DNA from: Urechis unicinctus
Taxonomy: Eukaryota; Annelida; Polychaeta; Xenopneusta; Urechidae
DNA: 64,000 nt
Assembly (NCBI GenBank): GCA_034190875.2
Contig: CM067354.1
Span: 39,424,025 to 39,488,024, forward strand
Reading direction: 5' to 3'
Part shown: in pieces, positions 1-64,000 of the stretch
Numbering within the stretch: position 1 is the stretch's first letter
Layout: every line of letters starts with the position of its first letter
The notes under the pieces: model-generated
What the model saw: the letters and a program-made list of their open reading frames with translations, nothing else
Told to the model about the DNA's origin: nothing
The model's database searches: none
Program-made: the position numbers and the translations under genes

Positions 1-3000
1 GTATTCAGCCTTATTTCATCATGACAACATACTAAGATATTGTTGACATAACTTACTCAAATTCCAGATGTTTTTGTTGGCCTTGTTTCTCTCACCTAAT
101 AACATAATAACTCATCATGATCTGTTGTTGCCGTTAAATTATACGCTCAGCCCACTATTCAGTTTAAACATGAACTGATAACGCACAAAGACTGCATTTG
201 CAACGGAATGAAAAAAAATCTGTTATATTCTCAACCGTGAATATGAATATGCGGTAGAAATTTTTCATGCAGCGTGCATTGTGATAAGCATCAAGATAAA
301 GCACACTAAAAATAATCAGTACTTTTATGAAAAGCAACGAAATATATTGTGGAAGTTGCAGCTGAATTATCTAAGCTTAATGTATGAATGACAAATGCAT
401 CTAATTGTTGTATTACCTTTACGATTAGTCTCTAGACAATCCTGGAGCATATCATATCAGTTAAACCATTGTTTTATGGACGACTCTGGCTATTTACATG
501 AAGGAACAACGTAGCGAAAACATATATATTTAACGATAAAGTCAATTGATATAGAAATTAGTGCAAGCAAGTGTATATTTGTCAAACGTTTTGAATACGA
601 ATATTGTATTATTACAGCATCCTAGACATAACTGTCAGCAATGAAACGCTATTGCTGAGAAAGTAATGCATATTTTACGGTTTAATCATATTGTATTGCA
701 TCGTCAATCATTAAAAGATCATGCAATTTGCATACAACAAACTATGTTGGGTTAAATGATACGTGTAGTGTCTATGGAAACAGTCGACGATGTTAAGTCA
801 ATGCTTATAGAAAAGCTTTATGAATAGCGTCAAGAGAAGGTTTCCGGACTAGTTACATATTCACGATAAAGGCGATGTCTCTGCCCGAGCCGTGCCTGGA
901 TAGGTCTGGTTAAGCAGTCGGTTTTACACTGGTAAAATACGCACCAACCCATAACGTCTAAAATGTAAGACATTTAAGCAAGCATAACCAAGCAAGTATT
1001 ATTTACTCCTTGGCGCTGCCCAAATGAAATAAACAGAGTCGCTAGTACAGAGACAATCATATGAGCGATTTTGCAACAGCAGCTGGTCAACAGCACGTTA
1101 TACGACTTGTAACCATTCCACGCACTGTAGGATATACGGTGTACGGTAATTAATATTTTACCAGCGGGTTGTTCTTGATATTGAGGGCGAAACCGGTATA
1201 TATATTACAGTCACAACGATCATTCGCGTAATACTATTCAATAAAACTATCCGCATTTCTTTAAGTACGACACATCACAAGAACAAATACTTTCTGAAGG
1301 TAGATATCAGTCGCTTTTTGAAGGCTCTCGTTCTTAATTTATTTCGAATATCATTGTTATCGCTCAGCTGCGCCTATTCCACGTCATACTGTTATATATT
1401 CATGAGTGAATTTGGTTCTCGTGGATTAAATTATTTGAAAAGCAAACTTTGGTATATTGAAACATTTATAATGTTTGGAATGTTGAAATTTATTGAAAGT
1501 GGTCCTGCTGTATTGAAGATAGTCAGCAAGCACTGATTCCAGTTTTGCACCGGTATAAACGGCTCTATAAACGTCGGGATGGGTATTAAAGGGTTGCGTG
1601 TATAGTCTGTTCAGGTTTTATAACCCGTTGACACACGTGACAAGTCTTACAATACCGAGAGATATATCTCATGATACCAAGCCATTTTCACGCAGGTCTT
1701 AGTTAAACAACAATTACCACCAACTTCAGCACTTGAAAATGGTTCATTGGGGATACCCCATCCTGAGATTAATCCACGGCGGCGACCATTTCCACATCAG
1801 GGCACTTTATCAATCGTATACATCCACATGGTACATTCTTTAACACATAGGAGGAGCAGATTAGTCATTGGGTAAAACCACAAACCACTGCTCAGTACGG
1901 ATTCCTCATTTGTCAATTTCCTGTTGTCATATTTCTCTTAGAGCTTCAATTTATGTTGTATGCGCATTATTTTGTTAAGAACCTCAAAGTAACGCTCGTT
2001 CAATCAAAAATAAATTTTTATATCCACCGAAGCATCATAAGAACTAGAACGAGTTATTAGTTATGTCCGATTCAGATTGAAAATAGCCATCAGCTAACAT
2101 CATCAGAAGCTCCTGTTTTATCTTAGATCGTAGCCCTAACGATATAGCTAGGTCTAATCATTCGTTTATCTAAAGCAATTCGTATTGCTAAATGTGCACA
2201 ATATATTGGTTCAACTGTCCTTCCGGTTTGCCGCTGGATTCCTCCCAACGATTGGCCTAATAAGATGCCGCTCTACTTTCTTGCTAGCAAACAATCAATT
2301 TGATCTATTATAGACTTAGTCTCCAAGTCTAGCTACATAGAAAACTAGGCAAACCCAATTCGACTGCGCTATCTGCAAATTATTTTTTTTTGTTACATTA
2401 ATAGACGATAATTCGAAATGAATTCGAACGGATCGTTATGCTGGTATAGATCGAACATACATCAGCCACAGGGCGATAATAAAAACTAAAATATACTACA
2501 CATTGGAGAAACATTAATACATATGACATTAACCAATCCCCATTACACACACTAGTTTGGATGAAAAGGTCGATGATTAGTTCCTTGATGCATCATAAGT
2601 CCATATTAAATACAAAAAAATCGTTGATATTAGCGAAATACCCCCTCACACGTCACCTGTCTATGCGAAGCAGCAAGCAGGATATTTCCTCGTATATACC
2701 GACAAAACCATGCGATTAAGTCAATAAAGAGCATAATATATTCCTATTACCCATTGTGAAATACAGCTCTAATTATAACACACCGGTTATAAATATTGCG
2801 ACTATTTCTATTCTTATCTTTTCCATTCAATGCAGGATGATGTATTGACGAGGTTTAACAGAAGTATCGTCATGCTACAACTGCTTTTTTCAGCCCCTCC
2901 TCGCTTTGTGCGAAGAAACTAGTTACTATTTTCCAATAAGTATTACAGATTGCACTTTCATACCGGACCTTTTACGATTTCCAGGCCGACTTGCAACTGT

Positions 3001-6000
3001 GCGTACATTGTTAACAAAGAATGCAATAAGTAGATCCCGGAACAATGGTTTACTGGCCTACGGTAAAGGAAACGATGAAAGTGACAACCGTTTACAAGAA
3101 GCAATCAAGCAGCTTTCAACGAATCAATTACTCGGAATTCAGACGTTTAGGGAATACGATTGATTGCAAGTGCAAAAGCAGATTGGTAAGTGTACTTAGT
3201 TATTGATAGGATGGACATGTCAGACAGCTTCATGCAACCAAGCTAGTGTTTATGTAGATTCGGTTCATTGTGGGTTAAATATGCAACATTCAGCTTGTTC
3301 TGCACCCATTGCATGATCACTTCTCACGGTCACATTATCCCATACAATACAGTGGCCCATGTTTTGTTACATGTGCAGTCCACAACCTCGTCACCGTATA
3401 GAAGGCAGAAATTAATACGCCAAGCAGGCTGGTTTGTGATCGATTAGTCTAGCATTATTCATCGCCATATAAATGTCGATATAAAGTAGCCTTTGGGGTT
3501 GACGGTGGGCATTCAGGAGATCGCAGATTCCTCCAATATGCTCGAAACCGAAGCCGAAGTACGATATAAAATTAACATAGTAACAACAAGCCTGATCTAT
3601 CGTTATAATATCAGCCACAACCTAACATTATAATTTCGGCGTCTGAAACAAGATCTCAGAAACTGGGCCATGTATGTTGCACCACATGCACTTACTGTTC
3701 TCAATAGAATTACAGCAGTGATGCGAAAAGGGTATATTAACTACATTAACTAAATCCTGAAATGTACACCCAAGCTTTAATATCGTTACTTATACGCTAT
3801 TCTCTGATCAGCGTGGTCATCTCAAATAAGCCTAAGCCATACATAAGGCATCGATTGAAATTCATATTGCCTCGGCATAGTCCGTGCTATATAATTCTCT
3901 CGAAATCCAAAGCCGAGGGTAGAAAATACACCACTTACTCTAGGTGCGCTATCTATCTATTCTATCTTTCCCTCCATCATAGTAGTTGGGTAAGTTGAAA
4001 GTACAAGCAAACCATGACTTTTATCAAGGTGACCAAGCACGGAGAAAAAATTCAAATGCGTGGGCTCAAATATATACGCGCCTCGAGTGTTAGACATAGC
4101 TATAGGAGCGCGAGTTGCATTCCAAACCACATTACTCTGCGCCAAGCTTTCTTTGAGGGAAAAACAATTTCACTATATCACCTTGGTGGGTTGCATCTCT
4201 CTCATCGTCCAGTATTTAGTTTAGGCCAGCGGAAATTGTCTTCGTTTGAACCTCAATTTACTGGCGATTACGCGCGGGATATCAGACTACATTCACTGAG
4301 ACTATGGCAGTGAGCGCGGCACATGTAAGCTCGCTAGCTCGTGTGATACAAAGTAGGTAATGTAGTTGGCGGGACGCTTATGGGCTAAATGGTATTTTTT
4401 CGCTCTAATCACTCAATTCCAGATTGCCTTTGGTTGTCATAAACATAGAATATGTTCTACTGAAAATGCAAACCTTTAACCACCGTTATGATTACGTTGT
4501 CATTGCAGGGTATTACCAACAATATGAAAGAGCTCGGTGCAAAATGGAGTAATAGATTTGCATCAGTTCTAAACGCGCCTAGAAATATGCGTTTAAAATA
4601 GTTAGATGATAGCTAATTGAGCATATCTTAAAGCTAACAAAAACGGTCATTTCAAAGCTAATGATACAACAACGAATAAAACTCACAATAACTTACTTAA
4701 TTGCTGCCACTCTCTACTTGTACATGGATGTCTTGGTGTATGTGCCTGGTTTATTAGGAATGGTCCACAAAGCTTAATTGTCTGACAGGATGCATCAGGA
4801 AGCTCCCATCCGAAATCTCTCGTCTTTGGCAAATTAAATTGTTGCGAAGGTTGCTACATTAAGTAGGCAAAACCAATGCCAGTGCTACCTAGAGCATCTG
4901 CCATCAACCATTTAAATATGTCGTTATCTGCTTGTTCTTATGATTAAGCAAGAACGCATTAAAATCAATCTTGTCATGGGGTTAACCGTGCCTTCATGCA
5001 ATTAAATGTCTTATCCATATAGTGTTGAAAATCGTGTTGTATGTCGCACTTGGTGAGTGCAAAACGTCTGCCTTGCATTTTATACGTGTTGATAAGCTCC
5101 AGCATATGCGACTGCTGCAACTGTCACCATCGCCATTCACGAGAAGCGTTGAATTAACGCAGTAGCTCGTTCAAAGGGAACAAAAGCGGTGAGCTCATTA
5201 CTGAGCACATACATAACGTGATAAAGTTTGTTTATTAGGTAGGTCGCTGCATTCAACGCTACTCCATTAAGTGGATCAGCATCGGAATGACGAGCATTAC
5301 ACCGACTGAACCGGAAATGATGGCAAATGCAATGAACTAAAAGTCAGTCGTCCAATGACCTCTGATGGTAGCTCATTTCTGGTTTATGCGAGGAGTACAA
5401 TATTGGTGCTTACTATCGTTGTGGCTGCAAGCGTAAAAACGGGCAAAATAAAATATTCTGGCGAGTGGTGGAGCCTCTCATACATTTCTTGTCTGAATAA
5501 TATCACTTCATGCAATGATATCAATTGGCGAATAAATATGTGACAGTTGCTTTGGTTCAATGGATGGGCAGGTTACTTGTATAAGGTGATGCAATCATAT
5601 TTCGTGTGAAATGCCATCTTTAACTACCCTGTATTTACCAAACATATATATGTTCTAGATACGCTTCAGGATATGATCTTAGGATTTATGGGTAATAAGT
5701 GTACTTTAAGTACAGGTTCGCCCACGCTAGAAGCCGAACCATTGTTTAGGCTAAAAGTTGGCTTTTTAGATAATAAAAAGACTGTTACATGCATTAATTA
5801 TGTGGTACCTGGTGCATCAACATGATATAAAGGTTAAAATCAATTACGATTGATTGCCGTAATTAATTAACTTAGCTCAATGCAACATGGACATCAAGTT
5901 TTCATGATTTAGGCATTGGAATATATTTTACCTGTCGTACTATAGATTTACAAAGTTATCAGCTGGCTCGGAGTCGCTGTTTTGTTATTAAGGATGCATA

Positions 6001-9000
6001 CATTAGTCATAGGATACTTAAATTTTTAACAGCTTATTGTTTTATTGACATGACCCATGAATGCACTTCTATGCAGTTACATGGACAATAGCTGTAACAA
6101 CGCTCAAACTAAGAAAAATGTACCTGAGGCAGTTTTATATGTTAAATATTCACGTGAGCAGCTAATGCAGCTTTCATCCAGTGACAAATGACCTAGTCAT
6201 CTATGCCAACTGCATATATATGTCACATTTAGAAGCAGCACGTCTCTGCTGCACTGTCAACATATCTTTTAAATACCCGACTTGAAGCATTAAACAGACA
6301 GCAATTGAATCAGATGTCGTCGTTATTTTTAGATGCCAACCTCACCATTATATCACTAGAGGTGATACCTCTTTGTTGACTACCCCCTTGTCGGATACTC
6401 TGTGTTGCTACGGGTCTGTCGGATGGCTCGGTATTTCGATTTGTATGTAAGAAAGTCAATAAATTTTACCCTTTTTATCTGGTTTCGTAATCACCGCACT
6501 AAGACTGACATGCTGCTAATAAATACAAAGGTCGTTTATTTGGAAAATATTTGGTGAACTATGTTGCTTGATTATGCGTCCGCATCATAGTACAGGACTA
6601 CCTATGGACACACATGTTGAATTTAAGACTCACGTGTAATAATCAAGGGAGATTTCTAAAGTGACAAAAAATACTAAATTGTTACAGCAGTTGTGAAAAA
6701 CCATCCGATACCTCTTTTATGTTGGAAATGATGGCCGAAGGTTTTTTCCGGAGTATGGATCGTGCCTGAATGTATAATAACATAATGGAGCTCGCAGAAT
6801 TGCGTATCCATGGTATCAAAACAATCAGAATATAGCACGAACATCAAGGTATAAAAGGCGTCTGCTGTCATAGCTAAACATTTTTGTAAATATTTCACCG
6901 AAAATGAGATAATAGGTATAAGGTGGGTGCCTGATGTTGCTTCGCTCTTTCATGGAGAATAAGAGCTTACATAAATAACAATATGATATTGAAAGCAACG
7001 AAATGAAGATGCTACTGATTTTTACGTTTGAACGTTCTCTTGCAGCAACTTGCAATCGATTTACCAAAATAAAGTCAAATGAGGCCTTACTATCCCGGCT
7101 GTTGTAAATAACAGCGAGGAATGTCATGGAACATTTAGCGTACATCATGGGCAAATAATTAGGTAGATATCAAGAATGCTCCCAAAACCAACATGTACTG
7201 ACGCGGGTCGTGCTCCGTGTACGTACAGCTAACCGACATATGTTAATAGCGACGTAAACATATTGAAGGTGTATATATGTTATTTGTTGGTGCATACAGA
7301 TAATGCGATGGATTATATAATTACAGAGCTTATTGCAGAAAATCGCTCTTTCAGTAACCATCAATGATAACGGGACTTGTTCTCTGTTCGACGCTTTGTA
7401 TTTGGAATACGAATATCATGTATTGGATGAAATCTCTACACTCTTTGAAGTGCATACTTCCTCCGTAAATAATTACATCCACAACAGGTTTAATCATTGC
7501 ATATTTTGCTGCAATTATATAAGGCGGTTTAACGAAGCTCACCACCTGGCTACCGATTACAAATTATATTCCTGTAGTTATTTGATGTAACTATATTAGA
7601 GGCACCAGGTTTAGTTTACCTCACTTATAAACTAGTCAGCCACTACCACCGGCCATCACCGCAATGCCTCTTTAATATGGTGTCTGTTGCACAGAATTTA
7701 TCAGGGATCGATAAAATGTCCATGATTCAAAGAAACCGGATTACTCTCTAAGTCAGTATATACCTTTTACATACCATGAGTGAAGGGATGTGCGTTTAAA
7801 TATGATACCAAAGCTTCGGATAAAATTGCTCCTTAATATCAATTAACTACATTTATATTCCGTTAGCAGGAAAGTTTAAAATTGCAATGCATATTGTGTA
7901 TTTGATGTCGAACGACAACCCCGGTTAAGTAACTCCTCAGTTCCATACCTTCAGTAAGCAGTTTTCTACCACGGCTAGGTTTTTAAAGACAAATATATTA
8001 CATTTAAACGTATTTCAATTCTCGTCTCAGAGGCCAGATTGGTTGCGCGCGATGCGAGTGCCACCACTAGCTGTCTCACGCATGCTGAAGGCTAAATAGC
8101 GTTTGATATGTTTATCACATCGTTATTTATCGCGCACAAATACTTGCATGAAGAACAGGAACAGACTAGTAGTGTTCAGGATGGCATAAAATAAAACACC
8201 CCACAGTTGTAATTGAAGTGACGAGGACTGTTAACGGTTCACGCCATGACATACACTAGTCATATCGCGAGCTGTTGCAGCGCAGCACGATACACATCTG
8301 AGGTCGACGAAGGAAGACTCAAAATCTAGGCGCAGTATTTCAAAGGAACTTGAACTTCATAGCACGATATGACTTTTGGATTGAACACGGAGCTCTGCAT
8401 ACAGATATCAGAGAGATGTGTTGAGCTCGAATCCGAGGATAGAACTAATGTGAAAATGCATCAATGATTCCCACATCGACTGAAACACGCTTTCCCAATG
8501 TTTTTAAGACAATCAACAGCCTTATCAGTGAGGCTACGTTTGTTGTGTGTATATTAAACGTTACTCTGCCATTAGATAACGTAACGGGATAACATTCAAG
8601 CGGCTAACCGCATGATATCGAAAACTCAAATTATACTATTCACAGCAGCGTTATCAAAACATACGTATTCAGTCACTGAATAGCAATATTGCCATCTTTT
8701 TTTACACTTTGTAACGTAGTAGCAATACGGGTAAATTCTTCTCACAGGCTCCAAATACGATCCAATATAGCAAATAATTGCGCGTATAATTAACGCAAAA
8801 TGCGCCTTAAATCTTTGACCGCGTGGATGACAGTAGAAGTCTAGCTTTTGAATTATATATAGAGGATCTTGAACTAGACTCAAACAGCAGAATATCAATG
8901 ATAGCAGTTCGACCATGTATTAAGACTCCTACTCGTATGATAGTCATTGCGCACATGTATATAATATTACTAGAACAAAAAAGACGCAGCGTGTATATTG

Positions 9001-9952
9001 TGCCGATTTTACACGCATGCACGTTCGGTGAATAGCTAACCATTATCAATGGCAATCAGATTTTCTCACGTGCCTTTCATTTGGCAACCAGCAGTTAACG
9101 GGCTTTCTCGAAATGTCTTTGTTATTAAAAAAATACCGTACGCTATCCCTAATGTGCGAAAATTTATGTAAGATGCCATTGAGACAAGACGCTGAATACC
9201 TTAACGCTTTTGCATGATGCATGTAGGTTAAGGTAGGATACTGTAGCCTTAAATGAGCACATCAATTTGTGCGCATCTGTGTCGATAAATCACTAATGCA
9301 GGAAAACCATCGTGTGCTTACAATTGAATACCATCATTGCTTGAACGGCGGGACGCTTTACGGAATTCTAGTTATTTGTTTATTATGTACGTCTCAGTCA
9401 GTTATAATGGCAATTGATAATCGTGTCGATATAAGACAGATCCAAAGACGCAGTTATTGCAAGTCCCATGAAATGCATTGCAAAAAGAAATCTAGAAAAT
9501 GACAAGTTGCTGTTGGCCCATTATACTTTTTAAATCACTTGTAAATATGTTACTTTGAAGGGCGCTTACATGTTCACCCAAGATCATATATATATGATAG
9601 TGCTGACTTCTTCGGCTCGGTAATATGTGCATGTTTGTTGGCTTGTCGTCTTAAGGTACACACTTATGAGTCCATTTGGCTTGAATCCCGCTGCGCCGTG
9701 TATATCTGTGTTCTGCTTAAAAGTGTTAGGTAGCATTGAATTATGATTCACCTCACAAGTTTTATTTATAATACTGCTTTCCATTTATAATCACTCTTTA
9801 TCAAAAGTGTCATCTGTATTAGCATAAGTAGGTACGAGGCCATTAAAATAATACATTAGCGGGTTTTTTTGCATAAAAACGATGCAAATGAACGTCCAAA
9901 TGTATCAGAGTAGACATATAGTAGTTCAGAGTGTGATCAGACATAATTGCTC
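1..9952. other. intergenic DNA, no supported gene
   Basis: No tandem array, RNA gene or convincing exon pair was found in this AT-rich stretch. Open frames are short (at most 109 codons, at 6825-7154 on the minus strand), which is what chance gives at this composition. One plus-strand frame, 2906-3163, is 85 codons long with a charged C-terminal half, and a GTAAGT lies 22 bases after its stop. That donor is not in the frame, so I do not call it a gene. Confidence 0.6.
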
Positions 9953-10005
9953 TAATATATGTATATTTATATATATATTTATATATATATGTTTATATAT
10001 ATATG

Positions 10006-10060
<55 letters not shown>
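9953..10060. repeat. (AT)n satellite with TATATTTATATG variants
   Basis: An almost pure AT dinucleotide tract is preceded by imperfect TATATTTATATATATG units. At its right edge, 10057-10076, ATAGGAT and ATCCTAT form inverted arms around a six-base centre, which could fold into a small hairpin. It is non-coding. Tracts of this kind are prone to slippage and assembly length error. Confidence 0.9.
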
Positions 10061-10061
<1 letters not shown>

Positions 10062-10473
10062 ATATATCGATCCTATATGATAGCCGAACAGATAGAATTT
10101 GACCAAACTTGAACTACTGTATGACTTTACTCTGATACATTGTATGAGTCTCTGTGGGTGAACTGTTGTTATCTTATATTTGCAAGGCTGCGTAATATTG
10201 CAGCGGATGCCGACGGAATATATATATTACACTAAATCATATATAAATATACCCATACTTATTATTTCGATTTAGTAAGTTGTGACGTATGTTTCATTGA
10301 CGTAGGAATATTCTTCAGCACTTAAATATACACCCCCATATGTCTTAAATCTAGCCAAATGGTATTGCTAGGGTAAAATATGGGGCTTATTGCTTCCTTT
10401 ATCCATCTGTTGGTCGCTATAATTATAGCTGAACGAAGTCGTAAACTATTTCCTGCAGATGCCATAGATGGTA
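10061..10473. other. intergenic spacer before tandem duplication
   Basis: Single-copy-looking AT-rich DNA with no open frame of note. It joins the AT satellite to the first unit of the 0.7 kb tandem duplication. I see no regulatory or coding signal in it. Confidence 0.5.
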
Positions 10474-11174
10474 TCCAGCAACATACCTCTATTTATGAGA
10501 TATAAACTATACCTGAGCAGCCGCGGGATTTCGTTAGTTACCTATATCATTAAATGATATGCTGCAATTCCACAATATGCGAGGGTATATTTCTGTACAA
10601 CTGTCACAGTGCTTCTCGCGAGATTCGCTTTCGTCATGAATTGCGCACAGCTGCTACTGCAAGATCCTCATGAATGGCCGATCTCTTAAACCTCAATTAA
10701 CGCGCAACAAAAATACATTTAGCTTGCACTAAGGAGAAAATGCATTCCCAGAACTTTAAAGTCCCTTTTGCCGTGATAACTGTTGCTTTTAAATTTAATG
10801 CAACTCATGGGACGTGAAGTTGTTACATGTTATATGGAAATACATTTCAACGGTTATTAAATGAGGATGCTGGCGACCAACCTTATGTAGTCCTAGATCA
10901 TTAGAATTTAGGATGCGGGGTATGTGGCGAATGTCGAATATGATATGAAGTATTCAGTTACATCTAAGAGCCCCTGTAAACACTTGTGGCTTAAATCTAG
11001 CACCAATTACTGCTTCTTATCGAACATAAAAATCTCTATTATATGATCGGTAATTTGGTTTCTTCAATCAAACTATTGACCTATCTACAGCTTGCTTCTT
11101 TATTGCTGATGACCATAAAAGGGACTGGTTTATCACGATCTTATATATCCGTGTTAGATTATTGGTCACTATGG
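10474..11174. repeat. 0.7 kb tandem duplication, unit 1
   Basis: This is the first of two head-to-tail copies. It begins TCCAGCAACATACC and ends just before the same words recur at 11175. Landmarks match in order: the GCCGCGGGATT block, GGATGCTGGCGACC at about 10865 and 11579, and GATCGGTAATTTGG at about 11045 and 11758. Long runs are identical between copies, and the differences are concentrated in short substituted blocks. The unit encodes nothing convincing. Confidence 0.93.
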
Positions 11175-11888
11175 TCCAGCAACATACCTCTATTTATGAG
11201 ATATAAACTATACCTGAGCAGCCGCGGGATTTCGTTAGTTACCTATATCATTAAATGATATGCTGCAATTCCACAATATGCGAGGGGTATTTCTAATACA
11301 ACTGTCACAGTGCTTCTCGCGAGATTCGCTTTCGTCATGAATTGCGCACAGCTGCTACTGCAAGATCCTCAAACATTCACAGCGGCTCTTAAACCTCAAT
11401 TAACGCGCAACAAAAATACATTTAGCTTAGCACTAAGGAGAAAATGCATTCCCAGAACTTTAAAAACCCTTTTGCCGTGATATAAGGGGCTAAACGCAAT
11501 TAAATTTAATATAATTACTCATGGGACGTGAAGTTGTTACATGTTATATGGAAATACATTTCAACGGTTATTAAATGAGGATGCTGGCGACCAACCTTAT
11601 GTAGTCCTAGAGGTTAGAATTTAGGATGCGGGGTACTGTGGCGAATGTCGAATATGATATGAAGTATTCAGTTACATCTAAGAGCCCCTGTAAACACTTG
11701 TGGCAGAGTAAGCACCAATTACTGCTTCTTATCGAACATAAAAATCTCTATTATATGATCGGTAATTTGGTTTCTTCAATCAAACTATTGACCTATCTAC
11801 AGCTTGCTTCTTTATTGCTGATGACCATAAAAGGGACTGGTTTATCACGATCTTATATATCCGTGTTAGATTATTGGTCACTATGGTC
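11175..11888. repeat. 0.7 kb tandem duplication, unit 2
   Basis: Second direct copy of 10474-11174. The offset is 701 at the left edge and 712 at the right edge, so small insertions have built up. The junction lies at the shared GGTCC/GGTC where unit 1 ends in CTATGGTC and unit 2 ends in CTATGGTC followed by unique sequence. Two frames (11043-11258 and 11626-11934) share a stretch of peptide only because the DNA is duplicated. Confidence 0.93.
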
Positions 11889-11952
11889 ATTTATGCAATT
11901 CACCAATGATGTATGTAACAAAACATTGACGTAAGTATGAGGTTTGTGAGGT

Positions 11953-11970
11953 GGGGGGGGGGGGGGGGGG
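11953..11970. repeat. 18-base poly(G) run
   Basis: A homopolymer of 18 guanines is flanked by GAGGT and TTGGTGAGGG, 65 bases after the end of the tandem duplication. Long G runs are rare in AT-rich DNA. They can form a quadruplex and cause sequencing or replication slippage, so the exact length is uncertain. Confidence 0.95.
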
Positions 11971-14900
11971 TTGGTGAGGGTCAGGATTCCGTCGTTTCAT
12001 CCAGACATTTGTGGATTCTGTTCCGAATTATTGGACTACCATTTGATGATGTGACCTTTGCTTTCGTCAGCGATGCTAAATTGATAACAGCATTGTAGGC
12101 GTTGACTGGTTAGCATAGCAAAATTAATTACCGACGTTTGAACCATAGTATCACAATACATCGCATGTTTGTTTTAAAAGTTAATTTACATTATGGATTA
12201 TCTCATACGCTCTTATAAGTTATTTCTATATTAAAACGCGAGTCTTTATTTAATCCAAAACCAAGCTCGATTGCGATATATGACCACTACACATCGTATT
12301 GCATTTTTATCTGAATCATGCGAGCGACGAATCTCCGTTCGTGGTATCTCATCATTGGAGCCGAGAGGCCGACTCGGGCAAGTAAGACTACCATTAGCAT
12401 ATGACGTATGTTCCCAAACACAGGCTCCAGATCGCATGTTTGACCTGACAATTACCCGTTCGCATGTTAGTTTACATCAATACTATCCTTCCCACTCGTG
12501 CTAACCGGTTATTGTTAACAGCGAACGTATTGTTTTTTTGCCACGAAAGGAGACAACGCCCTTAAATTATTCCTCTCTTTTCATGCAAACGTAATCAATC
12601 AACTACTGCGTCAAAGTTAGCTACAAGAGCTAGTTTTTCCCTGAATGAATTGCGTGTTTGGCCACAGATAATTAGCCGCTGCTACGCACAAAAAGAGGCA
12701 TATCGAAAAAAACTTAAACGTTCCATATCAGGATTCGTAGCCGCTAACATCATCGATCATTTCGTTTATCAAGAAGAGCAAAAAGAAGCCACCCCACACC
12801 ATGCGCTAGTGGGCAGCTCGGACTTCAAGTATTGTCTCGTCCCAGTGGTTGACTAAAATACTTTACGGCATTATGGAGCTCAGTAAATTAAAACAATACT
12901 TACTATTTGTGTCCTTGAATTACTGGAAGCGAAAGAGTGTGGTTGCTGAGATTCTCTTTGCAGACAAATTGCTCTTTGTGATCCCAATTCTTTCCTTTTT
13001 AATATTAGCAGTATGTTTTATTGATTTGTGGGGATATTTAATAGAGCAAATCACAGATAATCCGCCCCACAGAGTAAACAGTGTGCATACCCAACAAGGA
13101 CCAATGAAACTCTTGACTTCACCATTAAGGAGATTCGCATTATTGCACTTGATATTTTATGTCCCATGAATGTAATGGAATGACTGAATAGGAATATCAA
13201 CTGAAACGCATCCTAAATATAATTTGCGTACGACCTATTTATCAACAACATATTTTACGCATGAAAGAATTCTATCGTATAAAAATATTTGTTAAGCCAT
13301 CGATTTGGCCGAAGCATGAATGAAGCGCTTTCTCATGCCCGGCACTATTAACGTATGGGGCTACGTGCACCCATTATATCTATCATTGGCGACAAATATC
13401 AAATATAAGCGTATTTAATGTGAAGCCTAACGCAGTTTAATAAAATAGCAATGTGTTACAGATTTCGCACGACGAGAGTCGGGTCTAACATAAGCCAGCA
13501 AGGCCGTTATATCATAACCAACACCAATACCATCCATAGCAGTGTTTAAACAACTTGACGTATTTGCATTCAACCTTAAGTTGTTGTTTGTGGTGCCTTT
13601 CTTGTGAATACAGAGATGGGAAATTATCATGGACAAAACAAAAATCCATTCATGTTAAAGCTGAAGTGCATATTCGACACATCGCATATTGCAGTGATGC
13701 TACATCAATCCTCCCATCAACCAGGTAAATCGGAGCTATTCTCGCTCAGTTATATTGTAACAAGCTCGCAAATGTATCAAGGCTCACAGGGTACATGTAT
13801 ATTTGCAGTATGGGTAACTACAGGTCACAAAACATGGGATTAAGTACATAAGTGATACAGAACTATGTTGTTGCTACTACGCCGTTATGCATTCAATTAA
13901 GGTTTAATCATACTAACTTGTCTTCTTAAAAAACAGTAGATTCCTTACATACAACGTTGTCTATGCCGGTACTGACGCATATGAAGTTATAATGATAGGA
14001 GAGTTCTCTCTTCAATGCAACCGTTGTCCATTTTCCAATTTTATCAATAATTTAATGAATCGGCACATCATAGACAGAATTCTTTTTTTTACACCCCCCC
14101 GACAGTGGACGTCTGATGCAATTAACGATTCAATCTATAAATTAATCAAAAACCAATCCATAATGGTTCGCGCAAATGATATCAACTTAACGTGTTATGC
14201 CATTGCCTGGGCAACTACTGTACACTTAGATATACGTGTATTGGTCATAGTATCGTGTTCTGTATCGGCAAACGCCACTCACATACAGAGAGCAAATGTT
14301 GTTAGTTTACTTGCCCCACTGGGTGATGCATGCGACATGAATTAGGAGAGTAAGAGATAAGAAGGGTGCTTATTAGTAGCGGTGGTCAGGGTTTGGCTGA
14401 TGTCATAATTCAAGCCGTACGAGCTGCTCATGCAAAAGTACAGCTTCATAAATGCACAATGAACGCAGTCGGCAATATTTTACATTTTCTGATTAATGTA
14501 CCTTTTATTTTCGATACAAAGAATGAGCTCTTCATCGAATGATCTGATGGCTTATTTATCGAGATGCACTTATTCCCCTTGTAAAGTCGGACAAAAGATC
14601 ATTAAAAGCGCTAACGGTGATGGCGTGCAAAACAAAATACGTTATCAGCATACTTCAGACTCTAAGTAAATATTGGAAAGGGTAAATCAAAAACTCCTAA
14701 ATATCTCCGCGTGACGCAAACGTCTTACTATCATAGCTATTCTGTGGCAGTATGGGGGCTTTGCATTCATACTTGAATAAGATTCCGCGTGTATGAGGTA
14801 TACATTTTCTACAAGTAATTATTTTTCTTGCTTTGTTCTTGTGTTCTCATGGTGTAAGTCCTTCCCTTCTGAACGGAAGATTAAACCTTACATTAAAACG

Positions 14901-17900
14901 TATGCACACCAGCTGCGCATGTTCATGAGCGCATATGTGCAAGTCAATTTAGCTCATACAAGGTTTATTTAAGACTTGCAGCAGAGTAAACGTAGCCCAG
15001 CGGTATAATTGTCGAAGGTTATATAAATTATCCTTGCATAGCTGACATCAGTGTCACATAAGTTGTGCTTTTCGGATCCATCACAAATTTATGTACATCT
15101 CCTCACATATTATGAAGATATTGTTCATGCTATATTTGATAGCGCCTTGCTGAAGGTTATTTGATATGTCAGCCTCTCCTCATTCCTTATTTATATGCTA
15201 TGTAGCTAACTTCCATTATGATATAATGCATAATCAGAAATGTGGTTATAGAGAAATGTATTACCCGATTGCGAGGGTAGCTTTATGGGTGTCCTCGTGC
15301 ATTGTTGCCAGTGCCAATTGCGTTTTAGTGCGCATTATGATAAATTCATTTGCCATCGAGCGTCACGGCCTCACATATACACCCGGGTTAATTTGCAGTC
15401 CTAATACTCTCTTTGCCAACTAAAGACAATTTATGTTGATCAATATTAAAATAAAGATGACAAACAGAACCCATAGACATCGTAGCGTACATTAAGCGAG
15501 GTCCTTGGAGTGTATTTATCGCATCATCTGTAGACGTGATACGTTATCTACTCGCTTTATCTCTTTTCGGGCATCCTGTGATAACACAGCAACTAATTAC
15601 TTTCCTTCGCTGCTCTGGTCCACCACCCTTCATCGATTAATTTACTTTTGTTTCGAACACCTACTCAAACTAAACCACTAAAATTTTACTGATATGTTGA
15701 GAAATGTAAATTTAATCCTATGATTTTAAACGGCTGCATTATTAAAAGCATGGGCAATTCAACTAATACAGGACACTTCCATTGGTTCGATCCAACATGT
15801 CGTTTGAATTGTGAAGCTGCTTTGCATGAGGTTTTGTTCGCAATTAACTAATATGACATATGTTCGATTGCATGCATAGCTAGGGTTTTTGTGTGTCATA
15901 CAAGTTGCAGTGGACACTGATAATCATACCTGGGACTGTAGAGAGGATAATAAGCATTGTGCGAGTTTATTTGTGCGAATACTGATGTAGAAAATTGGTT
16001 CAATTAAAGCTTATTAGTAGGTAATTCCTTGTCGTAGAGGTCACATATTTCAGCAGCATCCCTGATATTAATCTCGGTGGCATATGGGTAAGACAATACA
16101 CGACGCTTGTATTATAATATGCTGTAACTGTTTATCAGAGGGATATATTCTATCGAACGACTACGTGAAGAAAACAATAATATTTTTACTCAACTGAACA
16201 ATGCCAATCTGAATATAGTGTAGACTTTTGTCGAAGAGGATGAAATGCAGGAACCCGTTCTTTGACTCCTCAGCTGACTCCTCACCTTACGGTTATCTAA
16301 CTCCACTACTGACAAACTATATAAACGTGCATGTTACCTCATAATTGTTATAGTAACTCATGTGACTGTAATCGAAAGCTGCAGTTGGACGCCAAATGGC
16401 ATCATTAAGGAGATTATGTTCAACTTTGAGACTTTGCTCGACTAAGCTACTGTTATATCACATTACATAGACATGTCATGGGTTAAATGTCTGTCGGTTC
16501 CCTAACTTTAACTCCACAGAGCCTCACACCCATCTAACATACTCATATCTAAACAATGCGATAGTATAAAAGTTTTAAAAACATTAATCCCTTCACGAAA
16601 CCCTATCATGTATGGCTCTGTTTTTGAAGAAGCTATATTACCCCGAAGCGGTATTTATGGCCTGATCATCCGTATCCAAAGCGAAAGTATGTAGTCTTGG
16701 GCATCAAAAGGGCGGCTGTGAGTCGCCTGGCCGAATCGGCAAGAATTGCTAGACTTCTCCGGATAGCAGATTTTGCGATTTTATCAGACATTCAGGGATA
16801 TTGACAAGCTAGTATTCAGACGCAATTCACTACTGAATGGTTATCGGGGATGACACTACAGAATATCATTTACAGCATATGAGCTATTCCAAGTGGGGAG
16901 GGAAATATGAAAAAGACATGATTGTCAATAATATCTGGTAGATAAGATGAGGGGACACACGAGGTCAAATCGTAGTCCATAATGCCCTCACATGGTGTCA
17001 CTGCTTGTTTGTGCTTGTAAGCAACGGATAATTCGCAATCGATGACGCAGAAATCGAACGTAATGAAGAAATATTTCGCCTCTGTTATTAACTTTGTGTA
17101 CTGTTATAATTGCAAATATTTGATATGAGTGGTGAAGCATTAGGCAAATGGTGACCAACAGTTACTTATAGTATGATATAAAGGTACAAAAATTTCAGCC
17201 CTAGCCCGATACGCAACACTTATGCATATGTGATATACATGTCAGAAATCGATTACCTGATGAAATAGGCAGCCCGATTGCGAAGCTGTAAAATGTACCA
17301 AAACAATTGTTACAAAGCAAATGTGTTTATATCATTCGGTTACATAGTTAATTGGTCTGCCGAGTGAGTGATAAGCTGCTATTTCTTGGATATATGTCGA
17401 TAACTTTATATGGATCAATGACCTATCGATACAACTATTGCTCTATTGTAATGCAGAAAGATGCTTATTTTGCAGATTGGTGCCAGACGAAATATGCATG
17501 CTTCATCCTATGAAAGCGATATATTAACTGCGCATTTTATCGCCCATAATGGGATACTGAGAAGCAACGTGAGCAAGACGACACTATGGAAACGACAAGT
17601 ATCACTGATGCAGTTCTGCAGCAAATTTTAAAGTTATCCTTATTTGTGTTAAATCATTGGAAAATGAGCTCGTAATTGTAAGCTGAATTCGATTAGCCAG
17701 GAACTAAGACACTAACCATCCCCTTTGATTTTAATAATTTCTTATTTGTTGGCCTCATTCCGTGTGGCTGTTTACTCCATAAAACTAACTGGCTAACGCA
17801 CCACAGCAGACAGTAGCAAGTCAGAGTTTATGCGGGCGAGATCATATTTGCGCATTGGATAATAAGCTATTTATAGAGTAAAATCAATTTCAAACAGCAA

Positions 17901-18016
17901 AGTGAACCGTGGAAAATAAATGCTCATGCGATGCATTGTGATTTGCTAACAATTTCATTCTTGCATATTGATCTCACTTCCCAATTCACGTTAGTTTGCT
18001 GTACACGTGCTTAAAT
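11971..18016. other. intergenic DNA, chance-level ORFs only
   Basis: AT-rich sequence without repeats or recognisable exons. The most protein-like frames are 12650-12856 and 12849-13169 on the plus strand, which overlap by eight bases; the second has a strongly hydrophobic stretch about residues 38-60. Another is 13992-14345 (117 codons). None has a flanking splice site, promoter or poly(A) signal that I can tie to it, and their number and length fit chance. Confidence 0.5.
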
Positions 18017-18048
18017 GCACACACACACACACACACATACTCATACAC

Positions 18049-18117
<69 letters not shown>

Positions 18118-18418
18118 ACATATATATATATATATATATCTATATATGTATATATTATATACATTAATATATATATATCTATATATCTATATATTTATAT
18201 ATATAAATACATATATATATGTTTGTAGATATATATATACACTTTTGTATATACGTAAATATATGCCTAAAATATATATATATATATATATATAGAGAGA
18301 TATATATGTGTGTATATGATATACAGGTATATATATACATATATATATATATAAACATGTAGAGAGAAACATATATATATATATAAAATGAAATAGAGAG
18401 ATATATATATATGATAGA

Positions 18419-18497
<79 letters not shown>

Positions 18498-18601
18498 TTG
18501 AATATATATGCTAGAGAGTTGGATAATTCAAGCTAGGTCTAACCTTAAAGTGGGGTTTATGCGCAACATACTGTCCTTATGGATCAATACGTTTTTCAGC
18601 G

Positions 18602-18602
<1 letters not shown>
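18017..18602. repeat. AC/AT satellite unit 1 with single-copy tail
   Basis: The unit opens with a short (AC)n tract, continues as interrupted AT sequence (18050-18500) and ends in a non-repetitive tail at 18510-18602 beginning GCTAGAGAGTTGG. That tail recurs at 19141-19231. Within the AT field, words such as CTTTTGTATATACG recur about 550 bases later, showing that the whole unit is duplicated and not only the tail. Confidence 0.88.
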
Positions 18603-19231
<629 letters not shown>

Positions 19232-20676
19232 AAGTCAACATCGATGACCAACTCTGAGTCACTGTCAAGTGATGGCATATAAAAACGCTCGATGATATCG
19301 CTGAATTCAGTATCCGAATGACGGTTTAAGGCATATACCTCAAAACATATTGCAATACCAAAACCAGGAAAAGTTGATGGGATTTTGCCTAACACTTCCT
19401 TTCAGCGTTATTGCTACTGGAATGCCAATTTCAGGCAACCTAATACATTGAGTGTTAGTAGGCCTGAGAATCACTTGCGCTGAATTGAGACAAAATATAC
19501 CCTGATGGCAAAGCGTCGTGGAAATGACTTTCTGGGATTAACCCAGTAAACGGCAGAATGGTCAGGGACCTAGCGCACATTTTTTGAACGGGACGATTAG
19601 AAACTTATTTCAGAATACTGTACAATATACTTCACAATTTTTACCATCATAGGAATTACGGGATCAAAATGATTGTACGTACCTCAGATCCGGTTGAGCT
19701 TGAGTTAACACGACACGATGAATTCACCTGAACTTAAGACAATATCGTCCACTTGAAATCTTACCTGTGAGATTTTCATATTGCTGATGTGATAATTCAT
19801 GTACCAACAATCTTCATGAACTCACACATAATTAACGATGGAACACCCTCCAATGTTGTTGATTTGCAGTCCGTTAATGCTCTTATTGCATTTCGCAATA
19901 GAAAGGTAAGGTTGAGATCGCTGTGGCCATGGTGCACCCAATAATATGGTGAATCTTGAAAACAAGTTGGACATGAGTCGAGCCTTCTGAGATTGGCGGT
20001 TTTTTATTTCTTTAAATGAAGGGTTCGTTATCAAAGCATTATCGTCGTCGCTTGTCCACAACATATGCAGACTTTCCAGTAGCCTCTATGCATTGACAGC
20101 TTATTAAATGATAATGGTAATCATTTATAAGTACTACAGGTAGGTGAACTTACCTACATGATATATTAGCAACCAATACAGATGACAGAAGGAATACCTA
20201 GGGTAATTGCCATACCCGTCGGCGTGCAAGGGAAAGGCATTTCCATTCCAAATAAGGGGTCTAACATTAAGCAATTTTCCGCTAAGCGATAGTCTGTTTA
20301 TGCACTGCTATACAAATATTTAAGCTATCTTGTTGGGTTTGGGGAGGGGGGGGGCGGTTTGGGTTTTGACCTGTATAATCTATTATTACTAGTTTGATCG
20401 AATATTGGATTGTTGTCTGTCCAATTCATATTCTAAGGTATGCACAAGCGTCGAAATCGACTCGTCATAACATTGCAGACGTAGCTGTAACAGAAATCTT
20501 CAATTCTGCATTTACTCGATAAACTGCAAGGGCCAATCTTTCGTATTACGTGCAAGACACTTTACGAGCCTAATCAACCGTTTTATAGTCATACATTCGG
20601 ATGATAGCCGTCAAAGCAATCTGCGACTGTCAGGCAACATCACGTCAATTCGTAGTTGATCATCCCAGCAAAAGTT
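19232..20676. other. spacer between satellite fields
   Basis: Unique AT-rich DNA. The only notable element is the G-rich tract at 20334-20363, listed separately. The longest non-repeat frame is 80 codons (19822-20064, minus) with no supporting signal. Confidence 0.5.
20334..20363 (+). other. G-rich tract with quadruplex potential
   Basis: Four or more guanine runs follow each other on the plus strand: GGG, GGGG, nine G and GGG, separated by TTT, A and a CGGTTT spacer. This meets the usual G3+N1-7 quadruplex rule and has a telomere-like GGGTTT rhythm at both edges. It sits about 310 bases before the large satellite field. It is too short and irregular to be a true telomere array. Confidence 0.75.
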
Positions 20677-21004
20677 GTATCGATGAGTTATTACTTCACT
20701 CTAGCTGAAGCTGTTAACGGGCGACAAAAATAAGTTTATTAGCATTTTGTGTTCGGTTCCTTGGACAATATGGAAATCAATATTGATCATGCTTTTGCCA
20801 GGGACAATCCACTTTGCCAACTACTTTACAACGTAAGTGTCACATTATTACTGTAACCCTCGCATTAAAACCATACTTACGTAGCATCATAAAATAATCT
20901 GAAGAATATAATAGCGGCGATAAACATGAATTATTTCTAAAACGTTTCATATAAGTACACATTTAAATAAATGATTATATATATATATACATATACATGT
21001 ATAC

Positions 21005-21059
<55 letters not shown>

Positions 21060-22034
21060 TATATATACATAAATATACATATATATATATGTACAAATAT
21101 ATACATATATAGATATATACATATTTATAAGTATATATATAATATATATAAATATATGTACTTATATAAATATATATACATATAAAAATATATATATAAA
21201 TATATATATATATATGCATATATATGTATTTATAAATATATGTTTATATCTAAATATATATACATATATATATTTGTATATATAAACATAAATACATATA
21301 TATATATATCTATATTTATATGATAAGCCTCTCTATATTTATATGATATGCAGTCTATCTATATATTTATATATTATATACAATTATATGTATGTATTTG
21401 TTTAGATAAATTAATATTGACTATATAAATATCCATATATTTATATAATTTTATATATATACATATATATTTGTATTCATATAGATATATTTACATTTAT
21501 ATATGTACAAAAACATATTCATACGTAAATTTACATATATATATACATATATATATATATACTTATATATGTATATATACATTTATATATATATATGCAT
21601 ACATAGGTATATGAATATATACATATAAAGATATGTATATATTGTAATATATATATGTATATACATATACATATGCATAAATATATATGTATACATATAT
21701 TTATATGTATATATTGATATTCATACATACATATATATATATATATTTATATGATATGCCGTGCTATATTTATGTGATATGACTATCTATATATTTACAT
21801 ATTATAATAATATACATATATGCATATGTATTAAAGTATTATATATATATGCATATATATGCATAAATATGTCTATACTTAATTATTTCTTTTATGTATA
21901 CTTATATATTGGTATGTATTTTTATATGTACACACACACACACACTCACATATATATATATATATATATATTTATATATTCATATATATATATATACCTA
22001 TATATATATTTATATACATATATAAATGTATATA

Positions 22035-22104
<70 letters not shown>

Positions 22105-22365
22105 CATGTATCTATTCATCAATTTGTATTGATATATGTACCTATCTATATATTTATGTTTATAGATGTGTATGCATGCATAAGTATGCGTATATTTATA
22201 TGCATGTGTATGTGTGCATATTTGTATGTACGTATGAATGTATGTATGCATGTATGTAGGTATGGTTGTATGTATGTATGTAACTATGCATGTATGTATG
22301 TATGCACATATGTGTTTATGTATCTATGCATAAATAAGGGTATGTTTAAATGTATGTATGCATAA

Positions 22366-22400
<35 letters not shown>

Positions 22401-22637
22401 TGTATGTATGTATGTATGTATGTATGTATGTATGTATGTATGTATGTATGTATGTATGTATGTATGTATGTATGTATGTATGTATGTATGTATGTATGTA
22501 TGTATGTATGTATGTATGTATGTATGTATGTATGTATGTATGTATGTATGTATGTATGTATGTATGTATGTATGTATGTATGTATGTATGTATGTATGTA
22601 TGTATGTATGTATGTATGCATGTATGTATGTATGTAT
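20677..22637. repeat. higher-order satellite, unit 1 (1,961 bp)
   Basis: The unit has three parts. A leader of about 290 bases (20677-20965) looks like ordinary single-copy DNA and starts GTATCGATGAGTTATTAC. An AT-rich field of about 1.2 kb contains TATATG and TATAAA variants, a short AC tract near 21930 and a pure AT tract near 22034-22100. It ends in a TATG array. The leader recurs at 22638 with only scattered changes, so the period is 1,961 bases. Unit 1 lacks a 298-base block found in unit 2 (the gap lies between 21806 and 21807). Confidence 0.93.
22371..22637. repeat. (TATG)n array, about 67 units
   Basis: A tetranucleotide array is nearly pure from 22371, with a single TGCA interruption near 22617. 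The four-base period is not a multiple of three and the unit has no stop in any plus-strand frame, so all three frames read Met-Tyr-Val-Cys repeats; the minus strand reads His-Thr-Tyr-Ile. These are not genes. It runs straight into the leader of unit 2 at 22638. Confidence 0.97.
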
Positions 22638-22962
22638 GTATCGATGAGTTATTACTTCACTCTAGCTGAAGCTGTTAACGGGCGACAAAAATAAGTTTAT
22701 TAGCATTTTGTGTTCGGTTCCTTGGACAAACTGGAAATCAATATTGATCATGCTTTTGCCAGGGACAATCCACTTTGCCAACTACTTTACAACGTAAGTG
22801 TCACATTATTACTGTAACCCTCCGCCTTAAAACCATACTTACGTAACATCATAAAATAATCTGAAGAATATAATAGCGGCTATAAACATGAATTATTTCT
22901 AAAACGTTTCATATAAGTACACATTTAAATAAATGATTATATATATATATACATATACATGT

Positions 22963-23007
<45 letters not shown>

Positions 23008-23265
23008 TTTTATACACATAAATATACATATATATATATGTACAAATATATACATATATAGATATATACATATTTATAAGTATATATATAAATATATAAA
23101 TATATGTACATATATAAATATATATGCATATAAAAAATATATATATATAAATATATATATATATGCATATATATGTATTTATAAATATATGTTTATATCT
23201 AAATATATATACATATATATATTTGTATATATATACATAAATACATGCATATATATCTATATTTA

Positions 23266-23479
23266 TATGATAAGCCTCTCTATATTAATATTATATGCCT
23301 GTCTATATATTTATATATTATATACAAATATATGTATGTATTTGTTTAGATAAATTAATATTGACTATATAAATATCCATATATTTATATAATTTTACAT
23401 AAATACATATATATTTGTATTCATATAGATATATTTACATTTATATATGTACAAAAACATATTCATACGTAAATTTACA

Positions 23480-23511
<32 letters not shown>

Positions 23512-24057
23512 CTTATATATGTATATATACATTTTATATATATATATATGCATACATAGGTATATGAATATATACATATAAAGATATGTATATATTGTAA
23601 TATATATATGTATATATATATACATATACATAAATATATATGTATACATATATTTATATGTATATATTGATATACATACATACATACATATATCTATATT
23701 TATATGATATGCCGTGCTATATTTATATGATATGACTATCTATATATTTACATATTATATACAAATTTATGTATTTGTTTAAATAAATGAATACTGACTA
23801 TAAACATATCCATATATTAATATACTTTTGTATAAATAAATATTTGTATATTTTCATATCGATATATTTACATTTATATGTATAAATAAACATATTTATA
23901 CGTAAATTTATATATATATATATATATGTATATATATACATATATATGTATATATATACTCATATATATATATATATATATATATATGTATACATCAGTA
24001 TATAAATATATACACATAAATAGGCTTAAATGTATATAAACTCATATATATGTAAAA
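23266..24057. repeat. two about 430 bp subunits nested in unit 2
   Basis: Within unit 2, a block starting TATATGATAAGCCTCTC (about 23266) is followed about 432 bases later by a related block starting TATATGATATGCCGTGC (about 23698). They share ordered words, including TTGTTTAGATAAATTAATA versus TTGTTTAAATAAATGAATA and ACATATTCATACGTAAATTT versus ACATATTTATACGTAAATTT. Unit 1 has the first block (from about 21316) and only the start of the second, so the half-unit was lost there or gained here. Confidence 0.8.
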
Positions 24058-24199
24058 ATAATATACATACATGCATATGTATTAAAGTATTATATATATA
24101 AGCATATATATGCATAAATATGCGTATACTTGATTATTTCTTTTATGTATACTTATATATTGGTATGTATTTTTATATGTACACACACACACACACACT

Positions 24200-24263
<64 letters not shown>

Positions 24264-24307
24264 TATATATATATATACCTATATATATATATTTATATAC
24301 ATGTATA

Positions 24308-24390
<83 letters not shown>

Positions 24391-24655
24391 CATGTATCTA
24401 TTCATCAATTTGTATTGATTTATGTACCTATATCTATATATTTATGTTTATAGATGTGTATGCATGCATAAGTATGCGTATATTTATATGCATGTGTATG
24501 TGTGCATATTTGTATGTACGTATGAATGTATGTATGCATGTATGTAGGTATGGTTGTATGTATGTATGTAACTATGCATGTATGTATGTATGCACATATG
24601 TGTTTATGTATCTATGCATAAATAAGGGTATGTTCAAATGTATGTATGCATAAAA

Positions 24656-24656
<1 letters not shown>

Positions 24657-24686
<30 letters not shown>

Positions 24687-25190
24687 TGTATGTATGTATG
24701 TATGTATGTATGTATGTATGTATGTATGTATGTATGTATGTATGTATGTATGTATGTATGTATGTATGTATGTATGTATGTATGTATGTATGTATGTATG
24801 TATGTATGTATGTATGTATGTATGTATGTATGTATGTATGTATGTATGTATGTATGTATGTATGTATGTATGTATGTATGTATGTATGTATGTATGTATG
24901 TATGTATGTATGCATGCATGCATGTATGTATGTATGTATGTATGTATGTATGTATGTATGTATGTATGTATGTATGTATGTATGTATGTATGTATGTATG
25001 TATGTATGTATGTATGTCTGTATGTATGTATGTATGTATGTATGTATGTATGTGTATGTATGTATGTATGTATGTATGTCTGTATGTATGTATGTATGTA
25101 TGTATGTATGTATGTATGTCTGTGTATCTGTATGTGTATGTATGTATGTATGTATGTATGTATGTATGTATGTATGTATGTATGTGTGTA
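24657..25190. repeat. (TATG)n array, about 130 units with variants
   Basis: A second and longer TATG array is pure for its first 250 bases. It then carries variant units: three TGCA repeats at 24910-24922, TCTG units near 25017, 25079 and 25117, and TGTG units toward the end. The variants cluster in the right half, as expected if the array grows from the left and decays on the right. Long open frames here (up to 217 codons, minus) are by-products of the period. Confidence 0.97.
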
Positions 25191-26139
25191 TAACTGTATA
25201 GATTCATATAAATAAATACATGCATATGTGTATGTCAGTATCAAGGACAATATTGCGAACTTTTCCGTGCATTCGAGTTAGCTGGACCGTTGCGGAGCCT
25301 TTCTTAACCGTCTGTCAAAGCATTATGAATCGGAGGAGTTACTCCAAGTCTTAATCACTTTATGCTCTACAATTTCGTATTTCAATGTACAGCCACCAAA
25401 AGATCGTTTATCACTCCTGATAGATCGCTGGTGGTTTATTTTGCAAAGTTACGGATCAGCGCATCGACATGCTCTGCAATTCTGTGCTGTAATTTGCCAC
25501 ACCGGAACTAGACCATTGTAACGCCGGCAGGCAGCATAGATCAAATATTTTGTCTGGTTATTTAGTGCCCGTAAGGTCATCACATCAGCATGCTTTACCA
25601 ACGCATCCTAAGCATCCTTATAGTATGATGACATTTTGTCCAATAACATTGCTATTTGGGAAATCAACCTTCGATATAATCATTGTGTGCAAGTCAATAA
25701 CCGCAAAACTTACTTCCTGTGATGTTCCTATAGGCAATACAATTACAGGTGTGCAAAAACACTAGTTATTGTTTGGTATCCAAACTACATCAACACGTTG
25801 CCCTTCGTTGAACAAGCGCTGGATCACGTTTTTTTTACTCATGTGACATTCCAGTTTGTCGCATTGCGAATAATATTCATACATCTTTCCGGGTTTTGCT
25901 CAACAAATATATTAGCAATATGGTCCACGGGTAAGTTGAAACCGGGACTGTAGATCTATTAAGTATGCCATTGTATTACTGTAACAGAGTCGCAGTTATA
26001 GCCTGGTGGCTAGCTGGACCAGAATGCTTTAAAGTGAAAAAACAAACCAATATTAGCAGTGTGGTCTCCGCCTCTGTTGTAGCCTGGTGGCCAGCTGATC
26101 ACTGGACTGTTGAGCTAAATAATATGCTTGCCAACTAAT
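25191..26139. other. spacer with a degenerate internal duplication
   Basis: Unique DNA follows the TATG array. Between about 25912 and 26115, words recur in the same order: ATATTAGCAATATGGTCC and AATATTAGCAGTGTGGTC, then TAGCCTGGTGGC twice (about 26000 and 26082), and GGACTGTAGATC versus GGACTGTTGAGC. This looks like an old duplication of roughly 110-135 bases with later rearrangement. No gene is supported. Confidence 0.5.
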
Positions 26140-26411
26140 TTATATATGTATATATACATAAATGTATATATATATATATATATTTGCATATATATATGCA
26201 TAAATATATATATAAATATACATATATGTGTAAGTATATATATGTAAATATTAATATATATATATATATATATATATAATATACATACATATATATATAT
26301 ATTTATATGTTTTACATATACATAAATATATTTATGTTTATATATATATATATATATAGGTATATATATGCGTATACAACATATATATATATATACAAAA
26401 TAATACATTTG

Positions 26412-26446
<35 letters not shown>

Positions 26447-26675
26447 TTTTGTATATATATATATGTAGCGAGAGAAATAATATATATATATATATAAATG
26501 TAGATAGAGATATATTATATAGGGATATATATATATAATATCTAGATCTAGAGAGATAGATAGAGAGAGTATATATATATATATATAGAGATATATATAT
26601 ATATATATATCTATATATATATATATATATATCTATCTCTCTATATATATCTAGGAAAAAAATATATTGGGACAA

Positions 26676-26723
<48 letters not shown>

Positions 26724-27047
26724 TATATCCTGACTATTATCTGGATATCCTATATATAGAGAGAGAGAAGAGATATATGGGTAGCAAGCGTTCCAAATGT
26801 TCAATTTTATGATCAGTTCTTATATATATATAGATATATATATATATATATATATATCTATATATATCTAGAGAGATATAGAGGGAGATCTTTCTCTATA
26901 TCTCTCTCTATCTCTCTATATCTCTCTCTCTATCTCTCTCTCCATCTCTTCTTTCTATATATATATAAAATAATATATATCCATCTCTCTCTTCTCTCTC
27001 TATCTCTCTCTCTCTAATATATATAGATCTCTCTCTATCTCTCGAGT
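26140..27047. repeat. AT-rich satellite passing into AG/CT-rich satellite
   Basis: From 26140 the sequence is interrupted AT dinucleotide. From about 26470 it gains GAGA and TAGA units. From 26880 it becomes a strongly pyrimidine-rich CTCTATCTCTCT tract that ends in CTCGAGTCTC. A 41-base non-repetitive island at 26779-26819 interrupts it, and its word GTTCCAAATGTTC is echoed at about 27058 just after the repeat. The 229-codon minus-strand frame at 26115-26804 is a repeat artefact. Confidence 0.92.
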
Positions 27048-30000
27048 CTCTTATTGTGTTCCAAATAGTTCGAGAATTAGGGACACGTAAAGTAACATAG
27101 CAAAAGAACCAGCCATTTGGGGACATATAAAAAAAACCAAACCATTTTCCTTATCAAATCAAGAGATATTCTCGACCAGCAACGGAACTTCGTCTGAAAA
27201 AAACAACCTTACTAATTATTCGGCCTGCCTTAGCATTTCGGTTTGTGCAGATGAATATATATCTGTCTCCATCTGATTGGAAAATGTCCAAACCAAATAT
27301 ATTTGTTCTTTTATTCCCTCTATCGAATGTCGCGTGCATAGGATATATTCATGAAGGAAGAAATTCTAAACAATATATCCAGAAGTTGGGATAATGATAT
27401 ATCGGACAATAACGAGCAAACATGCTCTTAAAGGCCGAGTACCAAAAAGGTCATCAGTCCAATGTATCGAAATTAATTACTGCGCGATGCATGAGCCAAA
27501 ATATATCAACCATCATTAATTAATATCCCTGATATTACATGAGATACTTCTAGGGATGATTTATCAACTATCTGCCATGCTGGTGTCACTGCGCATCTGT
27601 GTAGTCGCTTTCTTATCTGTTTGATGCAGCTTAGATGAATACTATTGTTACCATAAAACGCAGGGGTAGAGGGCTTTCGATTAGATGATTAAAATAACGC
27701 GTGCTCAAGCATCCACAGTTTCTCCCTTGCAAGCCATCTCAGCTAGGTACTTACTCTACACAACGGAGATGCATTTACTATGGCCGTGTAATGTTACCTT
27801 GGTGAATTACGTGGACGTTATATCTGCATTCGGACAAAAATGCATTGTTACAGTCTTTGAAAAACTAAATAACGTAATAGGCTGGTGTCACCTCGAGCCA
27901 ATTCATCGATTTTACGCCGTTTTCAACATTATCGACATTAACACACTGCATCTATCATTTTAATAGCGCGCTGACTCCGCCTAATCAGAATTATAAGTAG
28001 TTCGGCTAAGTTATAATTGACGATTCGCACAGAACCTGGTATCCTTCGGCCTCAATGATATAACACACTCATGTGCTTTACTTAATTAGATCAATTATAG
28101 TAACCGGCAATGCCTCACTGATATGATAAAATTTCTCATTCATTTTTAATATAATCAGCTATGCTTTGCCAATAAGCCAATAAGAGTATCTAATAATACT
28201 TAATAGTAATAGAGACACATGGCACAGTGATTATGCTGTATGTAGATAATGACAAAAATTGATATTCATATTTTCAGTATTTATATTCAACCATCAGCAA
28301 TATGGCGCGAATTGAGCAGTTAGCAAATAATTCGTGATCCTTTGTTGACGCCTAAGTATTATAAAAGGGCTTCACCTATTTCTTCCGTCACGCCTTTTAG
28401 CCCAAATATTGTACTTAACGGTAAGCTCATATACCCTGGTTTATACATTATTTTACATTACATCTCTTAGATATGTATTTCTGTGCTTTCACACAAACGA
28501 AGATCCAGCGGGGTACATGACAGCCAGATATTCAAGTTAGCTTGTGTTCCTAGTATTTCGTTGGAGCTATGTGAAACGCTTTAAATCAGCAGATTTCGCT
28601 AAAGCTTTTTTTTTATTAAACCAGGCGACATTTCAAATAGGTTTTTCTTATAATTTCGTCATAATTAACAGCTATTAGTGACTGTCTCGTTACACTGTCA
28701 TACTACCTGAATGCAAGAGATCTGTCAAATTGTATAATAAACGCAATGCATACAAATAAGGGACTCAACTTACGAATTTCGGCTACGTCTATTCTGTCAC
28801 TTTCCCTTTATGATCGATCACTAGTTGTGGACCTCTGAAATAAGTTGACATGCCTTTCATTATCCGTAATGATCGATCCATAAGCGCAGTGTTTGAGTTA
28901 ATGTTTTGTGCCCGTTAAACTTGACCGTGCACGAATAACAAAACCAACAAGCGCAGATGAGGCGTGATTGGGTCGAAAACGCCTTCCTTTTTTTACAATA
29001 TTTTTACTTTAATTCTATAACTTGGGGTCTTAGAAGGTTGATGGTGCTCATGGCATTGATGCTGGTCTCGTATAAATTTTTTCGATGTTCTTATGATTAC
29101 TTAAAACACCAACGATGCGCAAATACAATAGGATTTAACGCTAATTCCGGAGAATTAGCTTCATGTATGAGGCTTGCTTTAGCCCATGGCACATTAACTA
29201 GATATAATATTCAGCACGTAACCCTCTTACAGAGGCAAAACATATTGTCAATAACCATAAAAGATGCATGCCAAGCAACAGCAATACTGATATTGCGCTG
29301 TCTTTTTTTCCACTGTACATTGTACGTATGACGACCAAACTGTAACTGTCAGCAGAGCAGGAGAGGCAAACAGCTTGTCTAAGCATTGCAGGTTAAATTC
29401 AACTGAACTTAAGAACATATCCAACACATGAATGTCTTATGTGAATCTTCCAAGGAATAATAAATGCCGGCATGGTAATTCATGTTTTATCTGTCGTTCC
29501 TCATGATATAACTAGTATCATGATAAGCAATGCGAGCCATACCTTTGCCAGTGTGTTAACCCTTTGTCAAATCAAACAGGGACGCTGTCCAGGAGTCATT
29601 ATCAGTAAAACAACCCGCAGCGCATTGGCAGTATGGTAATATAGCTGCCTGTTTTCGTGGTGGAAAGGGACTGACATAATTGCTAGGGACAGGGCTCTAG
29701 TGGTTGGATGGTGACTCTCTACCAGGCTGGTTGCATATGAGCATGCCAGAGAGAAAACCCAAAGGGATGCAGATGCGCGCTCACATGGCGTTTAGGCTCT
29801 CTTGAAGTTAAACTGCAAGAAATACTTAACCGCCGCGCACAAGATATCGCTATTTGCATGATAACATTGATTTTAAGAAATAATATCTACAACAAAACGT
29901 GCTATATCACATCAATGAATATTGTTAAAGCCGAGCTCATTGATTGTCGTGCTTGAATCGGGTCATACAGGTATGATGTGACTGTGTGAAGCATAATATA

Positions 30001-31280
30001 TCTTCACGTTTTGCAGCAGCGATGGACAGAAATCCTAGCGAATCGGAACTCATCAGTGACCAAAACAGCTACGAATAATACGATAGCCGCATGCCATCGA
30101 GACGTTACCACGTGGAAACAATGTTCGCACCAGATGAATATAAGATAAAAGCGTGACACGTCTTTGTTTATATCCGTTAACCAACAAAACTTTACATTCA
30201 TACTTGAAATATGACTGATACTGAAAGACAGACTCTAAAACAATGTTAGCACCACAGGTTCGCATCACTATACGGGCAAAAATCTTCAACAGGATTAACA
30301 GCTCATTTGGGAAGCAACTCTAATCATAAATGGGATATTTGTTTTATATTGTTGGCGATTAAACCAAACTTGATTGTACCAACTAACTGCTTGCATCTGT
30401 TTGGATTACATTTAAGGATCGTAAAATTAAGACTTAAGCGTTTGGTCCATATTTGTTCTGTTCCATAACCATATTTACGTGACGTTATGCAATGATATCA
30501 AGTACTCACTTAAGTATTTTGAAGAAAACATCCGTGTTTGACGTGAGCTCTTTTGATCTGATCAAGGCATTTTCATACTTTAACCCTACCATAATTTGGT
30601 TCATATAGCTTATTTCGGGAAAAGGACAGTATGGTGGGCATCGGAACCTTAGAAATTTCGAAGGCGGCTCTTTGCCTCAACAGCGCAGATATAAGAGATG
30701 AGATATAAAAGTAGTTAACAGCACGGATGCTGTCAGAGGCAAAGTTTTTTTACCTACTGCGAAAGGGGCAAAAATCGCCATGTATGCTCAAACTCGCCGC
30801 TGCCTTTTTGGTTATTTACAAGCTTCTGACAAGGGTAAAACTTACCCTTCCTTACTAACTGTACCTATTGGGCAATATATACTATTTTCACTGATAACTA
30901 TTAAGATTTAGGGGCTATATCTGGAATGTAGGTATTCAAATTCTTACGGTAAATGTTCGCTGCAACTTTACATTCCAAATTATTTGTATCAAGGCAAGTT
31001 TTCAGATTATAAAAGTGGAAAACTTTTTTGGACAGTTATTTATGACATATTATTACAAATAATGGCTTTTGTTGCAATCAAATATATCTCATTCATGCTT
31101 CTATCAGTAAGAAAAACTTTAACTGAAAATTATTCATCCATGCAGGTTGAACATTTCACTAGAACGACCCAATTCAGCTGATCTTGTCTTAACAACCAGT
31201 TCATTATCTCATCACAGATCTATCCCTCTTCCTCGTGAATTATTTAAGTATATGCATAAATATATATTGTATTGCATGTG
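27048..31280. other. intergenic DNA, no supported gene
   Basis: AT-rich single-copy DNA. The longest frame, 28957-29331 on the plus strand (124 codons), has mixed hydrophobic composition and no splice, promoter or poly(A) context. At this base composition one frame of that length is expected by chance in 64 kb. Possible distant similarity between 29390-29470 and 19720-19830 (shared CTGAACTTAAGA and TAATTCATG) may mark an old dispersed repeat. Confidence 0.5.
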
Positions 31281-31287
31281 TTACATA

Positions 31288-31302
31288 AGGTGACTTGGGT
31301 CA
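31288..31302 (+). promoter_or_regulatory. candidate DR3 nuclear-receptor half-site pair
   Basis: AGGTGA, a three-base spacer CTT, then GGGTCA make a direct repeat with spacing three that fits the RGKTSA half-site consensus at both ends. DR3 elements are bound by VDR/RXR-type receptors in animals. It lies just 3' of the minus-strand coding relic that ends at 31423. A single short match can arise by chance, so function is a guess. Confidence 0.25.
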
Positions 31303-31422
31303 CATTAAGTAAGGGCTAACTGATTGTGAAAATTAAGCAAAGCTTTTATTCCCCACCCTAGTATTGGTGTTACATGTATGGTAAACAGTGATTTGAGAAT
31401 TCAAAAATTGAAAGTCATTTTG

Positions 31423-32056
31423 TTAGTTCCATAAGGTCAAGTTAAGGGGGTAAATATATTTGTCCTGTTCAAAAGTTGAAAAACGCGCATGAAGATGATC
31501 ATCGGTTTGGTATTCTTGGAAGAATACTTTAGCGTAGAAAGGATCAGATGTGACAACCTCAAGTGATTTGTCCTCACAACACATGATAAAGTATAGAATT
31601 TATCCACATTGATACCCCAGGATATCACCACTAACAAAGCAGAAGTTTCTTCAGGTTCAGAGGTGTGAAAACCTGACTGGCTCCCAGTGACTCTCGCGTT
31701 AAATATCTTTGAAAAGGGGTTGAACCCGAGCCAGTAGATCATTAGTACCGTGCTGGACCTTTGTCCCAACAGCGTCGGTTACGCAGCCAGGTCTGGGCAA
31801 GGGGTTTGTGTCATGTTGGCTGGCACTTAATGGAAGCTGTCCAAGCCTCATCCATCACATTCTTCATATCACCTGCATGTGAAAGTGATGTTGAACTACA
31901 ATTTTGGTCCCATACAGTTTTATGATAATAACTTTGGTGTTCTTCTCGAAGCCAATCCTTCAAACAGTGACTACAGTGGCAAAGCATCTTCTGTTTACTA
32001 TGGAGATTTACATTCAGATTCATTTTTCTCCTATTCCTAAAATATTGATGAATCAT
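31423..32056 (-). pseudogene. decayed protein-coding segment, family unknown
   Basis: The minus strand carries coding-like peptide in successive frames, as a frameshifted gene would. An upstream frame (32056-31811, 81 codons) is Lys/His/Cys-rich near its start and contains CHCSHC, a possible metal-binding motif. It is followed by a short segment reading HKPLAQTWLRNRRCWDKGP in another frame at about 31810-31750. A final frame, 31584-31423, holds 53 codons rich in acidic and aromatic residues (for example DPFYAKVFFQEY and FEQDKYIYPLNL) and ends TAA. At least two frame changes separate these pieces, and I see no donor/acceptor pairs that repair both. The family was not recognised; a retroelement or a dead host gene are both possible. 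Confidence 0.4.
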
Positions 32057-32473
32057 ATGTATTCAATGGGGATACTGCCAGTGATTCTGAATAGGCCCCT
32101 GACTAAGATGATCGTAAACTATAGCTCTCTCAGCTTGAGACGCATGCTCCTTTCTTATGTGTCACAATCTCACTGGGTGTGCTAGTTTAGTCCAATTTTA
32201 TATGTGTGACCATATTGAGAGTATATATGCTGTAGCTCCTCTGATGTTGGAGCCCTCTGTGTGACGTTTTAATAAGTTGTTATGTTCATTTGACATATCT
32301 TAAGTTGATATCACATGTAAATGACTGCAACAGAACATTTGAATGAAAATAAACTTCCTGTCTAAAATTCAGTTTCATGGTTATCAAAAGTGTCTGTGGC
32401 ATTTTATGCTGAGCCCATTTCTGGTTTTTGTGACATTTACTGTAATAACTTGCTCCCAAAAGGTTCCTTTACA
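32057..32473. other. spacer between coding relic and tandem repeat
   Basis: AT-rich DNA. The plus-strand frame through 31904-32185 is the antisense of the relic. Another plus-strand frame from about 31832 to 32038 is Ser/Asp/Tyr-rich and could be the true sense reading instead, but TAA and TAG interrupt its extension at 32038 and beyond. No other feature is seen. Confidence 0.35.
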
Positions 32474-32800
32474 AAAGTTCATGCAACTTAAAAACAGAGA
32501 AAAGTGTCTGCAAGCATCTGAGAGCTTAAGACTGTCTTTGTTATGATTGTGTCAGCTAAAGAATTACCAACACACCTAAATTGTCTGCTCATGAAAGTTC
32601 ATACAACCTAAAAAAACTAAAATACTTATCTCTCTCAAACACGTGAGAGTTCATGGTTCTTTGTATAAATTGTGTCAGATAAAGATTTTCCAAAACCCTC
32701 TAACGTTAGATTCATGGTTCTTCATGAAACTTCATGCAAGCAAATAGAGAAACTATACTTCTCACACGCACCTAAGGGTTCATGGTTATTCAATATCTTA
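32474..32800. repeat. degenerate tandem repeat, units of 120-133 bp
   Basis: Three successive units begin AAAGTTCATGCAACT (32474), AAAGTTCATACAACC (32594) and AAACTTCATGCAAGC (32727). Each continues with a related AAAACAGAG or AAATAGAG block, a GAGAGTTCATGG-type block and TTGTGTCAG[AC]TAAAG. Identity between units is modest, so the array is old. No reading frame is conserved across units. Confidence 0.65.
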
Positions 32801-32986
32801 TATTGAGCTGGACAATATTCAACATCACTTGCGATGAACTTTCCTGATTGTTCATGTATATTCCATCAGTTATCAAGAGCATGAATTAAGATTTTCATCA
32901 GTGAAGAAAAAACATGAATTGTCATAAAATTCCATGTGTTTTTCATCAATAACGAACAATAGGAAAGCTTGGTTGGTTTAACATAC

Positions 32987-33056
32987 GTTTGGGCTAGTCT
33001 GCGTCCAAGACTCTTGGGATCTACTCCGCTGCACAAGGCATCAGATGTAGTCATTT
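32987..33056 (-). CDS. candidate minus-strand exon starting with ATG
   Basis: On the minus strand, an acceptor ATTGAACTGCAG is followed at once by AA and then ATG. The frame reads MTTSDALCSGVDPKSLGRR and a few more codons to a donor GTATGT at 32986. The same frame stays open without splicing to 32866. It shares the palindromic CTGCAG at 33057-33062 with a plus-strand candidate exon, so probably only one of the two is real. The protein was not recognised. Confidence 0.3.
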
Positions 33057-33062
33057 CTGCAG

Positions 33063-33168
33063 TTCAATTTACAGCATTTACTTTAACTCTTTTAAACAAT
33101 GGCTGGTACGAGGTCTTGAAGTACCTGATGGAAGCATCCTCTCGACTATTAAAATTAAAAGGCTGCCT
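33063..33168 (+). CDS. candidate internal exon, unknown protein
   Basis: The plus strand has a good acceptor (GTAGTCATTTCTGCAG) and a consensus donor GTAAGT at 33169. The 106 bases between them read as 34 codons plus two bases at each side, open in the frame containing NNGWYEVLKYLMEASSR, which looks like an amphipathic helix. No neighbouring exon of matching phase was fixed. The alternative is that this is intron of the minus-strand candidate that uses the same CTGCAG. Nothing in the peptide identifies a family. Confidence 0.35.
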
Positions 33169-33312
33169 GTAAGTTTGCTCACTGTTTGAACTTGTTCACA
33201 GAGCAGATAATACATTGCATGATTTGATACAACGATTTGCCTGATTTAAATTCTACATGCACGCACTCCTTTCATATGATACGAGGTTGTTTCGCGCAGT
33301 GACAGTGTCATG

Positions 33313-33378
33313 TGACGTCATAAAAGCGGGAATTATTTTTTGCTGATAAAGAGAGTTGCAGTAGCGCTTCGCGGAATC
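33313..33378 (+). promoter_or_regulatory. CRE plus TATA-like promoter with short 5' exon
   Basis: A perfect palindromic CRE, TGACGTCA (33313-33320), overlaps a TATA-like CATAAAAG (33319-33326). About 50 bases on, GCTTCGCGGAATCAG is followed by a donor-like GTAAAT. This is the order expected of a core promoter and a non-coding first exon on the plus strand. Because the CRE is symmetric, it could serve a minus-strand gene as well. The local rise in CpG (CGCTTCGCGG) supports a promoter. Confidence 0.35.
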
Positions 33379-33399
33379 AGGTAAATGAATCAACATTAT

Positions 33400-36300
33400 G
33401 AACCTTATCTAAGAAATCAGATTCAAACTCACCTTTCTTTCTAATGATCAAGAAAGAAAACCATGTACAACCAATTGCCTCGTCAAAATCATTGACTTAG
33501 AATCACCGTACGTGAACGACCTAAAACTTTAACATTATTCATGAGGTCTGGATTGTCATGCGTCTCTTGTTGCGTCGCGGACTAAGCCTTGTATATTTAT
33601 TGTTTGACCACCACAGTCACTGTCGATATGATCAATAGATGGTTCTTCCTCTGAGTTACCAATGATTCTGAAAAGGTTTGATTGAATATAACATTAATAA
33701 ATTGTGTTATTACAAAAGTAGTATAATTGTCCGCTCACATGTTAACTAAAACTTTTCTGTGGTAAATACAATATACAAATATACGTTACGCTTAAAAGAT
33801 CGGTTAAATTGATCACAGGGCATTGCATCTGCGGTTGATTGACGCACGTCATCATGGCGTAAATGGAATTATATCAATGTGCAATATGTAATAATGGACA
33901 TTAATTAATGAACAAAATGCTCCAGCAAGATAAAAAAACACGTATTCTGAGATATATCAAGCACAAATAGCTAGGTTATATTCAGGGGCAAGCATAAACC
34001 AAAACATCTCACATGTCAGCAGCACTTATTGCATTTCACAGACAATGCGCCAGTCGCAATCGACGCATGTACGTAGCTTAATCGGGCATAAATATTGCGA
34101 ATTAAGCAACTACTCAGGTACCTTAAGACTAGCCTTTGTTAAATAGTTTGGCCTTCTTTATCGTTAACAATTCCGCTATCCACTCAGCTAGTAAGTTAAG
34201 CAAATCCCATTCGTTGATGTCCTTGCTTTTGTCTTCTGCAGCCATGTCAGTGCTGGATGATCGCAGAGCTTGAACATGTTAAACGCGATTATGCAAGCAT
34301 TCTATCGAATCTTGCAAGATAAGGAAGATAATCAAACCATTTCAGCTATTTTATAATCTGCGTATTGTAATGGAATTTCCACGCTTTTATCCCGGAGTGT
34401 TATGTTAAATTTAGGAAGCTCCATCCGTGCGGTTGTCGTGGTCGTAGAGAAACTATCCCACATGTACAAAGCTCACGAGCACAAAAAACGTTGTATTAAC
34501 AAGTGTCTTTCATTATAAATATATATCCGGTCACGTAAACATGTCCTCCTAACTAAGCCTGCATCTGAACAGGTAATGTCTGCTTTAAGAAGTGTCATAA
34601 ATAGTGTTGGAATACGCAGGTAGAGCAGGTACATGCCCTGTCAATTTGCGAAATGTCAGCCGGATGTTTGTCGCATTGATTGATGATGGTTTTGCAGACA
34701 TTGACATTTATGAGGGATGCTTAGCACTAACGAATGCTGAATGGAATATGATTCTGCAGTGGATTGGGATTAAATCACGATAGCCCCTTTGCGACTCACA
34801 TACCAACATAAATCACCACTTTCATGTTATATTATATATCACAATGGGAATAATACATTCCGTCTCGTCATAGGTGTAGTCTTTAATAAGGTCTCCCAAG
34901 GCCGAAATTCAATTACCAGTAGCCGTTACGTTCAAACTGCATTTGATCTGATGGGTGATGCGCCTTTAAGATTAATTTGTTGATATATAGTTCGTTAACA
35001 GTACCACGGATGCTTGATGAAAGTGCACATTTGCAAAAGTATCAGTATTGTTTAACGATAAACAAAATGCGCAAAGTATGTATAAGCCATCGTTATCGCG
35101 GTTCATTGGCGCAGATCACAGCACCTTCATCCAGTTAGAACAGCTATTGAGTTGCGGAAGTTTATTTCGCTCTAAGCTGTAAACATATGGATATAACAAG
35201 CTAACTGAGCTTTTTTATGGACTAAACGAAGTCGAGAGCATGGGTCAATGCTTCACCAACTGCTTTAATCATATTCCTATCGTTACATTGGGCCTATTCA
35301 TTCTTGTAGTCTGTACAAAAGAACTCGCTGCCTATAACGCTGAAAGCGCAGTCCGATATGCGTCTGGAACGTTATTGGTCACTGTGTTTCATTGTATATG
35401 TTATATGTCATCCTTCAGCTGTGTGTGCCAAGATTGACATAAAGCACCTGGTTGGCGAAGCTATGAAGATACCTTCCGTGCAAACCCGGTTCAATAGGGC
35501 GAGATTGGCGGTAGTTCAAACACGAGTATTTTCAAACGAATCATTTCAGATGCAGTCAAGAAAATTTGTTAAAACTACTGCAGGCGCATTGCCAGCATAG
35601 TTATTGCTTATTAATTCATAGGAGTGACATTTAGTATAGGAATGACATTTCATGCCGTGGAAGCAGACGACCTCTTCCGGTGGAAATTGTAGAGAACATT
35701 ACAAATACGAGACAAACAAGTTGAAACTGCCATCTCAGTTCATAAATTGTGGCTATACAACTTTTTAAGGTAGCTCAACGTTAATAAATATAATATAAGA
35801 TCGACTGTTTTACCGTACGGGACTGCAATCGTAATAGTAGTCCATGTTCAGTAAATTCACCAATTCCTAAGGAAAGAGTTCTGCTTTCGTGAGTCTTTTA
35901 TTGCTCAAAAGCAGATACGGATTGCTTAACTGTACTGTATCTACTAAAGCAATATAACTGATGAAAGAAGGTTAACTAGGGCCAGGTGCAGTCTGAATCG
36001 ATCGAGGTAACTTTAAACAATAACTTCCAAGTGATGATTGGATAAAACAAAACTGATGAATATAACATAAAGTCCTCAGATGGAGTGAATGGCCTATTAC
36101 AGTTGAGCATATTTGCGTTGAAGTAGTTACTATCCTTACCTGGCCATCTCTTGTAGGAATGTGTATTGGCGTCATTGCATCCCTATTGTTACTAAATTTG
36201 TTGTTTGTATAGCCTATCGTTAGGAGAGAGGAAAGGCTTCATTTTAGACAGCGATTTGATTCTCGTCCCTGCTGTGCAAAACATGTGCAGGATATGAAGT

Positions 36301-37512
36301 CAAATATGCTTGTTATGAGTAAAATGTGGTGACAGATGCGTGTATGTATATATGTATATAAATATGTATATCACCGTTGTGGCTATATTCTCTTGATGGC
36401 TATGTGTAGTTGTAGAAACAAGTCAACGACGAAGTAGGGGGCCGAAATATAAACTTCTCTTTATTCAGTTTAAGGTTCTTTTGGTGACTGCCGAAAGGTG
36501 TGCCTGAAGACTTTTGTAGGAGAAAATACTAGGAGATGCTGCTTGTTTGAGGGCTTGCTCGGGACTGACCAAGTTGGCGGGCAGCAACTGTGTAGTTAGG
36601 GTTCAGGCTTAAAGCCTTTAATTAGTTGACCAATGAGGGCACGCGTAGCGCGTTCCTCATGGTATGAAGGTTGTAAGGTGTTAAGGAGATAGGGCTTTAA
36701 GGTTTTCTCTGCAGCCGCATATTTTAGATAAATGATCCACGACATCACTATCCACTTCCCTGCACCATTAAAAGCTAAACTCGTCCCATGTGACAGCACT
36801 TTATGCCTAACCGCTCAAATAGTTTCGATACTTTATCTACAAGAGCACATTAAAGTGATCAATCGAAAGCTGGAAAGAGCATACTCCTGTTTGCGTGATT
36901 AACGCCCTCCATTTGTGCATTCTTAGGGCCCAGTGTAAGCTTGAAGGCCACACAGAGGGTCTCTGAGGTAGGATTCATATTTTACTGAGGTCACTGCAAT
37001 AGAGATGTCATGTGATTACTATTGGAAATTTACAACCCTACGATGTTATTCAAATAGGGCTTGCACGAAAGAAGGATGTCTGTCTCGAACTTAATTGACA
37101 AAGATGGAGTATGGCAGTCCCCCAACGCCACCAAGCACCAAGTAGATATTCACTAACATTTTATTTATTCATTCATCCTGTCACATGGAATCAGTTACTT
37201 ATTGATACGCTCAAATATAGGTTCCTTTGATCTTATCGGGTCGCTCTTGATAGATTAGCTAATAATTTGGAAACTTCACAGCGCTCTCCGAATGCAGTCG
37301 TGCCCCTCAAGACTTAACCTTAACCATAGATTAAGGAAACGTGATTTGAATAGGCTGTGTAGTTTAAAGCGACTAGGATGCACATGCAGATCTGTGTTTC
37401 CGAAAAAACAGGGGATCGAAGCACTTGTTCTATTCACTACCCATGCTGTCCACAAACTTTTGCATTCTCACACTTTTCCCAGCATGCTTAAACCTCGCAC
37501 CAAGCTCTTTTT
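33400..37512. other. intergenic DNA, weak coding hints only
   Basis: Mostly featureless AT-rich DNA. Two frames look protein-like but lack support. 36596-36799 (minus, 67 codons) has a Lys/Glu-rich C-terminal half. 35240-35437 and 35358-35600 (plus) overlap in different frames, the second having a hydrophobic start followed by a basic tail. I found no splice or promoter evidence for either. Further plus-strand frames up to 107 codons (37292-37615) are at chance length. Confidence 0.4.
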
Positions 37513-37543
37513 AACCAAGTGGAGCTCGCGCTCCCACTTGGTT
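37513..37543. other. perfect-arm hairpin
   Basis: AACCAAGTGG plus AGC on the left pairs with GCTCCCACTTGGTT on the right across a four-base TCGC loop, with one bulged base. The stem of about 13 pairs with a small loop would be stable as DNA or RNA. It lies about 200 bases upstream of the YY1-type promoter at 37742. It is not followed by a T-run, so it does not look like a Pol III or bacterial terminator. Confidence 0.7.
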
Positions 37544-37734
37544 CTCGAAGATGGCATTTCCGATGTAGAACATTTGTTGATAAGACCTTACCTTCACGAT
37601 GTCAACTTGTTTTAACATGTCCAATTTAATAAGCAATCAGTACTATGTGTCGCATTAGAGTCTCAGGAATTGCAACAATTTGTAAATATGTATAATCGCC
37701 TACAATATGCGAGGCGATTAACTTGTCCTCCAAA

Positions 37735-37762
37735 TTCCAATATGGCGGCGAGATTGCGCAAT
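37735..37762 (+). CDS. YY1-type start with seven-codon first exon
   Basis: CCAATATGGCGGCGAG matches the YY1 promoter motif (AANATGGCGGC) that in animal housekeeping genes often overlaps the start codon. From the ATG at 37742 the frame reads MAARLRN, and the next bases are a consensus splice donor, GTAAGT (37763-37768), in phase 0. The Ala/Arg-rich start would suit a mitochondrial presequence, but that is inference. I could not find a matching downstream exon before the AT satellite at 39.6 kb, so the rest of the gene may have a long intron. If the minus strand is used instead, this is a 5' UTR motif. Confidence 0.4.
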
Positions 37763-37811
37763 GTAAGTCGGTTTGAAACGGGTTTGTTATGATGCTGAAT
37801 AATGGAGAGGA

Positions 37812-37845
37812 AAAGGCAACTAGGTCGGAAAGGCAACTAGGTCGG
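37812..37845. repeat. 17-bp perfect tandem duplication
   Basis: AAAGGCAACTAGGTCGG occurs twice in a row without mismatch, inside the presumed first intron of the gene starting at 37742. It looks like a recent slippage event and has no evident function. Confidence 0.9.
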
Positions 37846-39644
37846 TATAAATCTAGTATAAACTAACTCACCTGTGAAATTTATTATCAGGCAGATGAGG
37901 GAATGATACAAACGTAGCAAATTCTGCGCGGTCGTTTACGACAACGTTCTTCAAGAGACAACAACCAGAATTCGGAATAGTATTTCGCAAAAAAGCTAGG
38001 AATTAATCGAATATCAATAAAAAACCATAGCAATTAAATTCAGTCCATACTCTCACCTTTGGTGGCTTTAAATTCTTCTCAGTAAATTAAGCATGTTTGT
38101 CAATCTACCAAAAAACGGATGGGTTTTCCTGTTAGACCTACAAGGGTGTACCCGATCGACTGTTGTTCTTTTGGGCTACTCGCACCGTTTGTCCTCAAAG
38201 GCTTTAAGAGCTTATCAGTTTTCTCATTAAATCTAAAATTGGTTTTCGGTTACCAGAAGTGCAACTACGTTTTACGGATCCGCTTGGTTGGGAGTTTATT
38301 GGTCTGTTCGGCATAACCAGCACACAGCATGCTGCAAATCTACGCAAAAAGTGCTTCCAAAACAGTCATTTATAGTCTTTTAGCATTTGCTATAGTGTAG
38401 TAGCAGCAATATTGTTATACATCGTGAAGAAATGGTTTATCGTTGCCATTGGCTGGGTACATTGTTCCAATTTCTCTTCAGTCATCATTACTTATAAAGC
38501 CAAAGTATTGATCTTTTGTTCACATTACACACTAAAACCCGTTATGCCGTATTAATTTGCACTTCTTTATTGCGTAAGTAAACAGATGTGTTCGTCCGAT
38601 TATATGGCGAAGACTAATGTATGTTCTGTCTTGTAGAGTGGTTTTGGGTATCGGATTATAAGGCTGAGTGGTATGGGTTTGTAAATACAATCGTGAGCTC
38701 CAGTTCTTTGATATATGTACAAGGCTGTCGTTTGCGTCTATTGTGGGGCTTTGTTAGGGTGTGAACACTTAACGATCGGCGCTTTGTTTCTAAATATTCA
38801 GTGTATCAACGGATGCTGAAGAATGCAATATGCTGAATGAATGCCTTCACTGTGCTCCTTAATTTATAGAAGAACATGCACAGTGTCAAATTAACACCAC
38901 CTATACATCTCTAGTGATCAAGTGATTGTGATTTAGAAAAAAAACCCGCAACCTTGTTAATGAACGTGCCAAACCATTGTAGTGACTTATGCTAAATTGC
39001 ACTTAAATTCTTTACGGTATGATGGAGATTTCTCGCAACGACAGAAAACCTCAAATCATAACCAGTGGCATAAAAACGAATTGGCTACCAAATTAATGAA
39101 ATAATCGACGTATTAGGCAGAAACTATGTTGATAGCCAATATATCTTTAAGTGAACTCAAGATTTGACAACTTACAGATGAAAGTAGATAATATTCTTCC
39201 TGCAGAAAGCGAGATTGTTTAAAACAGCAGATCTTGTTTGATTGAACCCACAATAAAGTGCAAAATACCTTTAAGGCTAGCAAAAAACAGCGCTTTACGC
39301 AAAATAGGGTTACATCAAATAATTTTTGAACTGATGAACTTGTACAAGTCTTATGAATCAGCTATATGACTGCAACTGCTAGGTGTCATACAAGGATAAT
39401 CTGTAATCGTCGACCTTCCAACCGTTATTGGTGCTCATGTATTTATATTGGTATTGTCAACAGGTGTTCCATTAACTTACATTATGGAGCGACTAAGGCG
39501 TTGCATGAGATGTGTTGAAACATACGAGAGCATATGTGTTCTTCTCATACGACCTCGCATCAGAGCAGCGAACAAAACATAATTTATATCTCCAAATGGA
39601 GTTTCTTTTTAAATGTGATTGCTATATTTGGACGGAATCCTGTA
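37846..39644. other. intergenic or first-intron DNA
   Basis: AT-rich with no supported exon. A strong-looking acceptor (AAATTCTTCTCAG) near 38083 is followed by TAA in phase 0, so it does not continue the frame from 37742. The 65-codon plus-strand frame 38119-38316 is unsupported. Confidence 0.4.
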
Positions 39645-39977
39645 TAAATACATATAAACATATATATTTATATATATAAATATACATATATATGTATATA
39701 TTTATATATATACATATATATAAAATATATATATATACATATATATATATGCATATATATACATATTTATATATACATATATATATATATATTTATTTAT
39801 ATATATACGATGTATATATATACATGTTTATATATGCATATATAAATATATGTATATATATATACATATATATATATATTTATATATATATATATTTATA
39901 TATATATTTATATATGTATATATATAAATAGATATATATACATATATATATAAATATTTATATATATATATTTAAAT
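39645..39977. repeat. interrupted AT satellite
   Basis: Alternating TATATA with frequent TTTATA and TACATA variants, and no unit longer than about 20 bases repeated perfectly. Composition is the same as in the 21-24 kb satellite fields, but no leader or TATG array is attached. The plus-strand frame 39692-39931 is a repeat artefact. Confidence 0.9.
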
Positions 39978-42900
39978 AATCTCGCACAACGATTCGCTTA
40001 AGATTATTTTCACCTTAGCTTTTGTGCTAGATGGTTAAACCTCATATATGCCTCAAATATCCTGCCGATATGACTGACAATTCTGAATTCAAGACCAACA
40101 CGATATAACGCCTGTTTAGAGGCGATAAATGGTTGGACATGTTGTTCTTTAGGCCGTACAAATAGCTCGCAGAATGACCACACGCAATGCATTGTAATGG
40201 AGCTGCACTGAGGACGTTTAGTTTTTAACGATGACAAAACTGTGTCAGGAAACCAGGAAGAAGCCGTAAAGCAAGAATAATGCAACAATAAATCTGCGCT
40301 CAAAAAGCAAGGTTCCGTTGCGACGGCATTAATCATTCGTGTGATTTTCGATTTTAGACATTTTGATGGTACAGCTCATTGTTGTGGCCCAAAAGGGAGT
40401 CAGAGACCTAGTGAGCTACGAGAAGATTCGGAAAAATTAGGTGGGAAAAGTATTGACACGTTGCTACGAACAGGTACGTGAATAAAGTGAGCCGTCAGTC
40501 TTCTAGAACGATGTATTTTGAAAATATTTTGGACAATGCTGGCAGCATAAGCTGCATGACTTCCTCTACAATCTCTACTTACCCGTGGAGTAATATAATT
40601 TGTATGATAGAAGCACCAGGGGTCTTGGTTGTGTCTGCCAATATTCCACGTATGTAAATGTTTATAGACTGTTTGTGTTTGATAAGTCGTACTGTTTTAA
40701 TCACGTTACATAGCCGAACCACTTAACGATTTTTGAAACAAAGGTAATGACTTTGTTAGCGTTCACAAGCACTAAAAGCACTGCTGAGAATCGGCACGTT
40801 TTTTTATCTAAAGTGATGGAGGTAATGCACTTATTCACGCTAGTTTACGAGAAATGCTATCGTGAATCAGGCGGATTTAACTTTGACACAGCTATACATA
40901 ATTGGCGCCTGGTGTCCTCATCAGTTATTTATTAATTATCTTGTATTTTTGGAAAAAAAAAGAGGCACTGGAAAAACTAACGAAGAACAATCAACGCTTT
41001 TACTACACTGCAGCCTGCTACTTTCGGTACGTGTATGCCAAATGCCTGCGCGTTTAGGTTTTATGTGAAATCATTTTATATGTTCTTAGCGGACTATATT
41101 ACATAAGGATGAAGCTACAGCTTTTCCTTACACACGTGGTTAGTTTCTTCATTGCGTTTTACTATAAGTATGTCAATATTAGGCGTTACAAGTGAGATAG
41201 TGTGTTTATCTGTCAGAGGCAGAATCCCTTCTAGATTTATAACACCATTCAATTGACCCAGCCATACTATTTAAAACACACTACCAACCATCTCCCGTAC
41301 ACCTCTGGCGTCTGTACACTATCTGCTGCCCTAATGAGTTACAAACTATAATAATATTACGTTTTTGTTAGAAATTACACCAGCAGCCACCTCAATAAAT
41401 ATTTAAGTGTCGTCCAATCGAACAAGCTGATTTAACGACAACATTCCCGTGCTTAGAACTCGGAGACAGCCACTTAATATAGTAGCTCGCAACAAGAAAA
41501 CCAGGTTTAAGGTATACAGGGAGCTGGTTTTATAATGTTATGTGCATCATTTCATCCGTTTTGCTACATGTCTACATTTACACCAATACAAGCCATGTAT
41601 AAATCAAAACTGAGGGAGGAAATAAATAAGAAATAACCTATGGTAAAATACGTGATTCCGGATATTTTAAAGTGTTATTCTACTAATACTTTTATCTAAA
41701 ATACTTGCGTGGTCAATCGTAAATATTTTTCGAAAGTCAACTATATGCCACATGCCAAAAAATGTCTCAGCAGTCACATAGCCATATTTTCAGCATCATG
41801 GAAATGTTGATGGCGTATGGTTCACATATGTTTTGATAATATGAATAGAGCATGACTTGTCTAACAGCAGCTATGTAGGTATACATCGCGGTAATAAGAT
41901 AACGCGCACTTATACTACGCATGCAATATTGTGGGCAGGTTCATTGCAAACACTTATTAAGTAATCAGGCACAAACTCGTTGTCTCATCTTATTGCATTA
42001 ATTAATTACCTTCTATCCGCTTGGCGGTTGTATTAATCATCCAAGTATACGCAAACTATCGATTTCATTCAACAACCTAGTGATGAGCCAGCTGATCAAT
42101 ATAACGGTGGTTATGTGCAGGCAGATAATAAGAACGACATAACTCTATAAATTTTGCTGCCAAATTGTCAATATTTCCTGAAAGAGAAACAAGTAATAAG
42201 CTATTAGCAACCTGTCCACTATTAGTAATCAAAGGCCACTGCAAGGACAATACAGTAATCAGCTATTCTGGGCTGACCTGAAACGACTCGCTCATACAAT
42301 GGCGCAAATTCAGTATTCAGAGTACCGTTATATTGGCGTTATACTGCAATGAAATGACGCAGTGATTTATCAATGCGGTATTGTATTATGACATGTCAGA
42401 GAAAAGGATTCCTTGATCATATATTATGTCAGTATACAGACATTTTGGTCACTAGATTACACCCAGTATGTTTGCTCTGTCATTGTGAGAGCTCGCGTTA
42501 ACGTTAGCGTTGGCCGCCAGTTATTAGAATGTGTAGTTATGTGCTTAAGTAACTCGTCCCAATATAGTTCACGCGGGATATTTGTTTCGTCTTTCCGCAT
42601 CAAAATATAACTAAATAAGCCAATGTCTAACGTAAACACTGTATTCAATGATCGCCTGATCGTTTGCATTACAACAGATACCCATTGTATCAGAAAAGCT
42701 GAAAAATGTTCCTCTCATGGTGTGAATTCGAGCCGAATTGCAGGTGTAAGTTATTTATTCAAGAGAGAGGTTGTTGACATTGCTTGTCGCTTGAACAAAA
42801 TTGTGCAGTGTTTCATTTAAATACTATTACTCCACCATATTCATTACACCCCGTTGACTTAGATACAGGTATATATTAACCACAGGACGCCTAAATAATA

Positions 42901-44625
42901 TCAGCAACATCCCACCCAATGGTCTACGGCAGGTCACGTGAGTACCACTATCGAGGCGGTAAAATGATGACCGCATGTGCTAGAGTGTTGGTAGTCAAGG
43001 CATCAGAGAAAGCTTGTGATGAGAATGCCTCTATTAGTCATATGTAATAATTGTCATTGAAATAAAGATTACCCAAGAAGGTGATGGTCTGACGCCAATT
43101 AAACTCGGTAACATAACAAGTCCATATCGTTTGATGATCGGAATGTATTAGACATAACCGGCTATGTATACTTTGTGAATTATACTCAAAGAGCCCTCTC
43201 CATTTACTTTAGACCTCGAATTAATCTGCGAAGTTGACATAGCATTTCTACTTGAGCACGATGACAATCGCATCGTTGTGCGTACCATAATGTATATACT
43301 GCCAACTGACATTCTGTATTGTGGGGTCCAGCTTATGGAGCTAAGAAGCTGGGTGACATACAAACCCGAATTATGACACCCGTCATTTATTGACAGTCCC
43401 TATATGATGATATGGATTGAGGGGGCTGAAAACCAAAGTTTATGTATGTTCATGACATCTGTGTTGAATTATCTGAATGCGGCATCCTCTGTGGACGAAA
43501 TCGCGACATGTACAGCAATTACTACACTAAAGCAACAGAAGATGAGGTAGAATCTTGTATTCAGAACCCTCTTTTACCCAACAAAAACAGCTGGTCCCCA
43601 AAGCATATTCCCTGCAGACAAATATAAGACTAGAGCAATCAATCGTTATTATCATTCAGGGCTTCCGCGAGCTATGTTGCTAAATTTTTGCAATGAATTG
43701 GATGGATTTGTCCATTATTTCATTTAAAGAAGTATACCACTATCGCAATATTTCGTTCCAAGGCAACATTAATGAAATTGCAAGAACAAAGGGTAAAACA
43801 CTATTCTTCATAGACAACAGATGGCGTGCAACGGGAATATACAACCTACAAAAACTGATCCGCAGCATTATTGTACTCTTGTATAATGATGCTCAACGCT
43901 TGTACCATATCACGCCACTTATATACCAGATTGTTTAAGTGTACAAATTAAGGCTTACTTCATTATGTTTGACTTCAGTGTCAGTATTATGGAGCAATTG
44001 AGGATTATGAGCAAAACATAAAGTAACGACGTGACAGCGTTAGCGTGAAATTACGGTTAGCAGAGTGCAACTGACAGATCTGTTGCAACGACTTTTTATA
44101 ACCCCGACATCCTCATTTGTCAATATATTTGTATATTTAAGTGCATTAATATATAGGTAATGATAATATTTGAATTTAAAGTCACTTTCAACAACGAGTT
44201 GATATCGCGACGATGATGGATGAGGACGATTGTGGTAATTGGAACCCTTGACCAGACCGCGCTGGCGGGACCAAGGCCTAGCACGGTACAGTTAAGGTAC
44301 CGGGTCAGGTGCATTCCTTTTCAGAAATGGGACAGCCATTTATCATGTTAAGCCGATTCGCGGGGAGCCACGCCTATATTAACCAATCGCATTTAAAGGT
44401 CACATTGAATCTTACTAACAAGACCGATAAGTAAATACGACGACCAGCAAGATTTTATGGCACAATGGCTTTGCATTTTGGATGGCCATATGTCGATCCT
44501 TGCTTGTTGCTCTGAGATATCCCTCGTGTTAAGCAAATCAAATCATTGTTTCTGCTAATGACCGCATAGAAACAACCAGTTGCTGGGCAAACAACTGTAC
44601 ACAATCTATGCGACGTAAAACTACA
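39978..44625. other. intergenic DNA, no supported gene
   Basis: Low-GC unique sequence. The longest frame is 40010-40336 on the minus strand (108 codons), directly beside the AT satellite and without splice or promoter context. Frames 43442-43627 and 43693-43938 on the plus strand have plausible composition but are at chance length. A GC-rich patch at 44235-44315 has a weak tRNA B-box resemblance on the minus strand (GGGTTCCAATTACC) and could be a SINE scrap; I do not call a tRNA. Confidence 0.4.
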
Positions 44626-44668
44626 TGCTTTAATCCGGTGGTATACGTGCTTTAATCGGGTGGTATAC
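44626..44668. repeat. 22-bp tandem duplication
   Basis: TGCTTTAATCCGGTGGTATA and TGCTTTAATCGGGTGGTATA follow each other at a 22-base period with one substitution. It is a simple local duplication, just upstream of the 44697/44996 repeat pair. Confidence 0.85.
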
Positions 44669-44696
44669 AATTATCGCTGTTGTGTTTATCCACATT

Positions 44697-44783
44697 CATA
44701 AAATAAGACGAATTAGATTTGGGGATAACATTTTGGCTGGGAAATTGCAACCAAAACACATTTTACATGGTTCAACTTACAAC
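44697..44783. repeat. about 85 bp direct repeat, copy 1
   Basis: CATAAAATAAGACGAATTAG leads an about 85-base segment that recurs about 295 bases downstream. Both copies contain GATTTGGGGATAA, TTTTGGCT and GTTCAACTT in the same order. Divergence is about 10-15% by eye with one small gap. Confidence 0.85.
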
Positions 44784-44995
44784 AATACAAAGATACGATA
44801 CATTTGACTAAAACTGATGACTATATAGAATCCTACGCCATAGTAAAATCATGGTTAGTTTTGTCAGACGTTCATCTACTAATTTGTACTGGATAATTGA
44901 ATTAATTTACGTAAGATATGCTCCTATTGTGGGTGACAATTGATAAATTACACTAAGTGACAACGCTACATAGTTTTGCAAATGTTATTAATATG

Positions 44996-45075
44996 CATAA
45001 AATCAGACGAATTAGATTTGGGGATAAAATTTTGGCTAGGGAATTTCAAACAAAAGATACCGTTCAACTTTCAAC
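44996..45075. repeat. about 85 bp direct repeat, copy 2
   Basis: Second copy of the 44697-44783 segment, offset 299 bases at the left and 292 at the right. It lies inside a 62-codon plus-strand frame (44957-45145) that copy 1 does not share intact. Whether this is a dispersed element or a local duplication cannot be told from two copies. Confidence 0.85.
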
Positions 45076-45145
45076 ATTAGTCTGGAAACATAGCCTAGAC
45101 TACGCGATCGTCTTGTTTCAATCATCAACTTTGTCCGAGCTATAA

Positions 45146-48100
45146 ATTTCAAGATCTTAAGCAAATATATCAACCATTCTCGGAAAATGGACCCATATAG
45201 CCGCTATGTTCCAAGTAACGTAAAATTGACACGCAGCTGCCCATTCGATACTTGGATTTCATTTATGAACGTTTTTGCTTCAGAGAAAAGTGCCGTAACA
45301 AAGCACAGACATGAATAATTTATTGGTTTGTTGATTCATGGAGCAGCAACGATCACATTTAATGTTAGTCACATGTTGAACGCTCTTGTCACACAGGGCT
45401 AGCAATAGTGGAAAAGAATTGGCGTGTAATAAACTCGAAATATGGCGAAATTATTTGTGAAATTGCCATCCGCATCATATATCGAAATCATATGAACATT
45501 CGGTTGAATTTACATAGCATAGTCGTGCAAATGTCGCATAACCAGAATGGCGGCCAACCTATTATCGTTAAGCATAAGCTGCCTAATACATTCGCGCGTT
45601 GTAGGGTTACATGCATTCGTTAAGCGATGTGTCTGAATATGGACGTATATGTTGTTCGGACAGAAACATAAGTAAACCTTCGTATCATAAGTTTAACCTA
45701 TGTGGAATTATTGGCCCATAATTATTGTCTCAAACATCGATGCCATCAGCATATCAAATGTCGCCAGTTAAGTAATTCTGAACGACAAGGCAAACATTTT
45801 TGGATTGTTCGCCCCCATGTATAAATGCGATCCAAAGGTTATACCAGAGGATCGTTAGACAAAAGCGACTCGCATACAGGCAACCACAAAAGCGCCAGCT
45901 AGATTTACATCCTCATTAACAGCTCTTTTACAAGGCATATGGAACTGTGTCTCACTTTTCTCTATTATCAAATTTCGTTATGTAATAGCGCGCCGTCAAT
46001 GCAGTATTGTATATCTGTTCGTCGATCGGACATGAAAGTGATGGAAAGCAGTGTCATGCGTGTGGTATTTACTCTGCCATCAAATCTCGCAAACGGTGGT
46101 GGTGGATGCAAAAAAAAAAAACCATGAATTAAAATTTCACCTAGAAAAGGACCAATATAGCCTGTTAATGGGAGACGGATGACCTCATATGTTGATAGTT
46201 AAAAGTTGGGCAACATACAGCAGAGTTTGTGTGTTGTTGCAAGCTAAATGTAAGACACGTAAATAATATATCATAAAGTGGATACTCGGATGACATGGAA
46301 TGTACGTGACATTTCAGGATCATTTCTACAAACTTAGGGATATTAATAGTTAAAGTTGACATTAAGCAGAAGCTTGCGCAGTGTATTCGTCTAATTCAGC
46401 ACAACACATAGACTTGTCCTAACCTATGCTATAAATGGCATTCCTTTTTATGCAATGCACCGCGAGCCACTTGGTTTCTAGAACTAACTGCTCGTAGACG
46501 ACACAACTTGTAGATAGCCGACAATAAAGACATAAATCGCAAAAACGCAGCGCATGGTATACCATGATAGCCTACTTCATCCGTAATCATATATTACTAT
46601 CGAACCCACTACAGCGGCCACAATATTATTATTTCCTATTTAATTATGATATCTACCTTACCAGTACGAGCAATTAAAAGCACAAGAAGTGTGTCATATC
46701 TGTCCAAATGACGAAACCGGCTTTCATATTGAGCTTTTCGATCTGGGGTGTTAGCTAAGAATGTGTATTTAATTGCCCATGCGCTAACCAAGGGCAATAT
46801 ACAGAGGTTTACACAACCGTGTCGGTGTGGCATATATCAGGTGGAACAATTCTCACAGTGTAAATCATTTTCATCTGATTTGTGTCGCAATGAATTGCAG
46901 TATGTAATAATAGATTTACGTCCATATGCATTGGCATGGTAACGTGTCTTGATGTCACAGTAATAGTAAACAGCAATAATGAACATTTTAAGGCTCTGTA
47001 TGTGTTTACAGCGTGAGAATAATTGTCAGGTGTATACTTCTGATTACAAAATTTCGTTTTGTTTCATATAACAAATAAAGCCTGTAGAGGTACAACAAGA
47101 GTCAGCAGCCTCAGAGCCCAAGTAACATGCAACTAGTCTCTTTTGTCGGCGCGTGATATGTCAATGTCGAGCCACTCCTGTCCCATCATGATCACATGAG
47201 ATAAAGTAGAATGAACTTACCCGGGTGATTTTTTCAATTGGCTTTTTTCATTATTTTGTAACGTAATTGGCATTAAAATTAGGATATACTAATTTTCTGT
47301 GACTGCTAAAACCAACTAAGAATTGGATCAAACAGTTCAGCTCAAACAATCTACCGCAAATAATGTCGCGTTATGACCTCTGTCAATTGTTTTAATTCTA
47401 TTTGTGTCAGCATATGGGTTAAATCATGTCGAACATTTGCTCATTTCAAGTGCAGTCAGTCATCAACATTGTTGCAAAAAGGGTTAAGTTAAATTGTTCT
47501 TAAGAGTTTCTATGCGGATCTAAGCAGCTACATATAAAGTTCCTCACTTGAGCAAATCTGCCTATTTCGATTAGGCTCAGCCATTGTACGAGTTGTATTT
47601 GTTTTACCGCGGCACCAGTCGTGGTGAGGTATCATTATCAACTATACTGCCTTGTTCACGGTCACATTACTGTTTATATCAGCATTATATTCTCAGATGT
47701 TATTAAACCAATCAAACAGACCTAATGTTAAATTAAAATGCCTCATCGAAGGTGTTGAACTCACATAATGAGAAAAAGTTGAGCCGAAAAAAATAAGCAA
47801 TAAGCATTTAATCAGTTAATGGTGAGTAGTCGCTTAGTTCGGTTGTCTTTAGAAGAGCATTATCAAACCTGGCAATGTTGCCCAAAGTAAACGCACCATA
47901 TTGTTGTAAGGATTGTTTGTTTTGTACTCGTCAAAAGTAATAACAGTTAAGTGATTAACAGCCTACAGCATTCCACAGTTACAAATACCTTTGATTAATA
48001 TTAGAGAAACGGATTTAATGTGCATTGCCGTTATAGAAGAGCGGTGGGAAAAGAGACTCAGCACAAAATTATTCGCAGATAGATGCAACAATAAAAGCCA

Positions 48101-48800
48101 CGTAGCAGTAGTTATTAATGTTTGAATAGTAGCAAAAGGCAGGATCTTCGCCGTCAATATTGGAAATTTCAGCGCTCGGATGTTATCAGATGATATTGGC
48201 GGAAATGGACACAGGTAAATCATTTTGAAGAACATTTTGGCTCTATATGGGATGGGGTTATATTCATATATGCGTTACCGACCATCTGACGGCTGTCGTG
48301 TGGAAAATATAACCACTTATGGGACTGAAGGGTTATAGTATCAATCACACCGTGTACCGAGTCTACATGGGGATCATGTGGGTCAGAGGAGCAGTTCAGA
48401 ATCCGCCTACAAGCAGACACCAGCTATCCTCTTCTTAATAAAAGCAAAACGGCATTATTTCCGTGTACTTTTAACGAATAAAGTATTTGGACTCCTTTCG
48501 GCCTACGTCGGAGTTATCTTGTCAAATCATCACTAAGCAAGCACTTTCTACAAGTATATCAACAGGACCATTAAAACATCTGTAGACTAATACTAAATTG
48601 GTGATGCAGTTCACCATATTCATTTCTCGGGAATAGGTTTTAAAGGTGCATTTCATCAAAAATCATTCGATTTTTAAAAGTTGCTAACTGCAAGAGTATC
48701 TTCAATGGTGCTGACATACGGATTCCAAAGTTGAAATGACCGTATATATTTCTTATTGTTCTTAAATAAACTTTCAATTCCTTATATTTTACGACCCGTC
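45146..48800. other. intergenic DNA, no supported gene
   Basis: AT-rich single-copy sequence with only short frames (at most 90 codons). A run of 11 A at 46110-46120 is the only homopolymer of note. The last 100 bases, before 48826, form the upstream region of the plus-strand candidate gene and show no TATA box. Confidence 0.5.
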
Positions 48801-48825
48801 AAAAATAAGCCTTATTTTGAAGCTC

Positions 48826-48880
48826 ATGAATAATTCATTCCAGAAGCGCAGAAACGTCATCTGTGCCGTTCGCCGCCGGC
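48826..48880 (+). CDS. candidate first coding exon, plus-strand gene
   Basis: From ATG at 48826 the frame reads MNNSFQKRRNVICAVRRR and reaches a consensus donor GTAAGT at 48881 with one base left over (phase 1). The exon lies in a small CpG-rich patch (GTTCGCCGCCGGC) within AT-rich DNA, as at a transcription start. The frame also stays open without splicing for about 50 codons, so an unspliced reading cannot be excluded. The next plus-strand candidate exon at 49480 accepts this phase. The protein is basic at the N-terminus and was not recognised. Confidence 0.4.
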
Positions 48881-49479
48881 GTAAGTCCAGTTTGTACTTT
48901 TTTCATTGCGATAATGTCGGATTGAAAGTTGCGATTTTTATCATCAAAAAATGGGACATAATTTGGACATGCACTTGACAAACTCTATTTTTCTCATATG
49001 AGGTAGGATTGGTTTGCCATTGTATCTATATAAGATCATCATTGAGTAATGTTAGGGGGCACCTTAGATAACTTCTAAACACATAACTTTATGGTTAAAT
49101 GTATCAGACAAAATGATATTTTGTGTTTTGGTCCATTTTTATGATTATAGGCCTATTTTGAATACCCATTGCTAGTTACATAGGAGTACCAAACGGCTCA
49201 AACATTGGCTTGCCCAAACAAAATCTGAGTGACGTTTGACCGCTCTATCATTGGAGGCACCATAGTAGCATGGTAGCCTTTTTTTGTGGAATGTTGACTC
49301 AGTACATGTTTTCGTCAACCGTTATTGATATCAACCTTCGAGGTACGATGATAAAACGAGCAACAAGAGTGAACTCTATTCCCTACTACTACCTTAGCAA
49401 GTCATAGGGACACTCCCCAAACTCGCACCCAAGGTTCTGTTCTCCACACCGATATATATGTATATCTTAATGGAAAGTG
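48881..49479. other. presumed intron 1 of the plus-strand candidate
   Basis: About 600 bases between the donor at 48881 and the acceptor-like AATGGAAAG before 49480. It holds no other open frame of note. The acceptor has only a modest pyrimidine tract, which weakens the intron call. Confidence 0.3.
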
Positions 49480-49674
49480 GCCAAGACTTACGCCTATATA
49501 CCTGATATGGTGGAAGAAAACTTAAGGCGCAGGCAATGCGACAGCATTCACCAGCCACACCCACAAAGCTCTGCTGATGACCCCCGCAACATAAGTCGGA
49601 ACATTGCTCCTCTGCCAGGGCCTTCTATCCAAGAAACAGTTGAGTTGCAGGTGTATCGTTACATAAAAGAATAA
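49480..49674 (+). CDS. candidate terminal exon, unknown protein
   Basis: The open frame reads AKTYAYIPDMVEENLRRRQ, then a Gln/Pro/Ser/Asn-rich segment, and ends in VYRYIKE and TAA at 49672-49674. Composition is hydrophilic, like a disordered region. With the upstream exon at 48826 the phases agree (one base plus two). An internal GTGTAT donor at 49651, after CAG, would give a shorter exon continuing elsewhere. An internal start at ATG 49507 is also possible. No domain was recognised, and no AATAAA follows within 200 bases. It converges with the minus-strand gene whose poly(A) signal is at 49902. Confidence 0.4.
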   Translation, partial: AKTYAYIPDMVEENLRRRQCDSIHQPHPQSSADDPRNISRNIAPLPGPSIQETVELQVYRYIKE

Positions 49675-49901
49675 GATTTAGAAATTTGTTTTTGCTGGAA
49701 TGTACATATCTTTTATTATTCACAATCATATGTGAGCAAATCCAAATTTTAATAGAACTCATGGATTTGGCAAATTAATAATAGATTAACCTATTTTAAT
49801 GTAACTTCTTTATTCATCGGGACTAGAATTGTGGCCATAAAAAGTCAAATATGAAGATAACGTGTCATGACTAACTGACAATGGTAAACCTTGGTAACTA
49901 A

Positions 49902-49907
49902 TTTATT
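49902..49907 (-). terminator. poly(A) signal of the minus-strand gene
   Basis: TTTATT on the plus strand is AATAAA on the minus strand, within TGATGCAATAAATTAG. It lies 225 bases beyond the stop codon at 50132, a normal 3' UTR length. It is the first canonical signal after that stop, which supports the minus-strand gene model. Confidence 0.5.
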
Positions 49908-50131
49908 GCATCATATTTTGTTCTGTGTTTGTAAGACAAAAAATCATTGACTAATATATGAGTGCTCATTACATAACATTCAAACAAATAGACATAAAAA
50001 ATGTTCAGTACAAATAACACCATACGTTTTGTGTAGCTAGGCAATTTCAACACTGGGACAACAATATAATCCACACAAAAATAACAACCAGAAGAATGAG
50101 ATATTTCCTGATTTTAAGAATATTACCTTAT

Positions 50132-50179
50132 CTACTCTTTTAAAAGCCAGTAAACTGTAATAACCCTCCTGTTGCCCTC
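50132..50179 (-). CDS. terminal exon of the minus-strand gene
   Basis: A strong acceptor, CATGGCTTTTTGCAG, is followed in phase 0 by EGNRRVITVYWLLKE and TAG. A 225-base untranslated region then leads to AATAAA. An alternative frame through the same exon (GGQQEGYYSLLAFKR) is also open and would continue past a GTAATA donor-like site, so the C-terminus is not certain. Confidence 0.45.
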   Translation of the reverse strand, partial: EGNRRVITVYWLLKE

Positions 50180-51802
50180 CTGCAAAAAGCCATGAATCCA
50201 GAGAACAAATTGCCAACAAGCACCATGTCTAAATATTTTATTTTGTTCCTCAACAACCACATCTTACTCCTTTAGTAAGTACGCCCAGTACCAGTTATTT
50301 ACCTCAGGGACCATCGGGTCGAGCACAACTTTTTCCTTCTTAGGTAATGCAGTATGGTCTGTTTTTACAACTTCGCCACTCCACCGGGGTGGCCCTTCCC
50401 TACATTGAAGGCAGATAGACTAGTCTGCAAATCGCTATCTGTGACCAAAATTGCATGAATGTTTTTCGAGCAACTTAAGAGTGCTAACTGTTGAGCTGTA
50501 CAATACCTTCAAATTCTCTTTCCGTGACAGCTCTAAAGATTCAGCAGCCACTCGACTCTGCTGTAGGGCCTGGTTAATTATCGATGTGTTGCCAAGGAAG
50601 CCTCTGCGAACCAGATTGACTAGCTTTCGGCCTGTCGAGGTCTATACACCAATGAGAACCAGTAAAAATAAAGCCCAACATTGTAACCCCTATTTACTAA
50701 AAAAGTCAGCGATTCAATTCGGTTAAAGCAAGGTAAAGCAATAGTAACTTGTTTCAAGAAATTGAGGCTCCTCGGCCTCCTCTTCGGGCTGGTCTGCAAC
50801 ACCCACCTCTTCCATGCGTCTCGGACACCTGTCATGATGAACAATTTAGAAGCATTACGCACATCCTTCTTAATCATAACGGATATACTGAGTTCAATAA
50901 AAATCCGTGAACAGAATCCAATTTATAGGAACCAACCTCAGTTCCACACAGGTTGTCAGAATCTGTACCACGACCCCTACCCCAGCCTCTTCTTGTAAGT
51001 GATCCCATTCTTGGCGTTTGGTTTTCCTTGAAAATTTGAAAGTGAGTTGGCTCAATTCAATCAATAATGTCATAATTAATACAGTGTTTGAGCCAAAAAC
51101 CTAAAAAAACTGATAATTGACAGACTCTGCCAAAACAAGTGGTAAATCATACAGATTTAAGGTCCTCTCGGACATCTGGCACTCCAATTTTACAAAAATT
51201 ATTCCAGATATCCGAGGCTTCTACAACACCAGCTTGGTGATAAAGTGGACAATTATGTACACACATTCCAAACCATACGTTAAAAGTCTCATCAAAGTGG
51301 GTTGCAACAAACTCAAAATGCCACGAATCAGAACCAAAATCTCCCCACCCGTCTACTGTCCCTTGTCCCACACGATGATACGTACCACCTCAAACTTCTA
51401 GCGCGGATGTTTTGGTATATTATAACGATCTTGAGGGCGACCCCAATCCCTTGATTTATAACATAATTGGTCCAGGAAAATTAAACTGGTTTGCCGTGAA
51501 AAAGCACCGATAATTGTATGTGAAAAAATCAAACTCCGAACAAGTGTCATCCGCTTTATATTCCGCCTTATATTCCAAAACGTGGAACAGGGTTTGTCTG
51601 CAGGTGTGAAGCTTTATATTGTTAAATATTCGGTGATCTATTGTAACAAGAGTGTTCACTATAATCAGGTGGGTTCTTTGTTCATACAACATACGAAAAC
51701 ACACCCACTCCAAAAGAAGACTCTTCAAGAAATATGGGGGTCAAAAGACTCACCATTTCGGCTGCTCGCGTTTCCGCCTTCTGTCGAATCCGCACTGCTC
51801 AT
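50132..51802 (-). CDS. multi-exon gene, protein family unknown
   Basis: A minus-strand gene is assembled from sequence signals. Exon 1 is 51802-51754 (MSSADSTEGGNASSRN, donor GTGAGT). A coding block follows at 51389-51153, then 51100-50937, 50887-50829, 50631-50507, 50419-50303 and 50179-50132 (stop TAG). Introns between the later blocks are 52, 49, 197, 87 and 123 bases, all GT-AG, and all five junctions keep frame under one solution. Visible features are aromatic/acidic sequence in the 51389 block, a hydrophobic stretch (TVLIMTLLIEL), a second one (VGVVVQILTT), a helical Gln/Ser/Arg segment and a CLQC motif. The exon or exons joining exon 1 to the 51389 block are not settled. The donors at 50936 (GTTGGT) and 50828 (GTGTCC) are weak. 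No known family was recognised. Confidence 0.55.
50303..50419 (-). CDS. internal exon with CLQC motif
   Basis: Thirty-nine codons in phase 0 at both ends, reading SICLQCREGPPRWSGEVVKT and onward to LDPMVPE before a GTAAAT donor at 50302. The C-x-x-C could bind zinc or form a disulfide. The acceptor used is GCAGACTAG. The slightly better TTTGCAG five bases upstream (exon start 50424) would open a different frame ending at TAA after 19 codons. The longer reading is preferred because it joins the last exon in phase. Confidence 0.45.
50507..50631 (-). CDS. internal exon with helical Gln/Ser/Arg segment
   Basis: Forty-one codons plus two bases, reading from RKLVNLVRRGFLGNTSIINQ through ALQQSRVAAESLELSRK to ENLK. 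The donor is GTATTG at 50506 in phase 0. An upstream acceptor with a strong pyrimidine tract (TTCTCATTGGTGTATAG, exon start 50641) gives the same frame with a different entry phase. The peptide suggests an alpha-helical, possibly coiled region. Confidence 0.5.
50829..50887 (-). CDS. short internal exon
   Basis: Acceptor TTTTTATTGAACTCAG at 50888, then 59 bases reading ISVMIKKDVRNASKLFIMT with one base at each end. The previous exon's two leftover bases complete a Ser codon. The donor is GTGTCC, which is weak. The same frame can be read further, to 50754, before an alternative GTTACT. A Glu/Pro-rich reading in another frame at 50795-50755 (QPEEEAEEPQF) also fits by phase but would need a 35-base intron. 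Confidence 0.4.
50937..51100 (-). CDS. internal exon with hydrophobic segments
   Basis: The acceptor is a textbook CAGTTTTTTTAG. The exon enters in phase 0, matching the block before it, and is 54 codons plus two bases. It reads VFGSNTVLIMTLLIELSQL, then a basic stretch (KFSRKTKRQEWDHL), then EEAGVGVVVQILTTCVEL. The donor GTTGGT is weak, but phase with the next exon agrees. The 52-base intron before it is very short. Confidence 0.45.
51153..51389 (-). CDS. internal coding block of the minus-strand gene
   Basis: Seventy-nine codons without a stop, bounded at the 5' side by TGA at 51392-51390 and leaving at a GTATGA donor at 51152. It contains GWGDFGSDSWHFEFVATHF and CVHNCPLYH and is rich in Trp, Phe, His and Asp, unlike the random frames elsewhere. 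The true acceptor is uncertain (AG at 51390, 51366 or 51360). It could be an extracellular or enzymatic domain, but no family was matched. Confidence 0.45.
51754..51802 (-). CDS. first coding exon of the minus-strand gene
   Basis: ATG at 51802 opens a 16-codon frame, Ser/Gly/Asn-rich, that ends with one base before a perfect GTGAGT donor (51753-51748). The exon is CpG-rich (GGAAACGCGAGCAGCCG) and follows a CRE-like GACGTC. A frame that accepts this phase opens after TAG acceptors near 51658 or 51641 and runs to a TAA at 51456, with an acidic/aromatic segment (YKAEYKADDTCSEFDFF). That is the likely second exon, but its donor is unclear. Confidence 0.5.
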
Positions 51803-51900
51803 GACGTCGCAACTCTGTGTTGTAAACAAATGACCCTTCAATACGCATGCGTCATTTTCCCGTCGACATGTGCTCATGCTTGTAAACACGGGTGTGACCG
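51803..51900 (-). promoter_or_regulatory. CRE-like promoter of the minus-strand gene
   Basis: Directly upstream of ATG 51802 lies GACGTC (51803-51808), the core of a CRE. A second CRE-like TGACGCATGCG sits at 51845-51855 on this strand, and CpGs are frequent here in contrast to the surroundings. No TATA box is seen. The arrangement could drive transcription both ways, but no first exon was found on the plus strand. Confidence 0.4.
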
Positions 51901-53149
51901 ACAAATTTCGATACCGTGTAGTCGACGATATAGCGTTGAACCAGTCCGCAAAATGGTTTAAATGAGTTCAAAAAGAGTTGTTCTATTAAATGGATAAGAA
52001 AAAACGCATAACATTTGTTTGGAAAAAGTGCATCTCTAATGTGAACACATGCCAGCGCGTTACATTGCAACATTGTTGTCTGAGATAACTAAGATACTCA
52101 TTTCAATACGGCTGCAACATGTGCTCGACAACACTGGTCAGGTTTTATATGCTTGATGACGCTGACGCCAACCGCAGAGAAAAAAACAAACTCATCTGAA
52201 AGTCCGAGTAGGTATAAGCTAATAGCTTAAGTTTTGCTTGCTACCGCAACGTCACATAATCATGATGTCTGAATGTATGTAGTCCATTTTCCTAAATGCC
52301 CCCAAGTTTTTACTTATCGTAATGTTTCGTACTGGTATCTAAACGTGTTAAAAATGTGCTCCATTCAAGCACGCGTATTTCTGTGATGCTATGCTTAGTT
52401 GATGCATTCGATCAGAATGACATATTTTCCTTTGACACAAATATTATATATTATCAATTACATCACTTATAATCCACTCTGCCCATGTGGGCATGGATAA
52501 ATAGCATTTTTTTATATCATTGTCTTTTTAAATGGTATAATATCTACACAGCGTAGGTGCAGCATCTCACTTTCACTGATGGTAAACAGATATTTATACC
52601 ACGAATACTATGACGGCATGACATACGTCCTGCGTAAGCCCGGATTTACATACCCGCATACATTGTAATGTCATTCTCAGTACAACAATCGACGATAAAC
52701 CATTTGGTGAGTTGTGCGGTTACTATCGGTTGGCTTACATACAGTAACTACATGCATCCCTATATTGGTTTGCTATTCCATGGTAAATGCTACGTAAATC
52801 GATCGAATGCTTGATCAGAACAAAGGGTCCTCTAACGACAATTTACACGCTGAAGATACCCTGCTTAGTCCATCTTTACGTGACCTACTTTCTTCTATGT
52901 GCTCCATGGTGGTGCAAACAACTAGGCATCTACAGTTACAAATATAAACAAAATACGGCAAATGTGCCACTAACTATTCAAGCATTTTGCAAACGTAATG
53001 TTATCTTATGCGTTAGCCTATGTCATTCTTGAGAAACATTAAATGCTGCGTCAGCGCAGTGACGATTATGGCTCCCGTTAGAGATCAGATCATTGTCTGA
53101 AAGCAGTCATTTATGTTCGTTATTGAGTTCAACAGCTCAGGAAAAGCCC
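51901..53149. other. intergenic DNA, possible small transposon scrap
   Basis: No gene is supported. At 52155-52250 a segment with GATGACGCTGACGCCAAC, an A-rich run and TAAGCTAATAGCTTAAG (imperfect inverted repeat) resembles the decayed miniature elements common in invertebrate DNA. I cannot define its ends. The 81-codon plus-strand frame 52787-53032 is unsupported. Confidence 0.35.
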
Positions 53150-53560
53150 AGAGAGGTCGGCAAAGCACTCCCGACAGCATGTGCGTTCCGTAATATTTTG
53201 TAACCTCAGCCGATTCGGTCGAATCGTATTGCAATCGTGATCGTGACAGATTCCCAAAATCCTAACAATGTCCTGTGATGTCTGGACGCTGTCGTGACGA
53301 ACGGGCATGATTCAGAGAAATTGGTCATGCCGTTTTTTACCGATTAAGCTCAGAATGCGACAGGATCATTGCCTGATCAGTATCTAATCTCTGTCGGATC
53401 GCATTAGGGAGAATCGGTACGCTGTCAGGATGGTATTGGGAGTTTTCTACCATGTGAAAGATACAAATCGGATCAGATACGGATCAGAACGGGATAATCG
53501 GGGCGGATTTGGCTGTAAACGACAATATCTGATTGTTGTCGTGATTAGATAAATGTTTTT
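53150..53560. mobile_element. possible decayed transposable element
   Basis: About 400 bases with composition and word use unlike the flanks: repeated GGATC, CTGTC and CGGAT words, including GACAGGATCATTGCC, GTCGGATCGCATTAGG, GTCAGGATGGTATTGGG and GGATCAGATACGGATCAG. The rhythm suggests diverged internal repeats of an element body. No terminal inverted repeats or target-site duplication could be fixed and no protein is encoded, so this is a composition-based guess. Confidence 0.3.
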
Positions 53561-53876
53561 ACAAATTTGTGAATTTTCCACCACGAATAACAGGATCTTG
53601 ATTTGACTTTCGACAAATTTTAATCCGGCATGGTCCTATCAAGGACGCAAGTAAAAATACCGAATGTGTGTCTTAGGCTTAATGGGAGATATTATCCTAC
53701 AAAAAAAGTTTTGACTGATCTACATGGCTAATTATTGCCAGCCCCGAAATCGCCCAATGACGTACAGGCGACAGCTGAAGCACCTGTTATATGACCCTTT
53801 TCGTCTACCAGTGTCGTAATGATATTCAAGGTCAAATCTTGGTAACTTTTAATTCAATTGTGTGAGTTCTCTATTA

Positions 53877-54023
53877 TGCTACATGGATATAAAAGAAATC
53901 AACAAGTCTTTATGTATTGTACTTGTTGAATATTTAAAGAAGGCTCATCAGCAATATGGCCGGAGGGTATGCATGTCCAATTATTTGGGACGTTTGCAAT
54001 GTTAGCCCTGATGAATGGAAATA
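53877..54023. repeat. 147 bp tandem duplication, copy 1
   Basis: First of two head-to-tail copies at an exact 147-base offset. It starts TGCTACATGGATATAAAAG and ends GATGAATGGAAATA. 147 is a multiple of three, so reading frames carry over between copies. Copies differ at roughly ten sites. Confidence 0.95.
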
Positions 54024-54228
54024 TGCTACGTGGATATAAAAGAAATCAACAAGTCTTTATGTATTGTACTTGATGAATATTTAAAGAAGGCTCATCAGCA
54101 ATATGGCCAGAGGGTATGCATGTCGTATTTTTTGGGACGTTTGTAATGTTAGCCCTGATGAATGGAAATATGTTTTGTGTATGGCTGATATTGAGGCAAA
54201 AAAATTTATACGGAGGGTTTGTTGGTGA
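53883..54228 (+). pseudogene. frameshifted coding relic, duplicated exon
   Basis: Two coding-like frames alternate. Frame X, from ATG 53883, reads MDIKEINKSLCIVL, then EYLKKAHQQYG, and stops at 54005; it recurs in copy 2. Frame Y, from ATG 53956 and again from ATG 54103, reads GYAC, then WDVCNVSPDEWKY. In copy 2 it continues LCMADIEAKKFIRRVCW to TGA at 54228. The helix-rich X part followed by a Trp/Cys-rich Y part looks like one ancestral protein broken by a frameshift near 54110. The family was not recognised; a transposase or other element protein is possible. The 147-base duplication preserves frame. Confidence 0.4.
54024..54171. repeat. 147 bp tandem duplication, copy 2
   Basis: Second copy, ending in TGATGAATGGAAATATG before sequence diverges. 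The ATG of copy 1 (53883) is ACG/GTG-like here, but the frames within the unit stay open in both copies. Confidence 0.95.
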
Positions 54229-57200
54229 CAGTACCGCCCGCCACTTATGATTCTTATGAAATGATGGAGATAACTATGGTTTCATTCTTCATTGCTGACA
54301 ATCCCGCGCGTTATTGTTTTAGGTCAGTAATCGGTTTAAAGAGGATTGCATTATTTGAGCGGATAAAACGGTTCTTCAGTGTATTACTTCGGTATAAACC
54401 CAGTTACCCCTATTGCGAAGCGGTGACGCACACTTAAATAAAATTGGTTACGGTGAAGTGATGCATAATAGTGGTAATAGAGTTTATTGTCTAAGATTCG
54501 TTTGGGCGCTTACTGTTGCGAAGTTAACGTTGCGGTACAAGAGTTCATATATACTATTCAAGTATCATCAATTGTAAGTATCTCCATAATGTTAGACAAT
54601 TAAATGTGCGCTCTAACCGAGGGGGAATGGTAGGAGTCACCCTCCTCTTAAATCCAAACGCAGACATCATTTGTGCCAACGGAGTAATATACAGGCATGA
54701 TTTGCAAACCTATCATCAGGTGTCACCGCTTGTGCAGAGATGGCGTGTAAAGAGCTAGTGCATTGTTTAGGTCATCAGTGATTGCCGTTGTTGCTGTCAA
54801 TGTCATGTGTCCCCTCTGAAATATTCTGGAGAATAAGACAAAGGTTACTTCTTATATTCCTGCAACGCCAATATAATCGTCACGCAAAGCAATTTATCAA
54901 ATCATGCATCGGGTTATTGCCAACAGGACCTTTGAATAGATAGAGTGTGAGTGATGGAATTCACAGAGGGTATAAAATATATTGCGCAGTGTTTGTCAAA
55001 GCTTTTTGTAAGGGTTGCAATATATGTCTGGATTTTGTGAAATCTAATTTGCGTATGTTTCATATCGTAAAGTGAATTTCATGTGCCAAATACATAATTG
55101 AGCAAATGTGCTTCTGTGATCGGCTCACGCCACTTTACCTGTGTTGGATCCAATTGAATGCGATATTATCAAATTGAACAGAACTTCTAGGAGTGACCTA
55201 TTTAGAGGGTCTTTGCAAGATAATTGTCGTTATAACACACTAAGGACGCCTCAATATTTAACGACAACCCGCCATCCAACGCAGTTGGCTAACCACATAC
55301 CGTACAACACACCTAGTTTGTCCATTTCTTTTAAGCTATCCCATCGATTAATTTCATGATGGTTTTTATGCTTGTCATGCAATAGTCGTCCTTTATGTAT
55401 TCTTATATTTGGTTTCCCAGTTCTGCATGAATGACAGAGGTGTTTTGGACTGCAGAGCTAAAAGATATAATAGACTAATATGAAAATATATAGGCCCTAC
55501 AATCGGACCTACAATACCAATCCACGGTTATACTGCCATAAATTCATACTGCCTGCCTAAAGTGAAAACAAAATATTGGTTATACTTATCCAGATATTAT
55601 CAAATTTGTACCTACTATACATATGTTTGGAGAAAAGTTAATGCTTCGACGAAGTGAGGCATTGGCGTTTGCTTGTAAAAACTTACAATTACATCAGGAA
55701 CGCATATAGGTGAATATTTTGTACCCATTGTTATTTTTAAGCATATCAGTTTTATACTTAATTTGCATATGCGATGTCTGTCGCAAATTAAACGAGATGT
55801 ATTTGTGTTACTGTTTTATTGTATTGCATATATTTAGTAATTACAGAATTTGTATTAATTTCTAATATGCATGGGGCACACAAGCCATTCTGGGTTTCCG
55901 TCCCATGTTGAAAGCTTTTATATTTATATTGCATGTTGAAAATAAATGTCGTCCATACATATATGCATTTATAATCTATTCAATGTAATAATATAGTCTT
56001 ACCTCGTTAACAAGATAACGCAGACGAGTAATTAGTTATTTGTCCATAAACCCGTTCCAATAATTATATACTCAGAACATTATATACTGTGCATAAATGT
56101 GTTCAATAAGGCATTAATTAGGAGCCTGTCAGCTTGACGTATGTTGTAATGGCAAAATCATGAACGCCAGACATCTATCAAAGCGACGAAGTAATACATG
56201 TTAACTGCGTTCATTACTGGCACGCCCACGTGCTCATGAGAGCGGAAAATCAACGACTAAAGCTGTAGCTTAATGTTTGGTTGACATTATTGGCGCATTA
56301 AAAGGGGGCACGTCCATCGTGTTGCGTCCAACGGAGAGTAAACGATTATCAAATACATTACATGGAGTTTTTGTATTATGCGTCTTATCTATCAAATAAA
56401 TACGGCAATATACTTGTATTGAAGTAAGTGGCGGAGTGAATATTCTGAGCTAGACCGGTTATAAGATACTCAGTTTCTATGTAAGTGTCTTTTCTTTTGA
56501 CATACACATGATGGCGTAGAGGTTTCAATCAGCTCGTATCAAACACGCATTATTCACGATAAATGATTGTTGGCCTGCAGTACATGACACCGACTCGTAG
56601 TAGGTGTTCATGGTTGTATTTATCCTATTGGCTGAAACCATTTTGAATTGTGTGGAATGGATGTGCACTTGCAACTATGATTGCGATGCATGATATATTA
56701 ATTGGCATTGGTTTATATAATAGTTCAAGCTTCTTGGACAGCACGTCTTTGCATATCATTGTACTACCGTTCTTTCTACATTATGGCCGCTTTCAATCTA
56801 CCGTTACCCAAGATCAATCACCATTTTTACATTGCAACAATCCTTCTAAAACTTACCTTCAATGCATGTCAAATTGTTAAATCTTTTTGAAAGGAAGATT
56901 ATATTGTTGCAGAAAAGTAGGTTTACGAATAACTCTTTAATACTAGGTTCGTTCAACTACAATGACGGGGTGCAGATTCACTGAGTTTACCCCATATGCG
57001 TACGGCTTGTCACCAGATCAAGATATTGTGTGATTGATGAAACTGATAGAACAGTTATTAAAATTAACTTTATGAGGGTCTCAGTTGACCACGCGATATA
57101 TCACTGGTCGTCAGCTTTCCAAATACCGAATTCGTAAATATACGAAAGTCTTGCCATGGAGTCATGTGATAACATTACACACCACTAGTAGATTAGTAGA

Positions 57201-57261
57201 GGATGCCGGGGTTGTGGTGTAGGGAAGGCAGGTTCAGAAAACATGTGTATAAAATAGACGG
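54229..57261. other. intergenic DNA, no supported gene
   Basis: AT-rich sequence without repeats. The plus-strand frame 54219-54437 (72 codons) overlaps the end of the coding relic in another frame and is unsupported. Frames 55141-55359 and 56650-56880 are short. No regulatory signal was identified. Confidence 0.5.
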
Positions 57262-57400
57262 GGTATCATTCTGAGAAATGGATGAGTAGCAAGTGGAAGT
57301 ATTGTACTGAGAAATATATATGTGGAGGGTCTGGTAGTGGCTGACAGAAGCAGATGGGTAGAGGGTAGTGTCGTGCTTAAGAGGAATAGGTGGATTGGTA
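57262..57400. repeat. degenerate about 35 bp G/A-rich minisatellite
   Basis: Unit starts are visible at CTGAGAAATGGATGAG (57271), CTGAGAAATATATATG (57307), CTGACAGAAGCAGATGG (57341) and CTTAAGAGGAATAGG (57376), giving spacings of 36, 34 and 35 bases. Each unit ends in a GT-rich GGGTAG or GGTAGT segment. The strand is strongly purine-rich. Related sequence occurs near 62.3 kb. Confidence 0.6.
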
Positions 57401-59129
57401 ATCGAGTTGTATCTAACAGGAAAGATGGTCGCGATGTTGCAATGAGGTATACATGAGTAGGAGGTCGGCGTCAGTTATTCATATTTTAACGCTAATTTTG
57501 CGTCTGCACAAACTGAACAATGCATTGCAAAAGTGGTGCGTCAACGGCTGTACAGTCAATTTGCAGCTAACAGAGCTAATAAGGTTTGAAATGATGCCAA
57601 GATTAATTGCCATCATGACTTCAAGAACTACCCTTTTTTTAGTCTCATCCAGATTTTACTGTATTTTTAGCCACGCCCATCAGTATTTACGCTTTCTGAC
57701 GTTGAGGTGTACGCGATATTTTCTTTCGTGATGCTTGTATATATTAATCATATTACGGGCAACCACAGTTATCATCACAGAAGGTAAACACATGGCAGAT
57801 GGCTGATAAAGCTGACAGCTGCGAGAGCCAGTTGCTTTGTGGGCGTTGCATACTATGATTGATGCGCATCAATAGGCAAGTTGGGATAGATATGAAGGTG
57901 AAGAACTGGTCGTAATAGGTTCAAATTACTTTCTAACACAATTCCCTCAAGTGAATGCATTTGTCAAGTGTGATGGACAATTATGAGACATTCCCGTTCT
58001 TTAAGACGACTAAATGTGTCATTGTCATATATGGAATGTCGAATGAGGAAAATGCTTTGAAAGTATCAATGGTCGACGAACCGTTTCAAACACTACAATG
58101 TGTCTAAATCAGCAGCACTTATTTGTTTTATGCTATGCGTGAAATGGTGTTGACTGACAATTCATCTATGAAATGTAACACGAGTAGCACAGACTTTCAA
58201 TTCTGCACATATACAACCAGTTCTTTGTAGGGATTCTATATTAAGGCGCACGCTAACAATAGATTGTTATTGCTTTTGCTTTGAAAAGCGGAAACGACTA
58301 CTAGCCCACAAATAATTGAATATATATCACTTCTTTGAGCAAGGCCAGTACGATTGATGCCTCACCAGTACCTATGTTACTGCCTCATCATATTCTATAC
58401 ATTGCCAACATATGCTATTAAATTCACCATTGGGAGATCCGCTCATACTTAACACTTATCTCTTGATAATAGTAATATGTTACTGTCAAACCCAAAGACG
58501 TGTGACTATCGCTGTTGGTGGACCTTGCTGTTATGATTTCCTTATGTCCATCAGCTGTTACAATTAATGTATGCTGGTTTCTTTATGTTGGTTGCAGTTT
58601 GTATTTATTAATCAATCTGTTAACAAATATGCATAAGCTGAAGGTTTTTTCTCTCAGTTTTATTCTCGAATCATTGCTTTATGATTATTAAAACCGTCAG
58701 TCTGTCATTAAAAATATTGTTCCAGATTGTGCTTTGTGTTTTTTATAATGGTAGAGATAACTCAAATAGGAAGTTTAAGTAATCCGTTAATATATATTTT
58801 CCTTCATGATACTGTAAAAAGACGTAGATCAATGAATGATTCACATACAGCAAGCAACACCTTTAAAGGCAAAACATTTTGTTTCTGCCATGTCAATGAT
58901 TGTTTTCAACAAAATGATTTGGAACAATGTTTTCAAACCAGCACGATATTTTTGGGAGGTTCGTAGATAATGGTTTGCTGCAAGTTGTAATTTGCAAAAC
59001 GTTACTCATTCCTGACGACTGCTTGTGGGTTATGTGACGTATAATTATGGGTTAATCATCATTTCCTTAGAAAATATACCCTAAGTAAATGTTTAAGGCA
59101 CGCCCTATCCCTAAGTCACACGAGACTTA
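57401..59129. other. intergenic DNA, no supported gene
   Basis: The first 70 bases continue the purine-rich character of the minisatellite. After that the DNA is ordinary and AT-rich. Frames 57453-57731 (92 codons) and 58727-58966 (79 codons) have no supporting signals. Confidence 0.5.
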
Positions 59130-59400
59130 CGGGCTGTGTACACTGTGTACAGGCTGTCCACTGGCCCCGTGACGGCCAAAACCATGCGGGTCTGTGCGGG
59201 CCTACACTGTGTGTCGTGCTGCCCCATGCGGAACCCGTACGATCTTATTCGAAAATGTGTGGCCCCGCACGGGCCCAGTAGAGCCCGTAGCCAACAGTTT
59301 CATACGGGGCTCTCTACGAGCTCGTTTAGTGCACGTATTGGCAATATCGACCCCGCTGCCAAATCTCGTAAACCGTCCACATAACGCCCGCAGACAAACG
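59130..59400. other. isolated GC- and CpG-rich island
   Basis: This is the only long GC-rich stretch in the window, clearly above 50% GC by eye. It carries recurrent GCGGG, ACGGG and CCCGTA words (GGGTCTGTGCGGGCC, CCCGCACGGGCCC, ATACGGGGCT) and a GTGTACACTGTGTACAG near-palindrome at its left edge. Three overlapping frames of 71-82 codons are open on both strands simply because TA-containing stops are rare here. It may be a CpG-island promoter or a GC-rich transposon fragment; the repeated ACGGG words favour the second. Confidence 0.5.
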
Positions 59401-60704
59401 GTGAAGCATGTGACCACAATTAATCACAGGGGATGATATTCTTACTGGCTTCCTATGGGCTACAGCCCTGTCAAGCCATCAAAGCATTTAACCACATCTT
59501 CTTACGGGGGATGGGCAATCGATTCACAGCGAGGTAGGTATCTTGCTTGAGGCAGGTTTCTTTGTTGGGAATAATGATATGATTTATTAAGAAGCAAGTA
59601 CTCTGTAATTCCCAGAAGTCGAAAGAATAAAATAAGTGAGTAAAGTAACAAAAAAGTTCGCTTTGTACGATTCTCTGGATATCTATTTACATACGCCCAC
59701 AGGTACTCTGTGAAGTGATCAGCTGGTGAAATCAAACCATGTCTATTCGGCTCTGATTGATGTACCCTCTGTCTACTTAATCAAAGCATAGAATATAACG
59801 CTGCGTTTACATATTCCAAAATTTGTTCGCTCGATATCGACCATGAGGCTTTTTTCATACTCAGCAACATTATGCTGCATGATATGTATTACGATCCATT
59901 GTCATCATGTATTGCGTTCATCTAAAGCCCATTGTTATGGGTGTAGAACAGGAAAATCGTTAGGCATCAGGTTAAACCAGTTTGATATCGATCACACGCT
60001 CATATGATCTAAATTTATGGCTCCTTCTGTTAGATAAAGAACTAAACATGGGTGTGTATTTGGGACATTGATGTTAAAATCGCCCGCACGCAGCGAACAT
60101 CAGTTATATTAACTCAATTGAGCTTGATATAAATCGGTCGTAGAGGCTTTCAACGCAATTCGCTGAGATTACATTGCTCCCCAGAGTTTAGATGAAATAT
60201 ATCTCATCAAGTCGATGACGAGTCTAGGTACTGCTTCCGTTACTTCCTTGCTATCTTTGTTATTAATTAAAACCTGGCTTGCGCATGCTGACTGGATCAC
60301 GCAACGACAGAGCACATTTTACGTGGCAAACCGCTGGTTAGATTTTACTTATTGCACATCATATTGATTAATCGTTGATTAAATGAGGTATTACCTCGAT
60401 GTAGCATTACAACACCCGCAGAGTGGACGGCAATGGACCCGCCTGCAGCATCCGCATCCAAGCCTGTTCGATAGTCTGTAAGAATACATAGTTCACATGG
60501 TAGGTAAGATGCATTTAAGAATCAAGTTATAGAATCATGTTACCTCCCGCACTTGAAGGCCACCAAGTATTTATCGTCCATATCCAATTTCAGATATGGC
60601 ATCCGACTTATGGTTGAGAACGCGAATGAATGAAGGCTACTGCATTACACATATCCTGGGTACAACATTCATCTTATGTATATAAATCATCTCACATATA
60701 TCAC
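59401..60704. other. intergenic DNA, no supported gene
   Basis: AT-rich sequence between the GC island and the 18-bp minisatellite. The longest frame is 77 codons (59502-59735, minus). Nothing else was recognised. Confidence 0.5.
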
Positions 60705-61320
60705 CAATGCCACGCATGAGCATGACACCAACCTCTCGTATAACACCAAGCTCACGAATAACACCCAGCTCACGTATCACGTATGGCACCCAGCTCACGT
60801 ATGACACCCAGCTCACGTATGGCCCTAGTTCACGTATGACAATTATGTCCCGTATGGCACCCAGCTCACGTATGGTACCCAGGTTACGTAATGCACCCAG
60901 CTCACGTATGGCACCCAGCTTACGTATGGAACCCAGCTCACGTATGACAATTAGCTCACTAATGGCACCCAGTGGACATATGTCACCTCGTTCCCAGCTT
61001 ACACATGACACTTAACGCACGTATGGCACTAAATTCGCGCTTGACACTTAGCGCACGCATGGCACTAAGATCACATATGACACCTAGGGCACGTATGGCA
61101 CCGTACTGTAATATCACACCTGGTGCACGTTTTCTATACCGCCCACGTATGCCACGCAGATCACGTATAATACTTATCATATCCATCACAAGTATGACAT
61201 CCAGCTCATTTATGACACCCTGCTTTCACACTACACTTGGCTCAACTAAAACGCACGATCACAATCATGTTAATCTGACGTATGACAACCAGCCCACGCA
61301 TCACATCACGTATATAATAT
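60705..61320. repeat. 18-bp minisatellite, hexapeptide-coding on both strands
   Basis: The unit CACCCAGCTCACGTATGG (and CACGTATGA variants) repeats at 18 bases, best preserved from about 60770 to 60960 and more diverged to 61320 (ACTTAGCGCACGTATGGC type). Because 18 is six codons and the unit lacks stops, long frames stay open on both strands: plus 60707-61015 and 60972-61322 (Ser-Ser-Arg-Met/Ile-Ala/Thr-Pro repeats), minus 61011-60637 (Ile-Arg-Glu-Leu-Gly-Ala/Val repeats). No flanking splice sites or non-repeat domain mark any of them as a gene. Confidence 0.85.
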
Positions 61321-62200
61321 GATCATGAGCGTGACATAGCGTTGAAAAAGATATTTGAGCTGACCCGCCTTCATCGTCCGTGTTGTAACTGCTTAAGGTA
61401 GAAAGACACAGCATAACCTTAACCACAAAAATCCATTGTTAATATAAACAAAATTACCATTCACATTTGATTTTACACGCTTAAGCAGCATAAAACATTG
61501 AATGGTCAGTTTGCAAAGCTATTAAATAACTGCATCAAACGTGGGGGGCACAAAGACACATATTGACCCTAAAACCACTAACGGTACTGTCGTATTATTA
61601 AATACATCATGTCAAGATTTGAATGATCGATCCACTGTGCAAGACACACAATGCAATTTGTCCATCTATGAGACTCTTGGTTTTTTAACCACCTTGACGG
61701 CATTCCTACTAGCAGTTTGCGATTGTATGATGGCTATATTTAGCAAAGCGCGTTACGTAACCAACAAGGATCAGGACATTGATGAGTGTGGTTGTAGATA
61801 AAAACAAGTTAGCAGTTGTCGTTACCTGAATAAAGGCTGTTTTATATATTCGATACCGAATAATGCCTTGCAGTTTCTTTTTGTGAGTTGAAAGTAACAT
61901 TGCTTTTAGTGCTTCTCTTCTGCTAATAGTAAGGTAGGTTTTTAGCATAAAAATGGGTAAACAAAAACAAGAAACAACACGAGACTACAAACACAATTTC
62001 GTATATATTTATGCGTTTATGTGCATCATCGAACATTACTGAAAAATAATTGTTTATGGAGAACAAGTGGTTTGTTCCGAATATTCGTTTGAATATTCGC
62101 CCTTAAAGAATGTATGCAAACATAGATCCCAGTCAAAAATTCACGAGTATATTGAGCTGCCTATCTGAGACAAGGCTTGAATCTTCGCAATGTACTAAGA
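61321..62200. other. intergenic DNA
   Basis: One plus-strand frame (61541-61801, 86 codons from GTG) has a hydrophobic centre flanked by polar ends rich in Thr/Asn/Asp, and ends DECGCR. It could be a membrane-peptide exon, but the frame opens at a plain stop codon and has no splice or promoter support, so I leave it unannotated. Confidence 0.4.
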
Positions 62201-62209
62201 ATAATAGAT

Positions 62210-62420
62210 CATGAAAGATTGCGGGCCTGGAAAGTATTAGAGGAAGTGAAGTATGGAATGACAGGGCAGCAGAACGCAAGGGAAATCAATGGAAAATGCA
62301 GATGTTAATGAGAGGAACAGATTATTCGAGGCTCGGGGTGTTATTTCGAAGAACAGATTGATGGAAGGTCGGGTAGATGTTGAACGAAAATCATGGGTTA
62401 ATGGAAAGCCGTAGGAATTG
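62210..62420. repeat. degenerate about 35-38 bp G/A-rich minisatellite
   Basis: Purine-rich sequence with recurrent GAACAGATT and GAAAATCATGG words, for example GAGGAACAGATTATTCGAGG, GAAGAACAGATTGATGGAAG and GAACGAAAATCATGGGTTAA at about 35-38 base spacing. The phrase CGGGGTGTTATTTCGAAG resembles CGGGGTATCATTCTGAGA at 57259, so it is probably the same repeat family as the 57.3 kb array. Confidence 0.45.
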
Positions 62421-64000
62421 CGAAGTAAACGAAGGCTTCAACAAAATGGAACTTTCTATTGCTCTTTTTTTTAATGACATCAGCGTTTTCGATTTTAGTG
62501 TCAAAATAATAGATTGTAATGGGGTTGTCGTATTGATCTTATGGTGTGATATTTTGAACATCATAATAGTGTGACTCGTTATTGTATGCTTCAAAAGGTG
62601 CTTGTGTTCATGACTTTGTAAAGCTCGACTGACTTTTACAGGTGAGATGTTATCATACTAATCACATTCCTATATCTGACGGGTCATCAAAAGGCAATAA
62701 AAGCCGTCGGTTTAATAGAAAAGTAATTGATACTGAGTTACACATGTTATGCCACTACAGGATCAGTCAATCAATGCATCATGTATGAACCAGTATAACT
62801 GTAGCTATGTAGTATATAAACGGTCTTTGAGACATTTATTTTGCTAGTTATGTTTTTTTGGACAATTACGTGGCGCGTATTCAAATGGTCTAAGATTGTT
62901 GTATTCGTTCCTTTGTTTATGTTTATATGTACGATGATACAGATACGCCACCTACTGGGTCATGGTGTTATGAGCAGCGTTTTATGATGAACACCAACGA
63001 CGACGTATCGGTGTAGGTGTCATTGCAACAACCCACTTGGTATTCCTGAGCGCAAATACATTAAACCAAGTGTATTTTGTTTTCTAAATGATACCACATG
63101 AGACGCATTTTGCGGGACATAACAATGAGAACCATTTATAAAGAAAAGTCTGGTGTTAAAATTATTCATTTCGTTCAATTACAGCAGGTAATTGAATTCG
63201 ACCCTATTGATAAAATGTATGCAAGATACATTGTAATGATGTTGTGCCGTATCAATATATTACATGATATTTTTACTGAATAAAGAGAGGAACAGCAAAG
63301 ATGTGATTGTTCGAGTTGTTTAACGATTCTCCTTTTGTAATAGAAACAGTGTAGAGAGGCGAGAGTCGGAATGCTGCGAACCACGCTTGTGTGCGGGGCT
63401 GAAACATACACAATGGCGAGAGACGGATGGACGGAGCTGAGCCAAAATTGTTAGGGCATGTTATTCTGTTCGAAACATTGTGTGATGGATGGTGACCATA
63501 TAATAAGCTTTGAATTACGAAGATGGGGATTTTCCGCTGCGATTCAGGGGAGGCGTGTAAATCGTCATTGGAAGGACACGTCTGAATAATAGACCTTAGT
63601 TTTAATTCGATGGATATATATCTAGGGTTCTGCATGGATAGTGCTAATTGCAAACATTCAAACCAAATTAAGCTAAAGAATAGCCCACCATACTGCTCAG
63701 CACGTCCTATAAAAATAATCGCTCAGCGACCTGCCCATGGTAATGTATGAATCATCTAACCATACAATACTCAGTACATTACTACTGATTTCAAACCAAA
63801 AAAAAATTGGAGGTAGAAGACTCCACCCTTTAATTTAAATGATGTAATTCCCGCAGTGGCACGAATACGATAGTTAATTTCTTTACATAAATACTGCTCT
63901 TCGTATTCTACCGTTTAGTCACCTACAAATTGCATTATTCTGTGTTCATCAACTTAGAACCGAGATGGTTAACGCATGGTACATGTTACATTATTCTTTG
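62421..64000. other. intergenic DNA to window end
   Basis: No supported gene. A further purine-rich stretch at 63285-63560 resembles the two minisatellites in composition but shows no clear period. The 126-codon minus-strand frame through it (63273-63653) is the antisense of this low-T strand and is best explained by composition. A short A-run lies at 63797-63806. Confidence 0.45.

Follow-up and report, generated by a model that had tools for sequence, protein, structure and literature searches.

In yeast, segmental duplications made by microhomology/microsatellite-induced replication (MMIR) are joined at microhomology of 5 to 10 bp or at microsatellites, and the synthesis is Pol32-dependent and Rad52-independent (PMC2518615). 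The HINE elements of oysters have unique flanks, tandem central repeats, and a microsatellite of mostly 4-base motifs, and in tandem arrangements of Helitrons the inner copies are often truncated at the 3' end (PMC7492417). In higher-order satellites, composite units follow one another head to tail.

We analyzed a locus in a 64-kb stretch of Urechis unicinctus DNA (the window) in which a composite segment occurs twice. Its closest parallel is yeast MMIR: in both cases the join lies at a microsatellite with microhomology of at least 5 bp, and the breakpoints lack long homology (PMC2518615). Here, however, the segment is about 2 kb long, non-coding, and old enough for the copies to differ by 2.4%. 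The locus also resembles the non-autonomous Helentrons HINE and Pearl, in that a unique flank, tandem repeats, and a tetranucleotide microsatellite lie in one segment. It differs from those elements in the order of its parts, in showing no 9-base inverted match between its ends, and in having no dispersed copies in the window (PMC7492417). With higher-order satellites it shares the composite unit set head to tail, but the window holds two copies.

Both the sequence and the alignment place the two units side by side, each running from a leader of ordinary DNA through an AT field to a (TATG)n array. The features are as follows, all on the plus strand.

20676 to 22636, plus strand: unit 1, 1961 bp, aligned with unit 2 at an offset of 1961.
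20676 to 20680, plus strand: left breakpoint word TGTAT in unique DNA, matching the (TGTA)n array; to the left, the match ends after these 5 bases.
20681 to 20975, plus strand: leader 1, ordinary DNA, from sequence and alignment.
20976 to 22370, plus strand: AT field and TATG-like transition of unit 1, without 298 bp that are present in unit 2.
22371 to 22641, plus strand: (TATG)n array of unit 1, with a 248-bp pure run, a GCATG variant, and a 20-bp run to the join.
22637 to 25191 (end approximate), plus strand: unit 2, with the complete array, ending at the 3' flank.
22637 to 22641, plus strand: junction of array 1 and leader 2, the same TGTAT, a 5-bp microhomology.
22642 to 22939, plus strand: leader 2, ordinary DNA, from sequence and alignment.
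22940 to 24656, plus strand: AT field and TATG-like transition of unit 2, containing an internal tandem duplication of about 437 bp.
23760 to 24057, plus strand: 298-bp block absent from unit 1, in the second copy of the internal repeat, from the gap list of the alignment.
24657 to 25191, plus strand: (TATG)n array of unit 2, with a 256-bp pure run, GCATG variants, and about 270 bp of imperfect array.

The first-pass annotation held that a composite segment, and not a microsatellite alone, had been duplicated. The sequence, the alignment, and a self-BLAST of the window all bear this out; with the dust filter on, positions 20676 to 22634 matched 22637 to 24592 at 83.5% over 2016 columns, gaps counted. 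It also had the array of unit 1 abutting the leader of unit 2, and the alignment is indeed gapless there. Two of its measurements needed correction: the alignment moves the start of the repeat from 20677 to 20676, and the distance between leaders, put at 2 to 2.5 kb, is 1961 bp. The units differ in length, since array 1 falls short of array 2 and the 298-bp block of the AT field is absent from unit 1. In unit 2 the final pure TATG run stops at 25182 and the degenerate array at 25191.

Neither outer flank of the pair is repeated in the window self-BLAST. After array 2 there is a unique 3' flank and no third leader in the window. With up to 3 mismatches allowed, a 23-base probe from the leader matched twice in the 64-kb window and not once in any of 100 dinucleotide shuffles. 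The annotation's term "higher-order satellite" and its proposal that the leader may seed a larger satellite family therefore find no support in the window, which has two leaders. We regard a young higher-order satellite with further copies elsewhere in the genome as extremely unlikely: its head-to-tail composite units with a shared boundary fit that picture, but the copies number only two, and unit 2 gives way to unique sequence where a further leader would stand. The exact 23-base leader probe found 0 matches among viral and prokaryote contigs, and a 416-base query had no match among plasmids; these collections are not expected to include this organism, and the two results carry little weight.

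The leaders align with 294 matches, 5 substitutions, and 1 internal 1-bp indel (the alignment counted 3 gaps, 2 of which are the ends of the stretches supplied). Up to the array, the units have 1643 matches and 40 substitutions in 1683 aligned bases, together with 18 gap events, 2 of them end effects of the stretches supplied. The 369 gap bases include 298 that form the single block missing from unit 1.

Extended leftward, the leader match ends after exactly TGTAT, and the same five bases continue the (TGTA)n array. The join is thus at a microsatellite with 5 bp of microhomology, and the breakpoints share no long homology. Microhomology of at least 5 bases arose in 1915 of 227820 random joins between a unique position and an array phase of the window (0.84%), a test based on one junction and made after that junction had been seen. 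The arrays differ at their ends. Array 1 has a pure run of 248 bp up to the GCATG variant and then only a 20-bp run to the join, whereas array 2 has a pure run of 256 bp up to its GCATG variants and, between these and the 3' flank, roughly 270 bp more of imperfect array. Array 1 matches only the front of array 2. Unit 1 therefore appears to close with a truncated version of the array, and unit 2 to have retained it in full, including its own end.

Two copies, a 5-bp microhomology at their join, and a first array matching only the front of the second are direct observations. Together they point to one local tandem duplication with one of its breakpoints inside the (TATG)n microsatellite, which we consider the probable origin of the locus. 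On this reading, the product looks like a cassette because one breakpoint fell inside the array, and a pre-existing modular unit is unnecessary. Most likely, the locus is an ordinary, tidily joined tandem duplication of a type already known, and its structure is explicable without any function.

We propose the following course of events. The ancestral locus would have had a single copy of each part, with leader and AT field leading into a long (TATG)n array. While the AT/TATG tract was being replicated or repaired, an array end about 20 bases past the GCATG variant may have paired with the lone TGTAT at 20676 to 20680, and synthesis from the paired TGTAT would then have recopied the leader, field, and array. 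Fork stalling, template switching, and the direction of the event are parts of this scheme that we infer. A scar of this kind would also be expected from microhomology-mediated end joining. Compared with shuffled sequences, two AT stretches fold slightly better (z of −1.39 and −1.79), the leader is ordinary (z of +0.73), and the (TATG)n stretch folds worse (z of +2.48). Folding thus gives no strong support for stalling in the AT/TATG tract.

The same junction bears on a possible assembly artefact, in which two haplotypes of a heterozygous locus were set head to tail where one contig ended in the array and the next began in the leader. Long simple repeats are common contig ends. A divergence of about 2% with small differences in array length is what two alleles could show, and the unrepeated flanks are as expected for the overlap of two contig ends. 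However, the join is gapless and the 64-kb window contains 0 N bases, a 5-bp microhomology is expected in the small fraction of arbitrary joins given above, and it would take a coincidence for a contig to start in unique DNA precisely at an array-like word. We judge an artefact to be unlikely, though a live rival of the duplication.

The divergence raises a separate point. Long tetranucleotide arrays should drift faster than their flanks. The flanks have diverged by 2.4%, yet the pure TATG runs are only two repeats apart (62 and 64), which is odd for a long-standing duplicate. Possible reasons for the small array difference are chance, conversion, an allelic relationship, and divergence that arose as the duplication was made.

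The AT field has a history of its own. The internal tandem duplication of about 437 bp in unit 2, with word spacings of 437 and 433 bp, is older than the duplication of the unit. Because the 298-bp block sits in the second copy of this internal repeat, unit 1 probably lost the block.

A mobile element, such as a non-autonomous Helentron, would also combine a unique leader, AT-rich internal repeats, and a tetranucleotide microsatellite, and would here form a tandem pair with a truncated inner copy. Unit 1 does have the shorter 3' array, like the 3'-truncated inner copies of tandem Helitrons (PMC7492417). In the leader there are a 12-base palindrome, ATCAATATTGAT, as well as an inverted pair of 8 bases (20831/20875). 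A search of 25180 to 25400 for a HINE-like 3'-end palindrome gave only one 8-base inverted pair in the 3' flank (25201/25324). These short palindromes and inverted pairs may speak for such an element. A comparison of 20640 to 20975 with 25180 to 25600 for HINE-like subterminal inverted repeats gave 0 inverted matches of 9 bases between leader and 3' flank, against a mean of 0.75 and a maximum of 6 in 200 shuffles. The 64-kb window has only two leaders, and beyond this pair no dispersed copies were found in it. The AT fields point the same way: units 1 and 2 share 552 complex 14-mers, whereas other pairs of AT fields share 0 to 21, the printed examples being TATA-like. We consider a mobile-element origin very unlikely.

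A local tandem duplication thus remains our preferred reading. If it is correct, a composite "cassette" can form in one step when a tandem duplication has one of its two breakpoints in a microsatellite, which might be how a satellite begins.

The window also contains three further local tandem duplications whose units exceed 140 bp, at 18066, 10476, and 53875; they count in favour of the local-duplication reading, and the join is definable in two of them. This count leaves out 18-bp repeats at 60.7 to 61.1 kb, a non-adjacent pair at 44686/44985, and an AT-rich inverted repeat at 9899. Between 10476 and 11888, ordinary DNA is tandemly duplicated (701 bp, with a second copy of 712 bp), with 2 bp of microhomology at the join. 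This join is unremarkable, because 17% of random unique joins have at least 2 bases of microhomology; at least 4 bases occur in 2%. Between 18049 and 19240, an AT field with a unique tail of about 90 bp occurs twice, the tails at 18514 and 19145 being 631 bp apart. Here again, tandem duplication has joined unique DNA to an AT array; the microhomology of the join is not definable because the join sits in AT repeats. The duplication at 53875 to 54172 has a 147-bp unit, copies about 95% identical, and 4 bp of TATG microhomology at the join, read by eye.

Differences between the copies of the 10476 pair are clustered. Its 50 differing columns form 9 clusters separated by identical runs as long as 95 columns, whereas 1000 random placements gave a mean of 28.2 clusters and a minimum of 20. 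The control scatters single columns, and multi-base gaps therefore inflate the clustering. The corresponding counts, observed and random, were 5 and 7.3 for the leaders, 5 and 5.0 for the pair at 53875, and 3 and 4.3 for the tails of the pair at 18066. The clustered differences at 10476 could reflect complex local mutation, conversion, or an assembly effect.

A broader idea is that long AT/TATG fields in this genome repeatedly seed tandem duplications of adjoining unique DNA by error-prone synthesis, so that copies are born diverged. It would accommodate pure TATG runs two repeats apart beside flanks at 2.4% divergence, the second AT field at 18066, in which a duplicated unique tail likewise adjoins an AT array, and the clustered differences in the 701-bp duplication at 10476. 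However, the clustering is seen for the 10476 pair alone, under a lenient control, and there is little or none in the three other pairs. We hold this idea to be highly doubtful. Several tandem duplications in one window, one of them with clustered differences, would matter only if they turn out to be general and are upheld by long reads.

The window appears to be gene-poor and rich in simple repeats. AT repeats are also a feature of the penaeid shrimp genome (PMC6341167). It has 126 stop-to-stop open reading frames of at least 75 aa. A Pfam search with 10 of these 126, at an E value of 0.1, gave Symplekin_C as the sole hit (E value of 0.046; 14.1 bits against a cut-off of 25). A six-frame Pfam search of 50001 to 64000, with X at stops, had no hit at an E value of 0.01. 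ARAGORN with the bacterial code detected no tRNA in the 64-kb window, and Rfam gave no match there at the gathering score. Outside the AT fields, the CpG ratio is 0.91.

Smaller repeats are found elsewhere in the window. At 60725 to 61101, an 18-bp tandem repeat is open on both strands, with frames of 124 aa on the minus strand and 109 and 119 aa on the plus strand; the minus-strand frame has no Pfam match. Between 44686 and 45079 are two copies of about 100 bp that are 79% alike, non-adjacent, and about 300 bp apart. Finally, positions 9899 to 10141 hold an AT core between 14-base inverted arms, AATGTATCAGAGTA and its complement at 10128 to 10141. This stretch is 73.6% self-complementary over 258 columns and is possibly a small inverted-repeat element.
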